A stretch of 64,000 bases of DNA from Pseudomonadota bacterium (lineage in GTDB: Bacteria; Pseudomonadota; Gammaproteobacteria; Burkholderiales; Burkholderiaceae_C): assembly GCA_021805805.1 (NCBI GenBank), contig JAJZEB010000001.1:1-64000 (forward strand). The letters run 5' to 3'. Below, piece by piece: positions 1-64,000 of the stretch (its first letter is position 1; each line of letters opens with the position of its first letter). The notes under the pieces are model-generated. The model did not search any database. It worked only from the letters and a program-made list of their open reading frames with translations, and was not told the origin of the DNA. Position numbers and translations under genes: made by a program.

Positions 1-969
1 CTGCGCCAGCAGATCGACCGGGCCCAGCTGCAGTCCGGCGCGGCCGCGATCGCTTTGCGCCAGGAACAGCATGTCGGCGATCATCGCGCTGAGTCGCTCG
101 AACTCCTCCAGGTTGGAGTACAGGACCTCACGGTACGCGGCGGCGTCGCGCGTCTGCGACAGCGCGACCTGGGTCTGCGTCGTCAGATTGGTGATCGGGG
201 TGCGCAGTTCGTGCGCGATGTCGGCACTGACCTCGCGCAGTCGCTCGAAACTGGCCTCGATACGATCGAGCATGGCGTTGAACGCCTCGACGAGTTCCTG
301 CAACTCGACCGGGACGCGCTGCGGATCCAGCCGGGTCGACAGCCGCTCGGCGCTGAGCGCGCGCATGCGCGCGCTGATCCGGCGCAGCGGGACGTGGCCC
401 TGGCGCACCGCGAGTCCCGCGACGAGCACGGTGATCAGGCTGGCCACGAACGTTCCGCCCCAGAGCGCGTTCTGCAGCGCGTTCAGGTACTGCAGATGGA
501 AGTCGACGTTCACGGCCAGCGCGACACTGCGCGTTGCGCTGCGGAAGACCGCGATCCGCCACGCGTGGCCGGATGCGGCCACGATGCGCAGCTCGTCCAG
601 CTGCAGGTCGGCGGCCGGCGCGACGTGCTGCAGCAGCCGCTCGAGCTGCGGCGTGGTGTTGCGCGCCAGCACGCTTCCGCCGGCGCCGCGCACCAGGTAG
701 GCGACAGTCCCGTTGCCGGCCATCGCCCGCTGCAGCCGTGCCGCCAGCGGCGGCACGGCACCCGGCCCGGAGCCCGGTTCCAGCGCGCCGTCGAGCGCGT
801 GCCAGGCAGCGCGCATCTGCTGCAGGTCCATGCGCGCGAAATGCAGCTCGATCGATCGCTCCACGCTCCACGCGAACAGCAGGAACAGCAGCGAGGTCGC
901 CAGCCCGACGAGCACCGTGACGCGCAGCGCCAGCGACTGCGGGCGCCGCCCGCCGGAGTCAGTCGCCAT
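1..969 (-). CDS. Heavy-metal type sensor histidine kinase, N-terminal part (runs off window start)
   Basis: Open minus-strand frame starting [44 protein letters not shown] (TM segment); overlaps the stop of the upstream response regulator; HAMP and H-box region readable toward position 1. Confidence 0.8.
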
Positions 970-1642
970 CCCCGGCGTCCAGCGTGTAGCCCATGCCGCG
1001 CACGGTACGGATCAGCTTGGGCTCGAACGCATCGTCGACCTTGGCGCGCAGTCGACGGATCGCGACGTCGATCACGTTGGTGTCGCTGTCGAAATTCATG
1101 TCCCAGACCTGCGAGGCGATCAGCGAACGCGGCAGCACTTCGCCGTGGCGGCGGACCAGCAGTTCGAGCAGCGCGAACTCCTTGCGGCTCAGATGGATGC
1201 GCTGTCCGGCGCGCGACGCGCGTTGACGCGGCACATCGAGCGTCAGATCGGCAACCTGCAGGATCTCGGGCGACGCGACGGCGCGACCGCGGCGCAGCAG
1301 CGTGCGCACGCGCGCCAGCAATTCGGTGAACGCGAACGGCTTGGTCAGGTAATCGTCGGCGCCGAGCTCCAGGCCCTTGACCCGATCCCCCACGCTGCCG
1401 CGCGCGGTCAGGAACAGCACCGGAACCTCGTGCGCGTTGTCGCGCAGCGCCCGCACGATGCGCCAGCCGTCGAAGTCGGGCAACATCACGTCGAGCACGA
1501 TCAGATCGTAGTCGCCGGTCATCGCCAGGTGGTACCCATCCAGACCGTTGACGGCAAGATCGACATTGAAGCCGGCCTCGCTCAACCCCTGGCGCAGGTA
1601 GGCGCCGGTTTTCGGCTCGTCCTCGACGACCAGCAGTTTCAT
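959..1642 (-). CDS. OmpR-family response regulator, heavy-metal (CusR/CopR/IrlR) type
   Basis: 227 aa, [25 protein letters not shown]..., [11 protein letters not shown] in [15 protein letters not shown], winged-helix C-terminus [25 protein letters not shown]. Confidence 0.93.
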
Positions 1643-1679
1643 CGGCCCTCCTGCATCCTGCGTGCGCGACGCCGCGCCG

Positions 1680-2156
1680 TCACCTGCCCTGCGCGGTCGC
1701 CGGGGCCGACCGCTGCAGCGCCAGGATCAGGTCGGCCAGGCGTGCCGCCTGTGCCTGGCTGGCCAGGCCCGGCGGCATGCCGCCGACGCCCTGCGCGATG
1801 TCCGCGCTCAGCGCCGCACGCGCTCCGGGTCGACCCGCTGCGCGCTGCGCGATCAGTGCGAACAGCGGACCGTATCCGCCACGGTCGATGCCGTGGCACT
1901 CCAGGCACGGCAGCCCCTGGGCGTCGATGTAGTCGCGCAGCCGCGCAGCGCGTGGGTCGGACAGGCCGGCGTCGGCGCCCGCATCGGGAGTCGGCGTGCC
2001 GAGCCCCATCATGGCTCCCTGCATCATGCTGCCTTGCATCATGCCGGGGCCGAACGCGGCTGCCGAACCGATTCCGGCAACGACCAGGGCGCACGCGCAA
2101 AGCAGCGCCCGAAGCTGCCGTCTCGACGGCGTGCACGGTGATTTCGTCATCATGAT
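1680..2156 (-). CDS. Small periplasmic c-type cytochrome
   Basis: Signal peptide plus one CLECHG heme motif; Met-rich [19 protein letters not shown] stretch after the signal. Start chosen near MMTKSP. Confidence 0.7.
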
Positions 2157-2194
2157 GTCGTGCTCCAGTCTACGGCGGCGGCGCGCCACCGGCA

Positions 2195-3016
2195 TCACCA
2201 ACCGCCGGCACCCGCCATGCGTCCCAGCTGCCGGCGCTGCGCGTCGCTCAGCACCGCCAGCATTCTCTTGCGTGCGTCCAGGCGATTGCGCAACATCGCA
2301 AGCCGGATGTCAGCCATGGCAGTGGCGACCTTCATCGTCGCGTCGACGTCGATCGACGTTCCATCCGTCGTGCGCCAAAGATCGAGCATATGCGTGTGCA
2401 TGCGCTCGATCAGCGTCCATTGCCGTTTGAACTGTGCCTGCATGATGGAGTCGATCTTGCGGCGCTGCGCAGCGCTGAGGTCGAGCGCGGCGAGCGATCC
2501 GAAGCGTTGCCAGCCGGGACCCGTCATCGAAGCGCCAGCGCCCCAGCCCGCGCCGCCCATCATCCAGGGTCCCATTGCGCCGTAGCCGCCCATCATCCAG
2601 GGCCCCATGCCACTGTAGCCGCCCATCATCGATGGCCCCATTGCGCCGTAGCCTCCGGCCATCCAGGAGCCCATGCCTGCGTGCCCATCCCAGCAGCCGT
2701 AGCCACCGTAGCCACCGTAGCCGCCGTGCACCGCGCCGTGCGCGCCGGGGCCGCCCGCCACCGGGCCGGACCAGCCTGGGGCGCCACGCGCAGCGCGCGC
2801 CCCAGGGCCGTATCCGCCTCCCATCATCGCGGGACCGTAGGCGCCGCCCATCATCCCCGGACCATACCCATACCCGCCCGGCACCTGCCCAGGGCTCGGC
2901 GTCACGCCCGGGGACGGCGCGCTGGCCGCGGCCGGCGTTTGCGCCCAAGCCACTGCACCCGCGCCGAACGCGATGGTCGCGGCCGCGACGGCCGCGCGAA
3001 GGATCTGTCTGTTCAT
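2195..3016 (-). CDS. Gly/Met-rich periplasmic protein with Spy/CpxP-like C-terminal helical domain
   Basis: Signal peptide, GYG/MMGG repeats, then LDLSAAQRRKIDSIMQAQFKRQWTLIERMHTHMLDLWR...LSDAQRRQLGRM (LTXXQ-like). Confidence 0.75.
   Translation of the reverse strand: MNRQILRAAVAAATIAFGAGAVAWAQTPAAASAPSPGVTPSPGQVPGGYGYGPGMMGGAYGPAMMGGGYGPGARAARGAPGWSGPVAGGPGAHGAVHGGYGGYGGYGCWDGHAGMGSWMAGGYGAMGPSMMGGYSGMGPWMMGGYGAMGPWMMGGAGWGAGASMTGPGWQRFGSLAALDLSAAQRRKIDSIMQAQFKRQWTLIERMHTHMLDLWRTTDGTSIDVDATMKVATAMADIRLAMLRNRLDARKRMLAVLSDAQRRQLGRMAGAGGW
2556..2690. repeat. 33-bp period tandem repeat (about 4 degenerate copies) inside the Gly/Met-rich CDS
   Basis: cccatcatccagg... motif starts at 2556, 2589 and 2622 with a degenerate copy near 2655; encodes GGYGAMGPWMM units. 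Confidence 0.8.
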
Positions 3017-3087
3017 GTCAACTCCCCTATCGAAAAGCGAACAAGCAACGCGGTGCGCAACCGATCAGCACCCGACCGCAAGGCCGG

Positions 3088-3333
3088 TCATTGCTCGATC
3101 TCGGCCCGCTTGCGCTGGTATTCCTCGGCGTCGATCTCTCCGCGCGCATAACGCTCATCCAGAATTTCCCGCGCCCGCGGCTTGCGCGTCAGGTTGTGCC
3201 GACGATCGTCGTGCACCTGCCTGAATGCACCGAAAACCAGGAACACGACGACGACGACGAGGAGGATCATGAAAATCATGCCGAAGCCGCCTCCCATGCC
3301 AAAACCGTAACCGTACCCAGGACCCCACATCAT
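3088..3333 (-). CDS. Small membrane protein with SHOCT domain
   Basis: MMWGPGYGYGFGMGGGFGMIFMILLVVVVVFLVFG TM, then AREILDERYARGEIDAEEYQRKRAEIEQ (SHOCT signature). Confidence 0.85.
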   Translation of the reverse strand: MMWGPGYGYGFGMGGGFGMIFMILLVVVVVFLVFGAFRQVHDDRRHNLTRKPRAREILDERYARGEIDAEEYQRKRAEIEQ

Positions 3334-3456
3334 TGCCGTTCTCCCGAAAACGTCTGGCCCGCGCCGCGTCATCGCTGCGCCCGGCTTGCGCACAGCGCCG
3401 ACTCAGCGCCCGTTGCCTGTACTCTAGGCTGGCCCCGCTTGCCGCCAAATGACCGC

Positions 3457-3478
3457 TGGATGACATCGATGTCATCCA
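3457..3478. promoter_or_regulatory. Perfect 22-bp palindrome, candidate CusR/CopR-type response regulator box
   Basis: TGGATGACATC|GATGTCATCCA; contains TGACA-N4-TGTCA as in the E. coli CusR box; located upstream of the minus-strand metal operon. Confidence 0.6.
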
Positions 3479-3627
3479 TACGCATGACCCCATGGGGAAC
3501 GATCGAGGCGATGTCGGCGAATTTGCGCGGCGTTAGGGAACCCCGTGCAAAACCCTGCGCTGGAGCAAGCTCAACCCTGGTCAGGCGCGGCCGACCCGCG
3601 GCACAATGGACTCGGCAGGAGCCCACG

Positions 3628-5499
3628 GTGCACAGCGACGGACCGAACCCCGAATCCCCGACCTCGGCCGAAGCGGCGAGCGACGCCGCGGCCGAGCGGC
3701 ACGGGTGCAACCCGATGCGGCTGCTGGACATGCTGCACGACGTTCAGGACCTGCTCGGCTGGTTGCCACCGGCCGCGCTCCGGCGCGTCGCCGAGCGCAT
3801 CGGCCAGCCATTCGCGCAGGTGCATGCCACCGCGACGTTCTACAGCCTGCTGCACACCACGCCGCCAGGGCGCTATCGCGTGCTGTTCTCGGACAACATC
3901 ACCGACCGCATGCTCGGCAGCGCGGAGCTGCTGCAGGCGCTGTGCCGCGCACTATGGGTCGAACCGGGCCACGTGTCCGAGGATGGACTGGTCAGCGTCG
4001 CCACCACATCGTGCACCGGCATGTGCGACCAGGGCCCGGCCGCACTGGTCAATGGCCGCGCACTGACGCGGTTGACCCCGCAGCGCGTCGCCAGGCTGGC
4101 GGAGCTGATTCGCCGGCGCGTGCCGCTGGACGCATGGCCCGCCCACTGGTTCGTCGTCGCCGACCACGTACGTCGGCGCGACTGGCTGCTCGAGCGCCGG
4201 CCCGAGCCCGGCGCGGCGCTGGCCGCGGCGCTGGCGCAAGGTGCCGACTCGGTGCTCGACGCCATCGACCGCGCCGGACTGCGCGGCCGCGGCGGCGCCG
4301 GCTTCCCGACTGCGCTGAAGTGGCGCGGCTGCCGCGATGCACCGGGGCGCGAACGCTTCGTCGTCTGCAATGCAGACGAAGGCGAGCCCGGAACGTTCAA
4401 GGACCGGGTTCTGCTGGCCAGCGAATTCGACCGCGTGATCGACGGCATGGCGATCGCCGCGCTGGTGGTCGGCGCGCGTCGCGGCGTGCTCTACCTGCGC
4501 GCCGAGTACCGGCACCTGCTCGATGGCCTGCACGCGCGGCTGGAGCAACGCCGCGCACGGCGGTTGCTCGGTGCCGACCTGATCGGCCCGGGAGTTGATT
4601 TCGACATCGAGATCCGCCTGGGCGCCGGCGCCTACGTCTGCGGCGAGGAATCGGCGCTGCTCGAATCGCTCGAAGGCCGCCCCGGGCGACCGCGGATCCG
4701 TCCGCCGTTGCCGGTCCACCACGGCTACCTCGGACAACCGACCGTGGTCGACAATGTCGAAACGCTGGCGCTGGCGGCACAGATCGTGCTCGACGGCGCC
4801 GACGCGTTCCGCACCCGCGGCACCGCGTCGTCGCCGGGGACCAAACTGCTGTCGATTTCCGGCGACGTGGAACTTCCCGGGGTCTACGAATATCCGTTCG
4901 GCGTCAGCGTGCGCGAACTGCTCGCCGACTGCGGCGCCAGACAGCCGCAGGCGGTGGTCGCTGCGGGAGCTGCCGGGCGCTGCCTGGCGGCCGACGCGTT
5001 CGACCGCCGCATCGCGTTCGACGACGTCGCCACCGGCGGCTCGATCATGGTCTTCGGCGCAGACCGCGACCTGTTCGAGCTGGCGCACAACGTGGCGCAT
5101 TTCTTCGCCGACGAAAGCTGCGGGCTGTGCACCCCGTGCCGGGTCGGCACCGCGGTCAACGCCCGTGTGCTCGACAAGCTGGCCGCACACCGCGGCAGCG
5201 CAGACGACCTCGACACCCTGCAGCAACTGCACGCGCTGATGCACGGCAGCTGCCACTGCGGCCTGGGCAACAGCGCCACGCTGCTGCTCGACGATCTGCG
5301 CCGCAGCTTTCCGCAGGTGTTCGGCCGCCGGCTCGGTGCAACGCACGCGCCGGCGTTCGACCTCGACGCCGCGCTGGCGCAGGCGCGACGCATGACCGGG
5401 CGCGACGACCCGGGCGCCCATCTCGGCGACCGCGCGCCGCAGGTGCGCGACGCCGATGCGTCGGCGGTACCCGAGAATTCGGCGCGACTGGAGCCGTGA
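3628..5499 (+). CDS. hoxF: NAD-reducing hydrogenase diaphorase subunit HoxF (with N-terminal NuoE/HoxE-like domain)
   Basis: GLRGRGGAGFPTALKW, CNADEGEPGTFKDR, GAGAYVCGEESALLESLEG, ESCGLCTPCRVG; in-frame GTG at 3628. Confidence 0.95.
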   Translation: MHSDGPNPESPTSAEAASDAAAERHGCNPMRLLDMLHDVQDLLGWLPPAALRRVAERIGQPFAQVHATATFYSLLHTTPPGRYRVLFSDNITDRMLGSAELLQALCRALWVEPGHVSEDGLVSVATTSCTGMCDQGPAALVNGRALTRLTPQRVARLAELIRRRVPLDAWPAHWFVVADHVRRRDWLLERRPEPGAALAAALAQGADSVLDAIDRAGLRGRGGAGFPTALKWRGCRDAPGRERFVVCNADEGEPGTFKDRVLLASEFDRVIDGMAIAALVVGARRGVLYLRAEYRHLLDGLHARLEQRRARRLLGADLIGPGVDFDIEIRLGAGAYVCGEESALLESLEGRPGRPRIRPPLPVHHGYLGQPTVVDNVETLALAAQIVLDGADAFRTRGTASSPGTKLLSISGDVELPGVYEYPFGVSVRELLADCGARQPQAVVAAGAAGRCLAADAFDRRIAFDDVATGGSIMVFGADRDLFELAHNVAHFFADESCGLCTPCRVGTAVNARVLDKLAAHRGSADDLDTLQQLHALMHGSCHCGLGNSATLLLDDLRRSFPQVFGRRLGATHAPAFDLDAALAQARRMTGRDDPGAHLGDRAPQVRDADASAVPENSARLEP

Positions 5500-6236
5500 T
5501 GCCCGAACACTTCCTGCTCGACTGCGAGCCGGTGCCGTTCACGCCGGGGCAAAGCGTGATGGCCGCGGCCCACGCGGCCGGACGCTACATCCCGCACCTG
5601 TGCTGGCTGCCCGAACTCACGCCGCACGGTGCGTGCAGACTGTGCACGGTGCGCATCGGCCCGCACCTGGCGGCCGCCTGCACGACTCCGGCTGCGGCCG
5701 GCATGATGGTCGAGAGCCAGACCGCCGAGCTGATCGCCCAGCGCCGCACGATGCTGCAGCTGCTGTTCGTCGAAGGCAACCACTTCTGCCCATCGTGCGA
5801 GCGCAGCGGCAGCTGCGCGCTGCAGGCCACCGCGTACGCGATGGGCATGCTGGAGCCGCACTTCGACCCGTTCTACCCGGAGCGGGCGGTCGACGCCTCG
5901 CACCCGGACATGCTGCTGGACTTCAACCGCTGCATCCTGTGCGCGCTGTGCGTGCGTGCCAGCCGCGAGCTCGACGGCAAGAACGTGTTCGCGCTCGCCG
6001 GGCGCGGGTTGGCCACGCGACTGGTGGTCGACAGCGCCAGCGGCCGGCTGGCCGATACGGCCTTCAGCGCCAGCGACCGCGCCGCGCAGGTCTGCCCGGT
6101 CGGCGCCCTCGTGCCCAAGCGAGTCGGCTTCGCGCGCCCGATCGGGCAGCGCGTCTACGACCTGCACCCGATCGACGAGGCGCGCAGCGGCGACGACGAC
6201 GTTGCCGGGCCGGGCGGCGAGGCTCTCGCGCGATGA
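5499..6236 (+). CDS. hoxU: NAD-reducing hydrogenase diaphorase small subunit HoxU
   Basis: HLCWLPELTPHGACRLCTV, HFCPSCERSGSCALQ, FNRCILCALCVRASRE; ATG overlaps hoxF stop. Confidence 0.93.
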   Translation: MPEHFLLDCEPVPFTPGQSVMAAAHAAGRYIPHLCWLPELTPHGACRLCTVRIGPHLAAACTTPAAAGMMVESQTAELIAQRRTMLQLLFVEGNHFCPSCERSGSCALQATAYAMGMLEPHFDPFYPERAVDASHPDMLLDFNRCILCALCVRASRELDGKNVFALAGRGLATRLVVDSASGRLADTAFSASDRAAQVCPVGALVPKRVGFARPIGQRVYDLHPIDEARSGDDDVAGPGGEALAR

Positions 6237-6265
6237 CCGGATGTCAACGGCATGAGGACTGTCGC

Positions 6266-6808
6266 ATGAACCGCAAGCTGCGCCTGGCCACCGTGTCGCT
6301 GGCCGGCTGCTTCGGCTGCCATATGTCGCTGCTCGACATCGACGAGCGGCTGCTGCCGCTGCTGGAGCGGGTCGATCTCGATCGCTGCCCGCTGACCGAC
6401 ATCAAGCACTGCGGACCCTGCGACATCGGACTGATCGAAGGTGGCGTGTGCAATGCCGAAAACGTCGAGGTGCTGCGCAGCTTGCGTGCACGCTGCGGCG
6501 TGCTGGTCGCGCTCGGCGCCTGCGCCGTCACCGGCGGTCTGCCGGCGCAGCGCAACCATCTGCCGCTGGCCGACGTGCTGCAGACCGTCTACCGCACCGG
6601 ACCGGGGCTCGATCCGGCCAGCGCGATTCCCGACGACCCCGAATTGCCGCTGCCGCTGGATCGCGTCTATCCGGTGCACGAAGTGGTCCACATCGACTAT
6701 GTGCTGCCCGGCTGCCCGCCACCGGCCGACGCGATCTGGGAGCTGCTCGACGCGCTGATCAAAGGGCGCGCGCCGCAGCTGCCGCGGCACCTGCTGCAGT
6801 ACGACTGA
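6266..6808 (+). CDS. hoxY: [NiFe] hydrogenase small subunit HoxY
   Basis: LAGCFGCHMSLLDID, VALGACAVTGGLPAQRN, LPGCPPPADAIWELL. Confidence 0.95.
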   Translation: MNRKLRLATVSLAGCFGCHMSLLDIDERLLPLLERVDLDRCPLTDIKHCGPCDIGLIEGGVCNAENVEVLRSLRARCGVLVALGACAVTGGLPAQRNHLPLADVLQTVYRTGPGLDPASAIPDDPELPLPLDRVYPVHEVVHIDYVLPGCPPPADAIWELLDALIKGRAPQLPRHLLQYD

Positions 6809-6820
6809 CCCCTGCCCCCA

Positions 6821-8287
6821 ATGCCCGATCCGCTCGAAACCGCCTCCGCCCCGACCAACTCGCTGCGCCGGATCGCGATCGACCCGCTGACCCGCGTCGA
6901 AGGCCACGGCAAGGTCACGCTGCTGCTCGACGCCGACGGCCGTGTGCGGCAGGCGCGGCTGCATATTGTCGAGTTCCGCGGTTTCGAACGCTTCATCGAA
7001 GGCCGTCCGTACTGGGAGATCCCGGTCATGGTGCAGCGGCTGTGCGGCATCTGCCCGGTGTCGCACCATCTCGCGGCGAGCAAGGCGCTCGACGCCGTGG
7101 TCGGCGCCACGACCCTGACGCCCAGCGCCGGAAAGCTGCGACGGTTGATGCACTACGGCCAGATCCTGCAGTCGCATGCGCTGCATTTCTTCCACTTGTC
7201 GTCTCCGGACCTGCTGTTCGGCTTCGAGTCCGACGTGGATCGCCGCAACATCGTCGGCATCGCAGAGCGCTATCCGGACATCGCCCGCCAAGGAATCGCG
7301 CTGCGCAAGTTCGGCCAGGAAGTGATCCGGATGACCTCGGGCAAGCGGGTGCACGGCACCGGGTCGATCCCCGGCGGAGTCAACCGCAGCCTGGCCGGCA
7401 GCGACCGCCGCGCGCTGGCCGCCGACATCGACCAGGTCGTGGCCTGGAGCCGCGCCGCGGTGGACATCGTGCGCGCGCTGCACGAGTCCAACGCGGCGCT
7501 GTACGCGCGCTTCGGGCGGGTCGCGGCGGCAAGCATGAGCCTGGTCGCGGCCGACGGCAGCCTCGACCTGTACGACGGCGCGCTGCGCGGGCGCGACGCC
7601 GACGGGCAACTGCTGTTCGACCAGTTCGACCCGCGCCACTACGACCAGCTGATCACCGAGGCGGTCAAGCCGTGGAGCTACATGAAGTTTCCGCACTGGA
7701 GCGCACGCGGCGCCGACGATGGCTGGTACCGCGTCGGCCCGCTGGCCCGGGTGCAGAACTGCGACCGCATGCCGACACCGCTGGCCGAGGCCGCGCGCCA
7801 GGACCTGCTGGCCTTTGGCGGCGGCGCCCCGCTTCACGGCTCGCTGACCTACCACTGGGCGCGGATGATCGAGCTGCTCGGCGCCGCCGAGACCATCGCC
7901 ACGCTGCTCGCCGACGACGACCTGGAAGGGCGCGAGCTGGTCACCAGCGGGCCGCGCCAGCGCGAAGGCGTCGGCGTGATCGAAGCGCCGCGCGGCACCC
8001 TGATCCACCACTACCAGGTCGGCGACGACGATCTGGTCGGAATGGCCAACCTGATCGTCGCCACGACCCACAACAACGAGGTGATGAACCGCGCCGTGCG
8101 CGACGTGGCGCGCAGCTATTTCGACGGCCGCGCGATCACCGAGGGACTGCTGAACCAGATCGAGGTCGCGATCCGCGCCTACGACCCGTGCCTGTCGTGC
8201 GCCACCCATGCGCTGGGGCGCATGCCGCTGCAGGTCGTGGCGCTCGACGCCGACGGCGTCGAGGTCGCGCGACGGGTGCGCGATTGA
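6821..8287 (+). CDS. hoxH: [NiFe] hydrogenase large subunit HoxH
   Basis: N-terminal RLCGICPVSHH and C-terminal DPCLSCATHALG (NiFe ligand motifs). Confidence 0.96.
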   Translation: MPDPLETASAPTNSLRRIAIDPLTRVEGHGKVTLLLDADGRVRQARLHIVEFRGFERFIEGRPYWEIPVMVQRLCGICPVSHHLAASKALDAVVGATTLTPSAGKLRRLMHYGQILQSHALHFFHLSSPDLLFGFESDVDRRNIVGIAERYPDIARQGIALRKFGQEVIRMTSGKRVHGTGSIPGGVNRSLAGSDRRALAADIDQVVAWSRAAVDIVRALHESNAALYARFGRVAAASMSLVAADGSLDLYDGALRGRDADGQLLFDQFDPRHYDQLITEAVKPWSYMKFPHWSARGADDGWYRVGPLARVQNCDRMPTPLAEAARQDLLAFGGGAPLHGSLTYHWARMIELLGAAETIATLLADDDLEGRELVTSGPRQREGVGVIEAPRGTLIHHYQVGDDDLVGMANLIVATTHNNEVMNRAVRDVARSYFDGRAITEGLLNQIEVAIRAYDPCLSCATHALGRMPLQVVALDADGVEVARRVRD

Positions 8288-8748
8288 GCCGCGCGATCCC
8301 GCCGACCCTGGTGCTGGCTTGGGGCAACCCGAGTCGCGGCGACGATGCGCTGGGGCCACTGTTCGCCGACGCGATCGCGGCACTGCAGCTGCCCGGAGTC
8401 GAGTGCCAGTGCGATTTCCAGCTGCAGATCGAGCACAGCCTGGACCTGCGCGGCCGGCAAAGGGTGCTGTTCGTCGATGCCGCGCGCGACGACGCGCTGC
8501 CGGATGGCGCACCGTTCCTGCTGCGCCCGCTGCAAGCGATGCGCGACGCCTCGTTCAGCAGCCACGCACTGAGCCCGGCAGCGCTGCTGCAGGTGTACGC
8601 CAGCACCGAGGCCGACGCGCCGCCGCCGGCCTGGCTGCTCGGCATCGGCGGCAGCGTCTGGGCGCTGGGCGCGCCGCTGTCGCGCGCCGCGCAGCGGCAT
8701 CTGCAGCAGGCGCTGGCCTGGGCCGGCGACTGGCTGCGCCAGCGCTGA
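8284..8748 (+). CDS. hoxW: Hydrogenase maturation endopeptidase HoxW
   Basis: TTG start overlapping hoxH stop; LVLAWGNPSRGDDALGP and VLFVDAARD motifs of the HoxW/HyaD family. Confidence 0.85.
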   Translation: MSRAIPPTLVLAWGNPSRGDDALGPLFADAIAALQLPGVECQCDFQLQIEHSLDLRGRQRVLFVDAARDDALPDGAPFLLRPLQAMRDASFSSHALSPAALLQVYASTEADAPPPAWLLGIGGSVWALGAPLSRAAQRHLQQALAWAGDWLRQR

Positions 8749-8793
8749 GCCGCGTCGCGACACCGGCGGCACCGCTGGCGTACGCTTCGTTCG

Positions 8794-9607
8794 ATGCCCC
8801 ACCCTGCGCCCGACGATGCCACGCTGCTGGCCGGGCGGCCGCTGCGCCAGTGGCGCCGCAGCCACCCGCTGCTCGACGACCTGATCGCACTGCGCCCGAC
8901 GTGCTGGTTCAACCCGGCGCTGGCACCGGCCGCGCAGGCGCTGGGCGACGTCGGCCTGACGCGCGCCGAGGTCGACGCCGCCGCGGCGCCGGCACTGGGG
9001 CCTGGAACTGCCCGGCACCCTGCTGCTCAAGCTCGACAGCGCGTTGCCGATCTCCGGCTCGATCAAGGCGCGCGGCGGCATCCACGAAGTCCTCGCCCAC
9101 GCCGAAGCGCTGGCGCTGGCCAGCGGCCGACTGCGCGCCGATGCCGACTACGCGCAGCTCGACAGCGACGCCTGGCGCGCGTTCTTCGGCCGCTACCGCA
9201 TCGCGGTCGGCTCCACCGGCAACCTGGGGCTGTCGATCGGCATCGTCGGCGTCACCGCCGCCGACAGCCTCGCGGTGGGCCGCCCGTCGGGTTTCGTCGG
9301 CCGCGCGATGCAGCGGCTGATCGACGGCTACTGCACGGTCGACGACGACGCACTGTTCGCGCTGCTGGGACTGGCGGCGCGCACCGAGGACCTCGCGCTG
9401 GAACCGTCGGCGCTGGCCGGGCTGGCCGCGCTCGCCCACCTCGCCGCGCCGGCGCACGCCGCGGCGCGCGCGCGACTGGGACTGACACCGCAGCGGCTGG
9501 CCGCGGCGCACCACATCGCGTGGATGACCGGCGGCGGCCTGGTGCCGCCGGCGCAGCGGCGCGCCGACCTGCGGCGCGCCCGCGCGGTGCTGGCCGAAGC
9601 CGGATGA
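8794..9607 (+). pseudogene. dsdA: D-serine ammonia-lyase (DsdA) remnant with frameshift and large internal deletions
   Basis: Frame 1: [40 protein letters not shown]; then another frame: [39 protein letters not shown]...[11 protein letters not shown] joined to [25 protein letters not shown]...GLVPPAQR. Blocks are collinear with recalled E. coli DsdA, but intervening blocks are absent. Confidence 0.8.
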
Positions 9608-9626
9608 CACCGCGCGCGGGCTGGCT

Positions 9627-11498
9627 TCAGCGGCCCAGCACCAGGTTGGGCAGCGGCGACGCGCCGTCGTCCTTGAAGCCGTTGGGCAGGTCGGTGACGT
9701 AGATCCCGGCCCAGCTCTCGCCGGCCGCGTTCAGCGACGCAGCGCTCAGCGCCAGCCACCCCCCGCGCAGCGACTCGCGCTCGACGGCGACCGCGGTCAC
9801 GCTGGAGCCGGCCGGCGCAGCAGGGTCGAGGGTGTTCATGCTGTCGCCGACCGCGACCACCTTGAACAGCGGTCCGATGGTGCTGCCGTTGAACGCCACG
9901 CCATAGATCCCAGAGGCCGGCGCGTCGGCGATATAGGCCGGGTTCAGCGCACCCTTGAAGATCACGCCGCGGTGGCTGTCGACCGCGGCGAAGCCGGATG
10001 CGCGCCAGCGCGGCGGCTCGGCATCGGTGACGTCCGACGAGCCGCTGCTCGACGGTGCCGCCCCGGAGAAGGTCCAGAACAGGAAGTCCTGGAACTGAGC
10101 GCCGGGATCGGATCCGGCCTCGGCGATCATCCGGATCGCGCCGCTGCGGGTATCGACGACGAACAGCCCCTGGTGGTCAGGCACGTAGCGGGTCGTCTGC
10201 CAGCCGCCGTTGCCGTTGGACGTCGCACCGGACTGGCATGCCGCCTGCAACTGCTTGCTGCCGTCGGTCGGACACGTCAGCGTGACGCCATGCATGCCGG
10301 GGCCGTTGCCTTGACTGTCGAGCGCACCGGTGTCCCACGCGCCCCAGAACGCGACCTCGACGCCGTCGAAGGACAGCCCCTCGCCGACCTGGGTGAACAC
10401 CGGCGACGTCGCCGCCGGGGCGATCGGCGGCAGCGGTGCGCCGGTCTTGTCGGGGACCACGGTGCTGCCGATCTGCACCAGCGGGGTCAAGGTCGGAAGG
10501 CTGGCCAGCGGCGCCAGGTAGATCCCGCCAGCGCTGGGGCTGGCCTCGTTGTCCAGGCCGGTGAACACCACTTGGCCGGCTGCCGCGCTCGGCGGAGCGG
10601 TGGAGCCGAAATTGGTTCCGGCAGGCGCGCTGGCCGTGGCGGTGCCCGGGATCGGAGTGTTGCTGTCGGCGATCACCTGCACCGCAGCGTCGGCCGTCTT
10701 CAGATCGCGGAAATAGATCCCGGTCTTGCCCACGCTGGCGCCGGCGACGGTGTCGGTGTAATTGCCCTTGGTCACCAGGTAGCGTCCGCCGGTGACGCTC
10801 GGCGAACCGGGGAACTGGTCGAAACGCACACCGGTCGTGCTCGCGTTGGGTACCTGCATATAGGCGAACTCGGCCACCGCGCCGAGGATGTTGATTCCGG
10901 TCACCAGCCCGCCTGGCATCGTGGCGTAAAGCCCGGTGGTGCCGATGCGCGTTTCGGTCCCGGTTGCCGGATCGGTGTACGTCCAAACCGGCGTGCTCTG
11001 GCCGCGGGTGGCGACCAGGCCCGAGTCCATGTCGATGCGCGGGATCGACGGGAACTCGTTGAACGTGGCGCCGGTGTTGTTCGGTGCCGGCACCGGCACC
11101 GTGGCGGTATCGGCCACGGTGTAGATGGCGGGTTTCGCCGGGCACATGTCGACGGTGTAGACACCGCGTTGCGGCTGCGCATCGGAGCCTCCGCCGCCGC
11201 TGGCGGTTCTGGCGCGACCGCGGAACACCAGCAGCCCGTAGGTGTTGATCGACGGCTGGTTGTAGCTGAAGAAATTCAGCTGCGGCGAATCGGGCATCAC
11301 CGTGTTGTTGTCGGTCGCGGTTTTCCAGGCCCCGATCACGTCGTTGCCGGGAACGCAGGCGACGACGTTGTCGCCCGGATTCGACGGATCGTAGGAATTG
11401 AGTGGAGTCGTCGCGGTCCCGCCTCCGCCGCAAGCGGCCAGTGCGGCGGCCAGCGCGGTGACGGACAGCAGGTACGACAGCTGACGGGTTGCAGGCAT
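9627..11498 (-). CDS. Large secreted lipoprotein with repeated GIY-type (propeller-like) motifs
   Basis: Lipobox ALAACGGGG; repeated TGIYF, GGIYL, SGIYG, AGIYV segments. Confidence 0.6.
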   Translation of the reverse strand: MPATRQLSYLLSVTALAAALAACGGGGTATTPLNSYDPSNPGDNVVACVPGNDVIGAWKTATDNNTVMPDSPQLNFFSYNQPSINTYGLLVFRGRARTASGGGGSDAQPQRGVYTVDMCPAKPAIYTVADTATVPVPAPNNTGATFNEFPSIPRIDMDSGLVATRGQSTPVWTYTDPATGTETRIGTTGLYATMPGGLVTGINILGAVAEFAYMQVPNASTTGVRFDQFPGSPSVTGGRYLVTKGNYTDTVAGASVGKTGIYFRDLKTADAAVQVIADSNTPIPGTATASAPAGTNFGSTAPPSAAAGQVVFTGLDNEASPSAGGIYLAPLASLPTLTPLVQIGSTVVPDKTGAPLPPIAPAATSPVFTQVGEGLSFDGVEVAFWGAWDTGALDSQGNGPGMHGVTLTCPTDGSKQLQAACQSGATSNGNGGWQTTRYVPDHQGLFVVDTRSGAIRMIAEAGSDPGAQFQDFLFWTFSGAAPSSSGSSDVTDAEPPRWRASGFAAVDSHRGVIFKGALNPAYIADAPASGIYGVAFNGSTIGPLFKVVAVGDSMNTLDPAAPAGSSVTAVAVERESLRGGWLALSAASLNAAGESWAGIYVTDLPNGFKDDGASPLPNLVLGR

Positions 11499-11767
11499 GA
11501 TCGGCTCCTTCGCGCGCCAATACGTAATAGGTTGTTTCAGTCTGTTCTGCGCATCGAATCCGGTCCATGCGCTGGATCAAGCTGCCCTGCGCTCAGGCCG
11601 AGCCTGCGCCGCATGCGCCCCGCCGGAACAAGCCGTGCACGGCGATCGGCGCGCCGCAGCCCCCGACATCAACAACCGCCGCTGCCGCGCGCACCGCACG
11701 GCAGCGGCGATGCGCACAATGCAGCCGACGCGGTGCCTGCGCATCGCGCCGATCCGGAGGTACACAG

Positions 11768-13159
11768 ATGCCAGCAGCAACAGATCCCATCGACCTGATC
11801 GCGTTCGGTGCCGAGCCCGATGCCGCGTGGCGGCGAGCCGCGCTCGACGCCGGATTCGCCTGGCACTCCGCAGCCGACATCGCAGCGCTGCATGCGGCGC
11901 TGCAGCGCAATGGCAATGGGGTCTGCGGCGTCCTGCTCGACTTGCGCGACGTCGACGACGCCGGAGCGTTGCAGGCGCTGGCTGGCGAACTCGCCGCGCC
12001 ACGGCTGCGCAGCCTGAGCGTGCAGCGCAGCGACATGGCAACCAGCGGCGCGCTGTTCGAGCTGGCACTGCGCTATTGCGTCGACAGCCTGGTCGAGCCG
12101 GTTTCGACCACGGTGCTGAAGCTGGCGCTCGACAGCCTGCACCGGCGCCTCCGATTGCTCGGCGAGGCGCGCCAGCGCAGCGCGCCTGCAGGCGCGCTGG
12201 GCGCTGCCGGCGGATTCGGCGGCCTGCTCGGGCAAAGCCGGCCGATGCTGCGTCTGTTCTCCGAGCTGGAAAAGGTCGCCGCCGCCGACGTGCCGGTATT
12301 CATCGCCGGCGAGACCGGGGTCGGCAAGGAACTGGCCGCACGCGCCATCCACGAACTCTCGCCGCGGCGCGGGCAACCGTTCGTCGCCATCAACTGCGGC
12401 TCGATTCAGCCGCACCTGCTGCAATCGGAACTCTTCGGTTATGAAAAGGGCGCTTTCACCGGCGCGAGTCAGCGCAGGATCGGGCGCATCGAAGCGGCCG
12501 CCGGAGGCACGCTGCTGCTCGACGAAATCGGCGACCTTCCGGCCGACGCGCAGGCCGGCCTGCTGCGTTTCCTGCAGGAAGGGCGCATCGATCGGCTGGG
12601 CGGAACCACATCGATCGCGGTCGACGTGCGGGTGCTGTCGGCGACCCACGTCGACCTGGAGCAGGCACAGCGCAGCGGCCAGTTCAGGACCGACCTCTAC
12701 CACCGGCTCTGCGTGGTCGAGATCGACGTCCCGCCGCTGCGCGCGCGCGGCGACGACATCGTGCTGCTCGCCGACACCGTGCTTCTGCGCCACGGCGGAG
12801 CCCCGCCCCGGCGCATCGTCGGCTTCACCGACGCTGCGCTGCATGCGCTGCGCGCGCACGACTGGCCAGGCAATGTGCGCGAGCTGATCAACCGGGTCCG
12901 GCGCGCGATCGTCATGTGCGAAGGCACGCGCATCGATGCCGCCGACCTCGGCCTGAACGCGCCGGCCGACGGCGAGGTTGCGGCGACCAGCCTGGAGCAG
13001 GTGCGCGACCAGGCGATCGGACGCGCGATCAACCTCGCGCTTGAGCGCAACCAGCACATGGTGGTGCGCGCCGCAGACGAACTCGGCGTGTCGCGCGCGA
13101 CCTTGTACCGGCTGATGGAGCGCCACGGCATCCCGCCCGAGAGCCGACACCGCGCCTGA
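11768..13159 (+). CDS. Sigma-54 dependent transcriptional activator with divergent N-terminal (VpsR-like pseudo-receiver) domain
   Basis: [31 protein letters not shown] motifs and C-terminal Fis-type HTH; N-terminal YCVDSLVEPVS resembles non-canonical receivers. Confidence 0.88.
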   Translation: MPAATDPIDLIAFGAEPDAAWRRAALDAGFAWHSAADIAALHAALQRNGNGVCGVLLDLRDVDDAGALQALAGELAAPRLRSLSVQRSDMATSGALFELALRYCVDSLVEPVSTTVLKLALDSLHRRLRLLGEARQRSAPAGALGAAGGFGGLLGQSRPMLRLFSELEKVAAADVPVFIAGETGVGKELAARAIHELSPRRGQPFVAINCGSIQPHLLQSELFGYEKGAFTGASQRRIGRIEAAAGGTLLLDEIGDLPADAQAGLLRFLQEGRIDRLGGTTSIAVDVRVLSATHVDLEQAQRSGQFRTDLYHRLCVVEIDVPPLRARGDDIVLLADTVLLRHGGAPPRRIVGFTDAALHALRAHDWPGNVRELINRVRRAIVMCEGTRIDAADLGLNAPADGEVAATSLEQVRDQAIGRAINLALERNQHMVVRAADELGVSRATLYRLMERHGIPPESRHRA

Positions 13160-13339
13160 ACACGCCGGCGCGGCGCGCGCCAAGTCGCTGCGCCGCCGGG
13201 CCGCCCCAAGATTGCTTGACCCCACGGGGATGAGGCGGGACCAGCGGCCGTGCCTGCGCACGACCGCGCGCCCGCCGAATCCGAGCAGCCTGCAGGCTGC
13301 GAGGTGGAACGGACTGGGCGCAGCCCGGCCCTGGGGCGC

Positions 13340-14671
13340 TCAGAAGCGGTACGGGAAACGGATCGACAGCGCATAGTTCGGCGCATCCGGAGTCAAGCCC
13401 GCCTGCAGCATTGCGCTCAGAGTCAGGTGATCGCTCAACGCGTAGTTGACCCCGAACCCAAGCGAGACGTTGGTGCTGGCGCTGCCGGCGACCGTCTGCC
13501 AGCCCTGGCCGGGCAGTTCGACCCTGGTCGAGCGCGCAATCAGGCTGGTCAGGCTGGTACTGACCGAGGCACGGTCGTTGAGCACCAGCGCGAAGCCGCC
13601 GCCGATCTGCACGCCGTCGCCGAGCTTGACCCGCCCGGGACTGTTGATCGACGCCGGGTCGATGTTGCCGACGCTGCGCGTGACGTTGTACAGATAGCCG
13701 AGGCTGCCGAACAGCACCAGCGGATCGCTGCTGGTCAGGAACGAGACCGAAGGATTGATGCTCCAGACCCCGTTTCCGGTCGGCAGCCGTTGCGGGACCT
13801 GCAGGTTGGTGTTCTGCGCGTCGGGCTGGTAGACCGCGATGCCGAACGGCGAGGTTCCGGTCGGCGCAGTGACCTTCAGCGAAGCGACGACATCGGGGAC
13901 ACGGCCGTGTTCGCGCACCAGACGATAGTCGAAGCCGAAGTTGACGTCGCCGATCGCGTCGCTGCTCACCGTCGACTGGCTGATGGCCGAGCTCGACGCG
14001 TTCTGCCCGGCGCTGAGGAATCGGCTGTTGCGCAAAACGTACGGCAGGTCGATGTTCAAAGTCAGGTCGTCGCCGATTCCGTATTGCGCGGCGAGGTCGA
14101 AAGTGTCGATATGCGCCTTTGTCTGCGCGATCGAAATGTTGCCGAGAAAAATCGCGTCGAGGGCAAGAAAGCCGCTGAGCGCGAGTTCACGTCGGTCGTA
14201 GTAGCTGTCGCTCCAGCCGGCTGTCAGCGTCAGGCGACGGTGGAACAGCGGCGCATGGCCCTGCGCCGCGACCTCGGTGCGGCTTTGCCGCACTTCGCCG
14301 GCCGGCGCTTCGTGCGTCGTGCCCAGCGTCGGCAGCGCCGCATCGGAAGGTGCCTGCGCTTGCGCCAGCACGATGGCGCCGGGTGCGGTCGCAGGCTGCA
14401 CCGGAACCCCGGCGACAGGCTCGCCGCGCAACAGCTGTGCGCCGAGCGGATCACCCGGATAGCCCTTGCCGCGCTGACCCATCTGCAGCTGCACCACCCG
14501 CGCGCGCAGCGCGTCGATTTCCGCGTGCTGCTGCGCGACCTGCCTGCCGAGCGCGCGCACCTGCTGTTGCAGCACGGCTAGCGCGTCGTCGGACGCCGCG
14601 TGCGCCGCAGCGGTGCCGGCGAGACAGCCGAGAAGCGGGGCCGCGACAGCGGCCAGCAAAGGATTTTTCAT
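13340..14671 (-). CDS. FapF-like outer-membrane beta-barrel exporter with N-terminal coiled coil
   Basis: Signal peptide, heptad coiled coil DDALAVLQQQVRALGRQVAQQHAEIDALRARVVQLQ, then alternating amphipathic strands ending IRFPYRF (C-terminal F). Confidence 0.65.
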   Translation of the reverse strand: MKNPLLAAVAAPLLGCLAGTAAAHAASDDALAVLQQQVRALGRQVAQQHAEIDALRARVVQLQMGQRGKGYPGDPLGAQLLRGEPVAGVPVQPATAPGAIVLAQAQAPSDAALPTLGTTHEAPAGEVRQSRTEVAAQGHAPLFHRRLTLTAGWSDSYYDRRELALSGFLALDAIFLGNISIAQTKAHIDTFDLAAQYGIGDDLTLNIDLPYVLRNSRFLSAGQNASSSAISQSTVSSDAIGDVNFGFDYRLVREHGRVPDVVASLKVTAPTGTSPFGIAVYQPDAQNTNLQVPQRLPTGNGVWSINPSVSFLTSSDPLVLFGSLGYLYNVTRSVGNIDPASINSPGRVKLGDGVQIGGGFALVLNDRASVSTSLTSLIARSTRVELPGQGWQTVAGSASTNVSLGFGVNYALSDHLTLSAMLQAGLTPDAPNYALSIRFPYRF

Positions 14672-14737
14672 TGCGATCGTCGAAGTGTTGTTGTCGTGTG
14701 TGTCGCAGTTGCACGGGCCGGCGCTGGCAAGGCCTGT

Positions 14738-15445
14738 TCAGGATCGCGGCATCGCGTTGCGCAGCTGTTGCAGCAACGCCGGCGAGGCGATTCCGGAGCT
14801 GGCGTGGGTCAGGACCGTCAGCACCGCATCGTTGCGCACGGTCTGGCCGTCGCCGGAGATGTGCAAGGCCTGACCGATGGCGCTGCCGAAGGCCTGCGTG
14901 GCCGAACCCAGCGGGGTAACGATCGCCAGCACGAGTCCACCGTGGCCGTCGCTTCCGATCCGGGCGCTCGCGCCCCCGGCGCTGTAGCTGGCCGCGGCTG
15001 CGCCGGGCGCGATCGGCGCCAGCGCGGTGCCGTCGGGCAGCAGCTGGAGCGTGAAACTGTTGGTCGCCTGGTTGGCGTCGCCGGCGACCTGGGTCAGCTG
15101 GCCGATTCCGCCGACCTCCAGTGCACCGCTGGTGCTGCCGGTGGCCGCACCGGAGATGCTGCCCCGGCCGCCTGCGCTGCCGATCCATTGCACCGCCGGT
15201 TGTGCGCCGCCCAGGCCACTGACTTGCAAGGTCCCGCTCGCACCGAGCGCGCCTTGCGGGTTGTTCCAGCTCGACACCAGTTCGAGCCGGAAGCCGGTGA
15301 TCGCGTTGCCGGGAATTCCGCGGCCGCGCGCCTGCGCCAGCTGCGCGTCGCCGACGACGCGGATCGACGGCATGGCCGCAGCGGCCTGCGCGGCCACGGC
15401 GGCCGTCGCCAGCAGCGCGGCGGAGAAGGTTCGCATGGACATCAC
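14738..15445 (-). CDS. Secreted protein in FapE position of Fap-like operon
   Basis: Signal peptide; located between C39 peptidase and beta-barrel genes; Gly/Ser/Ala-rich. Confidence 0.5.
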   Translation of the reverse strand: MMSMRTFSAALLATAAVAAQAAAAMPSIRVVGDAQLAQARGRGIPGNAITGFRLELVSSWNNPQGALGASGTLQVSGLGGAQPAVQWIGSAGGRGSISGAATGSTSGALEVGGIGQLTQVAGDANQATNSFTLQLLPDGTALAPIAPGAAAASYSAGGASARIGSDGHGGLVLAIVTPLGSATQAFGSAIGQALHISGDGQTVRNDAVLTVLTHASSGIASPALLQQLRNAMPRS

Positions 15446-15481
15446 ACACCTCGTGCAGGATCGACCACGACGCGTGGTCGG

Positions 15482-16222
15482 CTAGAAATTGCCGAATTTC
15501 GGTATGCCGAACTCGGCCACCGGAGCGGCCTGGTGCAGCAGAACATCGTGTGCCCGACGCGCGCGCGAGAAGTTGTCTCGCAACAGCGGCGAGTCGGTGA
15601 GGAACGGGCGACCGACGACGGCCAGCACCAGGCCCTGCCAGCTGCGCGCGAAGGTCTCGACGTCGATCGCGCGGTTGCCCAGCGCCGGATCGCTGATGAA
15701 CACCAGGTCGCGGTCGACCTTCTTCACGACGACGAAATGGCTGTAGCCATTGACCTCGAGCAGCACGATGACCGGGATGCGCAAGTGGCGCATCGCGGCC
15801 ATGTTGACCTCGAATCCCACCGCGTGCAGCCCCAGCGTCTCGACGAAGGCCTTCATGTCGAGCATCGAAAATCCGCTCTTCAGCACCTCGGCCGGATGCG
15901 CCACCAGACGCATCATCGCGACGATGGTCTGCGCTTCGCTGAAATGGAAGCCGTAACCGTCGTCGAGCAAGGTGGCGAGCGCCGCGGCGCCGCAGCTGAA
16001 ATCGCGCTGCTGCGCGACCATGCCGCTGTAGCGCAAGGCGCGCATTCCCGACAGCGAGCTTTGCACTGCGAGCCCGGGAACCGGCAGCAACTGGGCTGCG
16101 GCAGCCGCGCGCCACCCCGGCAGCGCCAGCGCCGCGGCGAGCACGCAGGCGCACGCGGCGCGAAGTCCGCGTGCGCGGCGCGACGTGACGAACATCGTGC
16201 GCATCGCGCCGGCCCCGTTCAA
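15482..16222 (-). CDS. C39-family (double-glycine type) peptidase, FapD-like
   Basis: QQRDFSCGAAALATLLDDGYG (Cys), NGYSHFVVVKKVDRDLVFISDPALG (His/Asp). Confidence 0.8.
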   Translation of the reverse strand: MNGAGAMRTMFVTSRRARGLRAACACVLAAALALPGWRAAAAAQLLPVPGLAVQSSLSGMRALRYSGMVAQQRDFSCGAAALATLLDDGYGFHFSEAQTIVAMMRLVAHPAEVLKSGFSMLDMKAFVETLGLHAVGFEVNMAAMRHLRIPVIVLLEVNGYSHFVVVKKVDRDLVFISDPALGNRAIDVETFARSWQGLVLAVVGRPFLTDSPLLRDNFSRARRAHDVLLHQAAPVAEFGIPKFGNF

Positions 16223-17028
16223 GGCGCCTGGATCAGCGACAACCCGTTGTGCTGCAGGTTGCCGACACCCGACGCGACGTTGACGCCGATGTTGCCGGCG
16301 GCGTTGGCCAGCGCACTGCCGTTGATCGCCGCAGTGTTGCTGAACGATCCGCTCTCGGTATTGCCCGACGCGATCTGCGCATTGGTCGCGGTGGCCATCG
16401 CAAGCACCGGGTTGGCGCTCTTGGTGATCGCCATGCCGTTGCTTTGCGCATTGCCGACGCCGGCCGCGACGTTCGCCGTGACGTTGCCCGAAGCGCCGCT
16501 GAGTGCGCTGTCGCCAAGCGCGGCCGCGGTCGAGTTGTTGCCGCTCAGGCTGTTGCCGTTCGCGCCTTGCGTATTGGCGACGCTGGCCGCGCCGAACACG
16601 TTCGTTGCAGCGATCGCAGCGATCGCGGTGTCATTCGACTGCACGTTCTGCGCCCCGGCTGCCGAGTTCAGTCCGACATTGCCCTTCGCGCTGGCTCCGG
16701 CGCTGTTGCCCACCGAGGCCTGCATGCCGTTGGCCGGAGTCGGCGGGTTGCCGTGACCGCCATCGCCGCCGTCACCGTGGTCGCCTCCGGGCGGATACGA
16801 CATCGGCGCCGAGACGAGCACGCCTCCGGTGTTCTGGGTGCTGTCGACCTGCGCGCCGGCGCTGGCGCCCACGGTGATCGAACCCTTGACGACAATGCCG
16901 CCCTGATCATGCCCGTCATGCCCGTCATGCCCGTCATACGGACCCGACGGCCCCGCCTGTGCGGCGGCGGCCGCGAACAGCGTGGCGACGGCGACCGCGA
17001 CCAGCCTGGCGTTGAAGTGGGTGTTCAT
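16219..17028 (-). CDS. FapC-like amyloid subunit with (DGH)n segment
   Basis: Signal peptide, GPYDGHDGHDGHDQGG, repeated GNVTANVAAGVGNAQSNGMAI / GNIGVNVASGVGNLQHNGLSLI units; start overlaps upstream stop. Confidence 0.65.
   Translation of the reverse strand: MNTHFNARLVAVAVATLFAAAAAQAGPSGPYDGHDGHDGHDQGGIVVKGSITVGASAGAQVDSTQNTGGVLVSAPMSYPPGGDHGDGGDGGHGNPPTPANGMQASVGNSAGASAKGNVGLNSAAGAQNVQSNDTAIAAIAATNVFGAASVANTQGANGNSLSGNNSTAAALGDSALSGASGNVTANVAAGVGNAQSNGMAITKSANPVLAMATATNAQIASGNTESGSFSNTAAINGSALANAAGNIGVNVASGVGNLQHNGLSLIQAP
16907..16937. repeat. 9-bp tandem repeat (tcatgcccg x3 plus partial) encoding DGH units
   Basis: Read directly in sequence. Confidence 0.85.
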
Positions 17029-17639
17029 GGAATGCTCCTGGAGTTGGACGAAGGAAGTCCCGGCGCCTGCAGCATGAAGGCGTTGCCGGTGGTATTGCCA
17101 AGGCCTGCGGTCTGGTTCACCTGCACCACGCCGCCGGCGCCGCGAAACGCACCGGGATCGATGCGCGCGGACCGTTCGGCAGTCGGTGCAGGGCCGTTGT
17201 CAGGCCCCGGACTCGGGACCGCGGCGGCCAAGCTGCCTGCCGCCACGATGTGGATCTGGGTGCTGGCGCCGAACAGCGCGACATTGACCTGGCTGTTGCC
17301 TGCGCCGCTGACCTGGTTCAGCGCGACGACGCCGTGCGCGCCTTCGAAGGCGCCTGAGGCGATGCTGCTGCGCAGCGCACCGTCGGTGCCTGCGGCGCTG
17401 GTCGTGAATTGGCCGATCGCGGTCGCGGCCAGGCCCGCGGGCGCCAGCGCCGCGCTGTTGACCTGTGCGTTGCCGCGTCCGGCGGCGACGTTGAGCGCGA
17501 TGTTGCCCGCGGCATGCGCGCCGACTCCGCCCTGCACCTGGGTGCTGTCGTCGGCGTGCGCCAGACCGAACGCTGCAGCGCAGCCGGCGGCGACGCACAA
17601 ACGCCGCAGCGCGGGTGGAGAGATGATCGCAACAGACAT
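17025..17639 (-). CDS. FapB-like amyloid nucleator / subunit
   Basis: Signal peptide; GNIALNVAAGRGNAQVNSAAL, GVVALNQVSGAGNSQVNVALF, GVVQVNQTAGLGNTTGNAFML repeats. Confidence 0.6.
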   Translation of the reverse strand: MSVAIISPPALRRLCVAAGCAAAFGLAHADDSTQVQGGVGAHAAGNIALNVAAGRGNAQVNSAALAPAGLAATAIGQFTTSAAGTDGALRSSIASGAFEGAHGVVALNQVSGAGNSQVNVALFGASTQIHIVAAGSLAAAVPSPGPDNGPAPTAERSARIDPGAFRGAGGVVQVNQTAGLGNTTGNAFMLQAPGLPSSNSRSIP

Positions 17640-17672
17640 CTGGACGCCTCCGGACTCGATGCGTCCCTTCTC

Positions 17673-17687
17673 GCGAAAGTCGTGCCA
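17673..17687 (-). promoter_or_regulatory. Sigma-54 (-24/-12) promoter of the Fap-like operon
   Basis: Minus strand TGGCACG-ACTT-TCGC; differs at one position from TGGCACG-N4-TTGC; 34 bp upstream of the first ATG. Confidence 0.7.
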
Positions 17688-17874
17688 GGACTGGAGTGCG
17701 CAGGCAAGTCCCTGTCGGCACAGGACATTTCGCTGCGCGCGAGCGGCGCGCGAAATCTCCGGCGTCGCAGGCCCGAGACAATCGGGCGCGACGCTGTCGC
17801 AAATCCGAAGCGCCGCAGCGGCAGGTCAGGGTCGGCCCGCTACGACCGGCTCCACGGCGGGGTCTGCACGGGGC

Positions 17875-18207
17875 CTACAGCACGCGCGCCGCGTGCCCTG
17901 CGGTGAACAGCCGCCGCCCGATCGCCTGTTCCCGGCGTTCGAGCTCGCGGCGCCGAAGCTCGTGATGGCTGGCGACTGCGTCGCGCAGTTGCCTGGCCTG
18001 GTCGACCCCCATCAGTCCGCGCATCTGGTCGAACCAAAGCCGCATCGAGCGTTGGTGCCACTCGCTGACCGTCTCGCCGGGCAGACGCCTTGCGGTGTGC
18101 GCCCGCAGATCGCTGCGCGCCCGCGCCTGCGCCTGCGCTGCGCCGCCCCTGGCCATGCGCGCAGCCCGGCCCTGCGGCGCCTGCGCCAACGCCGCCGAAG
18201 CGCTCAT
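17875..18207 (-). CDS. Hypothetical charged helical protein, coupled to GGDEF gene
   Basis: MSASAALAQAPQGRAARMARGG...; start codon overlaps GGDEF stop. Confidence 0.45.
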   Translation of the reverse strand: MSASAALAQAPQGRAARMARGGAAQAQARARSDLRAHTARRLPGETVSEWHQRSMRLWFDQMRGLMGVDQARQLRDAVASHHELRRRELERREQAIGRRLFTAGHAARVL

Positions 18208-19259
18208 GGCGCCGGCGCGTTGCCGAGCGTGACGCGATTGCGCCCGCCGCCCTTGGACGCGTACAGCGCGACGTCGGCACGCTGCAGCAGCGATTCGCGG
18301 GTGTCCTCGCGCAGCCGCGTGGCCACGCCCAGCGACGCGGTGAATGGCTCGAGCATGAAGTTGTCGCGCTTGCGCACCAGGCGCAGCGACTGGATGCGCG
18401 AACGAATGTTCTCGGCCACTTGCGCTGCGCCCTCCTCGCCGGTGTGCGGCAGCAGCACCAGGAACTCCTCGCCGCCGTAGCGCACTGCGCGGTCGGCGCC
18501 TCGGATGCACTTGCGGATCACGTCGGCGACATTGCGGATCACCGCATCTCCGAGCGCATGGCCGTAGGTGTCGTTGATGCGCTTGAAATGGTCGATGTCG
18601 ACCATCAGCACGCTCAGCGGCGCGCCGCTGTCGACCGCCATCAACTCGTCGAGCTGGGCGTCGAGCGCGCGGCGGTTCAGCAGCCCGGTCAGTGGATCGA
18701 GCAGCGCGGCGCGCCGCTGCTGCTCGAGCTCGCCGCGCAACGCTTCGGTCTCCTCCAGAGTGGTCTGCAACTGCTGCTGCAGCTTGTCGTTGTGCTGCAC
18801 AGCGCTGCGTGTGGCGTCGACCAGGCGCACGACGACCTGTTCGATCGCCTGCGCATCCGAGTTCGCATCCAGGTCGTCGAGATGGCCCAGGCTGGCCTCC
18901 AGTTCGCGGCCGAACTCGGCGGCGCCGGCGCCCGCCTCGCCGACGCTTTGCGCCAGCGACTCGACCAGCTGCTGCAGGTTGCCGCCGACTCCGCGCAGGT
19001 TGCGGTACGGATCGATGGCCACGAAGCGTTCGTGCAGGTCGCTGAACAGGAAGGCATCCAGACTGCGACCGGATTGCAGGCGCTGATCGATCGTCGCGCG
19101 CAGTTCTTCGTGGGTTCCGGCCGCGTACAAATAAGCGACCGCGTAATGCTGTGGGGTCGGAGCGATCCGATGCGCGATCAGCAGTTCGAAGGAACGCTCG
19201 GCCAGATTTCTGGCTTCGGCAAAATCGTGGTTCAGCTGCTTGGTGGCGACGGCGGGCAT
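18204..19259 (-). CDS. Diguanylate cyclase (GGDEF, RYGGEEF)
   Basis: LLDPLTGLLNRRALDAQL, DIDHFKRINDTYGHALGD, VRYGGEEFLVLLPHT. Confidence 0.92.
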   Translation of the reverse strand: MPAVATKQLNHDFAEARNLAERSFELLIAHRIAPTPQHYAVAYLYAAGTHEELRATIDQRLQSGRSLDAFLFSDLHERFVAIDPYRNLRGVGGNLQQLVESLAQSVGEAGAGAAEFGRELEASLGHLDDLDANSDAQAIEQVVVRLVDATRSAVQHNDKLQQQLQTTLEETEALRGELEQQRRAALLDPLTGLLNRRALDAQLDELMAVDSGAPLSVLMVDIDHFKRINDTYGHALGDAVIRNVADVIRKCIRGADRAVRYGGEEFLVLLPHTGEEGAAQVAENIRSRIQSLRLVRKRDNFMLEPFTASLGVATRLREDTRESLLQRADVALYASKGGGRNRVTLGNAPAP

Positions 19260-19511
19260 GGCAAGGTCTCGCAGGTTCGAGCGCCCCGGAACGATTGCTG
19301 CCGCGTGCGCACGTACGACTGGAACTTTATCCTGGAAGTATTGATTTTTAATAGGATTCTACCCGGATGTGAGACGTTCGCCCCTCACGAAACTTGCCCC
19401 CGGCGTTGCATGCATGCGACTTCGGCGCCCGGCAACTGGAATTCCCCACGTGCTTGACTCGGGCGGCTTCAGCTCAGGAAAATATCAACCTCCCCCGATA
19501 CGTAGGCGCGC

Positions 19512-20114
19512 ATGCTCCCGTCCGATGATCCGGCATCCGCGCCGGCGCGCACGATTCCTCCGCTGAACCGCGCGCTGATCGCAGCGGTGCACGAACGCGA
19601 CTGTCATACGGCCGCGCATTGCGCCCGCGTGTGCCGATTGGCGGTGCACCTGGGCCATCGCGTGCGGCTCGACGCGACCGAGATCGAACTGCTGCACCAG
19701 GCCGCAGCGCTGCACGACCTGGGCAAGATCGGGATTCCCGACATGGTGCTGCTCAAGGCCGGGGGACTCGACGACGACGAGTGGGCGGTCATGCGCAGCC
19801 ACTCCGAGCGAGGCGCGCGCCTGATCATCGCAGCCGGGATGCCGCACGCGGCCGAGCTGGCCGAGGTCGTGCGCCACCACCACGAGCATGTCGACGGCAG
19901 TGGCTACCCGGACGGGCTGCGCGGCGACGCGATTCCGCTGCTGTCGCGCATCGTCGCGCTGGCCGACAGCTTCGACGCGATGTGCGAGCCGCGCAGCTAC
20001 CGCGACGCGATGCCGCCGCAGCAGGCCTTGAGCATCATGCAGGGCGAATGCGGCACCAAGTTCGCTCCCGATCTATTCGCGCTGTTCGTGCAGTCGCTGG
20101 ACGAAGACGCCTGA
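19512..20114 (+). CDS. HD-GYP domain phosphohydrolase (probable c-di-GMP phosphodiesterase)
   Basis: ALHDLGKIGIPD, HHHEHVDGSGYPDGLRG, RIVALADSFDAM. Confidence 0.88.
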   Translation: MLPSDDPASAPARTIPPLNRALIAAVHERDCHTAAHCARVCRLAVHLGHRVRLDATEIELLHQAAALHDLGKIGIPDMVLLKAGGLDDDEWAVMRSHSERGARLIIAAGMPHAAELAEVVRHHHEHVDGSGYPDGLRGDAIPLLSRIVALADSFDAMCEPRSYRDAMPPQQALSIMQGECGTKFAPDLFALFVQSLDEDA

Positions 20115-20167
20115 GGCAAAGCGACGCAGCGCGGAATGCGCGATAATGCACCGCTTTGATTTGCGCA

Positions 20168-20803
20168 ATGGCCTATTCGGTCAAGGAAGTCTTCTACACC
20201 CTTCAAGGCGAGGGCATGCATTCCGGGCGGGCGGCGGTTTTTTGTCGCTTCGCCGGCTGCAACCTATGGTCGGGACGCGAAGCCGACCGGACAGGCGCAC
20301 AATGCCGCTTTTGCGATACGGACTTCGTCGGCACCGACGGTGACGGCGGCGGCCGCTTCGCCGATGCGCAGCAATTGGCCTGCGCGGTGGCTGCGCAGTG
20401 GCCTCGGTCCAATCCGACGCGGCGGTTTTGCGTGCTGACCGGCGGCGAACCGCTGCTGCAGGTCGACTCGGCGCTGTGCGAGGCGCTGCATGCGGAGGGC
20501 TTCGAAATCGCGCTCGAGACCAACGGCACGCTGCCTGTGCCTGCGGGAATCGACTGGATCTGCGTCAGCCCGAAGGCCGGAACCGAGTTGCGCCAGCGCA
20601 GCGGCGACGAACTGAAGGTCGTCGTCCCGCAACCCGGCCTCGACCTCGATGCGCTGCTCGCGCTGCCGTTCCGCCATCACCTGCTGCAGCCCATGGACAA
20701 TGCGCAGCGCGCGGCGAACACGGCATGGGCAGTGGCTCGCTGTCTCGACGATCCGCGATGGAGGCTCAGCCTGCAAACGCACAAGACTTTAGGAATTCGA
20801 TGA
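20168..20803 (+). CDS. queE: 7-carboxy-7-deazaguanine synthase QueE
   Basis: YSVKEVFYTLQGEGMHSGRAAVFCRFAGCNLW...CRFCDTDFVG, LTGGEPLLQ, ETNGT, SPKAG. Confidence 0.95.
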   Translation: MAYSVKEVFYTLQGEGMHSGRAAVFCRFAGCNLWSGREADRTGAQCRFCDTDFVGTDGDGGGRFADAQQLACAVAAQWPRSNPTRRFCVLTGGEPLLQVDSALCEALHAEGFEIALETNGTLPVPAGIDWICVSPKAGTELRQRSGDELKVVVPQPGLDLDALLALPFRHHLLQPMDNAQRAANTAWAVARCLDDPRWRLSLQTHKTLGIR

Positions 20804-20871
20804 CGCGTCCGATCTCCCATGGCCCTGGTGCCACGCGCATAATGCGCGACTGACCGCGGACAAAACAACCG

Positions 20872-22311
20872 ATGAACAGTGAAACCCAGCAAGCCCCACA
20901 GCGCTACACCGAGCTCGAGCTCGACGCACGACTGTTGCGCGCGGTGGCCGAGATCGGGTACACCGAACTGACCCCGATCCAGCAACGCGCGATTCCGATC
21001 GTGCTGTCGGGCCGCGACGTGATGGGCGCGGCGCAGACCGGAACCGGAAAGACCGCCGCGTTCTCGCTGCCGATCCTGCACCAGCTGCTTCCGCTGGCCA
21101 GCACCAGCGTGTCGCCGGCACGCCACCCGGTTCGCGCATTGGTGCTGGCGCCGACGCGCGAACTGGCCGACCAGGTGTTCAGCAACATCGACGCCTATGC
21201 CCGGCACACCCCGCTGCGTTGCGCATGCGTCTTCGGCGGCATCGACATGGCGCCGCAGACCGCGCAACTGCGCCAGGGAGTCGAGGTGCTGGTGGCGACT
21301 CCGGGGCGGCTGCTCGACCATATCGAAGCGAAGAACGTGACGCTGTCGCAGGTGCGTTACGTCGTGCTCGACGAAGCCGACCGCATGCTCGACATCGGCT
21401 TCCTTCCCGATCTGCAGCGCATCCTCGCCTACCTGCCTCAGCAGCGCACCACCTTGTTGTTCTCGGCCACGTTCTCGCCCGAGATCAAGCGCCTGGCGCA
21501 AAGCTACCTGCAGGACCCGGTGCTGGTCGAGGTCGCGCGCCCGAACGCGACCGCGACCAATGTCGAGCAGATCGTCTACAAGGTCGGCGAGGACGCCAAG
21601 CACGCCGCGCTGCTGCAGCTGCTGCGCGAGCACGCGCTGCGCCAGTCGATCGTTTTCGTCAACAGCCGCCTGGGCGCAAGCCGCCTGGCGCGCTTGCTCG
21701 AGCGCGACGGCCTGCGCGCGCAGGCGATGCACGGCGACAAGTCTCAGGCCGAGCGATTGGCCACGCTGGACGCGTTCAAGCGCAACGACGTCGAAGTTCT
21801 GGTGGCCACCGACGTCGCCGCACGCGGCCTCGACATCGCCGAACTTCCCGGGGTCGTCAACTACGACGTGCCTTTCAACGCCGAGGATTATGTGCACCGC
21901 ATCGGACGCACCGGCCGCGCCGGCGCGTCGGGCCTTGCGCTGACCTTGGCCACGGAGCGTGACGCGCGCGGACTGGCCGACATCGAAAAGCTGATCAAGC
22001 GCAGCATCGAAGTGCGCACATTGCAGGTCGAGGCGCGTCCGCGCCGCGACGACCGCGCCCCGCGCGCTGCGCGCGACGACCGCCGCGCGCGCACGTCCAC
22101 GCACGACTTGCGCGCGCCGGTGCGCGCGGCGCACGACCCGTGGTTCGACAAGCCCTACGAGGCCGACCCACAAGCCCAGCCGAGCTGGGAGCAGAGCGCC
22201 GAACCCGCGGCGCGCAGCTCCGCGCGTTCAGGCAACATCCGCTCGCGGCGCAAGGTCGCCGTTCTGCTCGGCGGCAAACCGCCAGGCGCCGACTCCTCAG
22301 GTCAGGGCTGA
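20872..22311 (+). CDS. rhlE: DEAD-box RNA helicase, RhlE type
   Basis: AQTGTGKTAAF, PTRELADQV, VLDEADRMLD, SATFSPEI, HRIGRTGRAG; basic C-terminal tail. Confidence 0.92.
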   Translation: MNSETQQAPQRYTELELDARLLRAVAEIGYTELTPIQQRAIPIVLSGRDVMGAAQTGTGKTAAFSLPILHQLLPLASTSVSPARHPVRALVLAPTRELADQVFSNIDAYARHTPLRCACVFGGIDMAPQTAQLRQGVEVLVATPGRLLDHIEAKNVTLSQVRYVVLDEADRMLDIGFLPDLQRILAYLPQQRTTLLFSATFSPEIKRLAQSYLQDPVLVEVARPNATATNVEQIVYKVGEDAKHAALLQLLREHALRQSIVFVNSRLGASRLARLLERDGLRAQAMHGDKSQAERLATLDAFKRNDVEVLVATDVAARGLDIAELPGVVNYDVPFNAEDYVHRIGRTGRAGASGLALTLATERDARGLADIEKLIKRSIEVRTLQVEARPRRDDRAPRAARDDRRARTSTHDLRAPVRAAHDPWFDKPYEADPQAQPSWEQSAEPAARSSARSGNIRSRRKVAVLLGGKPPGADSSGQG

Positions 22312-23192
22312 CGCGGCCAGGCCTCGCGCCACTGCGCGACCGCCGAGGCGAGCAATTCACCGCAGCTGGCGCCTTGCGCGCGCAGCCCCAGGTTGGCCAG
22401 TGCGCTGCGCAGCGCCGCAGCGCCGGGCTGCAGCGCGGCAGCGGCGTCGCTCTTCGACAACTTGCGCCCTTGCGCGTCGCGCACCAGAGGCAGGTGCAGA
22501 TAACGCGGCGTCGGAGCCCCGAGCGCGCGCTGCAGCACGATCTGCCGCGCCGTCGACGCGGCCAGGTCCTCGCCGCGCACGACGTCGGTGACTCCCGAAG
22601 CCGCATCGTCGACGACCACCGCCAGCTGGTAGGCCCAAGCCGCGTCGGCTCGCCGCAGCACGAAGTCGCCGATGCGACGCGCGACGTCTTCGCACTGCGC
22701 TCCGATGCGGCGATCGAACCATTGCACGGTTGCGTCGTCGGGCAGCCGCAGGCGCCACGCCCGCGGCGCCGCGCCGCGCAGGCCGTCGCGGCACGTGCCC
22801 GGATACGGCAGCTCTTCGCCGGGTTCGTGAGCCCGCCCCTGCGCGCGCAAGGCGTGCTCGATGGCGCGCCGCGAACAGCCGCAGCAATACGCGCGTGCGC
22901 TTGCGCGCAAGACTCCCAGCGCTTGTTCGTAGGCCTGTGCGCGGTGCGACTGCATCCAGGGCGGCGAGTCCGGATGCAATCCGCAGGCAGCCAGCTGATG
23001 CATGATCGTCGCCGCTGCCGAATCGCGGCAGCGCTGCCGGTCGATGTCTTCGATGCGCACCAGCCAGGTCCCGCCACAGGCACGTGCGTCGAGCCACGAT
23101 CCCAGCGCGGCGACCAGCGAGCCCGCATGCAGCGGGCCGGTCGGTGACGGCGCGAAGCGGCCGACGTAGCGGGCACGGCCGCTGGCCGCCAT
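22302..23192 (-). CDS. gluQRS: Glutamyl-Q tRNA(Asp) synthetase
   Basis: YVGRFAPSPTGPLHAGSLVAALGSWLDARA, LVRIEDID, KLSKSDAAAAL; truncated GluRS-like length. Confidence 0.94.
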   Translation of the reverse strand: MAASGRARYVGRFAPSPTGPLHAGSLVAALGSWLDARACGGTWLVRIEDIDRQRCRDSAAATIMHQLAACGLHPDSPPWMQSHRAQAYEQALGVLRASARAYCCGCSRRAIEHALRAQGRAHEPGEELPYPGTCRDGLRGAAPRAWRLRLPDDATVQWFDRRIGAQCEDVARRIGDFVLRRADAAWAYQLAVVVDDAASGVTDVVRGEDLAASTARQIVLQRALGAPTPRYLHLPLVRDAQGRKLSKSDAAAALQPGAAALRSALANLGLRAQGASCGELLASAVAQWREAWPRQP

Positions 23193-23198
23193 CGCGCT

Positions 23199-24098
23199 TC
23201 AGAAACGCAGGTAGTGGTCGACCAGCATCGCGCCGAACAGCAGCGACAGGTAGACGATCGAGTAGCGGAACATGCGCCGCGCCAGCGCGTCGCTGTAGCG
23301 CTGCTTGAGTTCCCACGCGTAGGCCAGGAAAACCGCGTCGAGCAGCACCGCGGAGATCGCGTAGACGAGCCCGCTCATGTGGATCGCGTACGGCATCATG
23401 CTGACCGCGGTCAGCAGCACCGTATACAGCAGCGCCTGCAAGCGGGTGTATTCCGAACCGTGGGTGACCGGGAGCATCGGCAAGCCGGATTTACGGTAGT
23501 CGTCGGCGCGGTAAAGCGCCAGCGCCCAGAAATGCGGCGGTGTCCACAGGAAAATGATCAGGAACAGGATCAAGGCCTGCGCGCCGACGTGGCCGCTGAC
23601 GGCGACCCAGCCCAGCACCGGAGGCATCGCACCCGACGCCCCGCCGATGACGATGTTCTGCGGAGTCGCCGGCTTCAGCAGCACGGTATAGATCACCGCA
23701 TAGCCGATGAACGTGCCGAAGGTCAGCCACATCGTCAGAGCGTTGACCTGGGTGTCGAGCAGCAGCATTCCCAGCGCGCACAGCGTGCCGGAAAAGGCGA
23801 TGATCGGCGCCGCGCGCAGTTCGCCGGTCGCGCTCGGCCTCCATGCGGTGCGGCGCATCACCGCGTCGATGCGCTGCTCGACCAGGCAGTTGAACGCCGC
23901 CGCTGCGCTCGCCACGAGCCAGATTCCGGCGGTGCCGAACACCAGCGGGCGCCACGGCGGCAATCCCGGCGTGGCCAGGAACATGCCGATGACTGCGCAA
24001 AATACGATCAGCTGCACGACGCGCGGCTTGGTCAACGCGTAGTACTGCTGGAACGCACGGTGCAGGCCGCCTGCTGGCGGCAATGTGGTGGACTTCAT
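23199..24098 (-). CDS. ctaB: Protoheme IX farnesyltransferase (heme O synthase)
   Basis: [64 protein letters not shown]. Confidence 0.95.
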
Positions 24099-25234
24099 GA
24101 TTCGAGGTGCAAAAGCGTCGGGGCGCTACGCGGCGCAGCGGCCCGGTAGACGGAGACAGTCAACAACAGCACCAGCAACTCCGCCGCTCCATTATGGAGT
24201 ACGGCAAGCACCAGCGGATGGGCGAAAACCACGACGCCCGCGCCGAGCGCGATCTGGGCGACCAGCAGCAGCGCGATCGCCACCGCGAGCCGCCGAAGCG
24301 CGTCGTAACGAGCCATCGCGCCGCAGGTCACCGCGAGCAGCACCGCCAGCACCAGCGCGAACAGGCGGTGCCCCCACTGGATCGCAACCAGCGCCTGCAG
24401 CGTGATTGCCGAGCCGTCGGGGTTCTCGCCCAGGTTGCGCCAGAACGTGAAGCCGTGCACCCAGTCGGCGTTCGGATGCAGCGTGCCGTTGCAGGTCGGG
24501 AAACCCGCGCACGCCAGCGCAGCGTAGTTGGTGCTGACCCAGCCGCCGAGGAACACCTGCCACAGCGTTGCCGCCAGCGCCAGCCACAGCAGCGCACGGG
24601 TGCCGGCGCCGGCATCGGCGCCGGGAAGGTCGTCTCGGTTGCGCATCCAGAACCACGCCGCGAGCACCAGCAGCACGATTCCCCCCATCAGGTGCAGGGT
24701 GACGATCAGCGGCTTGAGCAGCAGGGTCACGGTCCAGGCTCCGAACAGGCCCTGCAGCACGACCCAGGCCACCAGCAGCAGCGGCAGCCCCAGGCGCACC
24801 GAATGGCGTCGCCGCCGCGTCATCGCCGCGCGCACCGCCATGGCGACGATGAGGGCGCCGATCACGGTGGCGACGTAGCGGTGGATCATCTCGACCCAGG
24901 CCTTGAACGCACTGACGTTGCCTTGCGTTCCGCCCTGCTCGGCCACCGCCTGGCCGATCTGCGCGTGCGCCTGCGCCGGAGTGAAGTGGCCGTAGCAACC
25001 GGGCCAGTCGGGACAACCCAGTCCGGCATCGGTGAGCCGGACGAAGGCCCCGAACATGACCAGGTCCATGGTCAGGAAGACCAGCAGCGCGACCAGCCTC
25101 GACCAGCGCATGCGAAGCGCCGCCCACAACACCAGCAGCAGACCGCCGAGCCACATCGCGGCCTGGACACCCTGCAGGGAAAACGACCAGACCGTGGGAA
25201 CCGCGGTCGACAGATTCTGCATCGCGGGCATCAT
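24095..25234 (-). CDS. ctaA: Heme A synthase (COX15/CtaA family)
   Basis: [53 protein letters not shown]. Confidence 0.93.
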
Positions 25235-25842
25235 CGCAGCGGCTCCAGATGGCGCGGCTTCCAGCCCGCGGTGTTGTACAGCAGTTTGCTGAACACGCCC
25301 AACGCCGCCACCGGTTGCACCGGAGCCGGGAAGCGCAGCATCAGGTGCCCGAGCGGGTCGACCAGCCACAGCGGCCCTTCGAGGTCGCCGCCGGACGCGG
25401 TCGGCAGCCAGGCTCGCAGCTGCGCCGGGTCGGCGCGCAGGATCATGGTTCCCGCTGCCGGTTGCAGCACTCCGGGGTTGATCGGCTTGTCGTCGAGCAC
25501 CAGCCAGACGCGCGCGACGCGGTATTGGTCTTCGCCAGCGGCCAGGCGGAACTGGCGCATGTCGAACAGCAGCGACTGGCAGGTGGCGTCGCACGCCGCA
25601 GGCGCGGCCATCACGAGCATCCAGTAGCCATCAAAGCGGCGCAGGTCGACGGGCCGGCCTGCACGGTCGGTCAAATTCAGCGCCGGCACGGGGCGTTGCG
25701 GTTGCACCAGATCGCCGTACGCCGGACGACCGTCCGGATGCACGACGAAGAACAGGAATGCGGCAAGCACCAGCGGCGCGGCGCAAACCGCGATGATCAG
25801 CGCTAGGGTGCGGCGGTTGCGCCGCGCCACGGGGTCGTTCAC
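25231..25842 (-). CDS. SCO1/SenC-like cytochrome oxidase assembly protein
   Basis: TM anchor, thioredoxin-like, CDATC (CxxxC) motif; GTG start in frame. Confidence 0.75.
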   Translation of the reverse strand: MNDPVARRNRRTLALIIAVCAAPLVLAAFLFFVVHPDGRPAYGDLVQPQRPVPALNLTDRAGRPVDLRRFDGYWMLVMAAPAACDATCQSLLFDMRQFRLAAGEDQYRVARVWLVLDDKPINPGVLQPAAGTMILRADPAQLRAWLPTASGGDLEGPLWLVDPLGHLMLRFPAPVQPVAALGVFSKLLYNTAGWKPRHLEPLR

Positions 25843-26615
25843 CCGGCGTCCTCCTCGGCGACGCGACGGCGCAGCCGACGCGTCAGGAAATATGCGGTCA
25901 GTCCGATGCCCAGAACGCTCATCGCCCACCACTGAAATGCGTAACCGTAGTTGCGCTCCATGCCGTTATCGGCCCGCGGCCATTCGCAGACCAGTCCGGG
26001 CTCGCACGGCGGCATCTGCTGCAGCACGTAAGGCAGCAGCGTGATCGCATGGCGGCGGGCGAACGCGGCCAGGTCCACGTTCTGGCGGATCACCGCCTGA
26101 GGCGGGTCCTTGCGAAACGAGAACCACTGCGACGGAGCCGGCGCCAATCGTCCCGACACCAGCACCTCGCCGTGCGGAGTCGGCAGGCCGGGAACCAGGC
26201 TTCCCGGTGCGTAGGCGTCGGCGGCCCAGCCCCGCTCGACCATCAGCCAGGTGTCGGTCCCGGCAAGGTGCAGCGGCGTCAGCACCCAGTAGCCGACCCG
26301 TCCGGCGTGCTGGCGGTTCTGCAGGAACACGGTCCACCGCGCCGCGTAGCTGCCGCGTGCGTGAAGCGGCCGCCAGACGTTGTGCTGCAGATCCAGCGGC
26401 GACGCGCCTTGCTGCAGCGCGCTGGCGTGCATGCGCGCGGCGATGCGCGCGCTCAGCGCGCGCTTGGTCTGGCCGCGGCCCCATTGCCAGCGCCCGAGCA
26501 GCCCTGTGGCGACGATCAGCGCCAGCGCGGCGACCAGGGTGAGGACTTCGCGCCGGTCCAGAGGGCCCTGCCTGCGGCCGCGCGCGCTTGATGGGACAAT
26601 CGGGGCTCGCATCAT
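25839..26615 (-). CDS. SURF1 family cytochrome oxidase assembly protein
   Basis: GRWQWGRGQTKRAL, WTVFLQNRQHAGRVGYWVLTPLHL, VERGWA, NYGYAFQWWAMS. Confidence 0.92.
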   Translation of the reverse strand: MMRAPIVPSSARGRRQGPLDRREVLTLVAALALIVATGLLGRWQWGRGQTKRALSARIAARMHASALQQGASPLDLQHNVWRPLHARGSYAARWTVFLQNRQHAGRVGYWVLTPLHLAGTDTWLMVERGWAADAYAPGSLVPGLPTPHGEVLVSGRLAPAPSQWFSFRKDPPQAVIRQNVDLAAFARRHAITLLPYVLQQMPPCEPGLVCEWPRADNGMERNYGYAFQWWAMSVLGIGLTAYFLTRRLRRRVAEEDAG

Positions 26616-26660
26616 CACGCCCGACCGCCCCGCGGCTTGCGCCCCGGGCAGGAGCCCACC

Positions 26661-26873
26661 TTGCACGTCATCGTCGCGATCGCTTTCGTCCTGATTCTCG
26701 CCAGCCTGTTCTCGGGACTGTATTTCGTCATGAAGGACCGCGGTCGCAGCAACCGCGCGGTCAACGCACTGTCGCTGCGCATCGGCTTCTCGATCCTGCT
26801 GTTCATCTTCATCCTGCTCAGCTACAAGCTCGGCTGGATCCACCCGAACGGAATTGCGCTGACCCAGCGTTGA
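26661..26873 (+). CDS. Twin transmembrane protein (DUF2909-like)
   Basis: HVIVAIAFVLILASLFSGLYFVMKDRGRSNRAVNALSLRIGFSILLFIFILLSYKLGWI. Confidence 0.75.
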   Translation: MHVIVAIAFVLILASLFSGLYFVMKDRGRSNRAVNALSLRIGFSILLFIFILLSYKLGWIHPNGIALTQR

Positions 26874-26896
26874 CGCCGCGTCGCGGCGCCAGGAAA

Positions 26897-26936
26897 AAAC
26901 GCCGGCGACGCGGCGTTTCCCGGCGCGTCGCCGGCG
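26897..26936. terminator. Bidirectional terminator region with two overlapping hairpins
   Basis: AAACGCCG...CGGCGTTT (26897-26918) and CGCCGGCGACGC...GCGTCGCCGGCG (26900-26936) between convergent genes. Confidence 0.65.
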
Positions 26937-26940
26937 ATGG

Positions 26941-27798
26941 TCAAAGCCAGTACACCAGCACGTACAGCAGCAACCAGACGACGTCGACGAAGTGCCAGTA
27001 CCACGCAGCGCCTTCGAACGCGAAGTGGTGCTCGGCGGTGAAGTCGCCCCGGATCATCCGGCGCAGCACGACGGTCAGCATGGTCGCGCCGAGGAACACG
27101 TGGAAGCCGTGGAACCCGGTCAGCATGAAGAACGTCGAACCGTAGATCCCCGAGCCCAGCGTCAGCCCCAGTTCGGTGTACGCGTGGTGGTACTCGTAGC
27201 CCTGCAGGATCAGGAAGCACACGCCGAGCACGACCGTCGACGCCAGCCAGAAGATCGCCTTGTTGCGATGATTGGCGCGCAGCGCGTGGTGCGAAATCGT
27301 CAAGGTCAGACCCGAACTCAGCAGCAGCCCGGTGTTGATGGTCGGGATCGGCCACGGATCCATCGCGTGCACCGCGGGAATCAGCCCCGACGGACCGACG
27401 CTGGGCCAGGCGGCGACGAAGTGCGGCCACAGGATCTGGCTGTGCAGCGCGCCCAGATCGGGCAGAGCGTAAACCCGCGAGTAATACAGCGCGCCGAAGA
27501 ACGAGGCGAAGAACATGACCTCGGAAAAAATGAACCAGCTCATGCTCCAGCGGAACGAAGTGTCGACCGCCTGGTTGTGCATGCCGCCCTCGCTCTCGGA
27601 AATCGCGCGCCCGAACCAGCGGTACAGCGTGAACACCAGCCACACCAGGCCCAGCGCGAACAGCCACTGGGCGTGCGCGATGCCGTTGAACCAGCCTGCG
27701 GCGCCGAACGCCATCATCACCAGTCCGGTGGCGGCCAGCACCGGGAATGGCGAAGGCGCCGGCACGAAATACCCGTTGTGGTTAGCAGTTGTCGACAT
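26941..27798 (-). CDS. ctaE: Cytochrome c oxidase subunit III
   Basis: YFVPAPSPFPVLAATGLVMMAFG, WFIFSEVMFFASFFGALYYSR, TGFHGFHVFLGATML, YWHFVDVVWLLLYVLVYW. Confidence 0.95.
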   Translation of the reverse strand: MSTTANHNGYFVPAPSPFPVLAATGLVMMAFGAAGWFNGIAHAQWLFALGLVWLVFTLYRWFGRAISESEGGMHNQAVDTSFRWSMSWFIFSEVMFFASFFGALYYSRVYALPDLGALHSQILWPHFVAAWPSVGPSGLIPAVHAMDPWPIPTINTGLLLSSGLTLTISHHALRANHRNKAIFWLASTVVLGVCFLILQGYEYHHAYTELGLTLGSGIYGSTFFMLTGFHGFHVFLGATMLTVVLRRMIRGDFTAEHHFAFEGAAWYWHFVDVVWLLLYVLVYWL

Positions 27799-27814
27799 AT
27801 TGACTTCCTCGCGT

Positions 27815-28009
27815 TTACGAATGATCTGTCGGGATGACCCAGTGAATGACAAGCATCAGCAGCCCGACGAACAGGGCTGCCGAGATGAGGCCGGCGACGA
27901 CGACGTGCACGATGTTCAGATTCTGGAAATCCTTTTCACGGTCGCGCGCTTTGCGCACGCCGAGAAAGGCCCAGAAAATGCTACCGAAAGCACGCAGGAA
28001 AGATCCCAT
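27815..28009 (-). CDS. DUF2970 small membrane protein
   Basis: SFLRAFGSIFWAFLGVRKARDREKDFQNLNIVHVVVAGLISAALFVGLLMLVIHWV. Confidence 0.85.
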   Translation of the reverse strand: MGSFLRAFGSIFWAFLGVRKARDREKDFQNLNIVHVVVAGLISAALFVGLLMLVIHWVIPTDHS

Positions 28010-28048
28010 GATCGCGGACCTGATTTCAACGAGACGATCGCATGGCGC

Positions 28049-28165
28049 TCAAAGCAGCGTCCGCCGCAGCACGTAGCCGACGAACAGCGCGAATGCGATG
28101 CTCAACGTGATCAGCGCCAGACGCACATTCTGGCGCAGCTTGTCGTGACCGGGACGATCCGTCAT
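28049..28165 (-). CDS. Cytochrome oxidase small assembly protein (38 aa)
   Basis: MTDRPGHDKLRQNVRLALITLSIAFALFVGYVLRRTLL between ctaD and DUF2970. Confidence 0.7.
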   Translation of the reverse strand: MTDRPGHDKLRQNVRLALITLSIAFALFVGYVLRRTLL

Positions 28166-28172
28166 CGCACGC

Positions 28173-29795
28173 TCAATAACCCAGCACCCGCGTCGCGGTT
28201 TCGTCGAGCTGCGGCGGCGTCTCGAAGGTATGGAACGGCGCCGGCGACGGCACTTCCCATTCCAGTCCGTGCGCGCCATCCCACGGGCGCTGCGGCGCCG
28301 GTTCGCCGCGACCGCGCAGCACCGGAATGACGACGGCGAACAGGAAATAAGCCTGGGCCAGCCCGAAGCCGAGCGCGCCGATCGACGAGATCATGTTGAA
28401 ATCGGTGAACTGCGGCGGATAGTCCGCATAGCGTCGAACCATTCCTGCCATGCCGAGGAAATGCTGCGGCAGGAAGGTGATGTTGAACGTGATCAGCGAG
28501 GTCCAGAAATGGATCCGGCCGGCGCGCTCGTTGTACATCACGCCGCTCCACTTCGGCGACCAGTAGTAGAAGCCCATGAAGATCGCGAACAGCGAACCGG
28601 CGACCAGCACATAGTGGAAATGCGCGACCACGTAGTAGGTGTTGTGCAGTTCGGTGTCGATCGGCGCCGTGGCCAGCACCAGCCCGGAGAAGCCGCCGAA
28701 GGTGAAGACGAAGATGAAGCCGAGCGCGAACAGCATCGGCGTCTCGAAGCTCAGCGAACCGCGGTACATGGTCGCGATCCAGTTGAACACCTTGACCCCG
28801 GTCGGAACCGCGATCAGCATCGTCGCGTACATGAAGAACAGCTGGCCGAAGGTCGGCATTCCGGCGGTGAACATGTGGTGCGCCCAAACGATGAACGACA
28901 GGATCGCGATCGACGCGCTGGCGTAGACCATCGAGCTGTAGCCGAACAGCGGCTTGCGCGCGAACGTCGGCACCACCGAGCTGACGATTCCGAACGCCGG
29001 CAGGATCATCACGTAGACCTCGGGATGGCCGAAGAACCAGAACAGATGCTGGTACAGGACCGGGTCTCCGCCGCCGGCGGCGTTGAAGAAACTGGTGCCG
29101 AAGTGGCGGTCGGTCAGCGTCATCGTGACCGCGCCGGCGAGCACCGGCATGATGGCGATCAGCAGGTACGCGGTGATCAGCCAGGTCCAAGCGAACAGCG
29201 GCAGCTTCATCAGCGTCATTCCCGGAGCGCGCATGTTCAGGATGGTGACGATGATGTTGATCGAACCCATGATCGACGACGCGCCCATCAAGTGCACGGC
29301 GAAGATCACCATGTCCATTCCCATGCCCTGCTGGATCGTCAGCGGCGCGTACAGCGTCCAGCCGACCTGCGGCGATCCGCCCGAGACGAAGAACGACCCG
29401 GTGAGCAGCATCGCTGCCGGGATCAGCAGCCAGAAGCTCAGGTTGTTCATCCGCGGGAAAGCCATGTCGGGCGCGCCGATCTGCAGCGGGACCATCCAGT
29501 TCGCGAACCCGACCATCGCCGGCATGATCGCACCGAAGATCATCACCAAGCCGTGCATGGTCGTGATCGACAGGAACAGCTGCGGATTCAGGAACTGGAT
29601 TCCCGGCTGCGCCAGCTCGGCGCGGATCAGCATCGCCAGAATGCCCCCGCCGAACAGCATGGTCAGCGCGAACACCAGGTACATCGTTCCGATGTCCTTG
29701 TGGTTCGTCGAGAACAGCCAGCGTTTCCATCCGTGTGGTCGTTCGTGGGCATGGTCCCCGGCATGCGCCGGGGCGTGGTCGAGCACTGCGCTCAT
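28173..29795 (-). CDS. ctaD: Cytochrome c oxidase subunit I
   Basis: [68 protein letters not shown]. Confidence 0.97.
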
Positions 29796-29884
29796 GGGGG
29801 TGCACTCCTCGGGGAAAGAAAACGGATCGACCCGGCTTATCGGTCTAGGTTTGTGTGGGGGCGCCGGGTCGGGCTTGTACTGCG

Positions 29885-30733
29885 TCAGCTGGTCGCGCCC
29901 GACGGCGGCAGCGCGCCGCCGCCGGCCTTGATCTTGGCGCGTTCGGTCTTGGTCCACGCCTTGTAGTCGTCCAGCGAAACCACCTTGACGACGATCGGCA
30001 TGAACGCGTGGCCCTTGCCGCAGATCTGCGCGCATTGGCCGTAGTAGGTGCCGATCTTGTCGGCCTTGAACCAGGTCGCGCGAACGAAACCGGGAATCGC
30101 ATCGAGCTGCACGCCGAACGACGGCACGTACCAGCCGTGGATCACGTCTGCGGACGTGGTCAGGATGCGGACTTTTTCGTTGACCGGAACGACCAGCGGG
30201 TGGTCGACCTGGAGCAGGTAGTTCTCAGGCTTGGACCCGCTGCTGAAGATTTCGCTGACCGGGGTCGTCAGCGTCGAGTAGAAGCTGATGCCCTTGCCCG
30301 GACCGTCGACGTAGTCGTAGCCCCATTTCCACTGGTAGCCGGTGACCTTGACGGTCATGAACGAGTGCGCGGTGTTCTCCTGCGCGAGCACGATCTTGGT
30401 CGCCGGGATCACCATCCCGATCACGATCAGCAGCGGCACGACGGTCCACGCGACTTCGACCGCGGTGCTTTCGTGGAACTTGGCCGCGACGGCGCCTTTG
30501 GACTTGCGAAACTTGAACACCGAATAGAACATCACGCCGAACACGAGGACACCGATGACCAGGCAGATCAGCATCACCATGTAGTTGGCGTCGCGCTGGT
30601 CGCGGGCGATCGAAGTCACCGGGTGCTGGAAATCGATGCCCCAGTTCTGCGGACCGCCGGGAAGACTCGGCGCCGCGAATGCCTTGGCGACGAACAAGGC
30701 CAAGGCCGCGCTCAGGTAGTGCTTCAGTTTCAT
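29885..30733 (-). CDS. ctaC: Cytochrome c oxidase subunit II (CuA)
   Basis: [26 protein letters not shown] (CuA ligands), N-terminal TM segments. Confidence 0.95.
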
Positions 30734-30775
30734 CTTCGATGTCACCTTCGTATGGAAAATCTTCAGGCAGCCGTC

Positions 30776-31270
30776 TCACGCTGCCAGCAAGGCCCGGCGC
30801 AGGTCCCTGGCGAGTTTCTCACGCCGTTCGGAACGCGTGTAGCGTCCGACGAAAGCCTGCCTCCCTGACTCGGATATCGCGACCAGGCCGTTGTCGTGCA
30901 GCACGACCCTGGCCCAGCGCGGATTGAACGCGACGCGCTGGCAACGCCCCGCACACTCCCACTCGACGATCAGAGTCTGCGCCGAAATCGCGACCCGCTC
31001 GCGGTCGCCGGCGTGGCGCGCGTAGATCAGCAGCGCGATGCCCATGCCGATCAGTTCGACGAGTGTGAACGGCGGCACCAGCTTGGCACCGCCAACCCAG
31101 CACAGCACGGCGACGAACAACGACACCAGCGTCAGCGAGATGAAGAACAACAGCAACTGGCCCGGGCTGATCGAACAGTTGCGACGCAGCAGCCAGACGA
31201 GCATACCGTCCTGGCTGGCCGGTCTGCCGAGCAGGCCGTAATCGAAACTGTCCCCCCACTGCGCGCTCAT
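30776..31270 (-). CDS. DUF2244 membrane protein
   Basis: WLLRRNCSISPGQLLLFFISLTLVSLFVAVLCWVGGAKLVPPFTLVELIGMGIALLIYARHAGDRERV. Confidence 0.85.
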   Translation of the reverse strand: MSAQWGDSFDYGLLGRPASQDGMLVWLLRRNCSISPGQLLLFFISLTLVSLFVAVLCWVGGAKLVPPFTLVELIGMGIALLIYARHAGDRERVAISAQTLIVEWECAGRCQRVAFNPRWARVVLHDNGLVAISESGRQAFVGRYTRSERREKLARDLRRALLAA

Positions 31271-31364
31271 CCCAAAGCCCGTCGCGCGTATCGCGCCGAC
31301 AACGTCCCCGCAGGACTCTTGATCTCGCGCAACACGGCTGCTGCGCGAACGATTTAATGGTTTC

Positions 31365-31370
31365 ATTATA
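31365..31370 (-). promoter_or_regulatory. Candidate -10 box (TATAAT)
   Basis: Perfect TATAAT on minus strand in AT-richer intergenic DNA upstream of DUF2244/cox genes; -35 weak. Confidence 0.35.
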
Positions 31371-31512
31371 GAGATCGGCCCGAGCAGGACTCGTCGCGCG
31401 CTGCCGATTTGGCTCGATTTTGCGCACAATCAACACCTGCCGCCACCTATCTCGATCCGTCTATGCAACACCGCGGCGCCGGAGCCGGCGGCGCGCAGGG
31501 TCCGACGCTGGC

Positions 31513-32382
31513 TCAGCGGCGCGCGCGCGTGCCGCGCAATTGCTCGACGGCGAAGGTCGCGATACCGTCGCGCGCCACGACCGTGCGCGGTCGGTAGGCG
31601 TGGCCGTAAATCAGCTCGAAACTGATCTCGACCGCGCCGTCGGCGCCGCGCAAGGCCTGCTGCAGCAGCCGCCAGCTTCGCGGCGTGCGCAGCCCCGGCG
31701 CCGCCGCTGCGTGCGGCGCACGCCCGAGCGTTGCCAATTCGGCAAGCGCGGCCGCGCCATCGGAATAGCGAAGCCGCACGATCTCCATGTCCATCACCGG
31801 CTCGGCGAATCCCTGCGCGATCAGCAAGTCGCCGACGTCGTGCATGTCGATGAAGTCCGGAACCCGCACGCCGAGCTCGCGCAGCTCGGGTGTGCGCAGC
31901 TCGCGCAAGGTGTCGGGGCCGAAACTGGTGAACATCAGCACCCCGTCGGGCTGCAACGCGGCATGCCAGCCGGCGAACAGCTCAGCCACGTCGGCGGCCC
32001 ACGGCAGCGCCAGGTTGGACCACAGCATCTGCGCGCCGACACACGGCGGCGCGTGCAGCGCGCCGACGCGCACCTCGGTGGGGGCACGCAACGCGCGCAG
32101 CAATCTCGGCGGCACCTGCGCGCGCCGCGCGCGCTCGGCCAGCGCCGCGGCCGGCTCGACGCCGATCAATTGCGCGCGCGGGTACTGCCGACGCAGCAGC
32201 GCCAGGCCGTCGCCCCAGGCGCAACCCACATCGAGCGCCCGTTCCGGCTGCAGCCGCAACAGCGGCAACCGCTCGGCCATGCGGCGTGCGGATTCCTGCC
32301 AGATGAATGGCGCGGCGCTGCGCGCAAGGCGCGCGCGCGCATGGAGCAGGCCGGCGGCTGAATCGGAACGTGTGTCGGACAT
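31513..32382 (-). CDS. BioC-like SAM-dependent methyltransferase
   Basis: ERALDVGCAWGDGLALLRRQYP, LQPDGVLMFTSFGPDTLREL, FIDMHDVGDLLIAQGFAEPVMDME. Confidence 0.85.
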   Translation of the reverse strand: MSDTRSDSAAGLLHARARLARSAAPFIWQESARRMAERLPLLRLQPERALDVGCAWGDGLALLRRQYPRAQLIGVEPAAALAERARRAQVPPRLLRALRAPTEVRVGALHAPPCVGAQMLWSNLALPWAADVAELFAGWHAALQPDGVLMFTSFGPDTLRELRTPELRELGVRVPDFIDMHDVGDLLIAQGFAEPVMDMEIVRLRYSDGAAALAELATLGRAPHAAAAPGLRTPRSWRLLQQALRGADGAVEISFELIYGHAYRPRTVVARDGIATFAVEQLRGTRARR

Positions 32383-32402
32383 CGGTACGAACAGGGCAAT
32401 CT

Positions 32403-32446
<44 letters not shown>

Positions 32447-32553
32447 GCGTGCGGGAATGTCGCGCGCGACGCGCTGCGCACTATAGTTGCTTGGCCGCCG
32501 CGCCGCCTGCGCGACGCGCCATGCCCCGCAGTGCCGACCCGACATTGCCGCGG

Positions 32554-32583
32554 CCCGCAATCGCCCGCAATCGCCCGCAATCG
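32554..32583. repeat. 10-bp tandem repeat, (CCCGCAATCG)x3
   Basis: Read directly; shares GCAATCG core with the 7-bp repeat upstream. Confidence 0.9.
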
Positions 32584-32598
32584 CGAACGAAACGCCAA

Positions 32599-33324
32599 AT
32601 GGCCACGCGACAGCACACGACTTCGGCGTCGTGCAGCGAAGCCCTGCGCAGCACGCTGACGCGCTGGTTGCCGAGGGGACTTTGCCAGCTCTGCGCACTG
32701 CCCAGCCGCTTTGCGCTGTGCGCTGCGTGCCAGGCGCACCATCTGGCCAGCTCCGCCGCAGCACGCTGCCCGCGCTGCGCGGCGCGCATGCCATGCGGCG
32801 CGTGCGCGTTGGCGCCGCCGCCTTTCGCGCGCACGCTGACGCTGGGCGACTATGCACCGCCACTGGATCGCGTGATCGCGCGCCTGAAATTCGGCGCGCA
32901 GCCGGCGCTGGGCAGCTGGCTCGGCGCCGAGCTGGCGCAGCGCTGGGCCGCAGCCCGATTTCCGCTTCCCGATGGCGTGGTCGCTGTTCCGCTGTCCGCC
33001 GGCCGGCTGCGCGCGCGCGGTTACAACCAGGCGTGGGAGATTGCCCGCGGCTTCGCCGCGGCGCTGCGGCTGAACGCCGATGCGACCGTGTTGCGGCGCC
33101 GCCGCGACACCGCGCCACAGGCTTCGCTGCCGCGCGCGCAGCGCGCCGGCAATGTGCGCGGCGCGTTCGTCGCGAGCGCCGTGGCGCGGCGGATGCGGCT
33201 GCTGCTGGTCGACGATGTGATGACCAGCGGGTGTACGCTGCAAGCCGCCGCCGACGCGCTGCTGCGCGCCGGCGCCGCCGAGGTCGCGGTCGCGGTGGCG
33301 CTGCGCACGCCCGCGCCCGATTGA
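32599..33324 (+). CDS. comF: ComF family phosphoribosyltransferase-like protein
   Basis: N-terminal CQLCALP...CAACQ, CPRC..CGAC zinc-type Cys; RLRARGYNQAWEIARGFA, LLLVDDVMTSGCTL. Confidence 0.92.
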   Translation: MATRQHTTSASCSEALRSTLTRWLPRGLCQLCALPSRFALCAACQAHHLASSAAARCPRCAARMPCGACALAPPPFARTLTLGDYAPPLDRVIARLKFGAQPALGSWLGAELAQRWAAARFPLPDGVVAVPLSAGRLRARGYNQAWEIARGFAAALRLNADATVLRRRRDTAPQASLPRAQRAGNVRGAFVASAVARRMRLLLVDDVMTSGCTLQAAADALLRAGAAEVAVAVALRTPAPD

Positions 33325-33341
33325 TCCGCCGACTTGCAGTC

Positions 33342-33806
33342 ATGTTCCACATCGTTCTCGTCCACCCCGAAATCCCGCCCAACACCGGCAATGTGATCCG
33401 GCTGGCGGCCAACACCGGCTGCACGCTGCACCTGGTCGAGCCGCTGGGGTTTTCGCTCGACGACCGCCAGCTGCGCCGCGCCGGGCTGGACTATCACGAG
33501 TACGCCGAGCTGCGCGTGCATGCGTCGTGGGACGCGTTGCTGCGCGACGCCGCGCCCGATCCGGCGCGCATGTTCGCGTTCACCCGCCATGCCACCGGCG
33601 GCTTCGCGCAGGCGCGCTTCGCAAGCGGCGACTGGCTGGTGTTCGGCGCAGAGACCAGCGGGCTGCCCGCGGCGCTGCGCGACAGCCTGCCGAACCGGCT
33701 GCGCCTGCCGATGCGCGCCGGGCAGCGCAGCCTGAACCTGTCGAATGCGGTCGCGGTGGCCGTGTTCGAGGCCTGGCGCCAGTGCGGCTACGCCGGCGCG
33801 GCGTAG
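33342..33806 (+). CDS. trmL: tRNA (cytidine(34)-2'-O)-methyltransferase
   Basis: FHIVLVHPEIPPNTGNVIRLAANTGCTLHLVEPLGF, FGAETSGLP, SLNLSNAVAVAVFEAWRQ. Confidence 0.95.
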   Translation: MFHIVLVHPEIPPNTGNVIRLAANTGCTLHLVEPLGFSLDDRQLRRAGLDYHEYAELRVHASWDALLRDAAPDPARMFAFTRHATGGFAQARFASGDWLVFGAETSGLPAALRDSLPNRLRLPMRAGQRSLNLSNAVAVAVFEAWRQCGYAGAA

Positions 33807-33858
33807 CGGCGTAGCGCCGCACCGGCGGCCCCCTGCGCTTCGGCGACAGCCTGCCCTG

Positions 33859-34623
33859 CTACAAGGCCGAGAAGTCGGGTTTGCGCTTGGCCAGGAAGGC
33901 GGTGAACGCCTCCCTCGCCGCCGGGCCCTTGAGCAGGCGCTCGAAGTCGAGCGCCTCGTCGCGCATGACCTGCTGCACCAGCGCGCGCTGCGGCGCGCGC
34001 ATCAGCGCCTTGGTCGCGCGCAGCGAGGCGGCCGGACGCGCGGCCAGCCTGGCCGCCTGCGCCTGCGCGAAGGCGTTGACCTCGTCGGGCGGCAGCACGC
34101 GGTTGACCAGGCCGAGCGCGAGCGCCTCGTCGGCCGCGAACGGCTCGCCGAACAGCAGCTTCTCGGCCGCCGCGGCGCGGCCGATGCGCTGCGGCAGCAG
34201 CAGGCTGGAGGCGGCTTCCGGGCACAGCCCGAGGTTGACGAACGGCAGCGAGAACAGCGCGTTGTCGCCGCAGTAGACCAGGTCGCAGTGCAGCAGCAAG
34301 GTGGTGCCGATTCCCACCGCCGGGCCGCACACCGCGGCCAGCGCCGGCTGCGGCAGCTCGGCGATGGCGCGCAGGAAGCGGAACACCGGCGCGTCGGCGT
34401 CGGCCGGAGGGCGCTGCAGGAATTCGCCGACGTCGTTGCCCGAGCTGAACATCTCGGCCTGGCCCTGGAACACGACCACGCGCACGCTGTCGTCGACTGC
34501 CGCGGCCTGCAGCGCGTCGGCCAGGCGGGCGTACATCGCCGCCGTCAACGCGTTGCGCTTGGCCACGCGGTTGAAGGTCAGCGTGAGCACGCCGCCTTCG
34601 CGCATTTCCAGGATGTCGTCCAT
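33859..34623 (-). CDS. Enoyl-CoA hydratase/isomerase
   Basis: LTFNRVAKRNALTAAMY, SSGNDVGEF, AAVCGPAVGIGTTLLLHCDLVY. Confidence 0.9.
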   Translation of the reverse strand: MDDILEMREGGVLTLTFNRVAKRNALTAAMYARLADALQAAAVDDSVRVVVFQGQAEMFSSGNDVGEFLQRPPADADAPVFRFLRAIAELPQPALAAVCGPAVGIGTTLLLHCDLVYCGDNALFSLPFVNLGLCPEAASSLLLPQRIGRAAAAEKLLFGEPFAADEALALGLVNRVLPPDEVNAFAQAQAARLAARPAASLRATKALMRAPQRALVQQVMRDEALDFERLLKGPAAREAFTAFLAKRKPDFSAL

Positions 34624-34631
34624 CGCCGCGC

Positions 34632-35861
34632 TCACAGGGCCTCGAAGATGCCGGCGGCGCCTTGGCCGGTGCCGACGCACATGGTCACCATGCCGTACTT
34701 GAGCTTGCGCCGGCGCAGGCCGTAGATGGTCGTGCAGGCGCGGATCGCGCCGGTGGCGCCCAGCGGGTGGCCGAGGGCGATGGCGCCGCCCAGCGGGTTG
34801 ACCCGCGCCGGGTCGAGGCCGCAGCTGTCGATCACCGCCAGCGACTGCGCCGCGAAGGCCTCGTTGAGCTCGATCCAGCCGAGGTCGTCGAGCTTCAGCC
34901 CGGTGGCCTTGAGCGCCGCCGGGATGGCCTCGATCGGGCCGATGCCCATGATCTCCGGCGGCACCCCGCGCGAGGCGAAGCCGACGAAGCGCGCCAGCGG
35001 CTGCAGGTTGAAGCGCTTGACCGCGGCCTCCGAGGCCAGGATCAGCGCGCCGGCGCCGTCTGAGGTCTGCGAGCTGTTGCCGGCGGTCACGCTGCCCAGC
35101 CCGGTGGCGCGGCCGCTGGGGTCCTTCGGCGAGGCGAACACCGGGCGCAGCTTGCCCAGCGCCTGCAGCGAGGTCTCGGCGCGCGGCCCCTCGTCCAGCG
35201 AGATGGTGCGGCGGCGCTCGACGATGCGGCCGCCGACCAGGTCCGGGATTCGCTCGACGACTTCGACCGGGACGATTTCGTCGGCGAACTCGCCGGCCGC
35301 GATGGCGGCGATGGCGCGCTGGTGCGACTGCAGCGCGAACGCGTCCTGCGCGTCGCGCGAGACCTTCCACTGCTGCGCCACGCGCTCGGCGGTCAGACCC
35401 ATGCCGTAGGCGATGCCCACGTCCTCGTCGCGGGCGAACACCGCCGGGTTGAATGCCGGCTTGTTGCCGCTCATCGGCACCAGGCTCATGCTCTCGGCGC
35501 CGCCGGCGAGCATGACGTCGGCCTCGCCGACGCGGATGCGGTCGGCGGCCATCTGGATGGCGCTGACGCCGGAGGCGCAGAAGCGGTTGACGGTGACCCC
35601 GCCGACGCTGTTGGGCAGCCCGGCGAGCAGCGCGGCGACGCGCGCCATGTTCATTCCCTGCTCGGCTTCGGGGAACGCGCAGCCGACGACGGCGTCCTCG
35701 ATTGCCGCCGGGTCGAGCCCGGGAACCTGTTTCAGCGCGGCGTGGATCGCCGCGACCAGCAGGTCGTCGGAGCGGGTGTTGCGGAACGCTCCGCGATGCG
35801 ACTTGCCGATCGGCGTGCGCGCCGCGGCGACGATGTAGGCATCCTGCACTTGCTTGGCCAT
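34632..35861 (-). CDS. fadA: Acetyl-CoA C-acyltransferase (thiolase, FadA-like)
   Basis: VNRFCASGVSAIQ, NPLGGAIALGHPLGATGAI, CVGTGQGAAGIFE. Confidence 0.93.
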   Translation of the reverse strand: MAKQVQDAYIVAAARTPIGKSHRGAFRNTRSDDLLVAAIHAALKQVPGLDPAAIEDAVVGCAFPEAEQGMNMARVAALLAGLPNSVGGVTVNRFCASGVSAIQMAADRIRVGEADVMLAGGAESMSLVPMSGNKPAFNPAVFARDEDVGIAYGMGLTAERVAQQWKVSRDAQDAFALQSHQRAIAAIAAGEFADEIVPVEVVERIPDLVGGRIVERRRTISLDEGPRAETSLQALGKLRPVFASPKDPSGRATGLGSVTAGNSSQTSDGAGALILASEAAVKRFNLQPLARFVGFASRGVPPEIMGIGPIEAIPAALKATGLKLDDLGWIELNEAFAAQSLAVIDSCGLDPARVNPLGGAIALGHPLGATGAIRACTTIYGLRRRKLKYGMVTMCVGTGQGAAGIFEAL

Positions 35862-35894
35862 TTGATGATTCTCCGTATCCGTGGTCGCGGCGCG

Positions 35895-38291
35895 TCAGTT
35901 GCGCACCGGCTTGCCGCCTTGCAGCAGGCTCATGATTCGTTCCTGCGTCTTCGGGTGCTCGAGCAGCTTGCAGAAGCGCTCGCGCTCCAGACGCATCAGC
36001 CAGGCCTCGTCGACCAGGCTGCCGGCGTCGACGTCGCCGCCGCACATGACCTCGGCGATCATCACCCCGAGGTGGAAGTCGTGCGCGGTGATCTGGGCGC
36101 CGTCGCGCATGTTGACCAGCTGCGCCTTGATGGTGGCCACGCCGCCGCGACCGGCGACCTTGATCGGCTGCGCCAGCGGCGGCCGCCAGCCCGACTCGGC
36201 CAGCGCGCGGGCCTGGGCGATGGCCACGTGCAGCACTTCGTCCTTGTGCATGACGACCACGTCGTCGTCGCGCAGATAGCCCATGGCGCGCGCTTCCAGC
36301 GCCGACTTGGACACCGCGGCGGTGGCCGGCTGCATGTACAGCTTGCCCAGGAAGGCCATGACGTCGACGTCGGCGCCGGCCTCCGCGGCCAGCTCCGAGG
36401 CGCGCCGCGCCAGGTAGCACAGCCCGCCGCCGCCGGGGATCAGCCCGACGCCGGCTTCGACCAGGCCGATGTAGCTCTCCAGCGCGGCCACGCGGCGCGC
36501 GCAGTGCACGGCGATTTCGCAGCCGCCGCCCAGCGCCAGGCCGCGCACCGCGGCGATCACCGGAACCTGCGCGTAGCGCAGCCGCAGCACCAGGTCCTGC
36601 AGCCGCTTCTCGACCGGCTCGATGGCCGCGGCGCCGCCGGACATGAACGCCGGCAGCATGGCCTGCAGGTCGGCACCGGCCGAGAACGGCTCGCCGGTCT
36701 GCCAGATCACCAGCCCGGAGTAGTCGCGCTCGGCCAGCGCCACCGCGCGCTCGAGCTGCTCGACGATGCTGCCGCCGATGGTGTGCATCTTGGTCTTGAA
36801 GCTGGCCACCAGCACGTCGTCGGCACCCGGTGCGGTCCAGACGCGGATCGACGCGTCCTCGAACACCGTGGTGCCGGCGCTGGCCGGATCGGCCGCGGCC
36901 TCGCCCAGCACACTCTGACCGAACGGCTGGCGCGCCATCACCGGCAGCGCGCGGCGCGGCTTGTAGCAGGCCTGCGCGGCCGACCACGAGCCCTCGGGCT
37001 TGTGCACCGCGTCGATGCTGCCGACCCACTCGGGCAGCGGCGCCGCGCACAGCGCGCGGCCGGCGGCGATGTCCTCGGCGACCCAGGTCGCGATCTGCTT
37101 CCAGCCGGCGGACTGCCAGCTCTCGAACGGGCCTTCGTTCCAGCCGAAGCCCCAGCGGATGGCGAAATCGAGGTCGCGCGCGTTGTCGGCCACGGTGCCC
37201 AGGTGGACCGCGATGTAATGCCACACGTCGCGGAACACGGCCCACAGGAACTGCGCCTGCGGGTTGCTCGACTCGCGCAGCAGCTTGAAGCGCTCGGCGG
37301 CAGGCTTCTTCAGCATGCGCACGACGATCTCGTCGGCCTTGGCGCCGCCGGCGGCGTAGTCGCCGCTGGCCGCGTCGTAGCGCAGGATGTCGCGGCCGAC
37401 CTTCTTGTAGAAGCCGGCGCCGGTCTTCTGCCCCAGCTGGCCCTTGGCGACCAGCGCGGCCAGCGCCGGCGGCGTCGCGTACAGCGCGGCGAACGGGTCG
37501 ACCGCGGCCGGCAGGGTGTCGCGCATGGTGCCGATGACGTGCGCCATGGTGTCGAGGCCGACGACGTCGGCGGTGCGGAAGGTCGCGCTCTTGGCGCGTC
37601 CGAGCTTGGAGCCGGTCAGGTCGTCGACCACGTCGTAGCTCAGGCCGTACTTCTCGGCCTCGTGCATCACGGCCAGGATCGAGAACACGCCGACGCGGTT
37701 GGCGACGAAGTTCGGCGTGTCGAGCGCGCGCACCACGCTCTTGCCCAGGGTGCTGGTGAGGAAGGTCTCGAGCTGGTCGAGCACCTCGGGCCGGGTGGCC
37801 GCGGTCGGGATCAGCTCGACCAGCGGCATGTAGCGCGGCGGGTTGAAGAAGTGCACGCCGCAGTAACGCGAGCGCAGTTCATCGGAGAAACCTTCGGACA
37901 GCGCGGTGATCGACAGCCCGGAGGTGTTGCTGGCGAAAAGCGCGTGCGGCGCCAGGTGCGGCGTGACGCGCTGGTACAGCGCGTGCTTCCAGTCCATGCG
38001 CTCGGCGATGGCCTCGATGACCAGATCGCAGTCGGCCAGCAACGCCAGATCGTCGTCGTAGTTGGCGGCGCGGATCAGCCCGGCCTGGGCCACGTTGCCC
38101 AGCGGCGCCGGGCTGAGCTTCTTCAGGTTGGCGATCGCCTTGTCGACGACGGCATTCTTCGGGCCTTCCTTGGCCGGCAGATCGAACAGGATCACCGGCA
38201 CGCGGGCATTGACGCAGTGGGCCGCGATCTGCGCGCCCATGACGCCGGCGCCGAGCACGGCGACCTGGCGGATCGGAAAACGGGAAGTCAT
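35895..38291 (-). CDS. Multifunctional 3-hydroxyacyl-CoA dehydrogenase / enoyl-CoA hydratase
   Basis: VAVLGAGVMGAQIAAHCVNARV, FFNPPRYMPLVELIP, NFVANRVGVF; C-terminal crotonase-like domain. Confidence 0.92.
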   Translation of the reverse strand: MTSRFPIRQVAVLGAGVMGAQIAAHCVNARVPVILFDLPAKEGPKNAVVDKAIANLKKLSPAPLGNVAQAGLIRAANYDDDLALLADCDLVIEAIAERMDWKHALYQRVTPHLAPHALFASNTSGLSITALSEGFSDELRSRYCGVHFFNPPRYMPLVELIPTAATRPEVLDQLETFLTSTLGKSVVRALDTPNFVANRVGVFSILAVMHEAEKYGLSYDVVDDLTGSKLGRAKSATFRTADVVGLDTMAHVIGTMRDTLPAAVDPFAALYATPPALAALVAKGQLGQKTGAGFYKKVGRDILRYDAASGDYAAGGAKADEIVVRMLKKPAAERFKLLRESSNPQAQFLWAVFRDVWHYIAVHLGTVADNARDLDFAIRWGFGWNEGPFESWQSAGWKQIATWVAEDIAAGRALCAAPLPEWVGSIDAVHKPEGSWSAAQACYKPRRALPVMARQPFGQSVLGEAAADPASAGTTVFEDASIRVWTAPGADDVLVASFKTKMHTIGGSIVEQLERAVALAERDYSGLVIWQTGEPFSAGADLQAMLPAFMSGGAAAIEPVEKRLQDLVLRLRYAQVPVIAAVRGLALGGGCEIAVHCARRVAALESYIGLVEAGVGLIPGGGGLCYLARRASELAAEAGADVDVMAFLGKLYMQPATAAVSKSALEARAMGYLRDDDVVVMHKDEVLHVAIAQARALAESGWRPPLAQPIKVAGRGGVATIKAQLVNMRDGAQITAHDFHLGVMIAEVMCGGDVDAGSLVDEAWLMRLERERFCKLLEHPKTQERIMSLLQGGKPVRN

Positions 38292-38328
38292 CGTTGCATC
38301 CTTCGTTGCGAAACGGTTGGAGGGGCTC

Positions 38329-40128
38329 TCAGGCGAACACCGCCTCGGTGTCGAGCAGGTTCTTCACGCCACTGCGCGCGATGCGGATCGCCGCCGCGGT
38401 CTCGGGGTACAGGCGGCCGAAGTAAAAGCGCGCGGTCTGCAGCTTGGCCTCATAGAACGCGCGCTCGCTGGTTCCGCCGGCAAGCGCATCCTGCGCCACC
38501 TGCGCCATGCGCGCAAAGGCGTAGGCGAACACCAGGTGGCCGACCACGCGCAGGTACGGCACCGCGGCGGCGCCGACTTCGTCACGGTTGGCCATGGCCT
38601 TCATGCCCAGCTCCATGGTCAGCTTCTGCACCTTGTCGCCGAGATCTGCCAGCGGATTGACGAACTCCTGCATCGACTCGGACACGCCGTGGACATCGAC
38701 GAATTCGCGAACCACCGCGCCGAACTTCTTCAGCTTGGCGCCGTTGTCCATCAGCACCTTGCGTCCGAGCAGGTCGAGCGCCTGGATGGTGTTGGTGCCT
38801 TCGTAGATCATGTTGATGCGCGCGTCGCGCACGTACTGCTCCATTCCCCATTCACGGATGAAACCGTGGCCGCCGAACACCTGCAGGCATTCGTTGGCCG
38901 CGGCGAAGCCGTTGTCGGTCAGGAACGCCTTGACGATCGGCGTCAGCAGCGCGACCAGGTCGTCGGCATCGGTGCGCTGCTGCGCGTCCGGATGCAGGTG
39001 CGCCTGGTCGAGCAGCAGCGAGACCCAGTAGACCAGGAAGCGCCCGCCTTCGGCCCAGGCGCGCGCGGTCAGCAGCATGCGGCGCACGTCGGGGTGGACC
39101 AGGATCGGGTCGGCCGGCTGCTGCGGCGCCTTCGGCCCGGACAGCGCACGCATCTGCTGGCGCTCGCGGGCGTAGTCGAGCGCGTTCTGCCACGCCACCT
39201 CGGTCAGTCCCAGCGACTGCGAGCCCACGCCCAGGCGGGCGCCGTTCATCATCACGAACATCGCCGCAAGGCCCTTGTTGGGCTCGCCGACCAGCCAGCC
39301 GCGCGCGCCGTCGAGGGTCATCTGGCAGGTCGAGTTGGCGTGGATGCCCATCTTGTGCTCGATTCCCGAGCAGAAGATGCCGTTGCGCGCGCCGGCTTCG
39401 CCGGACGCGTCGGGAACGAACTTCGGCACGACGAACAGCGAAATGCCCTTCGAGCCTTCGGGCGCGTCGGGCAGCTTGGCGAGCACCATGTGCACGATGT
39501 TTTCGGACAGGTCGTGCTCGCCGCTGGAAATGAAGATCTTCTGCCCGCTGACCAGGTAGCTGCCGTCGGCCTGCGGCACCGCCTTGGTGCGGATCAGGCC
39601 CAGGTCGGTGCCGCAATGCGGCTCGGTCAGGCACATGGTGCCGGTCCACTGGCCGCTGGCCAGTTTCGGCAGGTACAGCGCCTTGTGCTGCTCGCTGCCG
39701 TGCGCGCTGAGCAGTTCGACGACGCCGTGCGTCAGCCCCGGGTACATGGTCCAGGCCTGGTTAGCCGCGTTCTGCATTTCGTACACCGCGCTGCCGACCA
39801 GGTGCGGCAGCCCCTGGCCGCCGAACTCGGGCGCGGCGGTCAGCAGCGGCCAGCCGGCCTCGACGTACTGCTCCCAGGCCTGGCGGAAGCCGGCCGGGGT
39901 CGTCACCGCGTGGGTCTCGACGTCGTAATGGCAGCCCTCGGCGTCGCCGCTGGCGTTCAGCGGCAGCAGCACCTCGGCGCAGAACTTGCCGGCCTCTTCG
40001 CAGACCTGGTCGATCAGCTCGGCATCGATGTCGGCGTGCGGTGGAAGCTCGCGCAGCGCCGGCACGACGTCGAGCACTTCGTGCATCACGAAGCGCATGT
40101 CGCGCAGCGGCGGGGTGTAACGTGGCAT
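38329..40128 (-). CDS. Acyl-CoA dehydrogenase (FadE-like, about 600 aa type)
   Basis: MCLTEPHCGTDLGLIRTKA, YLVSGQKIFISSGEHDL, QVFGGHGFIREWGMEQYVRDARINMIYEGTNTIQALDLLGRK. Confidence 0.94.
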   Translation of the reverse strand: MPRYTPPLRDMRFVMHEVLDVVPALRELPPHADIDAELIDQVCEEAGKFCAEVLLPLNASGDAEGCHYDVETHAVTTPAGFRQAWEQYVEAGWPLLTAAPEFGGQGLPHLVGSAVYEMQNAANQAWTMYPGLTHGVVELLSAHGSEQHKALYLPKLASGQWTGTMCLTEPHCGTDLGLIRTKAVPQADGSYLVSGQKIFISSGEHDLSENIVHMVLAKLPDAPEGSKGISLFVVPKFVPDASGEAGARNGIFCSGIEHKMGIHANSTCQMTLDGARGWLVGEPNKGLAAMFVMMNGARLGVGSQSLGLTEVAWQNALDYARERQQMRALSGPKAPQQPADPILVHPDVRRMLLTARAWAEGGRFLVYWVSLLLDQAHLHPDAQQRTDADDLVALLTPIVKAFLTDNGFAAANECLQVFGGHGFIREWGMEQYVRDARINMIYEGTNTIQALDLLGRKVLMDNGAKLKKFGAVVREFVDVHGVSESMQEFVNPLADLGDKVQKLTMELGMKAMANRDEVGAAAVPYLRVVGHLVFAYAFARMAQVAQDALAGGTSERAFYEAKLQTARFYFGRLYPETAAAIRIARSGVKNLLDTEAVFA

Positions 40129-40176
40129 GGTTTGCTCCTGTCGTTGGGCAAAGTGGGCAAAGTTGGAAATCGGGAT

Positions 40177-40866
40177 TCAGACTTGGGCCAGGTCGATCAG
40201 CTCGAGGCCGGCGTGCGTCGCGTAGCTGCGCAGCACCCTCGCGTAACCGATCCGCGCCATGCCGATCGACCCGGGCACCTGCAGCAGCCTGGCGTCGTGG
40301 TGCAGCGCCAGGATCAGCCCGTGCAGTTCGAAGACCAGCTGGCGTGCCGGCGTATCGGCGCGCAGATGGCCCGCGGCCACGGCCTGCTGCACCGCGCGCT
40401 GCAGCGCGTCGTGCCAGTCCTGCACCATCTGCACCAGTGCGTCGCGCACCGGGCCGGGGCGGTCGTCGAACTCGACCGCACCGGATATGTAGATGCATCC
40501 GGTCTCGACCTCGCGGCTGACCTGCTGCAGCCAGCGCTCGAACATGGTGTGCAGCCGCGGCAGGCCTCGCGGCTGCTGCAGCGCCGGATAGAACACCTCG
40601 TGCTCGAACAGCACGTGGTAGTGCCGGATGACTGAGATCTGCAATTCCTCGCGCGAACCGAAATGGGCGAAAACACCGGACTTGCTCATGTCCATGCGGT
40701 CGGCCAGGACGCCGATCGACAGCCCCTCGAGTCCGATCCGCCCTGCCATCTGCAGTGCACAGTCGAGAATCGCCGCGCGCGTCTGCCGCCCCTTGCCGGA
40801 GGTCTCGGGCAGGTCGCGCACGGCTGTATCGGGAGCAATTTTGCGGGCCATCGGGTACGAATCCAT
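40177..40866 (-). CDS. TetR-family transcriptional regulator
   Basis: RAAILDCALQMAGRIGLEGLSIGVLADRMDMSKSGVFAHFGSREELQISVI HTH. Confidence 0.9.
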   Translation of the reverse strand: MDSYPMARKIAPDTAVRDLPETSGKGRQTRAAILDCALQMAGRIGLEGLSIGVLADRMDMSKSGVFAHFGSREELQISVIRHYHVLFEHEVFYPALQQPRGLPRLHTMFERWLQQVSREVETGCIYISGAVEFDDRPGPVRDALVQMVQDWHDALQRAVQQAVAAGHLRADTPARQLVFELHGLILALHHDARLLQVPGSIGMARIGYARVLRSYATHAGLELIDLAQV

Positions 40867-40867
40867 C

Positions 40868-40883
40868 GAACGAACGGTCGTAC
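40868..40883. promoter_or_regulatory. Candidate TetR autoregulatory operator (imperfect palindrome)
   Basis: GAACGAACGGTCGTAC immediately upstream of the TetR start; 12 of 16 positions match its reverse complement. Confidence 0.4.
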
Positions 40884-40940
40884 TATTTCTGAATCCGAGG
40901 CGTTTGTCAACCTCTTCGATGCGGCGCGCGCGGCGCTGGG

Positions 40941-41549
40941 TCAGGCGAGCAACGCGTGCAACGCGGTGTCGGCGTCGGGTGCCGGATGGCCGCGCGCCAC
41001 GCGCAGCAGGCACCCGCCGGCATACGTCATCAACCACTGCGCGCGCTGCGCCGGGTCGGCTTGCAGCGCCTCTTGTTCACGCGCCAGGCGCAGGCTCTGC
41101 CGCAACGCGGCTTCGACGCGCTCGAGGAACTGGTCGACGCGCTGCTGCAAACGCGCGTTCTCGCCGACCAGCGCGTCGCCGGCGAGGACCCGGCACAGGC
41201 CGGGATTGCGCGCACCGAACCCGAGCAGCGCCTGCATCGTGCGGTGCGCCTGCTGCAGGCCCGAAGCATGCTGCGCATGGATCTGGTTGATCAGCCCGAA
41301 CATGCTGTGTTCGATGAAGTCGATCAACGCATCGAACATTTGCGCCTTGCTCGCGAAATGACGGTACAGCGCGGCCTCGGAAACCTGCAGCCGCTGCGCC
41401 AGCGCGGCGGTCGTGATGCGCTCGGCGCCCGCTTCCTCGAGCATGCCGGCCAGGCACTGCAGGATCTGTGCGCGGCGCTCGCCCGGCCTGGGCCGCTTGC
41501 GCAGGGGCACGACCGTGCCCGTTTCCGGATCGACATCGGCGGGTTGCAT
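40941..41549 (-). CDS. slmA: SlmA-like nucleoid occlusion factor (TetR family)
   Basis: RRAQILQCLAGMLEEAGAERITTAALAQRLQVSEAALYRHFASKAQMFDALIDFIEHSMFGLINQI; adjacent to argB. Confidence 0.85.
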   Translation of the reverse strand: MQPADVDPETGTVVPLRKRPRPGERRAQILQCLAGMLEEAGAERITTAALAQRLQVSEAALYRHFASKAQMFDALIDFIEHSMFGLINQIHAQHASGLQQAHRTMQALLGFGARNPGLCRVLAGDALVGENARLQQRVDQFLERVEAALRQSLRLAREQEALQADPAQRAQWLMTYAGGCLLRVARGHPAPDADTALHALLA

Positions 41550-41605
41550 AGCGCCCTGATTCTCGCACGGACGCGCGCACGGGATGCCCGCGGCGCGCCC
41601 GGAGA

Positions 41606-42515
41606 TCAATGCGACCGGATCATGGTGCCGTAGGCCTGTTCGCTCAGCACTTCGAGCAGCAGCGCATGCGGAATGCGCCCGTCGATGATGTGCACGCTGT
41701 TGACCCCGGATCGCGCAGCGTCGAGCGCCGAGGCGATTTTCGGCAGCATGCCGCCTGAAATGCTGCCGTCGGCGAACATGTCGTCGATCTCGCGCGCGGT
41801 CAGGTCGGTCAGCAGCTCCCCGGCCTTGTTCAGAACCCCTGGGGTGTTGGTCAGCAGCAGCAGTTTCTCGGCCTTGAGCACTTCGGCCAGCTTGCCCGCG
41901 ACCACGTCGGCGTTGATGTTGTAGTTCTCGTTGTCGGCCCCGAAACCCAGCGGCGAAATGACCGGAATGAACTGGTCGTCCTGCAGCGCCTTGACCACGC
42001 TGGGGTCGATCGACTCGATTTCGCCGACCTGGCCGACATCGTGTTCCAGCGACGGATTCTCGCGGTCACGCATGCGCAGCTTGCGCGCGCGGATCATGCC
42101 GCCGTCGCGCCCGGTCAGGCCCACCGCCTTGCCCCCGGCGACGTTGATCAGGCCGACGATGTCCTGCTGCACCTGACCGGCCAGAACCCACTCGACGACT
42201 TCCATCGTCTCGGCGTCGGTCACGCGCATGCCCTGGATGAACGTTCCCTTCTTGCCGATCTTGGCCAGTGCCTCGTCGATCTGCGGGCCGCCGCCGTGCA
42301 CCACCACCGGGTTCATGCCGACGAGCTTGAGCAGCACCACGTCCTCGGCGAAATCCTGCTGCAGCGCCGGATCGGTCATCGCGTTGCCGCCGTACTTGAT
42401 GACCAGGGTCTTTCCGTGGAAACGGCGGATGTAGGGAAGGGCCTGCGACAGAATCTCGGCTTTGTCGCGCGGGGAGATGTTCGCCAGTTCGGAAGTGGCG
42501 ATGGAGTCGTGCATG
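41606..42515 (-). CDS. argB: Acetylglutamate kinase
   Basis: [53 protein letters not shown]. Confidence 0.97.
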
Positions 42516-42739
42516 GCAGTGGTCGCAAGGGTGCCGCGGACGGTGCGCCGCACGACGAATTCTAGGGACAGCCCGCGGCGCCTGATGCAGCGCGCTGTTG
42601 CATGGTCGCAACCACGGCCCGGAGCGCGGGTTCGTGCGCAAGATCATGGAATCCCTGAGCGCGGCCGGGATCCAATGCAGCGACCGGGACCACGATTCCG
42701 GCCGTCCGCTCTTGCTCCAACACATCCAGTGAGTCCACC

Positions 42740-42985
42740 ATGAACAAAACGATCATGATCCTTGCCGCAGCCGCCTTGCTGACACTGGGCGCGTGTCAGA
42801 AATCAACGCCGTCCGGAGAGTCGGCCAGCGCTCCGGCCGCAGTTCCGCAGGCCAGCGAAGCCGCCCCGGCCGCCAGTGAGGCGGCGCCTCCGGCCAGCGA
42901 GGCATCCGCGGCTCCAGCGGCCAGCGGACCGGCTGCCGCCGAGCCGGCAGCGAGCGAAGCGGCTTCCGCCGCGAGCAAGCCCTGA
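42740..42985 (+). CDS. Small Ala/Ser/Glu/Pro-rich lipoprotein
   Basis: MNKTIMILAAAALLTLGAC lipobox; repeated ASEAAPA units. Confidence 0.6.
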   Translation: MNKTIMILAAAALLTLGACQKSTPSGESASAPAAVPQASEAAPAASEAAPPASEASAAPAASGPAAAEPAASEAASAASKP

Positions 42986-43008
42986 TTCGGCATGGGGTCG
43001 GGTCCGCG

Positions 43009-43707
43009 ATGCAACTGCATTTCGAAAACCGCGCAGCTGCCGGGCGGGCGCTCGGCGCCGCGCTGCTGGCTCGGGGCCGATGGCACGATCCCCTCGTGCT
43101 GGCGCTGCCGCGCGGCGGCGTTCCGGTTGCGCGCGAGGTTGCCCGTGCGCTGCACGCGCCATGGGACCTGTTGCTGGTGCGCAAGCTCGGCGCTCCGGGC
43201 CAGCCCGAGCTGGCACTGGGCGCACTGGCCGAGGACGGAACGCTCGAGCTGAACCACGCGCTGGTGCGTCAGCTCGGCGTCGACCCGGCCTGGATCGACG
43301 AGGCGGCGCGCACGGCCGCGCGCGAGCTTCGGCGCCGTGCCGGGCTGTGGCGCGGCGCGCGCGAAGCCGCGGTGGCCGCAGGTCGTGACGTCATCGTGGT
43401 CGACGACGGCGTCGCCACCGGGGCCAGCATGCGCGTGGCGCTGCGCGCACTGCGCGCGCAGCACCCGGCACGCATCGTCGCCGCCGCGCCGGTCGCGCCG
43501 CCCGACGTCGACTTCAGCCAACTCGCCGACGCCTTCGTCTGCCTGGCAAGACCGCGCGCGTTCAGCGCGGTTGGCGCGTACTACGCGGATTTCGCGCAGG
43601 TCGACGACGACGCCGTGCGCGAACAGCTCGCCGAAGCGGCGCAGCCGGCCGCCGACGCGCATTCGGGCGCGTCGGCATTCAACCTTCAAGCGGAGTTGCG
43701 ATCATGA
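43009..43707 (+). CDS. Phosphoribosyltransferase family protein
   Basis: LVLALPRGGVPVAREVARAL, VIVVDDGVATGASMRVALRALR. Confidence 0.88.
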   Translation: MQLHFENRAAAGRALGAALLARGRWHDPLVLALPRGGVPVAREVARALHAPWDLLLVRKLGAPGQPELALGALAEDGTLELNHALVRQLGVDPAWIDEAARTAARELRRRAGLWRGAREAAVAAGRDVIVVDDGVATGASMRVALRALRAQHPARIVAAAPVAPPDVDFSQLADAFVCLARPRAFSAVGAYYADFAQVDDDAVREQLAEAAQPAADAHSGASAFNLQAELRS

Positions 43708-44162
43708 AAGTCAAGGACATCTACACCCGCGGGGCCGTGCACATCCCGCAGACCTGCAATCTGCAGGAAGCTGCCGAGCAGATGCGCCGGCAGCACGTCG
43801 GCGCGCTGGTCGTCACCGACGGCGACGCGGGACTGCTGGGCATCGTCACCGACCGCGACATGGTGCTGCGCGCGCTGGCCGCAGGCGCCTCCCCGCGCGA
43901 CACCCTGGTCGGCGACGTGATGACCAGCGGCACGCTCGGCGTCAGCGAGGATGCCGGACTCGACGACGCGATGCAGGCCATGTCCAGCCACGGCGTGCGT
44001 CGCCTTGCGGTGACCGGAGCCGACGGCCGCGTCCTCGGGATGGTCGCGCTCGACGACCTGATCGAGGCGCAGGGCCGCGAAATCGCCTTGCTCACCAGCA
44101 TCCTGGGCCGCGAACAGCAGCGCGAGCGCAGCGGCAGCGTGCAGTCTCCACTGCACCCCTGA
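43704..44162 (+). CDS. CBS-domain protein
   Basis: Two CBS repeats: LQEAAEQMRRQHVGALVVTDGDAGLLGIVTDRDMVLR; LDDAMQAMSSHGVRRLAVTGADGRVLGMVALDDL. Confidence 0.9.
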   Translation: MKVKDIYTRGAVHIPQTCNLQEAAEQMRRQHVGALVVTDGDAGLLGIVTDRDMVLRALAAGASPRDTLVGDVMTSGTLGVSEDAGLDDAMQAMSSHGVRRLAVTGADGRVLGMVALDDLIEAQGREIALLTSILGREQQRERSGSVQSPLHP

Positions 44163-44446
44163 GACCGACCGCGCGCACCGCAGGGAACATCGTGCAGCGG
44201 CGCTCGAGGCATCGGAGCCGGGAAAGCGACGCGAAGCGGCCAGGCCGGTGAGCAACAACTGGTTTCCACGCGGTTGCCGAACATCATGGAAATCGTCGAT
44301 CGCTGCGTCGATACTGGAATCGAACGGGGAACTCTCAGCGTTCCAGAGCCGCTGCGCGCGACGCCCGGGCGATGGCCCGCGGGCCAGGCGGGCTTCGGTG
44401 GCGCCCGTTCAGCATCGGAACGCTGCGATCGAGCGCGGAGCCTGCG

Positions 44447-45736
44447 ATGACACTGATGCCAGAACGTTTTTTCGTCGAACCGACCGCGGCGCGTCTGTCC
44501 GCGCTGCCGCTGCCGTGCGCGGTGCAGCTCCCGGGCGGGCGGCGCATCGGGCCGGCAGCGCCGGTCCTGCGGCTGGTGGTGCGCGACATGCGCGCGCTGC
44601 TGCATCTGGCGCAAGGCGCGATCGGGCGCCTGGCCGAGGACTACGTCGAGGGAAGGCTCGAGATCGAAGGTCGGCTGCGCGACCTGATGGTCGCCGCGCC
44701 GGCGTTGCTCGCCGACGACCCGACGCGCGCCGCGGCGCCGGGGCCGCTGCGCGTGCTGCAACAGGCTTCGCGGCTGCTGTGGGAGCGCACGCACCACAGC
44801 CGCGCGCGCGACGCAGCGCAGATCCAGCGGCATTACGACGTCAGCGACGCGTTCTACGCGTTGTGGCTCGACCCGCGCCGGGTCTACTCGTGTGCGTACT
44901 TTGCGCGCGACGACATGAGCCTGGCGCAGGCGCAGGAGGCCAAGCTCGACCTGATCTGCCGCAAGCTGCTGCTGCGCCCCGGAGAGCGGCTGCTCGACAT
45001 CGGCGCCGGCTGGGGCGGACTGATGCTGTGGGCAGCAGAACACTATGGCGTCGATGCAACCGGAATCACGTTGTCGCGCAACCAGCACGAGTACGTCACC
45101 GAACTGATCGCATCGAAAGGATTGCAGCAGCGTGCGCGGATGTTGCTGCTCGACTACCGCGACGTCGATGAAAGCCGACCGTGGGACAAGATCGCCTCGG
45201 TAGGCATGTGCGAGCACGTCGGACGACCGAACCTGCCGCACTATTTCGCCAAGCTGCGCCGCCTGCTGCGCCCTGGCGGGCTGGTCATGAACCACGGCAT
45301 CACCGCGGGCGGCACCGACAACCCGCAACTGGCTGGCGGCATGGGCGAGTTCATCGAAAAGTACATTTTCCCGGGCGGCCAGCTGGTGCACGCAGCGGTC
45401 ATGCTCGATGCCATGGCGCGCGGCGGCATCGAACCGCTCGACGTCGAATGCCTGCGCCCTCATTACGCACGCACGCTGTGGCACTGGGTCGATGCGCTGG
45501 ATGCGCGCGTCGACGACGCGCGCCGGGTGCTCGGAGCGCACGCCGATCGCGTGATCCGTGCCTACCGGATGTACCTGGCCGGCTCGGCGATGGGATTCGA
45601 GCAGGGCTGGATATCGCTGCACCAGCTGCTCGGCGCACGCGCCGACGGCGCCGACGGCGCGCCCCGGCTACGCGGCGCTCGCAGCGCCTACCCATTCCGG
45701 CGCGACTACATGTACCCGCCCGGGACGGGGCATTGA
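44447..45736 (+). CDS. Cyclopropane-fatty-acyl-phospholipid synthase family methyltransferase
   Basis: HYDVSDAFYALWLDPRRVYSCAYF, LDIGAGWGGLMLWAAEHYGVDATGITLSRNQ, KYIFPGGQL. Confidence 0.93.
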   Translation: MTLMPERFFVEPTAARLSALPLPCAVQLPGGRRIGPAAPVLRLVVRDMRALLHLAQGAIGRLAEDYVEGRLEIEGRLRDLMVAAPALLADDPTRAAAPGPLRVLQQASRLLWERTHHSRARDAAQIQRHYDVSDAFYALWLDPRRVYSCAYFARDDMSLAQAQEAKLDLICRKLLLRPGERLLDIGAGWGGLMLWAAEHYGVDATGITLSRNQHEYVTELIASKGLQQRARMLLLDYRDVDESRPWDKIASVGMCEHVGRPNLPHYFAKLRRLLRPGGLVMNHGITAGGTDNPQLAGGMGEFIEKYIFPGGQLVHAAVMLDAMARGGIEPLDVECLRPHYARTLWHWVDALDARVDDARRVLGAHADRVIRAYRMYLAGSAMGFEQGWISLHQLLGARADGADGAPRLRGARSAYPFRRDYMYPPGTGH

Positions 45737-45811
45737 CGCGCGAGCCGCCGTGGCGTGCGTGGGCCGCCTCGGGCGGCGATCCGATCCGAGCCCGCGCATG
45801 AAAGGAACATC

Positions 45812-46252
45812 ATGGCAATCGTCAAATGGGATCCATGGCAGGAATTCGAGGACATGTTCAATCGCTACACGCGCGCGGTCGGCTGGCCTCGCGTCGGTCG
45901 GGGCGAGGTTGTCGAGACTGCCGACTGGTCGCCTCGGGTCGACATCGCGGAAACGCCGCAGGCGTACACCATCAAGGCCGAGATTCCGTCGGTCGACAAG
46001 GATGACGTCAAGGTCAGCATCGACGGCGGCATGGTCACGCTGTCGGGCGAGCGCAAGCAGGAAAAGGAAGAAAAGGACAAGACCTGGCACCGCGTCGAAC
46101 GCTTCTACGGGGCGTTCAGCCGCAGCTTCGCGCTGCCCGACAACATCGACGCCGCCGCGGCCAAGGCCACCTTCAAGGACGGACTGCTGACCCTCGAGAT
46201 TCCGAAGACCGCGCCGTCCGTGCCGAAGGGCGTCGAAGTCAAGGTCGAGTGA
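45812..46252 (+). CDS. Hsp20/alpha-crystallin small heat-shock protein
   Basis: WSPRVDIAETPQAYTIKAEIPSVDKDDVKVSIDGGMVTLSGER...FKDGLLTLEIPK. Confidence 0.95.
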   Translation: MAIVKWDPWQEFEDMFNRYTRAVGWPRVGRGEVVETADWSPRVDIAETPQAYTIKAEIPSVDKDDVKVSIDGGMVTLSGERKQEKEEKDKTWHRVERFYGAFSRSFALPDNIDAAAAKATFKDGLLTLEIPKTAPSVPKGVEVKVE

Positions 46253-46785
46253 TGGACAAGACCGCGTTCGATCTGGCGCGGGTGTATCAGCTGCTCGAGC
46301 CTGGCCCGGTGCTGCTGCTGGCCACGGCCGGTACGCAGCGGCCGAATGTGATGACGCTGAGCTGGCAGACGATGGTCGAGTTCGAGCCGCCGCTGGTGGC
46401 CTGCGTGCTCAGCCCCTCGGACTACAGCTTCGCCGCGCTGCAGCGCGACGGCGAATGCACGCTGAACGTTCCAGGCGCCGAGCTCGCCAGCCAGGTCGTC
46501 GGCTGCGGCAATTGTTCGGGACGCGATACCGACAAGTTCACCGCTTTCGGCTTGACTCCGCGACCGGCCGAGATCGTCGCCGCGCCGCTGGTCGACGAGT
46601 GCGACGCGAGCCTTGAATGCCGCGTCGTCGACCGCAGCATGGTCGAGCGCTACGGCCTGTTCATGCTCGAGGTCGTCCGCGCCTGGCGCCGCGGCAACGG
46701 CCCGGAGCGGTTGCTGCACCACGCCGGCTGGGGCGTGTTCCGGGTCAGCGAAGAAACGATGCGCCTGCCGTCGGCGATGCGTTAG
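46252..46785 (+). CDS. Flavin reductase family protein
   Basis: GPVLLLATAGTQRPNVMTLSWQTMVEFEPPLVACVLSPSDYSF...CTLNVPGAELA. Confidence 0.85.
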   Translation: MDKTAFDLARVYQLLEPGPVLLLATAGTQRPNVMTLSWQTMVEFEPPLVACVLSPSDYSFAALQRDGECTLNVPGAELASQVVGCGNCSGRDTDKFTAFGLTPRPAEIVAAPLVDECDASLECRVVDRSMVERYGLFMLEVVRAWRRGNGPERLLHHAGWGVFRVSEETMRLPSAMR

Positions 46786-46894
46786 CGCGGCCGCATCGAC
46801 ACGCGTCATCGGCAGCTGGCCACGCCCGCGGGCGCGGCCAGCTGCGCCGCGATGCTTGCCAGCGCATCGGGGATCGCCTACCATCTGTCGTAAC

Positions 46895-46907
46895 GCGAAC
46901 CATTCGC
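46895..46907. promoter_or_regulatory. Short inverted repeat upstream of feoA (possible iron-regulator site)
   Basis: GCGAA-CCA-TTCGC; weak resemblance to a Fur box. Confidence 0.3.
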
Positions 46908-46929
46908 ATTCCCAACAGTAGGTCGAGCC

Positions 46930-47202
46930 ATGCCCACCGTGCCCCCCACCCAGCCGACGATCCGGGCACTGGCCGCGCTGCGCCGCGGTCAGCGCGCACG
47001 CATCGCCGCGGTCGATTCGGCCGGCGGTCTGCCGCAGCGCGTCGCGATGCTGGGCCTGCGCCGCGGCGTCGAGCTGCACGTGGTGCTGGGACCCGATGCG
47101 CGCGGCGCCGTCGTGCGCGTCGGCGCCGCACGCATCGCGCTGGGCCGCGACATCGTCGAGCGCATCGCGGTCACCGCACTGTCCGACGCGGAGCCGCGCT
47201 GA
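46930..47202 (+). CDS. feoA: Ferrous iron transport protein A
   Basis: RALAALRRGQRARIAAVDSAGGLPQRVAMLGLRRGVELHVV (FeoA SH3-like). Confidence 0.9.
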   Translation: MPTVPPTQPTIRALAALRRGQRARIAAVDSAGGLPQRVAMLGLRRGVELHVVLGPDARGAVVRVGAARIALGRDIVERIAVTALSDAEPR

Positions 47203-49535
47203 TGGCCGCCTGCCACGACACCGCCGCTGCCCCGGGAACCCGCCGGAATCGCCCGCTGATCGCGCTGGCCGGCAATCCGAACTGCGGCAAGACGACACTG
47301 TTCAACCTGCTCACAGGCGCGCGCCAGCAGGTCGGAAACTGGCCGGGCGTCACGGTCGAGCGCCGTGCCGGCCAGCTCGATCCGGGCACTGGCCTGGCAA
47401 CGCTGGTCGACCTGCCCGGCGTCTACAGCCTGCTCGGCGGCGGCGGCGAGGACCAGCGCGTCGCGCGCGACGCGCTGTGCGGCGACGATGTCGATCTGGT
47501 CGTGCAAGTCGTCGACGCGTCCAACCTCGAGCGGCACCTGCTGCTGAGCGCGGAACTGATCGAGGTCGGCAAACCGCTGCTTGTGGTGCTGAACATGATC
47601 GACGAGGCACGTGCGGCTGGCTTCGAGCCGCAACCCGAGCAACTCGCGCAGCGGCTTGGCGTTGCGGTGGTCCCGATGGTCGCGCGCCGCGGCAGCGGTC
47701 GCCGCGAACTGCTCGACACCATCGGCCAGGCGCTGCGCACGCCGCCGCGCGTCGCGCGCGGCGCCTACGACGACGAACTGCGCGCGGCACTGGATCAGGT
47801 GGCGGCGGCATTGCCGCGCCACGCGCGCCTGGACGCGCTGCGCATGCTGGAAGCGCACGACGCGCCGCAGGACGCCGACCAGGCCCGCGCGCTGCGCACG
47901 GCCAGCGCGACGCTGCGCGCCGCGCATGGCGAGGACGCCTGCGACCTGTTCGCAGCCGCACGCTTCGCGTGGGCCCATGCGACCGCCGCCGCGGTGCTGC
48001 ACGGCGACGGTCGGGTCGGTTTGCGCCATCGCGTCGGCGCCCGGCTCGACGCGCTGTTCCTGCACCGCTGGCTCGGCGTGCCGCTGTTTCTCGCCGTGCT
48101 GTACCTGGTGTTCGTCGTCAGCTTCAGCGGCGGCAACATCCTGCTCGACGTGTTCGACCAGGGCTCCGAGGCGCTGCTGATCGACGGCACCGGCCACCTG
48201 CTGCTCGGCGCCGGTCTGCCGGGCTGGGCGGTCGCCGCGCTGGCCGGCGGGGTCGGCGGCGGGCTGCATCTGGTGATCTCGTTCATCCCGCCGATCGGGC
48301 TGACCTTCCTGCTGCTGGCGCTGCTCGACGACTGCGGCTACCTGGCGCGCGCCGCCTACGCGATGGACCGGCTGATGCGGCGCTTCGGGCTTCCGGGCAA
48401 CGCGCTGGTGCCGATGGTCATCGGCTTCGGCTGCAATGTGCCGGCGATCATGGGCTCGCGCATCATCGAGGATCCGCGCGGCCGGCTGCTGACCGTGCTG
48501 ATCCAGCCGTTCATGTCGTGCTCGGCGCGGCTGACCATCTATCTGGCATTCGCCGTCGTGTTCTTCCGCGACAACGGCGGTCAGATCGTTTTCGCGCTGT
48601 ACCTGCTCGGCATCGTCGCGGCGCTGCTCAGCGCCGCGCTGCTCGGCCGCACCGCGCTGCGCGGCGTGCCGCTGCCATTCCTGATCGAGCTGCCGCCGTA
48701 CCGGCTGCCCAGTGTGCACAGCGTGCTGGTGCAGGCTTGGCAGCGACTGCGGGTGTTCGTGCTGCGCGTGGGCAAGGTCATCACCGCGATCGGTCTCGTG
48801 CTGTTCGTGCTGCCGGGAATCGGCTGGGGCGCGCACGGCCTGCAGTTGACCGACATCGAGCATTCGCTGCTGGCCCAGGGCAGCCGCACGCTGGCGCCAC
48901 TGTTCGCGCCGATGGGCGTGCGCCGCGACAACTGGCCGGCGGTGGCCGGACTGGTCGCCGGCGCCGCGGCCAAGGAAGTCGTCGTCGGCACCCTGAACGG
49001 CATCTACCAGCGCCAGCAGGCCGCCGAGCAGCTGCAGCGCTGGCGCGACCCCGAGATCGGGCCGAAGCTGCGCGCCGCGCTGCGCACGGTGCCGGAGAAT
49101 GCGCGCGCTTTCTTCTCGACCATGCTCGACCCGCTGGACGTCGGCGCGCTGCGCTCGAGCACACGCGCCACCGCCGCGTCGGGCGCCAGCGCGCAGACGC
49201 TGGCCGGACTGGCCGCCGGCTTCACCCCGCTGTCGGCATTCGCCTACCTGGTGTTCGTGTTGCTGTACGTTCCGTGCGCCAGCACCATGGCGGCGCTGCG
49301 CCGCGAGGCAGGCTGGGGCTGGATGGTGTTTTCGATCGGCTACGGCGTGCTGCTGGCGTGGTGCGCGGCAACGGTCGTCTACCAGGCCGGCAGCGCAACG
49401 GCGCACCCGGTGCATTCGGCGGCGTGGATCGCAGGCTGCGCCTGCGCGCTGCTCGCTCTGGTCGCCGCGCTGCGGCGCTGGGGCCTGCAGCGGCGCACGC
49501 CGCCGGCACCGCACGCAGCGTGGAACGCGCCATGA
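47202..49535 (+). CDS. feoB: Ferrous iron transport protein B
   Basis: LAGNPNCGKTTLFNLLTGARQQVGNWPGVTVERR, VDLPGVYSL, LNMIDEA; CGYLARAAYAMDRLMRRFGLPGNALVPMVIGFGCNVPAIM. Confidence 0.97.
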   Translation: MAACHDTAAAPGTRRNRPLIALAGNPNCGKTTLFNLLTGARQQVGNWPGVTVERRAGQLDPGTGLATLVDLPGVYSLLGGGGEDQRVARDALCGDDVDLVVQVVDASNLERHLLLSAELIEVGKPLLVVLNMIDEARAAGFEPQPEQLAQRLGVAVVPMVARRGSGRRELLDTIGQALRTPPRVARGAYDDELRAALDQVAAALPRHARLDALRMLEAHDAPQDADQARALRTASATLRAAHGEDACDLFAAARFAWAHATAAAVLHGDGRVGLRHRVGARLDALFLHRWLGVPLFLAVLYLVFVVSFSGGNILLDVFDQGSEALLIDGTGHLLLGAGLPGWAVAALAGGVGGGLHLVISFIPPIGLTFLLLALLDDCGYLARAAYAMDRLMRRFGLPGNALVPMVIGFGCNVPAIMGSRIIEDPRGRLLTVLIQPFMSCSARLTIYLAFAVVFFRDNGGQIVFALYLLGIVAALLSAALLGRTALRGVPLPFLIELPPYRLPSVHSVLVQAWQRLRVFVLRVGKVITAIGLVLFVLPGIGWGAHGLQLTDIEHSLLAQGSRTLAPLFAPMGVRRDNWPAVAGLVAGAAAKEVVVGTLNGIYQRQQAAEQLQRWRDPEIGPKLRAALRTVPENARAFFSTMLDPLDVGALRSSTRATAASGASAQTLAGLAAGFTPLSAFAYLVFVLLYVPCASTMAALRREAGWGWMVFSIGYGVLLAWCAATVVYQAGSATAHPVHSAAWIAGCACALLALVAALRRWGLQRRTPPAPHAAWNAP

Positions 49536-49843
49536 CGCTGCCTGGAGGCATCGCCGCCGCCGGTGGTGATCCGCTGTTCGCACTGCGCGAAACCCTGCGC
49601 GCCGCCGACGGCGGCGTGAGCGCGGCGCAGCTCGCCGCCGCGCTCGGACTGTCGCGCACAGTGGTCGACGCGCTGCTGGCGCACTGGCAGCGCCGCGGCC
49701 GGGTCGTCGCCAGCGCGGCCGGCGGCTGCGGCGACGGCGGCTCCTGCGCCGCTTGCGCCAGCCGCTGCGTCGGGGCGACCGAGCTGTATCGCTGGCACGA
49801 CACACCGCCGACGCGCACCGTGCCGCTGCACGCGGCGCGCTGA
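49532..49843 (+). CDS. FeoC-like winged-helix regulator with Cys cluster
   Basis: [31 protein letters not shown] then [16 protein letters not shown]; overlaps feoB stop. Confidence 0.75.
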
Positions 49844-49878
49844 GCCGCGCCGACCGCGTTCGCCTGCTGCGGTTCCAT

Positions 49879-49894
49879 GTTCCAATCGCGGAAC
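49879..49894. promoter_or_regulatory. Inverted repeat upstream of PrpR-like gene
   Basis: GTTCC-AATCGC-GGAAC, 17 bp before the ATG at 49912. Confidence 0.35.
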
Positions 49895-49911
49895 AGCCGC
49901 TGAACCGTGCC

Positions 49912-51816
49912 ATGCCGTCCGATCCTGCCATCGACCCGCGTCCGCGTATCGTCGCGGTCGGCTTTCATCGCCTGAAGCAATTGCTGCGCGAGGTCGCGCC
50001 CGAGTACGCCGCGCGCGCCCGCGTCGACGTGCTCGATCGCGGCTTCGAGGAAGCGCTGGCCGAAATCGAGGCCCAGCGCCCGCAGCGACCGATCGACGTT
50101 CTGGTCGCCGCTGGGCTGCACGGTGATTACCTGCGCAGCCACATCGATTTGCCGGTGGTGATGGTCAAGGTCGGAGGCTATGACCTGATGCTCGCGCTGG
50201 CCCAGGCGCGTGCGCTGAGCAGCCGCATCGCGCTGGTCACCTTCGGCAAAGTGCGCGCCGAAGTCGAGCAGTTCAGCCGATTGTTCGGCCTGGACATCGT
50301 GCAGCGAAGCTACCAGAGCGAGGAACAAGCCGGCGCCTGCGTCGACGAACTGCGCGCCGCGGGCACCGAAGTCGTCGTGGCGCCGGGGCTGGTCGCCGAT
50401 CTGGCCGAAGCCGCCGGAATGACCGGGCTGCTGCTGTATTCCCCCGACGCGGTGCGCCAGGCAATCGACGACGCGATCGAAGTCGCGCGCACCGCGCGCA
50501 TCGCCACCGCCAAGCGCGAGCGGCTCAATGCCATCATCGCGCAACTGCGCGACGGCGTGGTCGCGGTCGACGTCGACGAGCGCATCGAAGCCCTGAACCC
50601 GCCGGTCGAGCGACTTCTCGGCTTGCCGCGTGCGCAACTGCTCGGCCGTCGGCTCGGCGAAGTCGCTCCCGAGCTGTCGCTGCAACGCACGCTGCGCGAC
50701 GGCGTCGATGAAACCGACGAGGTCGCGCGCCTGCACGGACGCACGGTGGTTCTGAGCCGGCGCGGAATCCACGAGCGCGGAGTGACCACCGGCGCGGTGC
50801 TGACCTGCCAGGACCCGGCGTCGATCCAGCGCGCCGAACGCAACCTGCGCGCACGCGCCACCGCGCGCGGCGCGCGCTGGAGGCTCGACGACATCGTCGG
50901 CGACAGCGCGCCGATGCGCGAAGCACGAAGACTGGCTGCGCGCTACGCGCGCTCCGAGGCCACAGTGCTGATCGTCGGTGAGAGCGGTACCGGCAAGGAA
51001 CTGTTCGCGCAGGGGCTGCACGCCGCCAGCCGGCGCGCGCACCAGCCGTTCGTCGCGGTCAACTGCGCGGCGTTCCCGGAAGCGCTGCTGGAAAGCGAGC
51101 TGTTCGGCTACGACGAAGGCGCGTTCACCGGCGCGCGCAAAGCCGGCAAAGTCGGATTGTTCGAGGCCGCGCATCACGGCACCATCTTCCTCGACGAAAT
51201 CGGCGAAATGCCGGTGTCGCTGCAGACCCGGCTGCTGCGGGTTTTGCAGGAGCGCGAAATCCTGCGCGTCGGAGCCACCGAGCCGACTCCGATCGACGTG
51301 CGGGTCGTCGCAGCGACCCATCGTGCGCTGGACGAGCGAATCGCAGTCGGAGCGTTCCGCCGCGATCTCTACTACCGGCTGAACATCCTGCGCCTGCAGC
51401 TCGTGCCGCTGCGCGAACGCCTCGACGACCTGCCAGCGCTGGCCGCGCACCTGTTCGACAAACTCGCCATGCGCGCGGCAGGCGCGCCTGCCGCGCTGCT
51501 CGACGCTCTGCTCGCGCGCGCGCAGGGCTACGCCTGGCCGGGCAATGTGCGCGAGCTGGAGAACATGATCGAGCGCGTGGTCGGTGCCGGCGAGGCCAGC
51601 GCCGCGCTGCTGCCCGAGCTCGGCGCCGCGCACCTGCCGCAATCGGCGGACACCGCCGACGCGGCGCCGCTGGCCGCCCGGCGCGCCGCCAGCGAGCGCG
51701 CCACCATTTTGCGCGTGCTGGCCGAGTGCGGCGGTGACCGCGCCGCGGCGTGCGCGGCGCTGGGAATCGGCCGCACCACCCTGTGGCGCAAACTGCGCGC
51801 CGCGGACGGGAGTTGA
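49912..51816 (+). CDS. PrpR-type sigma-54 dependent activator
   Basis: PrpR_N-like sensor ([31 protein letters not shown]), [17 protein letters not shown], Fis [33 protein letters not shown]. Confidence 0.9.
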
Positions 51817-51849
51817 GCGCGGCTTCGGAGCGGCCGTGCGCCGCGCTCA
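51815..51849. repeat. 35-bp hairpin-forming direct repeat, copy 1
   Basis: GAGCGCGGCTTCGGAGCGGCCGTGCGCCGCGCTCA; arms GAGCGCGGC/GCCGCGCTC. Confidence 0.9.
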
Positions 51850-51891
51850 CGTGACGGCCCCCAGGCGCTGCGCGCCACCCCCCGAGGGGGC

Positions 51892-51926
51892 GAGCGCGGC
51901 TTCGGAGCGGCCGTGCGCCGCGCTCA
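51892..51926. repeat. 35-bp hairpin-forming direct repeat, copy 2
   Basis: Identical to 51815-51849. Confidence 0.9.
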
Positions 51927-52550
51927 GTCGTGCTCGTGCATCGCAGGCGGTTCGTCGACTTCGGCGGGCTGCGGCGGCTGCGGCGGCGCCTGTTGCAGTG
52001 CCGGAGGCTCCACCAGCGCCATCGGCAATACCCGCACGTAACGCGCCTTGGCGGCCTTGTACGCCGCGTTCCCGAGCAGCGGATCGATCGGCACGCGAAA
52101 GCCGTAGCCCCACAGCGCCGGAATCGGAGCGCCACGCTGGCCGCCGGCAAGCCGTGGACGCAGCAACTGCACGAACAGCTTCAGCGGCCTGTCGGCCGTC
52201 GGGTGCACCGCGTCGCCGTGCAGCGTGCGCCAGAACGCGTCGTCGGCGTCGATGATGCGGACGTAATGCGCCCAGTGGCTCTGCGGATCGGCTGCGTACA
52301 TGCAGTCGACGCGAAGCGCCTGCAGCCTGGCACCGGGCACATGCGCGGCCCACGCCAGCTGCAGCGCGCTTGGCTGCGCCGACAGCGGAGTCGGCTCCAG
52401 CAGCGCGCGCAGCGCGCCGCCGGCAATGCTTCCCGAAACGGAGCAGCGCAACAGGTACGGCGCGCCGACTGCGGCGATGGTGCTGCGCACGTCGTGGCCG
52501 TGGGCCAGGCCGCACAGGCAAGCGGTGACCGCTGCCAGCAATCGATGCAT
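51924..52550 (-). CDS. Secreted protein of unknown family, type A copy 2
   Basis: Signal peptide; RSTIAAVGAPYLLRC, LRVDCMYAADPQSHWAHYVRIIDADDAFWRTLHG, PALWGYGFRVP. Confidence 0.8.
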   Translation of the reverse strand: MHRLLAAVTACLCGLAHGHDVRSTIAAVGAPYLLRCSVSGSIAGGALRALLEPTPLSAQPSALQLAWAAHVPGARLQALRVDCMYAADPQSHWAHYVRIIDADDAFWRTLHGDAVHPTADRPLKLFVQLLRPRLAGGQRGAPIPALWGYGFRVPIDPLLGNAAYKAAKARYVRVLPMALVEPPALQQAPPQPPQPAEVDEPPAMHEHD

Positions 52551-52595
52551 TGTTCACTCCTTCTGGAGCGCGCCGGAACCCGGCGCGCGGAGGTT

Positions 52596-53168
52596 TCAAG
52601 GACCGGGGATGACCGGCAACGGTTCGATGACGCGGAACTTCCCCCTGCCGTTGCCGAGCCAGCACGACCCGCGCAATGCGAACCCATCGTCGACGCCGTC
52701 GGGTGCAAGGCGCATGATGTGCAAGGTCAGCCTGCTTCCCGGATCGGGAGGGCAATGCTGCGCGTGACCGTTCCACGTGTCCCAGAACGGATCGTTGCGA
52801 TCGAGCGTGGCACGCACGGTGTAGCGTTGCGCGCCGGCACCGCCGCGGCATTGCAGCACGGCTTCGACGAACGACGCGCCGACGCTGGACACTCCGACGC
52901 CTCCGGTCTGCCACAGCATCCACGGCAGACTGTGCAAATGCTGTCCCGCGAACATCGGCCACCAGTCGTCGATCAGCATGACGGTGAAGTCGACCCCGGC
53001 CGAAGCGCGAAAGCGTCCTTGCACCGAGCACGACAACTGCTCGTCGGTGTCGTTGCGCAGCACCAGTTCGAGCGCTGCGACCGGAGTCGCCGCGAGCAGC
53101 CCCGCGGCGAGCAGCGCGAGTGCTGCGGCGCGCCGCACCGCGGTGCGGCCTGGCGCATCAGTCCACAT
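52596..53168 (-). CDS. Secreted protein of unknown family, type B copy 2
   Basis: Signal peptide; LELVLRNDTDEQLSCSVQG, LDRNDPFWDTWNG, FALRGSCWLGNGRGKFRVIEPLPV. Confidence 0.8.
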   Translation of the reverse strand: MWTDAPGRTAVRRAAALALLAAGLLAATPVAALELVLRNDTDEQLSCSVQGRFRASAGVDFTVMLIDDWWPMFAGQHLHSLPWMLWQTGGVGVSSVGASFVEAVLQCRGGAGAQRYTVRATLDRNDPFWDTWNGHAQHCPPDPGSRLTLHIMRLAPDGVDDGFALRGSCWLGNGRGKFRVIEPLPVIPGP

Positions 53169-53772
53169 CGCCGACCTCCGGCACGTCGGCGGCTTCGCCC
53201 GGATGCGGCAAGCCGCCTCCGGCGTGCAGCAGTGGCTGCACATACACATAGCGCGCCTTGTTGCCGATCCAGTAGGCCGAGTGAATCGACCGCCGCAGCG
53301 GTTCGCGGTAGGTGTAGCCCCACAGCGCCGGGTACAGATCGCCGAAGCCGTCGGCGCCGGCCTGCGGCTGCAGGCTCATCGGCTGCACCGCCAGACGCAG
53401 CGGCCGACTCGCCGCCGGGTGCAGAGCAACGCCGTCGACGGTGCGCCAGAACGGGTCGTCGGCGCCGATGACGCGGATGTAGCGCGCCGGCGCGCTCTGC
53501 GGATCGGGCGCGAACAGGCAGTCGACACGCAGGCTGCGCAGCGTCTGCCCGGGCAGGTGCGCATCCCAGGCAATGGCCAACGGCCGCGGCTGGGTTCCCA
53601 GCGACGTGGCGGGAAGCAGCAGCTGCAGCGGGCCGTCGTCGACGGCGCCGCGAACTTCGCAACGCATCAGGTGCGGCGCACCGACGGCTTCGATGGTGCT
53701 GCGCGGATCGAGCGCGTGGGCCTGGCTGGCCAGGCTCGCGGCGAGCAGCGCGATGCAACGGGTGTAGGGCAT
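53158..53772 (-). CDS. Secreted protein of unknown family, type A copy 1
   Basis: Signal peptide; RSTIEAVGAPHLMRC, LRVDCLFAPDPQSAPARYIRVIGADDPFWRTVDG, PALWGYTYREP; 11-nt overlap with next gene. Confidence 0.8.
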   Translation of the reverse strand: MPYTRCIALLAASLASQAHALDPRSTIEAVGAPHLMRCEVRGAVDDGPLQLLLPATSLGTQPRPLAIAWDAHLPGQTLRSLRVDCLFAPDPQSAPARYIRVIGADDPFWRTVDGVALHPAASRPLRLAVQPMSLQPQAGADGFGDLYPALWGYTYREPLRRSIHSAYWIGNKARYVYVQPLLHAGGGLPHPGEAADVPEVGDVD

Positions 53773-53809
53773 GGTTGAATCCTTCGCGACGCAGAAGCGA
53801 TGGCCGCGC

Positions 53810-54403
53810 TCAATGCGCCGCCTCGACCGGCAGCGGGACGATGACGCGGTACGCGCTCATCCAGCCAGCCGGACTCAGGCAGCTGCCGCGCAACACGAAA
53901 CCGGGCAGCGACGCCACCGGCGCAGGCCTGAACGCCTCGCCGGGGGCGACGAAGCGCGCGATCTCGAGCTTGAGCGTCGCGCCCGGCTCGGGCCGGCAAG
54001 CGGGCTGCCCCGGCGCCTCGATCTGCCAGAACGCGCTGTCGTGCGCAAGCAGCTTGCGCAGCACGAACGCGCCCGGCGCCTGCCAGCCCTGGCACCACAG
54101 CTCGGCATCGAGGAAACGCGGCGTGCCGTAGCCCGGCAGATCCCAGTTCAGCCACGCCGCCAGCGGCAGGCTCGGCGTGCGCTGACCGGCGTACAGCAGC
54201 ACCCGCTTGACCAGCGGCACCGCGAACTGCGAACCGTCGGCGCGCGCGTAATGGGCGTCGATCTGGCAATGCAATGCGGTGTCGGTGCTGTTGCGCAGCA
54301 TCAGCTCGGCACACGCAGGAGGCGCGCACAGCGCGCCGGCGACCAAGGCGGCAGCACTTTGAAGTGCGCCGGGACGCGACCGCGGGGGTGGATTGGACGG
54401 CAT
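53810..54403 (-). CDS. Secreted protein of unknown family, type B copy 1
   Basis: Signal peptide; AELMLRNSTDTALHCQIDAHY, LLAHDSAFWQIEAPG, FVLRGSCLSPAGWMSAYRVIVPLPV. Confidence 0.8.
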   Translation of the reverse strand: MPSNPPPRSRPGALQSAAALVAGALCAPPACAELMLRNSTDTALHCQIDAHYARADGSQFAVPLVKRVLLYAGQRTPSLPLAAWLNWDLPGYGTPRFLDAELWCQGWQAPGAFVLRKLLAHDSAFWQIEAPGQPACRPEPGATLKLEIARFVAPGEAFRPAPVASLPGFVLRGSCLSPAGWMSAYRVIVPLPVEAAH

Positions 54404-54424
54404 CGGAACTCGGCATTCGACAGC

Positions 54425-54465
54425 CATCGGTCCCGCGTGCCGATGCGGCACGCAGCCAACCGATG
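54425..54465. promoter_or_regulatory. Nested inverted repeats between aldolase gene and B-A-B-A array
   Basis: Outer CATCGGT...ACCGATG and inner GCGTGCCG-ATG-CGGCACGC, both perfect. Confidence 0.6.
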
Positions 54466-54516
54466 TCCGATGCTTCGATGCCCGACGCCGGCGCGAAGTT
54501 CCCGCGCGCCGACGAA

Positions 54517-55272
54517 TCAGCTCGCGTAGTCCGGATCGGTGCGCTCGAGACTGCGCAGCAGCGCCGGCCACGCGATCCCCGCGCCCTGCCCGGCGGTGAC
54601 CGCGCGCGCTGCGGCTGCGGCGCCTTGCAGCACGTCGGCGCCGACCTCGATCAGTTCGACGCCCTGCGCCGCGATCTGGATCTGGCACGCGGTCTCGAGC
54701 AGGTACATCAGCACGAACGCGTCGGCGACCGCGGCGCCGACCGTCAGCAGCCCGTGGTTGCGCAGGATCAGCGCGTTGCGGCTGCCGAGGTCGCGCTGCA
54801 ACCGAGGCTGTTCGTCGGCGCGCAACGCGATTCCCTCGTAGTCGTGGTAGCCGAGCTGCGGCAGCACCAGCGTGGCCTGCTGGCTGATCGGAAGCAGCCC
54901 GCGGCGTTGCGCCGACACCGCGACGCCGCAGCGCGTGTGGGTGTGCAGGACGCAGCCGACGTCGGGTCGCGCCGCGTGCACGCAGGCGTGGATCGTGAAT
55001 CCTGCCGGATTGACCGGGAACGGCGACTCGAGAACCTTGTTGCACTCGGCATCGATCTTCAGCAAGCTGCTTGCCGTGATTTCGTCGAAGCCCAGCCCGT
55101 ACGGGTTGATCAGAAACTGCTCTGCGGGAAGCCGCGCGCTGATATGGGTGAACACCAGGTCGCTCCAGCCGAAGCGTGCGACCAGCCGGTACGCCGCAGC
55201 CAGCTCGACGCGCAGCGCCCACTCCTGCGGCGAAACCCGCGACTTGACTTCCGGGAAGGTGATTGGATTCAC
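54517..55272 (-). CDS. Class II aldolase/adducin family protein
   Basis: FTHISARLP, HACVHAARPDVGCVLHTHTRCGVAVSA, ALILRNHGLLTVG. Confidence 0.92.
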   Translation of the reverse strand: MNPITFPEVKSRVSPQEWALRVELAAAYRLVARFGWSDLVFTHISARLPAEQFLINPYGLGFDEITASSLLKIDAECNKVLESPFPVNPAGFTIHACVHAARPDVGCVLHTHTRCGVAVSAQRRGLLPISQQATLVLPQLGYHDYEGIALRADEQPRLQRDLGSRNALILRNHGLLTVGAAVADAFVLMYLLETACQIQIAAQGVELIEVGADVLQGAAAAARAVTAGQGAGIAWPALLRSLERTDPDYAS

Positions 55273-55401
55273 ATCGGTCTCCTTGGCCTGACTCGTCTGG
55301 CTGGTGCCATCCGCGTGACACGTCGCCGCGCCTGCGCAGCATAAGCAGCCGAGCGCGCGACGGCAATTCCGCAGTCGCGCACAGGGCTGGTCAGGCGCGC
55401 G

Positions 55402-58400
55402 TCAGCGCGTCGGCCACTGCGCGTACGGCAGCGGGCGGCCGAACAGGTATCCCTGGAACGTCTCGCACCCGGCCTGCAGCAGCAAGGCACGCTGCGCGTC
55501 GTGCTCGACGCCTTCGGCGACCACCTCCAGGTTCAGCGCGTGCGCCATCGCCAGGACAGCGCGGACGATGGCCCGGTCGTTGACGTCGTCGGCCATGTCC
55601 TCGACGAACGAGCGGTCGATCTTCACTTCGCGCACAGGGAGTCGCTTCAGATAAGCCAGCGACGAATACCCCGTGCCGAAGTCGTCGAGCGAAAAGCTGA
55701 CGCCGTTTGCGATCAGGCGTCGCATCGTCGCCACCGCGTCGTCCATGCGCTCGAGCAGCGCGCCTTCGGTCAGTTCGAGCCGCAGCCGCGACGCATCGGC
55801 GCCGGTGTCGTGCAGCGCGCGCAACACCTCGGCGACGAAATCGTGCCGGTAGAACTGCCGTGCGCTGATGTTCACCGACATCGTTCGCGCCTGCGTGGCC
55901 GGGTCGTCGCTCCACGCCCTCAGCTGCATGCACGCCTCGCGCAGCGCCCAACGGCCCAGGTCGACGATCAGACCGCTGGCCTCGGCGGCGGCGATGAAGG
56001 TTCCGGGCAGCACCAGCGAGCCGTCGGCGCGCTGCCAGCGCAGCAAGGCCTCGGCGCCGACGACGGCGCCGTCGCGATCGACCTGCGGCTGGTAGAAGAG
56101 CATGAACTCGTCGTGTTCGAGGCCGCGCCGGATCGCCGACTGCAGCGCCGCGCGCATCTCCACCGCGGACTGCATGGCCGGGCTGAAATAGCGCACCGCA
56201 TTGCGTCCGGCGTCCTTGGCCTGGTACAGCGCGATGTCGGCCTGCTTGATGCACACTTCGGCCGACACTTCACGACCGCGGAACAGGGTCACGCCGAGGC
56301 TGGCGCTGACGTCGAAAGGCTCGGCGCCGTCAGCGTCGTAGGCCTGCGCCAGCCGCGCGCGGATCGCCTCGGCGATTTGCGCGACCTCGGATTCGGCGGT
56401 CTCGAGGTCACGACCCAGCTCCTCGACCATGACGATGAATTCATCGCCGCCGAGCCGCGCCACGGTATCGGCGACGCGCGCCGCGGCGCACAGGCGCGCA
56501 GCGACCTCGACCAGAAGCCGGTCGCCCGACTCGTGGCCGCGCGTATCGTTGAGTTCCTTGAAATGATCGAGGTCGAGCATGACGATGGCGCCGTACTGCC
56601 CGTTGCGCTCGCTGGCGACCAAAGCCTGCCCCAGACGGTCCATCAGCAGGCGCCGGTTCGGCAAGCGGGTCAGCGGGTCGTAGTAGGCCAGCTCGCGGAT
56701 CTGTTCCTCGGCTCGTCGCTGCTCGGTGATGTCGCGCACCGTGACCCGCCGCCCCATGTAGCGCCCGGCGTCGTCGAACACCGCGCGGCAGAAATGGCTG
56801 ACCCAGCGCCGCTCTCCGTTGCGGCGGACGATGCGCAGGTTCAGTTCGCTGGAGCCGGATTCCTGCGCGTGGATGAAACGCTGCACATGCGCAGCCCAGG
56901 CCTGGGCGTCGGCGGGATCGACGATCAGGTCGAGCAGGCCCGGATTGGCCGTGACCTCGTCGGCGGTGTAACCGGTGACGCGCTCGACCGACGGGCTGAC
57001 GTAGATCGGCCTGCCGTCGGGCCCGATCCAGTACTCGAGGTTGTAGGTCCAGTCGATCATCGTGTGCAGCATCGCCTCGCTCTTCTTCAGCTCGGCAAGC
57101 ATTTCCTTGCGCTGCGTGATGTTGCTGTTGACCTCGACGATGGCCTGCGGCTGCTGTCCAGACGGCCGATACAGCGTCCAGCGGCTCTCGACGACGATCT
57201 GCTTCCCGTCGCGAGTCCTGTGCACGAGTTCGCCGCGCCAGCTTCCGGCTTCGACCAACGCCTCGCGAATGGTTCCGAGCGCGGCCGGGAACCGGGTCTG
57301 CAGCAGGTCGTGCGAGACGCGGCCGAGCGCCTGCTCCTCGCTCCAGCCGTACAGTTCCTCGGCCCCGGAGTTCCAGAAAATGATGTGGTCGTCGAGGTCG
57401 CGGCCGATCACCGGAGCTGCGCGCGCGAGCAGGTCCGCCTGCCACTGCAGGCGCTGCGCACGCTCGGCGATGTCGTGCTGCGACTGCTTGAGCTGAGAAA
57501 TGTCGGCGAACGTCAGCACCACGCCCTCGATCTCATCGCGCGCGTTGCGGTACGGCAATGTGCGCTGCAGATACCAGCGCTGTTCGCCGGCGCTGATTTC
57601 GCGCACCGGAACGCTGTCGCCGGCAAGCACGGCCATGCAATCGGCGTGCAACTGCGCGCCTTCGAACAGCAGCACGATGTCCTGCAGCGCGCGGCCCAGG
57701 TCGGCGTTGCTGATGCGCATGAGCTGTGCGCATGCCGGAGTGAAGCGCCGCACCCGACATTGCCGGTCGAGCAGGACCTTGGGCATCAAAGCGGCTTCGA
57801 GCAGATTTTTCAGGTCGGAATTCAGCGCCTCGACCTCGACGATCTTCGCATCGAGCGCCGCGTTGGTCGTCAGCAGTTCCTCGTTCAGCGACTGCAGTTC
57901 CTCCTTGGAGCTTTCGAGCTCCTCGTTGGTCGACTGCAGCTCCTCGTTCATCGCCAGCACTTCCTCGTTCGCCGCGCGCATCTCCTCGCCCGAAGCGCGT
58001 GCCTGCTCGATGGTGCGCGTGAGGTCGTCGCGCGTGGCCTGCAGCTCCTGGTTGAGCTGCTCGAGCGCCCAGCGGCTCGAATTGGCGTCGGGCGTCATGG
58101 TGATCGCCTCGTCGTGCGCCAGGCCGCTGAACGCGACCGCGAGCATCCAGGCCCGCTCCGGGCTTTCGAACGGATTGACCTCGATGCGCACCCCGGCCGC
58201 GGACGCCGCTTCGCCGCCGTCGGCGCGCACGTTGACGACCCGGCGCTGGCGCATGCGCCGGGCGTCGAGCATCGCCAGGCGCAGCGCCATGACGTAATCG
58301 GCGCGAACCACCTCGAACAGGTCGCGCGACGGCCTGCCGCTGGGGAAACGCAGGTACGGCGACAGATCGCCGGTCATGTAGGTGATCTGGCCCTTGGCGT

Positions 58401-59976
58401 CGACCAGCAGCTGCGCAGTGCCGTGCCGCTCCAGGAGCCTGGCGTGGATCGCGCCCTGGTCGATCCAGCGCTCGCTGCGCAGCCGCGGCTCGTCGCCGGC
58501 GTATGCGCCGACGGTGGCGCCGCGCGTGGACATCGGCAGCTCGGGCATGCGCCCGGCCTTGGTCGCGGTGCGGCGGTACACGCGCCAGGTCTTGGACACG
58601 GTCTCGAAATGCCGCTCGACGTTTCCGGGGGTCTCCGCCTTGCCGAGGAACAGCACTCCGCCCGGGTTCAGCGCGAAATGGAACACGCTGAGCACCTTGC
58701 GCTGCATGGTGCGGTTCAGATAGATGAGCACATTGCGGCAGACGATCAGGTCCAGCTTCGAGTACGGCGGGTCGCTGACCAGGTTGTGGCGGGCGAACAC
58801 GATCGCCTCGCGCAACTCCTTGCGCACGCGCAGCCCGAGCTCGCGCTCGTCGAAATAGCGCTCGACCCATTCCGGAGCGACCCCGGCCAGCGCGGCGCGC
58901 GAATAACTGCCGGCGCGCGCCACGTCGAGCGCGGCGCCGTCGAGGTCGGTGGCGAAGATCTTCACCGCGCCTGCGCCACGCTGGCGCATCTGCTCGAACA
59001 GCAGAATGCCGATCGAATACGCCTCCTCGCCGCTGGAACAGCCGGCGACCCAGGCGCGCACCGGTTCGCCAGGGCTGCGCGCCGCCAGCAGCGCAGGAAG
59101 CGCTTCGTGCTCAAGCACCTCGAACGCTGCGCGGTCGCGGAAGAACGCGGTCACGCCGATCAGCAGGTCGTGGCCGAGCTGAGTCAGCTCGGCCGGATCG
59201 TCGCCAAGCCGCTGCACGTACGCGTCGAGGTCGGCGATTCCCAGGATTCCCATGCGCCGCTCGACGCGGCGCGTCAGCGTCGGCCGCTTGTAGTCGCGGA
59301 AATCGCGATTCAGCCGCTGGCGCAGCAAGTCGAGCACGGCGTCGAGCTGCGCGTCGCGGCGCGCCTCCAGCGCGCTGCGACGCTGCGGCGCCTGCCCGGC
59401 GGCCCAGGCGGCGACGATCTCGGCCAGTCGCGCCGGGTCGCCGACTTCGTCGGCCAGTCCTGCCTCGCGCACGCTGCGCGGCATGCCGTCGAAGCTGGCC
59501 GTGGCCGCGTCCTGCGCCAGCACCAGGCCACCGCCGGCGCGCACGGCGCGCGCCCCGGCCGTTCCGTCATGTCCGGTGCCCGAAAGGACCACCAGGGCCG
59601 CCGCCGCGCCGCAGGCCGCGGCAAGTCCCCGCGCGGCCTCGTCGATCGGCCGCATGCGTTCGCCTGCGACCACGCGCGCGACCAGCCCGCCGCCCGAGAA
59701 CACCGGCTCGCACGCCGCCGGACAAACGTAGATGCAACCGGCCTCGAGCGCATCGCCATCGCCCAGATCGCACACCGGCAGCGACGTCCACGACGCGGCC
59801 AGCGCGCCGAGCTGGCTCGGGACATCGGGGCTGCGATGCTGGATCAGCACCACCGCGGCAGCGAGCCGCGCCGGCAGCGCTTCGACGAATGCGCGGAAGG
59901 CATGCAGCGAACCGGCCGAACCGCCGGCCAGAACGATGCGGCGACAAGGCACGACGGCGTCTGCGGATTCGGGCAT
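55402..59976 (-). CDS. CheB-CheR-PAS-PAS-GGDEF-EAL fusion protein (about 1524 aa)
   Basis: CheB GGSAGSLHAF / IQHRSPD / LSGTGHDGTAG; CheR VFARHNLVSDPPYSKLDLIVCRNVLIYLN; coiled coil; two PAS; RLGGDEFIVMVEEL; GAEALLRW, DDFGTGYSSLAYL. Confidence 0.93.
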   Translation of the reverse strand: MPESADAVVPCRRIVLAGGSAGSLHAFRAFVEALPARLAAAVVLIQHRSPDVPSQLGALAASWTSLPVCDLGDGDALEAGCIYVCPAACEPVFSGGGLVARVVAGERMRPIDEAARGLAAACGAAAALVVLSGTGHDGTAGARAVRAGGGLVLAQDAATASFDGMPRSVREAGLADEVGDPARLAEIVAAWAAGQAPQRRSALEARRDAQLDAVLDLLRQRLNRDFRDYKRPTLTRRVERRMGILGIADLDAYVQRLGDDPAELTQLGHDLLIGVTAFFRDRAAFEVLEHEALPALLAARSPGEPVRAWVAGCSSGEEAYSIGILLFEQMRQRGAGAVKIFATDLDGAALDVARAGSYSRAALAGVAPEWVERYFDERELGLRVRKELREAIVFARHNLVSDPPYSKLDLIVCRNVLIYLNRTMQRKVLSVFHFALNPGGVLFLGKAETPGNVERHFETVSKTWRVYRRTATKAGRMPELPMSTRGATVGAYAGDEPRLRSERWIDQGAIHARLLERHGTAQLLVDAKGQITYMTGDLSPYLRFPSGRPSRDLFEVVRADYVMALRLAMLDARRMRQRRVVNVRADGGEAASAAGVRIEVNPFESPERAWMLAVAFSGLAHDEAITMTPDANSSRWALEQLNQELQATRDDLTRTIEQARASGEEMRAANEEVLAMNEELQSTNEELESSKEELQSLNEELLTTNAALDAKIVEVEALNSDLKNLLEAALMPKVLLDRQCRVRRFTPACAQLMRISNADLGRALQDIVLLFEGAQLHADCMAVLAGDSVPVREISAGEQRWYLQRTLPYRNARDEIEGVVLTFADISQLKQSQHDIAERAQRLQWQADLLARAAPVIGRDLDDHIIFWNSGAEELYGWSEEQALGRVSHDLLQTRFPAALGTIREALVEAGSWRGELVHRTRDGKQIVVESRWTLYRPSGQQPQAIVEVNSNITQRKEMLAELKKSEAMLHTMIDWTYNLEYWIGPDGRPIYVSPSVERVTGYTADEVTANPGLLDLIVDPADAQAWAAHVQRFIHAQESGSSELNLRIVRRNGERRWVSHFCRAVFDDAGRYMGRRVTVRDITEQRRAEEQIRELAYYDPLTRLPNRRLLMDRLGQALVASERNGQYGAIVMLDLDHFKELNDTRGHESGDRLLVEVAARLCAAARVADTVARLGGDEFIVMVEELGRDLETAESEVAQIAEAIRARLAQAYDADGAEPFDVSASLGVTLFRGREVSAEVCIKQADIALYQAKDAGRNAVRYFSPAMQSAVEMRAALQSAIRRGLEHDEFMLFYQPQVDRDGAVVGAEALLRWQRADGSLVLPGTFIAAAEASGLIVDLGRWALREACMQLRAWSDDPATQARTMSVNISARQFYRHDFVAEVLRALHDTGADASRLRLELTEGALLERMDDAVATMRRLIANGVSFSLDDFGTGYSSLAYLKRLPVREVKIDRSFVEDMADDVNDRAIVRAVLAMAHALNLEVVAEGVEHDAQRALLLQAGCETFQGYLFGRPLPYAQWPTR

Positions 59977-60120
59977 GGCTTCGGGAGACGGCTTCGGCAA
60001 AGGCTTCGACTGCGCGCACCGACGCACAGCCGCGGTGGCGCAGCGTCGAGTGTAGCCGGGCACCCGCGGTGCGCCGGCAACGGGCCCGCCAGCGCCACGC
60101 CACAGCCGCGGCGTGGCGCG

Positions 60121-63100
60121 TCACGCGCGCTGCGCGCAGCCGAGCAGCCAGTCCTGCAGCAGCGCTGCGTCGAATCCGCCGACGCGCACGCGCTCGAGCC
60201 ATGCCACCGCCTGCGCGTCGTCCGCGCCGCGCCCGGCGAGGTAGGACTGCAGCGTGCACGAGTCGTCGCCGGCGTGCGCATCGTGGGCACGCCGCCAGTT
60301 CCAGGCCAGCGCGCCCAGGGCGTGGCGGATTGCGCCCGGCGCTGCGTGTTGCGCGCGCCCGCGGTTCCATGCCACCAGCTCGGACGCCGGCATCGGGCGC
60401 GCGATGCCGAAACCCTGGCCTGAGTCGGCGCCGAGCAGGCGCGCCACTTCGATCTCGGCTTCGTCCTCCAGTCCCTCGGCGACCACCTCGAGCCCGAGAT
60501 CATGGCCCAGGCGCACGCTCGCGCTGATCAGGCTCAAGGTCGGCAAAGGCCTGTCGCGCAGCTTGCACAGCAGCCCGCGATCGATCTTCAGGGTGTCGAA
60601 CGGCAGCAGCGACAGCCGCTGCAGGCTGCTGTAGCCCGAGCCCAGATCGTCCATCGCCAGCTTCACGCCCAGCGCACGCAATTGCGCCAGTTCGCTGGCC
60701 TGGCCGGCGGTGTCGACGCGCTCGCCCTCGAGCAGCTCCAGCGTCAGCCGCTGCGGGTCGACGCCGTGGCGCCGCAGCAAGGTCTCGACGCGCCTGGTGC
60801 AGGATCCGCCGCGCAAGGTCGAAGGCGCCAGATTGACCGAAACCTGCAGCGCAAGCCCGGCAGCGTCCCAGCGCGCCAGGTCGGCGAGCACCTGGTCGAG
60901 GCCGAGGTCGAACAGGCGGTCGAGTTCGGCGCTGCCCAGGAGCGGCAGGAACATCGCCGGCGGCAGCACGCTGCCGTCGGGCATGACCAGCCTGGCCAGC
61001 GCCTCGACCTTGAGCAGCCGTGCGTCGCGCAGGTCGACGATCGGCTGCACGTCCATGCGCAAGCCGCCGTTGAGCAGCCGCTCGCGGTAGGCGCGCGCCT
61101 GGTCCTGCGCAATGACAGGCGCCGGCGCCGCGCACAATGCCCAGATCTGCTCCCAGCGGTATTTCAGGCCGCGCGCGAACTGGCGCATCACCGACGACTC
61201 GAACTGGTTCGGAAACGCGCCGAAGAACGCCAGCAGGCCGACCGCCTGGCCGCTCGAGTCGACCAGCGGCACGCTCAGCGTCGAACGCAGGGTTCGGCGC
61301 GTCAGGTCGCTGGCGATCGTGCTCCAGCCGGCGTAACGCGCATCGTGCGCGAACGATGCCGAAGTCTCGATGCGCAGACTGCGCCATGCTTGCGCGCTGG
61401 TGCCCTGGCCGCGCGGCGACAGCGGGTCGAGCACCGCCTCGCGGCCCGGAGTCTGCAAGGTGTCGGCGAAGACCTGCGCATGCGGCCCGGCGCTGGCCTC
61501 CACTGCGAACACGCCGTCGGACTTCAGTCGCATCAGCAGCACGGCCTGCACGCCGGGCAGCGCGCCGAGCTCAACGAGCCCGTCGGCGCTGGCATCGGCC
61601 CAGCGCGTTCCTGCCGCGGGCAGCGGCGCGGCCAGCACGTCCAAGTAGCGCGCCGTGGTATCGGCTTCAATCTCAAGCTCTACCTGGATGTCTTCCTGCA
61701 ATCTGGCATCGGCAACGAACATGGTTCGAAGACGTTCTCGCCCGCCCATCGGCACCTGGTTCAACTGTTCGGCCAGCAGCCTGCGGTACAGGCCCTGCGC
61801 CTTCGACAGCCAGACTCCGCCGACGCCAGCCAGTGCGTGGATGCGGCCGATCTGCCGTGCGCGCTCGACGATCGCCTCGCGCGTGGTCGCCGGATCGAGC
61901 AGGAACCGCAGGTGCTCGGCCTGACGCTCGAGCAGCGCCGCGCGCTCGGCGTCGGTCAGGGTGCGCTGGATCGCAGCAGGTGCGGCGTCGCGCTCGAGTT
62001 CCTGGTAGAAATGCTCGGCGAAGCGGATTCCGGCTTCGGCGATGTGCCGCTGCGCTCGCGCCAGCAGCGCTCCTGCGTGGGCATCGAAGGCGTTGCCCTC
62101 GCTCGGAGCTTCGGCCTCGGCGTCGTGCGGCGCGGCCATTGCCCACCACCGATTGCGCACGTGCTTGCGTTGCTTGCACTGGTACATCGCCGCGTCGGCC
62201 TGGCGGATCAACGCGTCGGCATCGCGCGCGTCCTGCGGATACAGCGCAACGCCCATGGTCATGCCGACCTCGGCAGCGTCGCGTCCGCCGAGCTGGAACG
62301 GCGCCTGCACCGCCTCGTGCAGGCGCTGCAGCGCGTGGTCGAGCTGCTTCTCGGCCTCGCCCGGATCCAGATCCTCGATGACCACGACGAACTCGTCGCC
62401 GCCCAGCCGCACCAGAAGGTCGCTGCCGCGCAGGCGCGCCGCCAGCCGCGCGCCGAGCTCGCGCAGCAGGCGGTCGCCTGCGGCGTGACCGAAGGTGTCG
62501 TTGACGGGCTTGAAGTCGTCCAGGTCGATCAGGCCAAGCGCGACCAGCCGCCCGGCACGCTCGGCACGCGCCAGGATCCGCGGCAGGTCGTGATCCAGCG
62601 CGCGGCGGTTGGCCAGGCCAGTCAGGGTGTCGTGCAGCGACTCGAATGCAACCTGGCGCTGCAGCCGGTCGCGCTCGGTGACGTCGACCACCGTCCACAC
62701 CACCAGACGCTGTCCCGCTTCGTGCACCATGCTGGCCGACAGGTCGCAGCTGATCACGTCGCCCGAGGCGGTCTGCAACGCCGCGCTGGTCAATTGCGCA
62801 GACCCGCTGGCGTACAGCTGCGCATACAGCGCCTTGACGCGCTCGAAGGCCTCGTCGTCCGGGTACAGCGCGCGCGTGGCGCGCCCGATCAGTTGCCGCG
62901 GCGCGTCGCGCCCGAGCATCGCGGCGAAATGCGCGTTGGCGTCGACGATGCGACGCCCGCGGGTCATCACGATGCCGACCAGTGCGTTGTTCAACAGGCT
63001 TTCGCGCAATGCCTGGCTGCGCTTCTCACGCGCCATCAGATCGAGCCGGTCGAGGCCGCGCGAGACGTCCTGCGCCATCTGCACGAGCAGGCGCTGCAGG

Positions 63101-63585
63101 TCGGAGTCGAAAACGTTTTCGTGCTCGTGGTAGACGGCCAGCACACCCCAGATCACGCCGCCCCGGCGCAACGCGAGCGCGGCGCTCGAGCGCAGGCCGA
63201 AGCGGGCCGCGCGCGCGTGCCACGGCACCAGCGCACCGGCTTCGGCATACGCGTTGTGGAAACGCGGCTCGCCGTCGCGCCAGCAAAGGCCGATCGCACC
63301 ACGGCCGTGCGGATCGTCGGCGTCGGTGGTGATGACAACACCGTCGAGCGCCTCGACGCGGCCGGTGGCCGCACGCATGCGAAAGCGCCCGTCGGCGTCC
63401 GGGCGGGCAACGAAGGCCAACGCCAGATGCGCGCTGCGCGCGGCGAGCTCGCAGACGGCGCACAGCAGCGCGTCGTCGTCGTCGTGCGCGCCGATGGCAT
63501 GGTTGATCTGGGCAAGCAGGCTGTTGAATTCGAGCAGCCGCGTCAGGCGAAGCTCGGTCGCCCACTCTTCGGTTGCTCCGCGCAT
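60121..63585 (-). CDS. GAF-PAS-GGDEF-(globin-sensor-like)-GAF-EAL protein (about 1154 aa)
   Basis: RLGGDEFVVVIEDL; FAEHFYQELE...IGRIHALAGVGGVWLSKAQGLYRRLL resembles globin-coupled sensors; VEALARL, DDLGSGYSSLQRL, VVAEGLED. Confidence 0.88.
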   Translation of the reverse strand: MRGATEEWATELRLTRLLEFNSLLAQINHAIGAHDDDDALLCAVCELAARSAHLALAFVARPDADGRFRMRAATGRVEALDGVVITTDADDPHGRGAIGLCWRDGEPRFHNAYAEAGALVPWHARAARFGLRSSAALALRRGGVIWGVLAVYHEHENVFDSDLQRLLVQMAQDVSRGLDRLDLMAREKRSQALRESLLNNALVGIVMTRGRRIVDANAHFAAMLGRDAPRQLIGRATRALYPDDEAFERVKALYAQLYASGSAQLTSAALQTASGDVISCDLSASMVHEAGQRLVVWTVVDVTERDRLQRQVAFESLHDTLTGLANRRALDHDLPRILARAERAGRLVALGLIDLDDFKPVNDTFGHAAGDRLLRELGARLAARLRGSDLLVRLGGDEFVVVIEDLDPGEAEKQLDHALQRLHEAVQAPFQLGGRDAAEVGMTMGVALYPQDARDADALIRQADAAMYQCKQRKHVRNRWWAMAAPHDAEAEAPSEGNAFDAHAGALLARAQRHIAEAGIRFAEHFYQELERDAAPAAIQRTLTDAERAALLERQAEHLRFLLDPATTREAIVERARQIGRIHALAGVGGVWLSKAQGLYRRLLAEQLNQVPMGGRERLRTMFVADARLQEDIQVELEIEADTTARYLDVLAAPLPAAGTRWADASADGLVELGALPGVQAVLLMRLKSDGVFAVEASAGPHAQVFADTLQTPGREAVLDPLSPRGQGTSAQAWRSLRIETSASFAHDARYAGWSTIASDLTRRTLRSTLSVPLVDSSGQAVGLLAFFGAFPNQFESSVMRQFARGLKYRWEQIWALCAAPAPVIAQDQARAYRERLLNGGLRMDVQPIVDLRDARLLKVEALARLVMPDGSVLPPAMFLPLLGSAELDRLFDLGLDQVLADLARWDAAGLALQVSVNLAPSTLRGGSCTRRVETLLRRHGVDPQRLTLELLEGERVDTAGQASELAQLRALGVKLAMDDLGSGYSSLQRLSLLPFDTLKIDRGLLCKLRDRPLPTLSLISASVRLGHDLGLEVVAEGLEDEAEIEVARLLGADSGQGFGIARPMPASELVAWNRGRAQHAAPGAIRHALGALAWNWRRAHDAHAGDDSCTLQSYLAGRGADDAQAVAWLERVRVGGFDAALLQDWLLGCAQRA

Positions 63586-63786
63586 TGCATATTCTCCGCA
63601 CCTGCGGAGCGCACTCCCGCGCCCCGTTTGCAGGATTGTCGCGGCAGCCGACGCGCGCGCCAAGCCCCGCGAGATATCGCAAACGCCTGATGCGTGAACT
63701 ATGTCACACAACCGCCTCGCGCAACGGCAGCGGTGCCCGCGCCGGAGCGGCGGCGCGCGGGGCCGGTGCCGTCTGTCGAGCTCGCT

Positions 63787-64000
63787 TCAGTTTTCGATCT
63801 CGACCTGGCTCGCGACGTTCTGGCCGCCGCCCGGCGTGAACGTGACGTCGACGTGCACGCCATTGCCCAGCGTGCCTCCCGACACCGTGCTCGACGTGTC
63901 GAGCGTGATCGTCAGCCCATTGACCATGAAGCTCGAGCCCGCCTGTCCGGTCGGTCCGGTCGTGTAGGCGTAGACGATGCCCTTGGTCTCCTTCTGCCCG
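63787..64000 (-). CDS. DUF5666-like protein, C-terminal part (runs off window end)
   Basis: Minus frame GQKETKGIVYAYTTGPTGQAGSSFMVNGLTITLDTSSTVSGGTLGNGVHVDVTFTPGGGQNVASQVEIEN*. Confidence 0.55.
   Translation of the reverse strand, partial: GQKETKGIVYAYTTGPTGQAGSSFMVNGLTITLDTSSTVSGGTLGNGVHVDVTFTPGGGQNVASQVEIEN

Follow-up and report, generated by a model that had tools for sequence, protein, structure and literature searches.

Fap of Pseudomonas forms sticky amyloid fibres for biofilms, and in the published view the system spreads almost only vertically. Fap fibres resist SDS and dissolve in formic acid, and FapB and FapC usually have a signal peptide and three Fap repeats with linkers between them. 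The Pseudomonas genes are ordered fapABCDEF; deletion of fapA there leaves a Fap-dependent biofilm, so that fapA is dispensable, and operons devoid of fapA are the commonest variant, found in 6 of 16 genera (PMC3792158). Secretion of Pseudomonas FapC requires the catalytic Cys of FapD, the CxxC of FapC has been described as conserved, and the same work describes the relation of the exporter FapF to the COG4313 channel and discusses a P-T-G motif in FapF (PMC6173800). In P. fluorescens PF07, fap expression is lost on mutation of either rpoN or brfA, and a promoter of the -24/-12 class serves the fap genes (PMC9207406); BrfA is a c-di-GMP sensor (PMC13101488). The putative Fil pilus of Acinetobacter (FilB, FilC) also combines a C39 peptidase with a FapF-related barrel. 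Here we analysed a stretch of 64,000 nucleotides (the window) from a draft genome of the Burkholderiales, and we are highly confident that it carries a complete, fapA-less fapBCDEF functional-amyloid operon with a dedicated sigma-54 activator gene.

Results

A canonical fapBCDEF operon

Five open reading frames form a single minus-strand run from 17639 to 13340, with intergenic gaps of -4, -4, 36 and 66 nt, at the positions where a sequence-only reading of the window had placed five tightly coupled genes. As that reading had proposed, they follow the order fapB-C-D-E-F: fapB (17025..17639; 204 aa, minor amyloid subunit), fapC (16219..17028; 269 aa, major amyloid subunit), fapD (15482..16222; 246 aa, periplasmic C39 cysteine peptidase), fapE (14738..15445; 235 aa, secreted Fap accessory subunit) and fapF (13340..14671; 443 aa, outer-membrane exporter). 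Each product matches its own NCBIfam Fap profile (FapB, E = 1.7e-20; FapC, 3.9e-20; FapD, 8e-51; FapE, 6.8e-17; FapF, 6.9e-95), and the FapD and FapF values supply just the similarity of peptidase and barrel whose lack had been named as grounds for dropping the proposal. None of the five window proteins reaches its NCBIfam equivalog cut-off (FapF, 318 bits against 700; FapD, 172 against 330; FapC, 73 against 195; FapB, 73 against 190; FapE, 62 against 250). We infer that these cut-offs are tuned to Pseudomonas-like members, since the FapF cut-off is passed in 0 of 300 genomes of the order, even those with complete operons.

In a sequence comparison, FapF hits three crystal structures of FapF, 5o65, 5o67 and 5o68, at ∼1e-69 over the barrel (1.3e-69 and ∼35% identity for 5o65). 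An AlphaFold model built from nine homologues (mean pLDDT 68, the barrel mostly at 80-90) predicts a helix at residues 28-68 (41 residues), a short plug-like helix at 129-138 and then a beta barrel, in agreement with the coiled coil and barrel read from the letters alone. The comparison with the solved structure that had been suggested at that stage gave a TM-score of 0.93 (normalised to 5o65; E = 1.5e-28); the best solved matches were all FapF, and the next was the COG4313 channel 4rl8. The modelled protein thus shows the predicted features of its class, a barrel exporter (12-stranded in the Fap type) that has a coiled coil in the periplasm and a plug helix, and its P-T-G motif is invariant.

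The third gene, taken earlier for a C39 peptidase, indeed encodes one (Pfam C39 peptidase, E = 1.7e-22, beside the FapD profile match), and its active-site residues Q65, C71, H156 and D172, numbered in the alignment from an alternative start at 16204, are invariant across eight homologues. The FapE match covers residues 5-229.

FapB (73 bits) and FapC each contain three copies of the Fap repeat, coded as G-x-[VILA]-x-[VLA]-N-x-x-[AS]-G-x-x-N-x-[QT]-x-x-N, starting at residues 45, 103 and 170 in FapB and at 116, 181 and 245 in FapC; 5,000 residue shuffles of each protein gave a mean of 0.0 copies. G-N-rich repeats had been ascribed to the secreted proteins at large, which holds for these two, three repeats each, and fails for FapE, which has none. 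The signal peptides of FapB and FapC were judged by eye only. FapC also matches solved FapC fibril chains (9nqd, 1.1e-13; 9u4u, 3.2e-12); its predicted model is of low confidence (pLDDT 60) and adds little, the sole significant fold match being FapC 9u4u at a low TM-score of 0.36. The mature FapC N terminus is rich in His, Asp and Gly, in the window and in its closest relatives. FapC contains no cysteine and hence no CxxC, a motif that was likewise not found in any of nine further FapC proteins from the order, and we did not take it as defining for FapC outside Pseudomonas.

The five profile matches, together with the match of FapF to 5o65 by sequence and fold, make this a true Fap system and not merely a Fap-like one. 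The description 'Fap-like with a diverged subunit' was therefore right about the kind of system and somewhat too strong in 'diverged', as FapC still matches its profile and the fibril chains. The locus could alternatively be a related FapF/FapD-type export system, akin to Fil or to a glycine-rich type, that serves a different surface polymer and makes no Fap amyloid: the FilB and FilC profiles match too (101 and 42 bits), and the same family has FapF/FapD-like proteins with other putative substrates. However, the Fap profiles are far ahead (FapF 318 against FilC 42 bits, FapD 172 against FilB 101 bits), none of FapB, FapC and FapE is missing and Fap repeats are there, and window FapF and FapD fall within the true-Fap clade, split from the glycine-rich type with 100/100 support. 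This reading is largely refuted, and we consider it extremely improbable.

Absence of fapA

The missing fapA, already remarked upon in the sequence-only reading, is borne out: a FapA profile found no match at E<=1 beside the operon or anywhere in the draft genome (96% complete), nor was fapA found in three other members of the genus, G708, G711 and G712. The FapA profile does detect the gene at the fap locus of G255, G170, G268 and G235, four further genomes of the order. Since G255, the nearest outgroup, has fapA, the sequence comparison indicates that the window lineage probably lost it. A gene upstream of the operon, at ∼17875-18207, was considered as a diverged fapA and rejected: no signal peptide could be seen in it by eye, and its counterpart in G699 (61% over 72 residues) is conserved in a genome that lacks fap, so that it is not part of the Fap system.

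A sigma-54 activator gene and conserved sites upstream of fapB

A candidate BrfA-type activator gene lies convergent with fapF on the plus strand, at about 11780..13159; its listed ORF opens at 11567, and homology, with the homologous start, begins near 11780. The product contains a Sigma54_activat domain (5.5e-65), a Fis-type HTH_8 (6e-06) and a weak VpsR N domain (3.6e-04). It has the BrfA-type features of a fap neighbour, an AAA+ domain, the GAFTGA motif and a Fis HTH, and RpoN is encoded in the same genome.

On the minus strand, a predicted sigma-54 (-24/-12) promoter, TGGCACGACTTTCGCGA, is located at 17671..17687, 48 nt 5' of the fapB start codon, and a 22-bp dyad, ATTGTCTCGGGCCTGCGACGCC, at 17761..17782. 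Both are weak in one sequence, with 0.5 sigma-54 consensus matches expected per window and 1.5 dyads expected with 3 mismatches allowed; they become convincing only through their conservation and constant spacing across loci. In four loci, namely the window, L051, L098 (G708) and L100 (G711), the element TGGCACGRNNTTCGCRA stands 48-55 nt ahead of the fapB start; it occurs at no other place in the ∼1.3 million strand-bases examined. In all four loci the dyad core TGTCTCR-N5-TGCGACR stands 73-74 nt before the -24 element (dyads at 17761-17782 in the window, 6698-6719 in L098, 6569-6590 in L100 and 4716-4737 in L051), and in L051 and L100 another copy, in opposite orientation, lies 31 bp farther upstream. 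Around the conserved promoter and dyad the intergenic DNA has diverged.

With a leave-one-out dyad profile, the window site ranks 1 of 127,958 positions, and the left-out site came first in its locus in three of four cases, that of L051 being second, behind its own other copy; a score of at least 14 was reached at 5 of 417,850 background positions. Upstream of fapB, matching dyad pairs also occur in three f28 genomes, closely related and outside the profile. The dyad is a putative binding site of the activator. No sigma-70 promoters or terminators were found above chance. By analogy with PF07, the operon is probably under BrfA/RpoN-type, c-di-GMP-responsive control. The extent first given, 13340-17639, is accordingly right for the five genes and too short for the functional unit, which reaches to the activator at ∼11780-13159 on one side and to the promoter elements, up to 17782, on the other.

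Linkage, gain and loss

The same fap operon is present in L051, G708 and G711, and trees of FapF, FapD and the activator each pair the window with L051, G255 being added next. The first synteny genomes from the genus, G451 and G532, were too distant for an empty site, and closer relatives were found via CtaD. In G708 the activator and fapFEDCB lie between the same two flanking genes as in the window, whereas in G711 the activator-fap block is in a different arrangement. The site spans 5.99 kb in G708 as opposed to 166 bp in its sister G699, with flanks 79% and 85% identical, activator and fap genes being missing from it together. This joint absence from the same chromosomal site argues for treating activator and fap as one module.

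Could the fap genes be real and the neighbouring activator unrelated to them, control coming from elsewhere, for instance from a FleQ-like or a global regulator? The activator's best NCBIfam match is a PEP-CTERM response regulator family (386 bits, under the cut-off of 502), and its orientation relative to fap varies, being convergent downstream in the window and G708 and divergent upstream in L051 and G711. However, activator and fap stay linked despite this rearrangement wherever the contig of a clade member is long enough, and other families show the linkage too. Moreover, G699 lacks activator and fap alike, the activator tree brings together the same genomes as the FapF and FapD trees, and the fapB promoter is of the sigma-54 type with a conserved upstream dyad. 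We regard an unrelated activator as unlikely and retain the dedicated one.

A second question is whether the locus is a decaying, non-functional remnant in which fapA has been lost and the rest is on its way out. Such decay might be read from the absence of fapA from the genome, from the loss of the whole block in the sister G699 and from FapB of G708, which is down to two repeats. Against it, all five frames of the window are open with their signature residues intact, promoter and dyad are conserved amid diverged intergenic DNA, and many operons do without fapA, which Pseudomonas can dispense with as well (PMC3792158). A remnant is thus very improbable, and an intact operon remains our reading.

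As the CtaD tree groups (G000, G712) with (G708, G699), the simplest reading of the sequences would be one gain before the clade, with G699 losing the block cleanly afterwards. G712, an incomplete genome, is placed differently by FapF and by CtaD. Fap is rare in this lineage, with FapF in 4 of 28 genomes of the genus and FapC in 1 of 401 sampled genomes of the family (a sample without G708, G711 and G712). A misplaced contig was considered and rejected, since the cytochrome oxidase CtaD, encoded 11 kb from fap, shares 94, 89 and 88% of its residues with members of its own genus. Base composition is uninformative as to transfer (GC 0.696, with 0.709 and 0.672 in the flanks), and no tRNA or Rfam landmarks of insertion were found. 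Horizontal transfer of the block is plausible. That fapBCDEF with activator, promoter and dyad would constitute a self-contained, regulated ∼6-kb cassette, horizontally acquired and gained or lost as a unit, is a possibility that we put forward tentatively and consider less likely than not.

A more novel lead is offered elsewhere in the same family, beyond the window, by FapF/FapD-like loci whose putative substrates are glycine-rich.

Discussion

Akin to fapABCDEF of Pseudomonas, the locus has five of the six genes, canonically ordered and with homology over most of their length, together with the FapF fold, three repeats in FapB and FapC, the FapD catalytic residues and a sigma-54 promoter; it differs in having no fapA, no CxxC in FapC and a His/Asp/Gly-rich FapC N terminus. 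With the fapA-less operons of other genera (PMC3792158) it shares the same gene loss and an otherwise intact, contiguous fapBCDEF, whereas here fapF stays in the operon and linkage to an activator is noted. As in the BrfA/RpoN system of PF07 (PMC9207406, PMC13101488), a sigma-54 activator with a Fis-type HTH adjoins fapF convergently, and a -24/-12 promoter precedes the first fap gene; the window lies outside Pseudomonas, however, and the likeness is one of layout and domains, which makes the protein a candidate BrfA only. The likeness to Acinetobacter Fil stops at peptidase and barrel, as its profile scores are much weaker than those of Fap and the window has no sign of a pilus-type substrate. 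Taken together, every defining Fap feature that can be tested is present; the exceptions are fapA, which is optional, and the CxxC motif. Loss of fapA and a regulator of its own are both already known elsewhere, and the locus is a well-supported, fairly ordinary Fap relative.

Under biofilm-promoting conditions, probably at high c-di-GMP, the BrfA-type activator, as the presumed sensor, would bind the dyad upstream of fapB and drive RpoN polymerase at the -24/-12 promoter. The Fap proteins would then pass the inner membrane by Sec, as their signal peptides suggest by eye, and FapF would form an outer-membrane barrel, presumably trimeric, which the modelled fold suggests is gated by the plug helix and the periplasmic coiled coil. 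FapD may license secretion as in Pseudomonas, perhaps by cleaving a Fap protein. By homology, FapC, with FapB as nucleator or co-subunit, would form, by stacking of its three repeats, an extracellular amyloid fibre by which cells may be held together in the biofilm. FapA, a tuner of the FapB/FapC ratio elsewhere, would be dispensable to this scheme and is absent here.

These findings add a Fap amyloid operon and its BrfA-type activator to a lineage that seldom has Fap, and allow activator and fap genes to be treated as one functional module. They also yield a testable prediction for the DNA site of the activator, namely the dyad core at its fixed distance before the -24 element. Spread as a cassette by horizontal transfer, if true, would run contrary to the near-vertical spread reported for Fap. 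With its fapA-less operon and cysteine-free FapC, the locus offers a natural comparison for the contribution of FapA and CxxC to Fap fibres.

Other genes in the window

Upstream of fapB by ~0.6 kb, on the minus strand, lies a diguanylate cyclase gene (window 18204–19259; GGDEF, 4.7e-44). Because this gene is kept in G699, the fap-less sister of the genus member G708, it is a neighbour rather than a member of the fap block. Elsewhere in the window, the plus strand encodes [NiFe] hydrogenase subunits (5456–8284) whose closest models are those of the F420-non-reducing hydrogenase Vhu, with scores that both fall below the cut-off (VhuG, 3.8e-38; VhuA, 2.8e-118), and a FeoB reading frame of 972 aa (46617–49532), in which the FeoB GTPase domain starts only at residue 215; either the start is misassigned or another segment is fused to the N terminus.

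Variation in FapB and FapC

FapB of G708 (147 aa; locus L098, 6132–6575) has two recognisable repeats, compared to three in FapB of the window. Downstream of its signal peptide, the N terminus of FapC carries a His/Asp/Gly-rich stretch (window 16870–16955), reading GHDGHDGHD in the window as opposed to HHHHHHEH in the fap locus of a relative (L051). This stretch may bind metal.

A second, glycine-rich type of locus in the family

A FapF-like match was found in 19 of 251 genomes from the window's own family, and eight loci among these 19 were examined. They revealed a distinct FapF/FapD-like locus type, linked to a sigma-54 activator (L064, 7587–12600; L065, 4443–9300; L067, 3694–9125; L070, 7354–12595). 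In such loci the exporter is adjoined by a large secreted protein (~430–540 aa) rich in glycine (GGxGG), a small secreted protein with a C-terminal end resembling SGIPVVIQNSGANVLIQNAVILNLQMN, a C39 peptidase and an MRGGFD-motif protein. One region of genome G268 (L058) holds both a true Fap operon (8456–14401) and a FapD of the glycine-rich type (551–1276), and thus the two systems coexist. Pfam and NCBIfam searches returned no family of note for the putative substrates of the glycine-rich loci, which probably constitute an undescribed surface-polymer export system.
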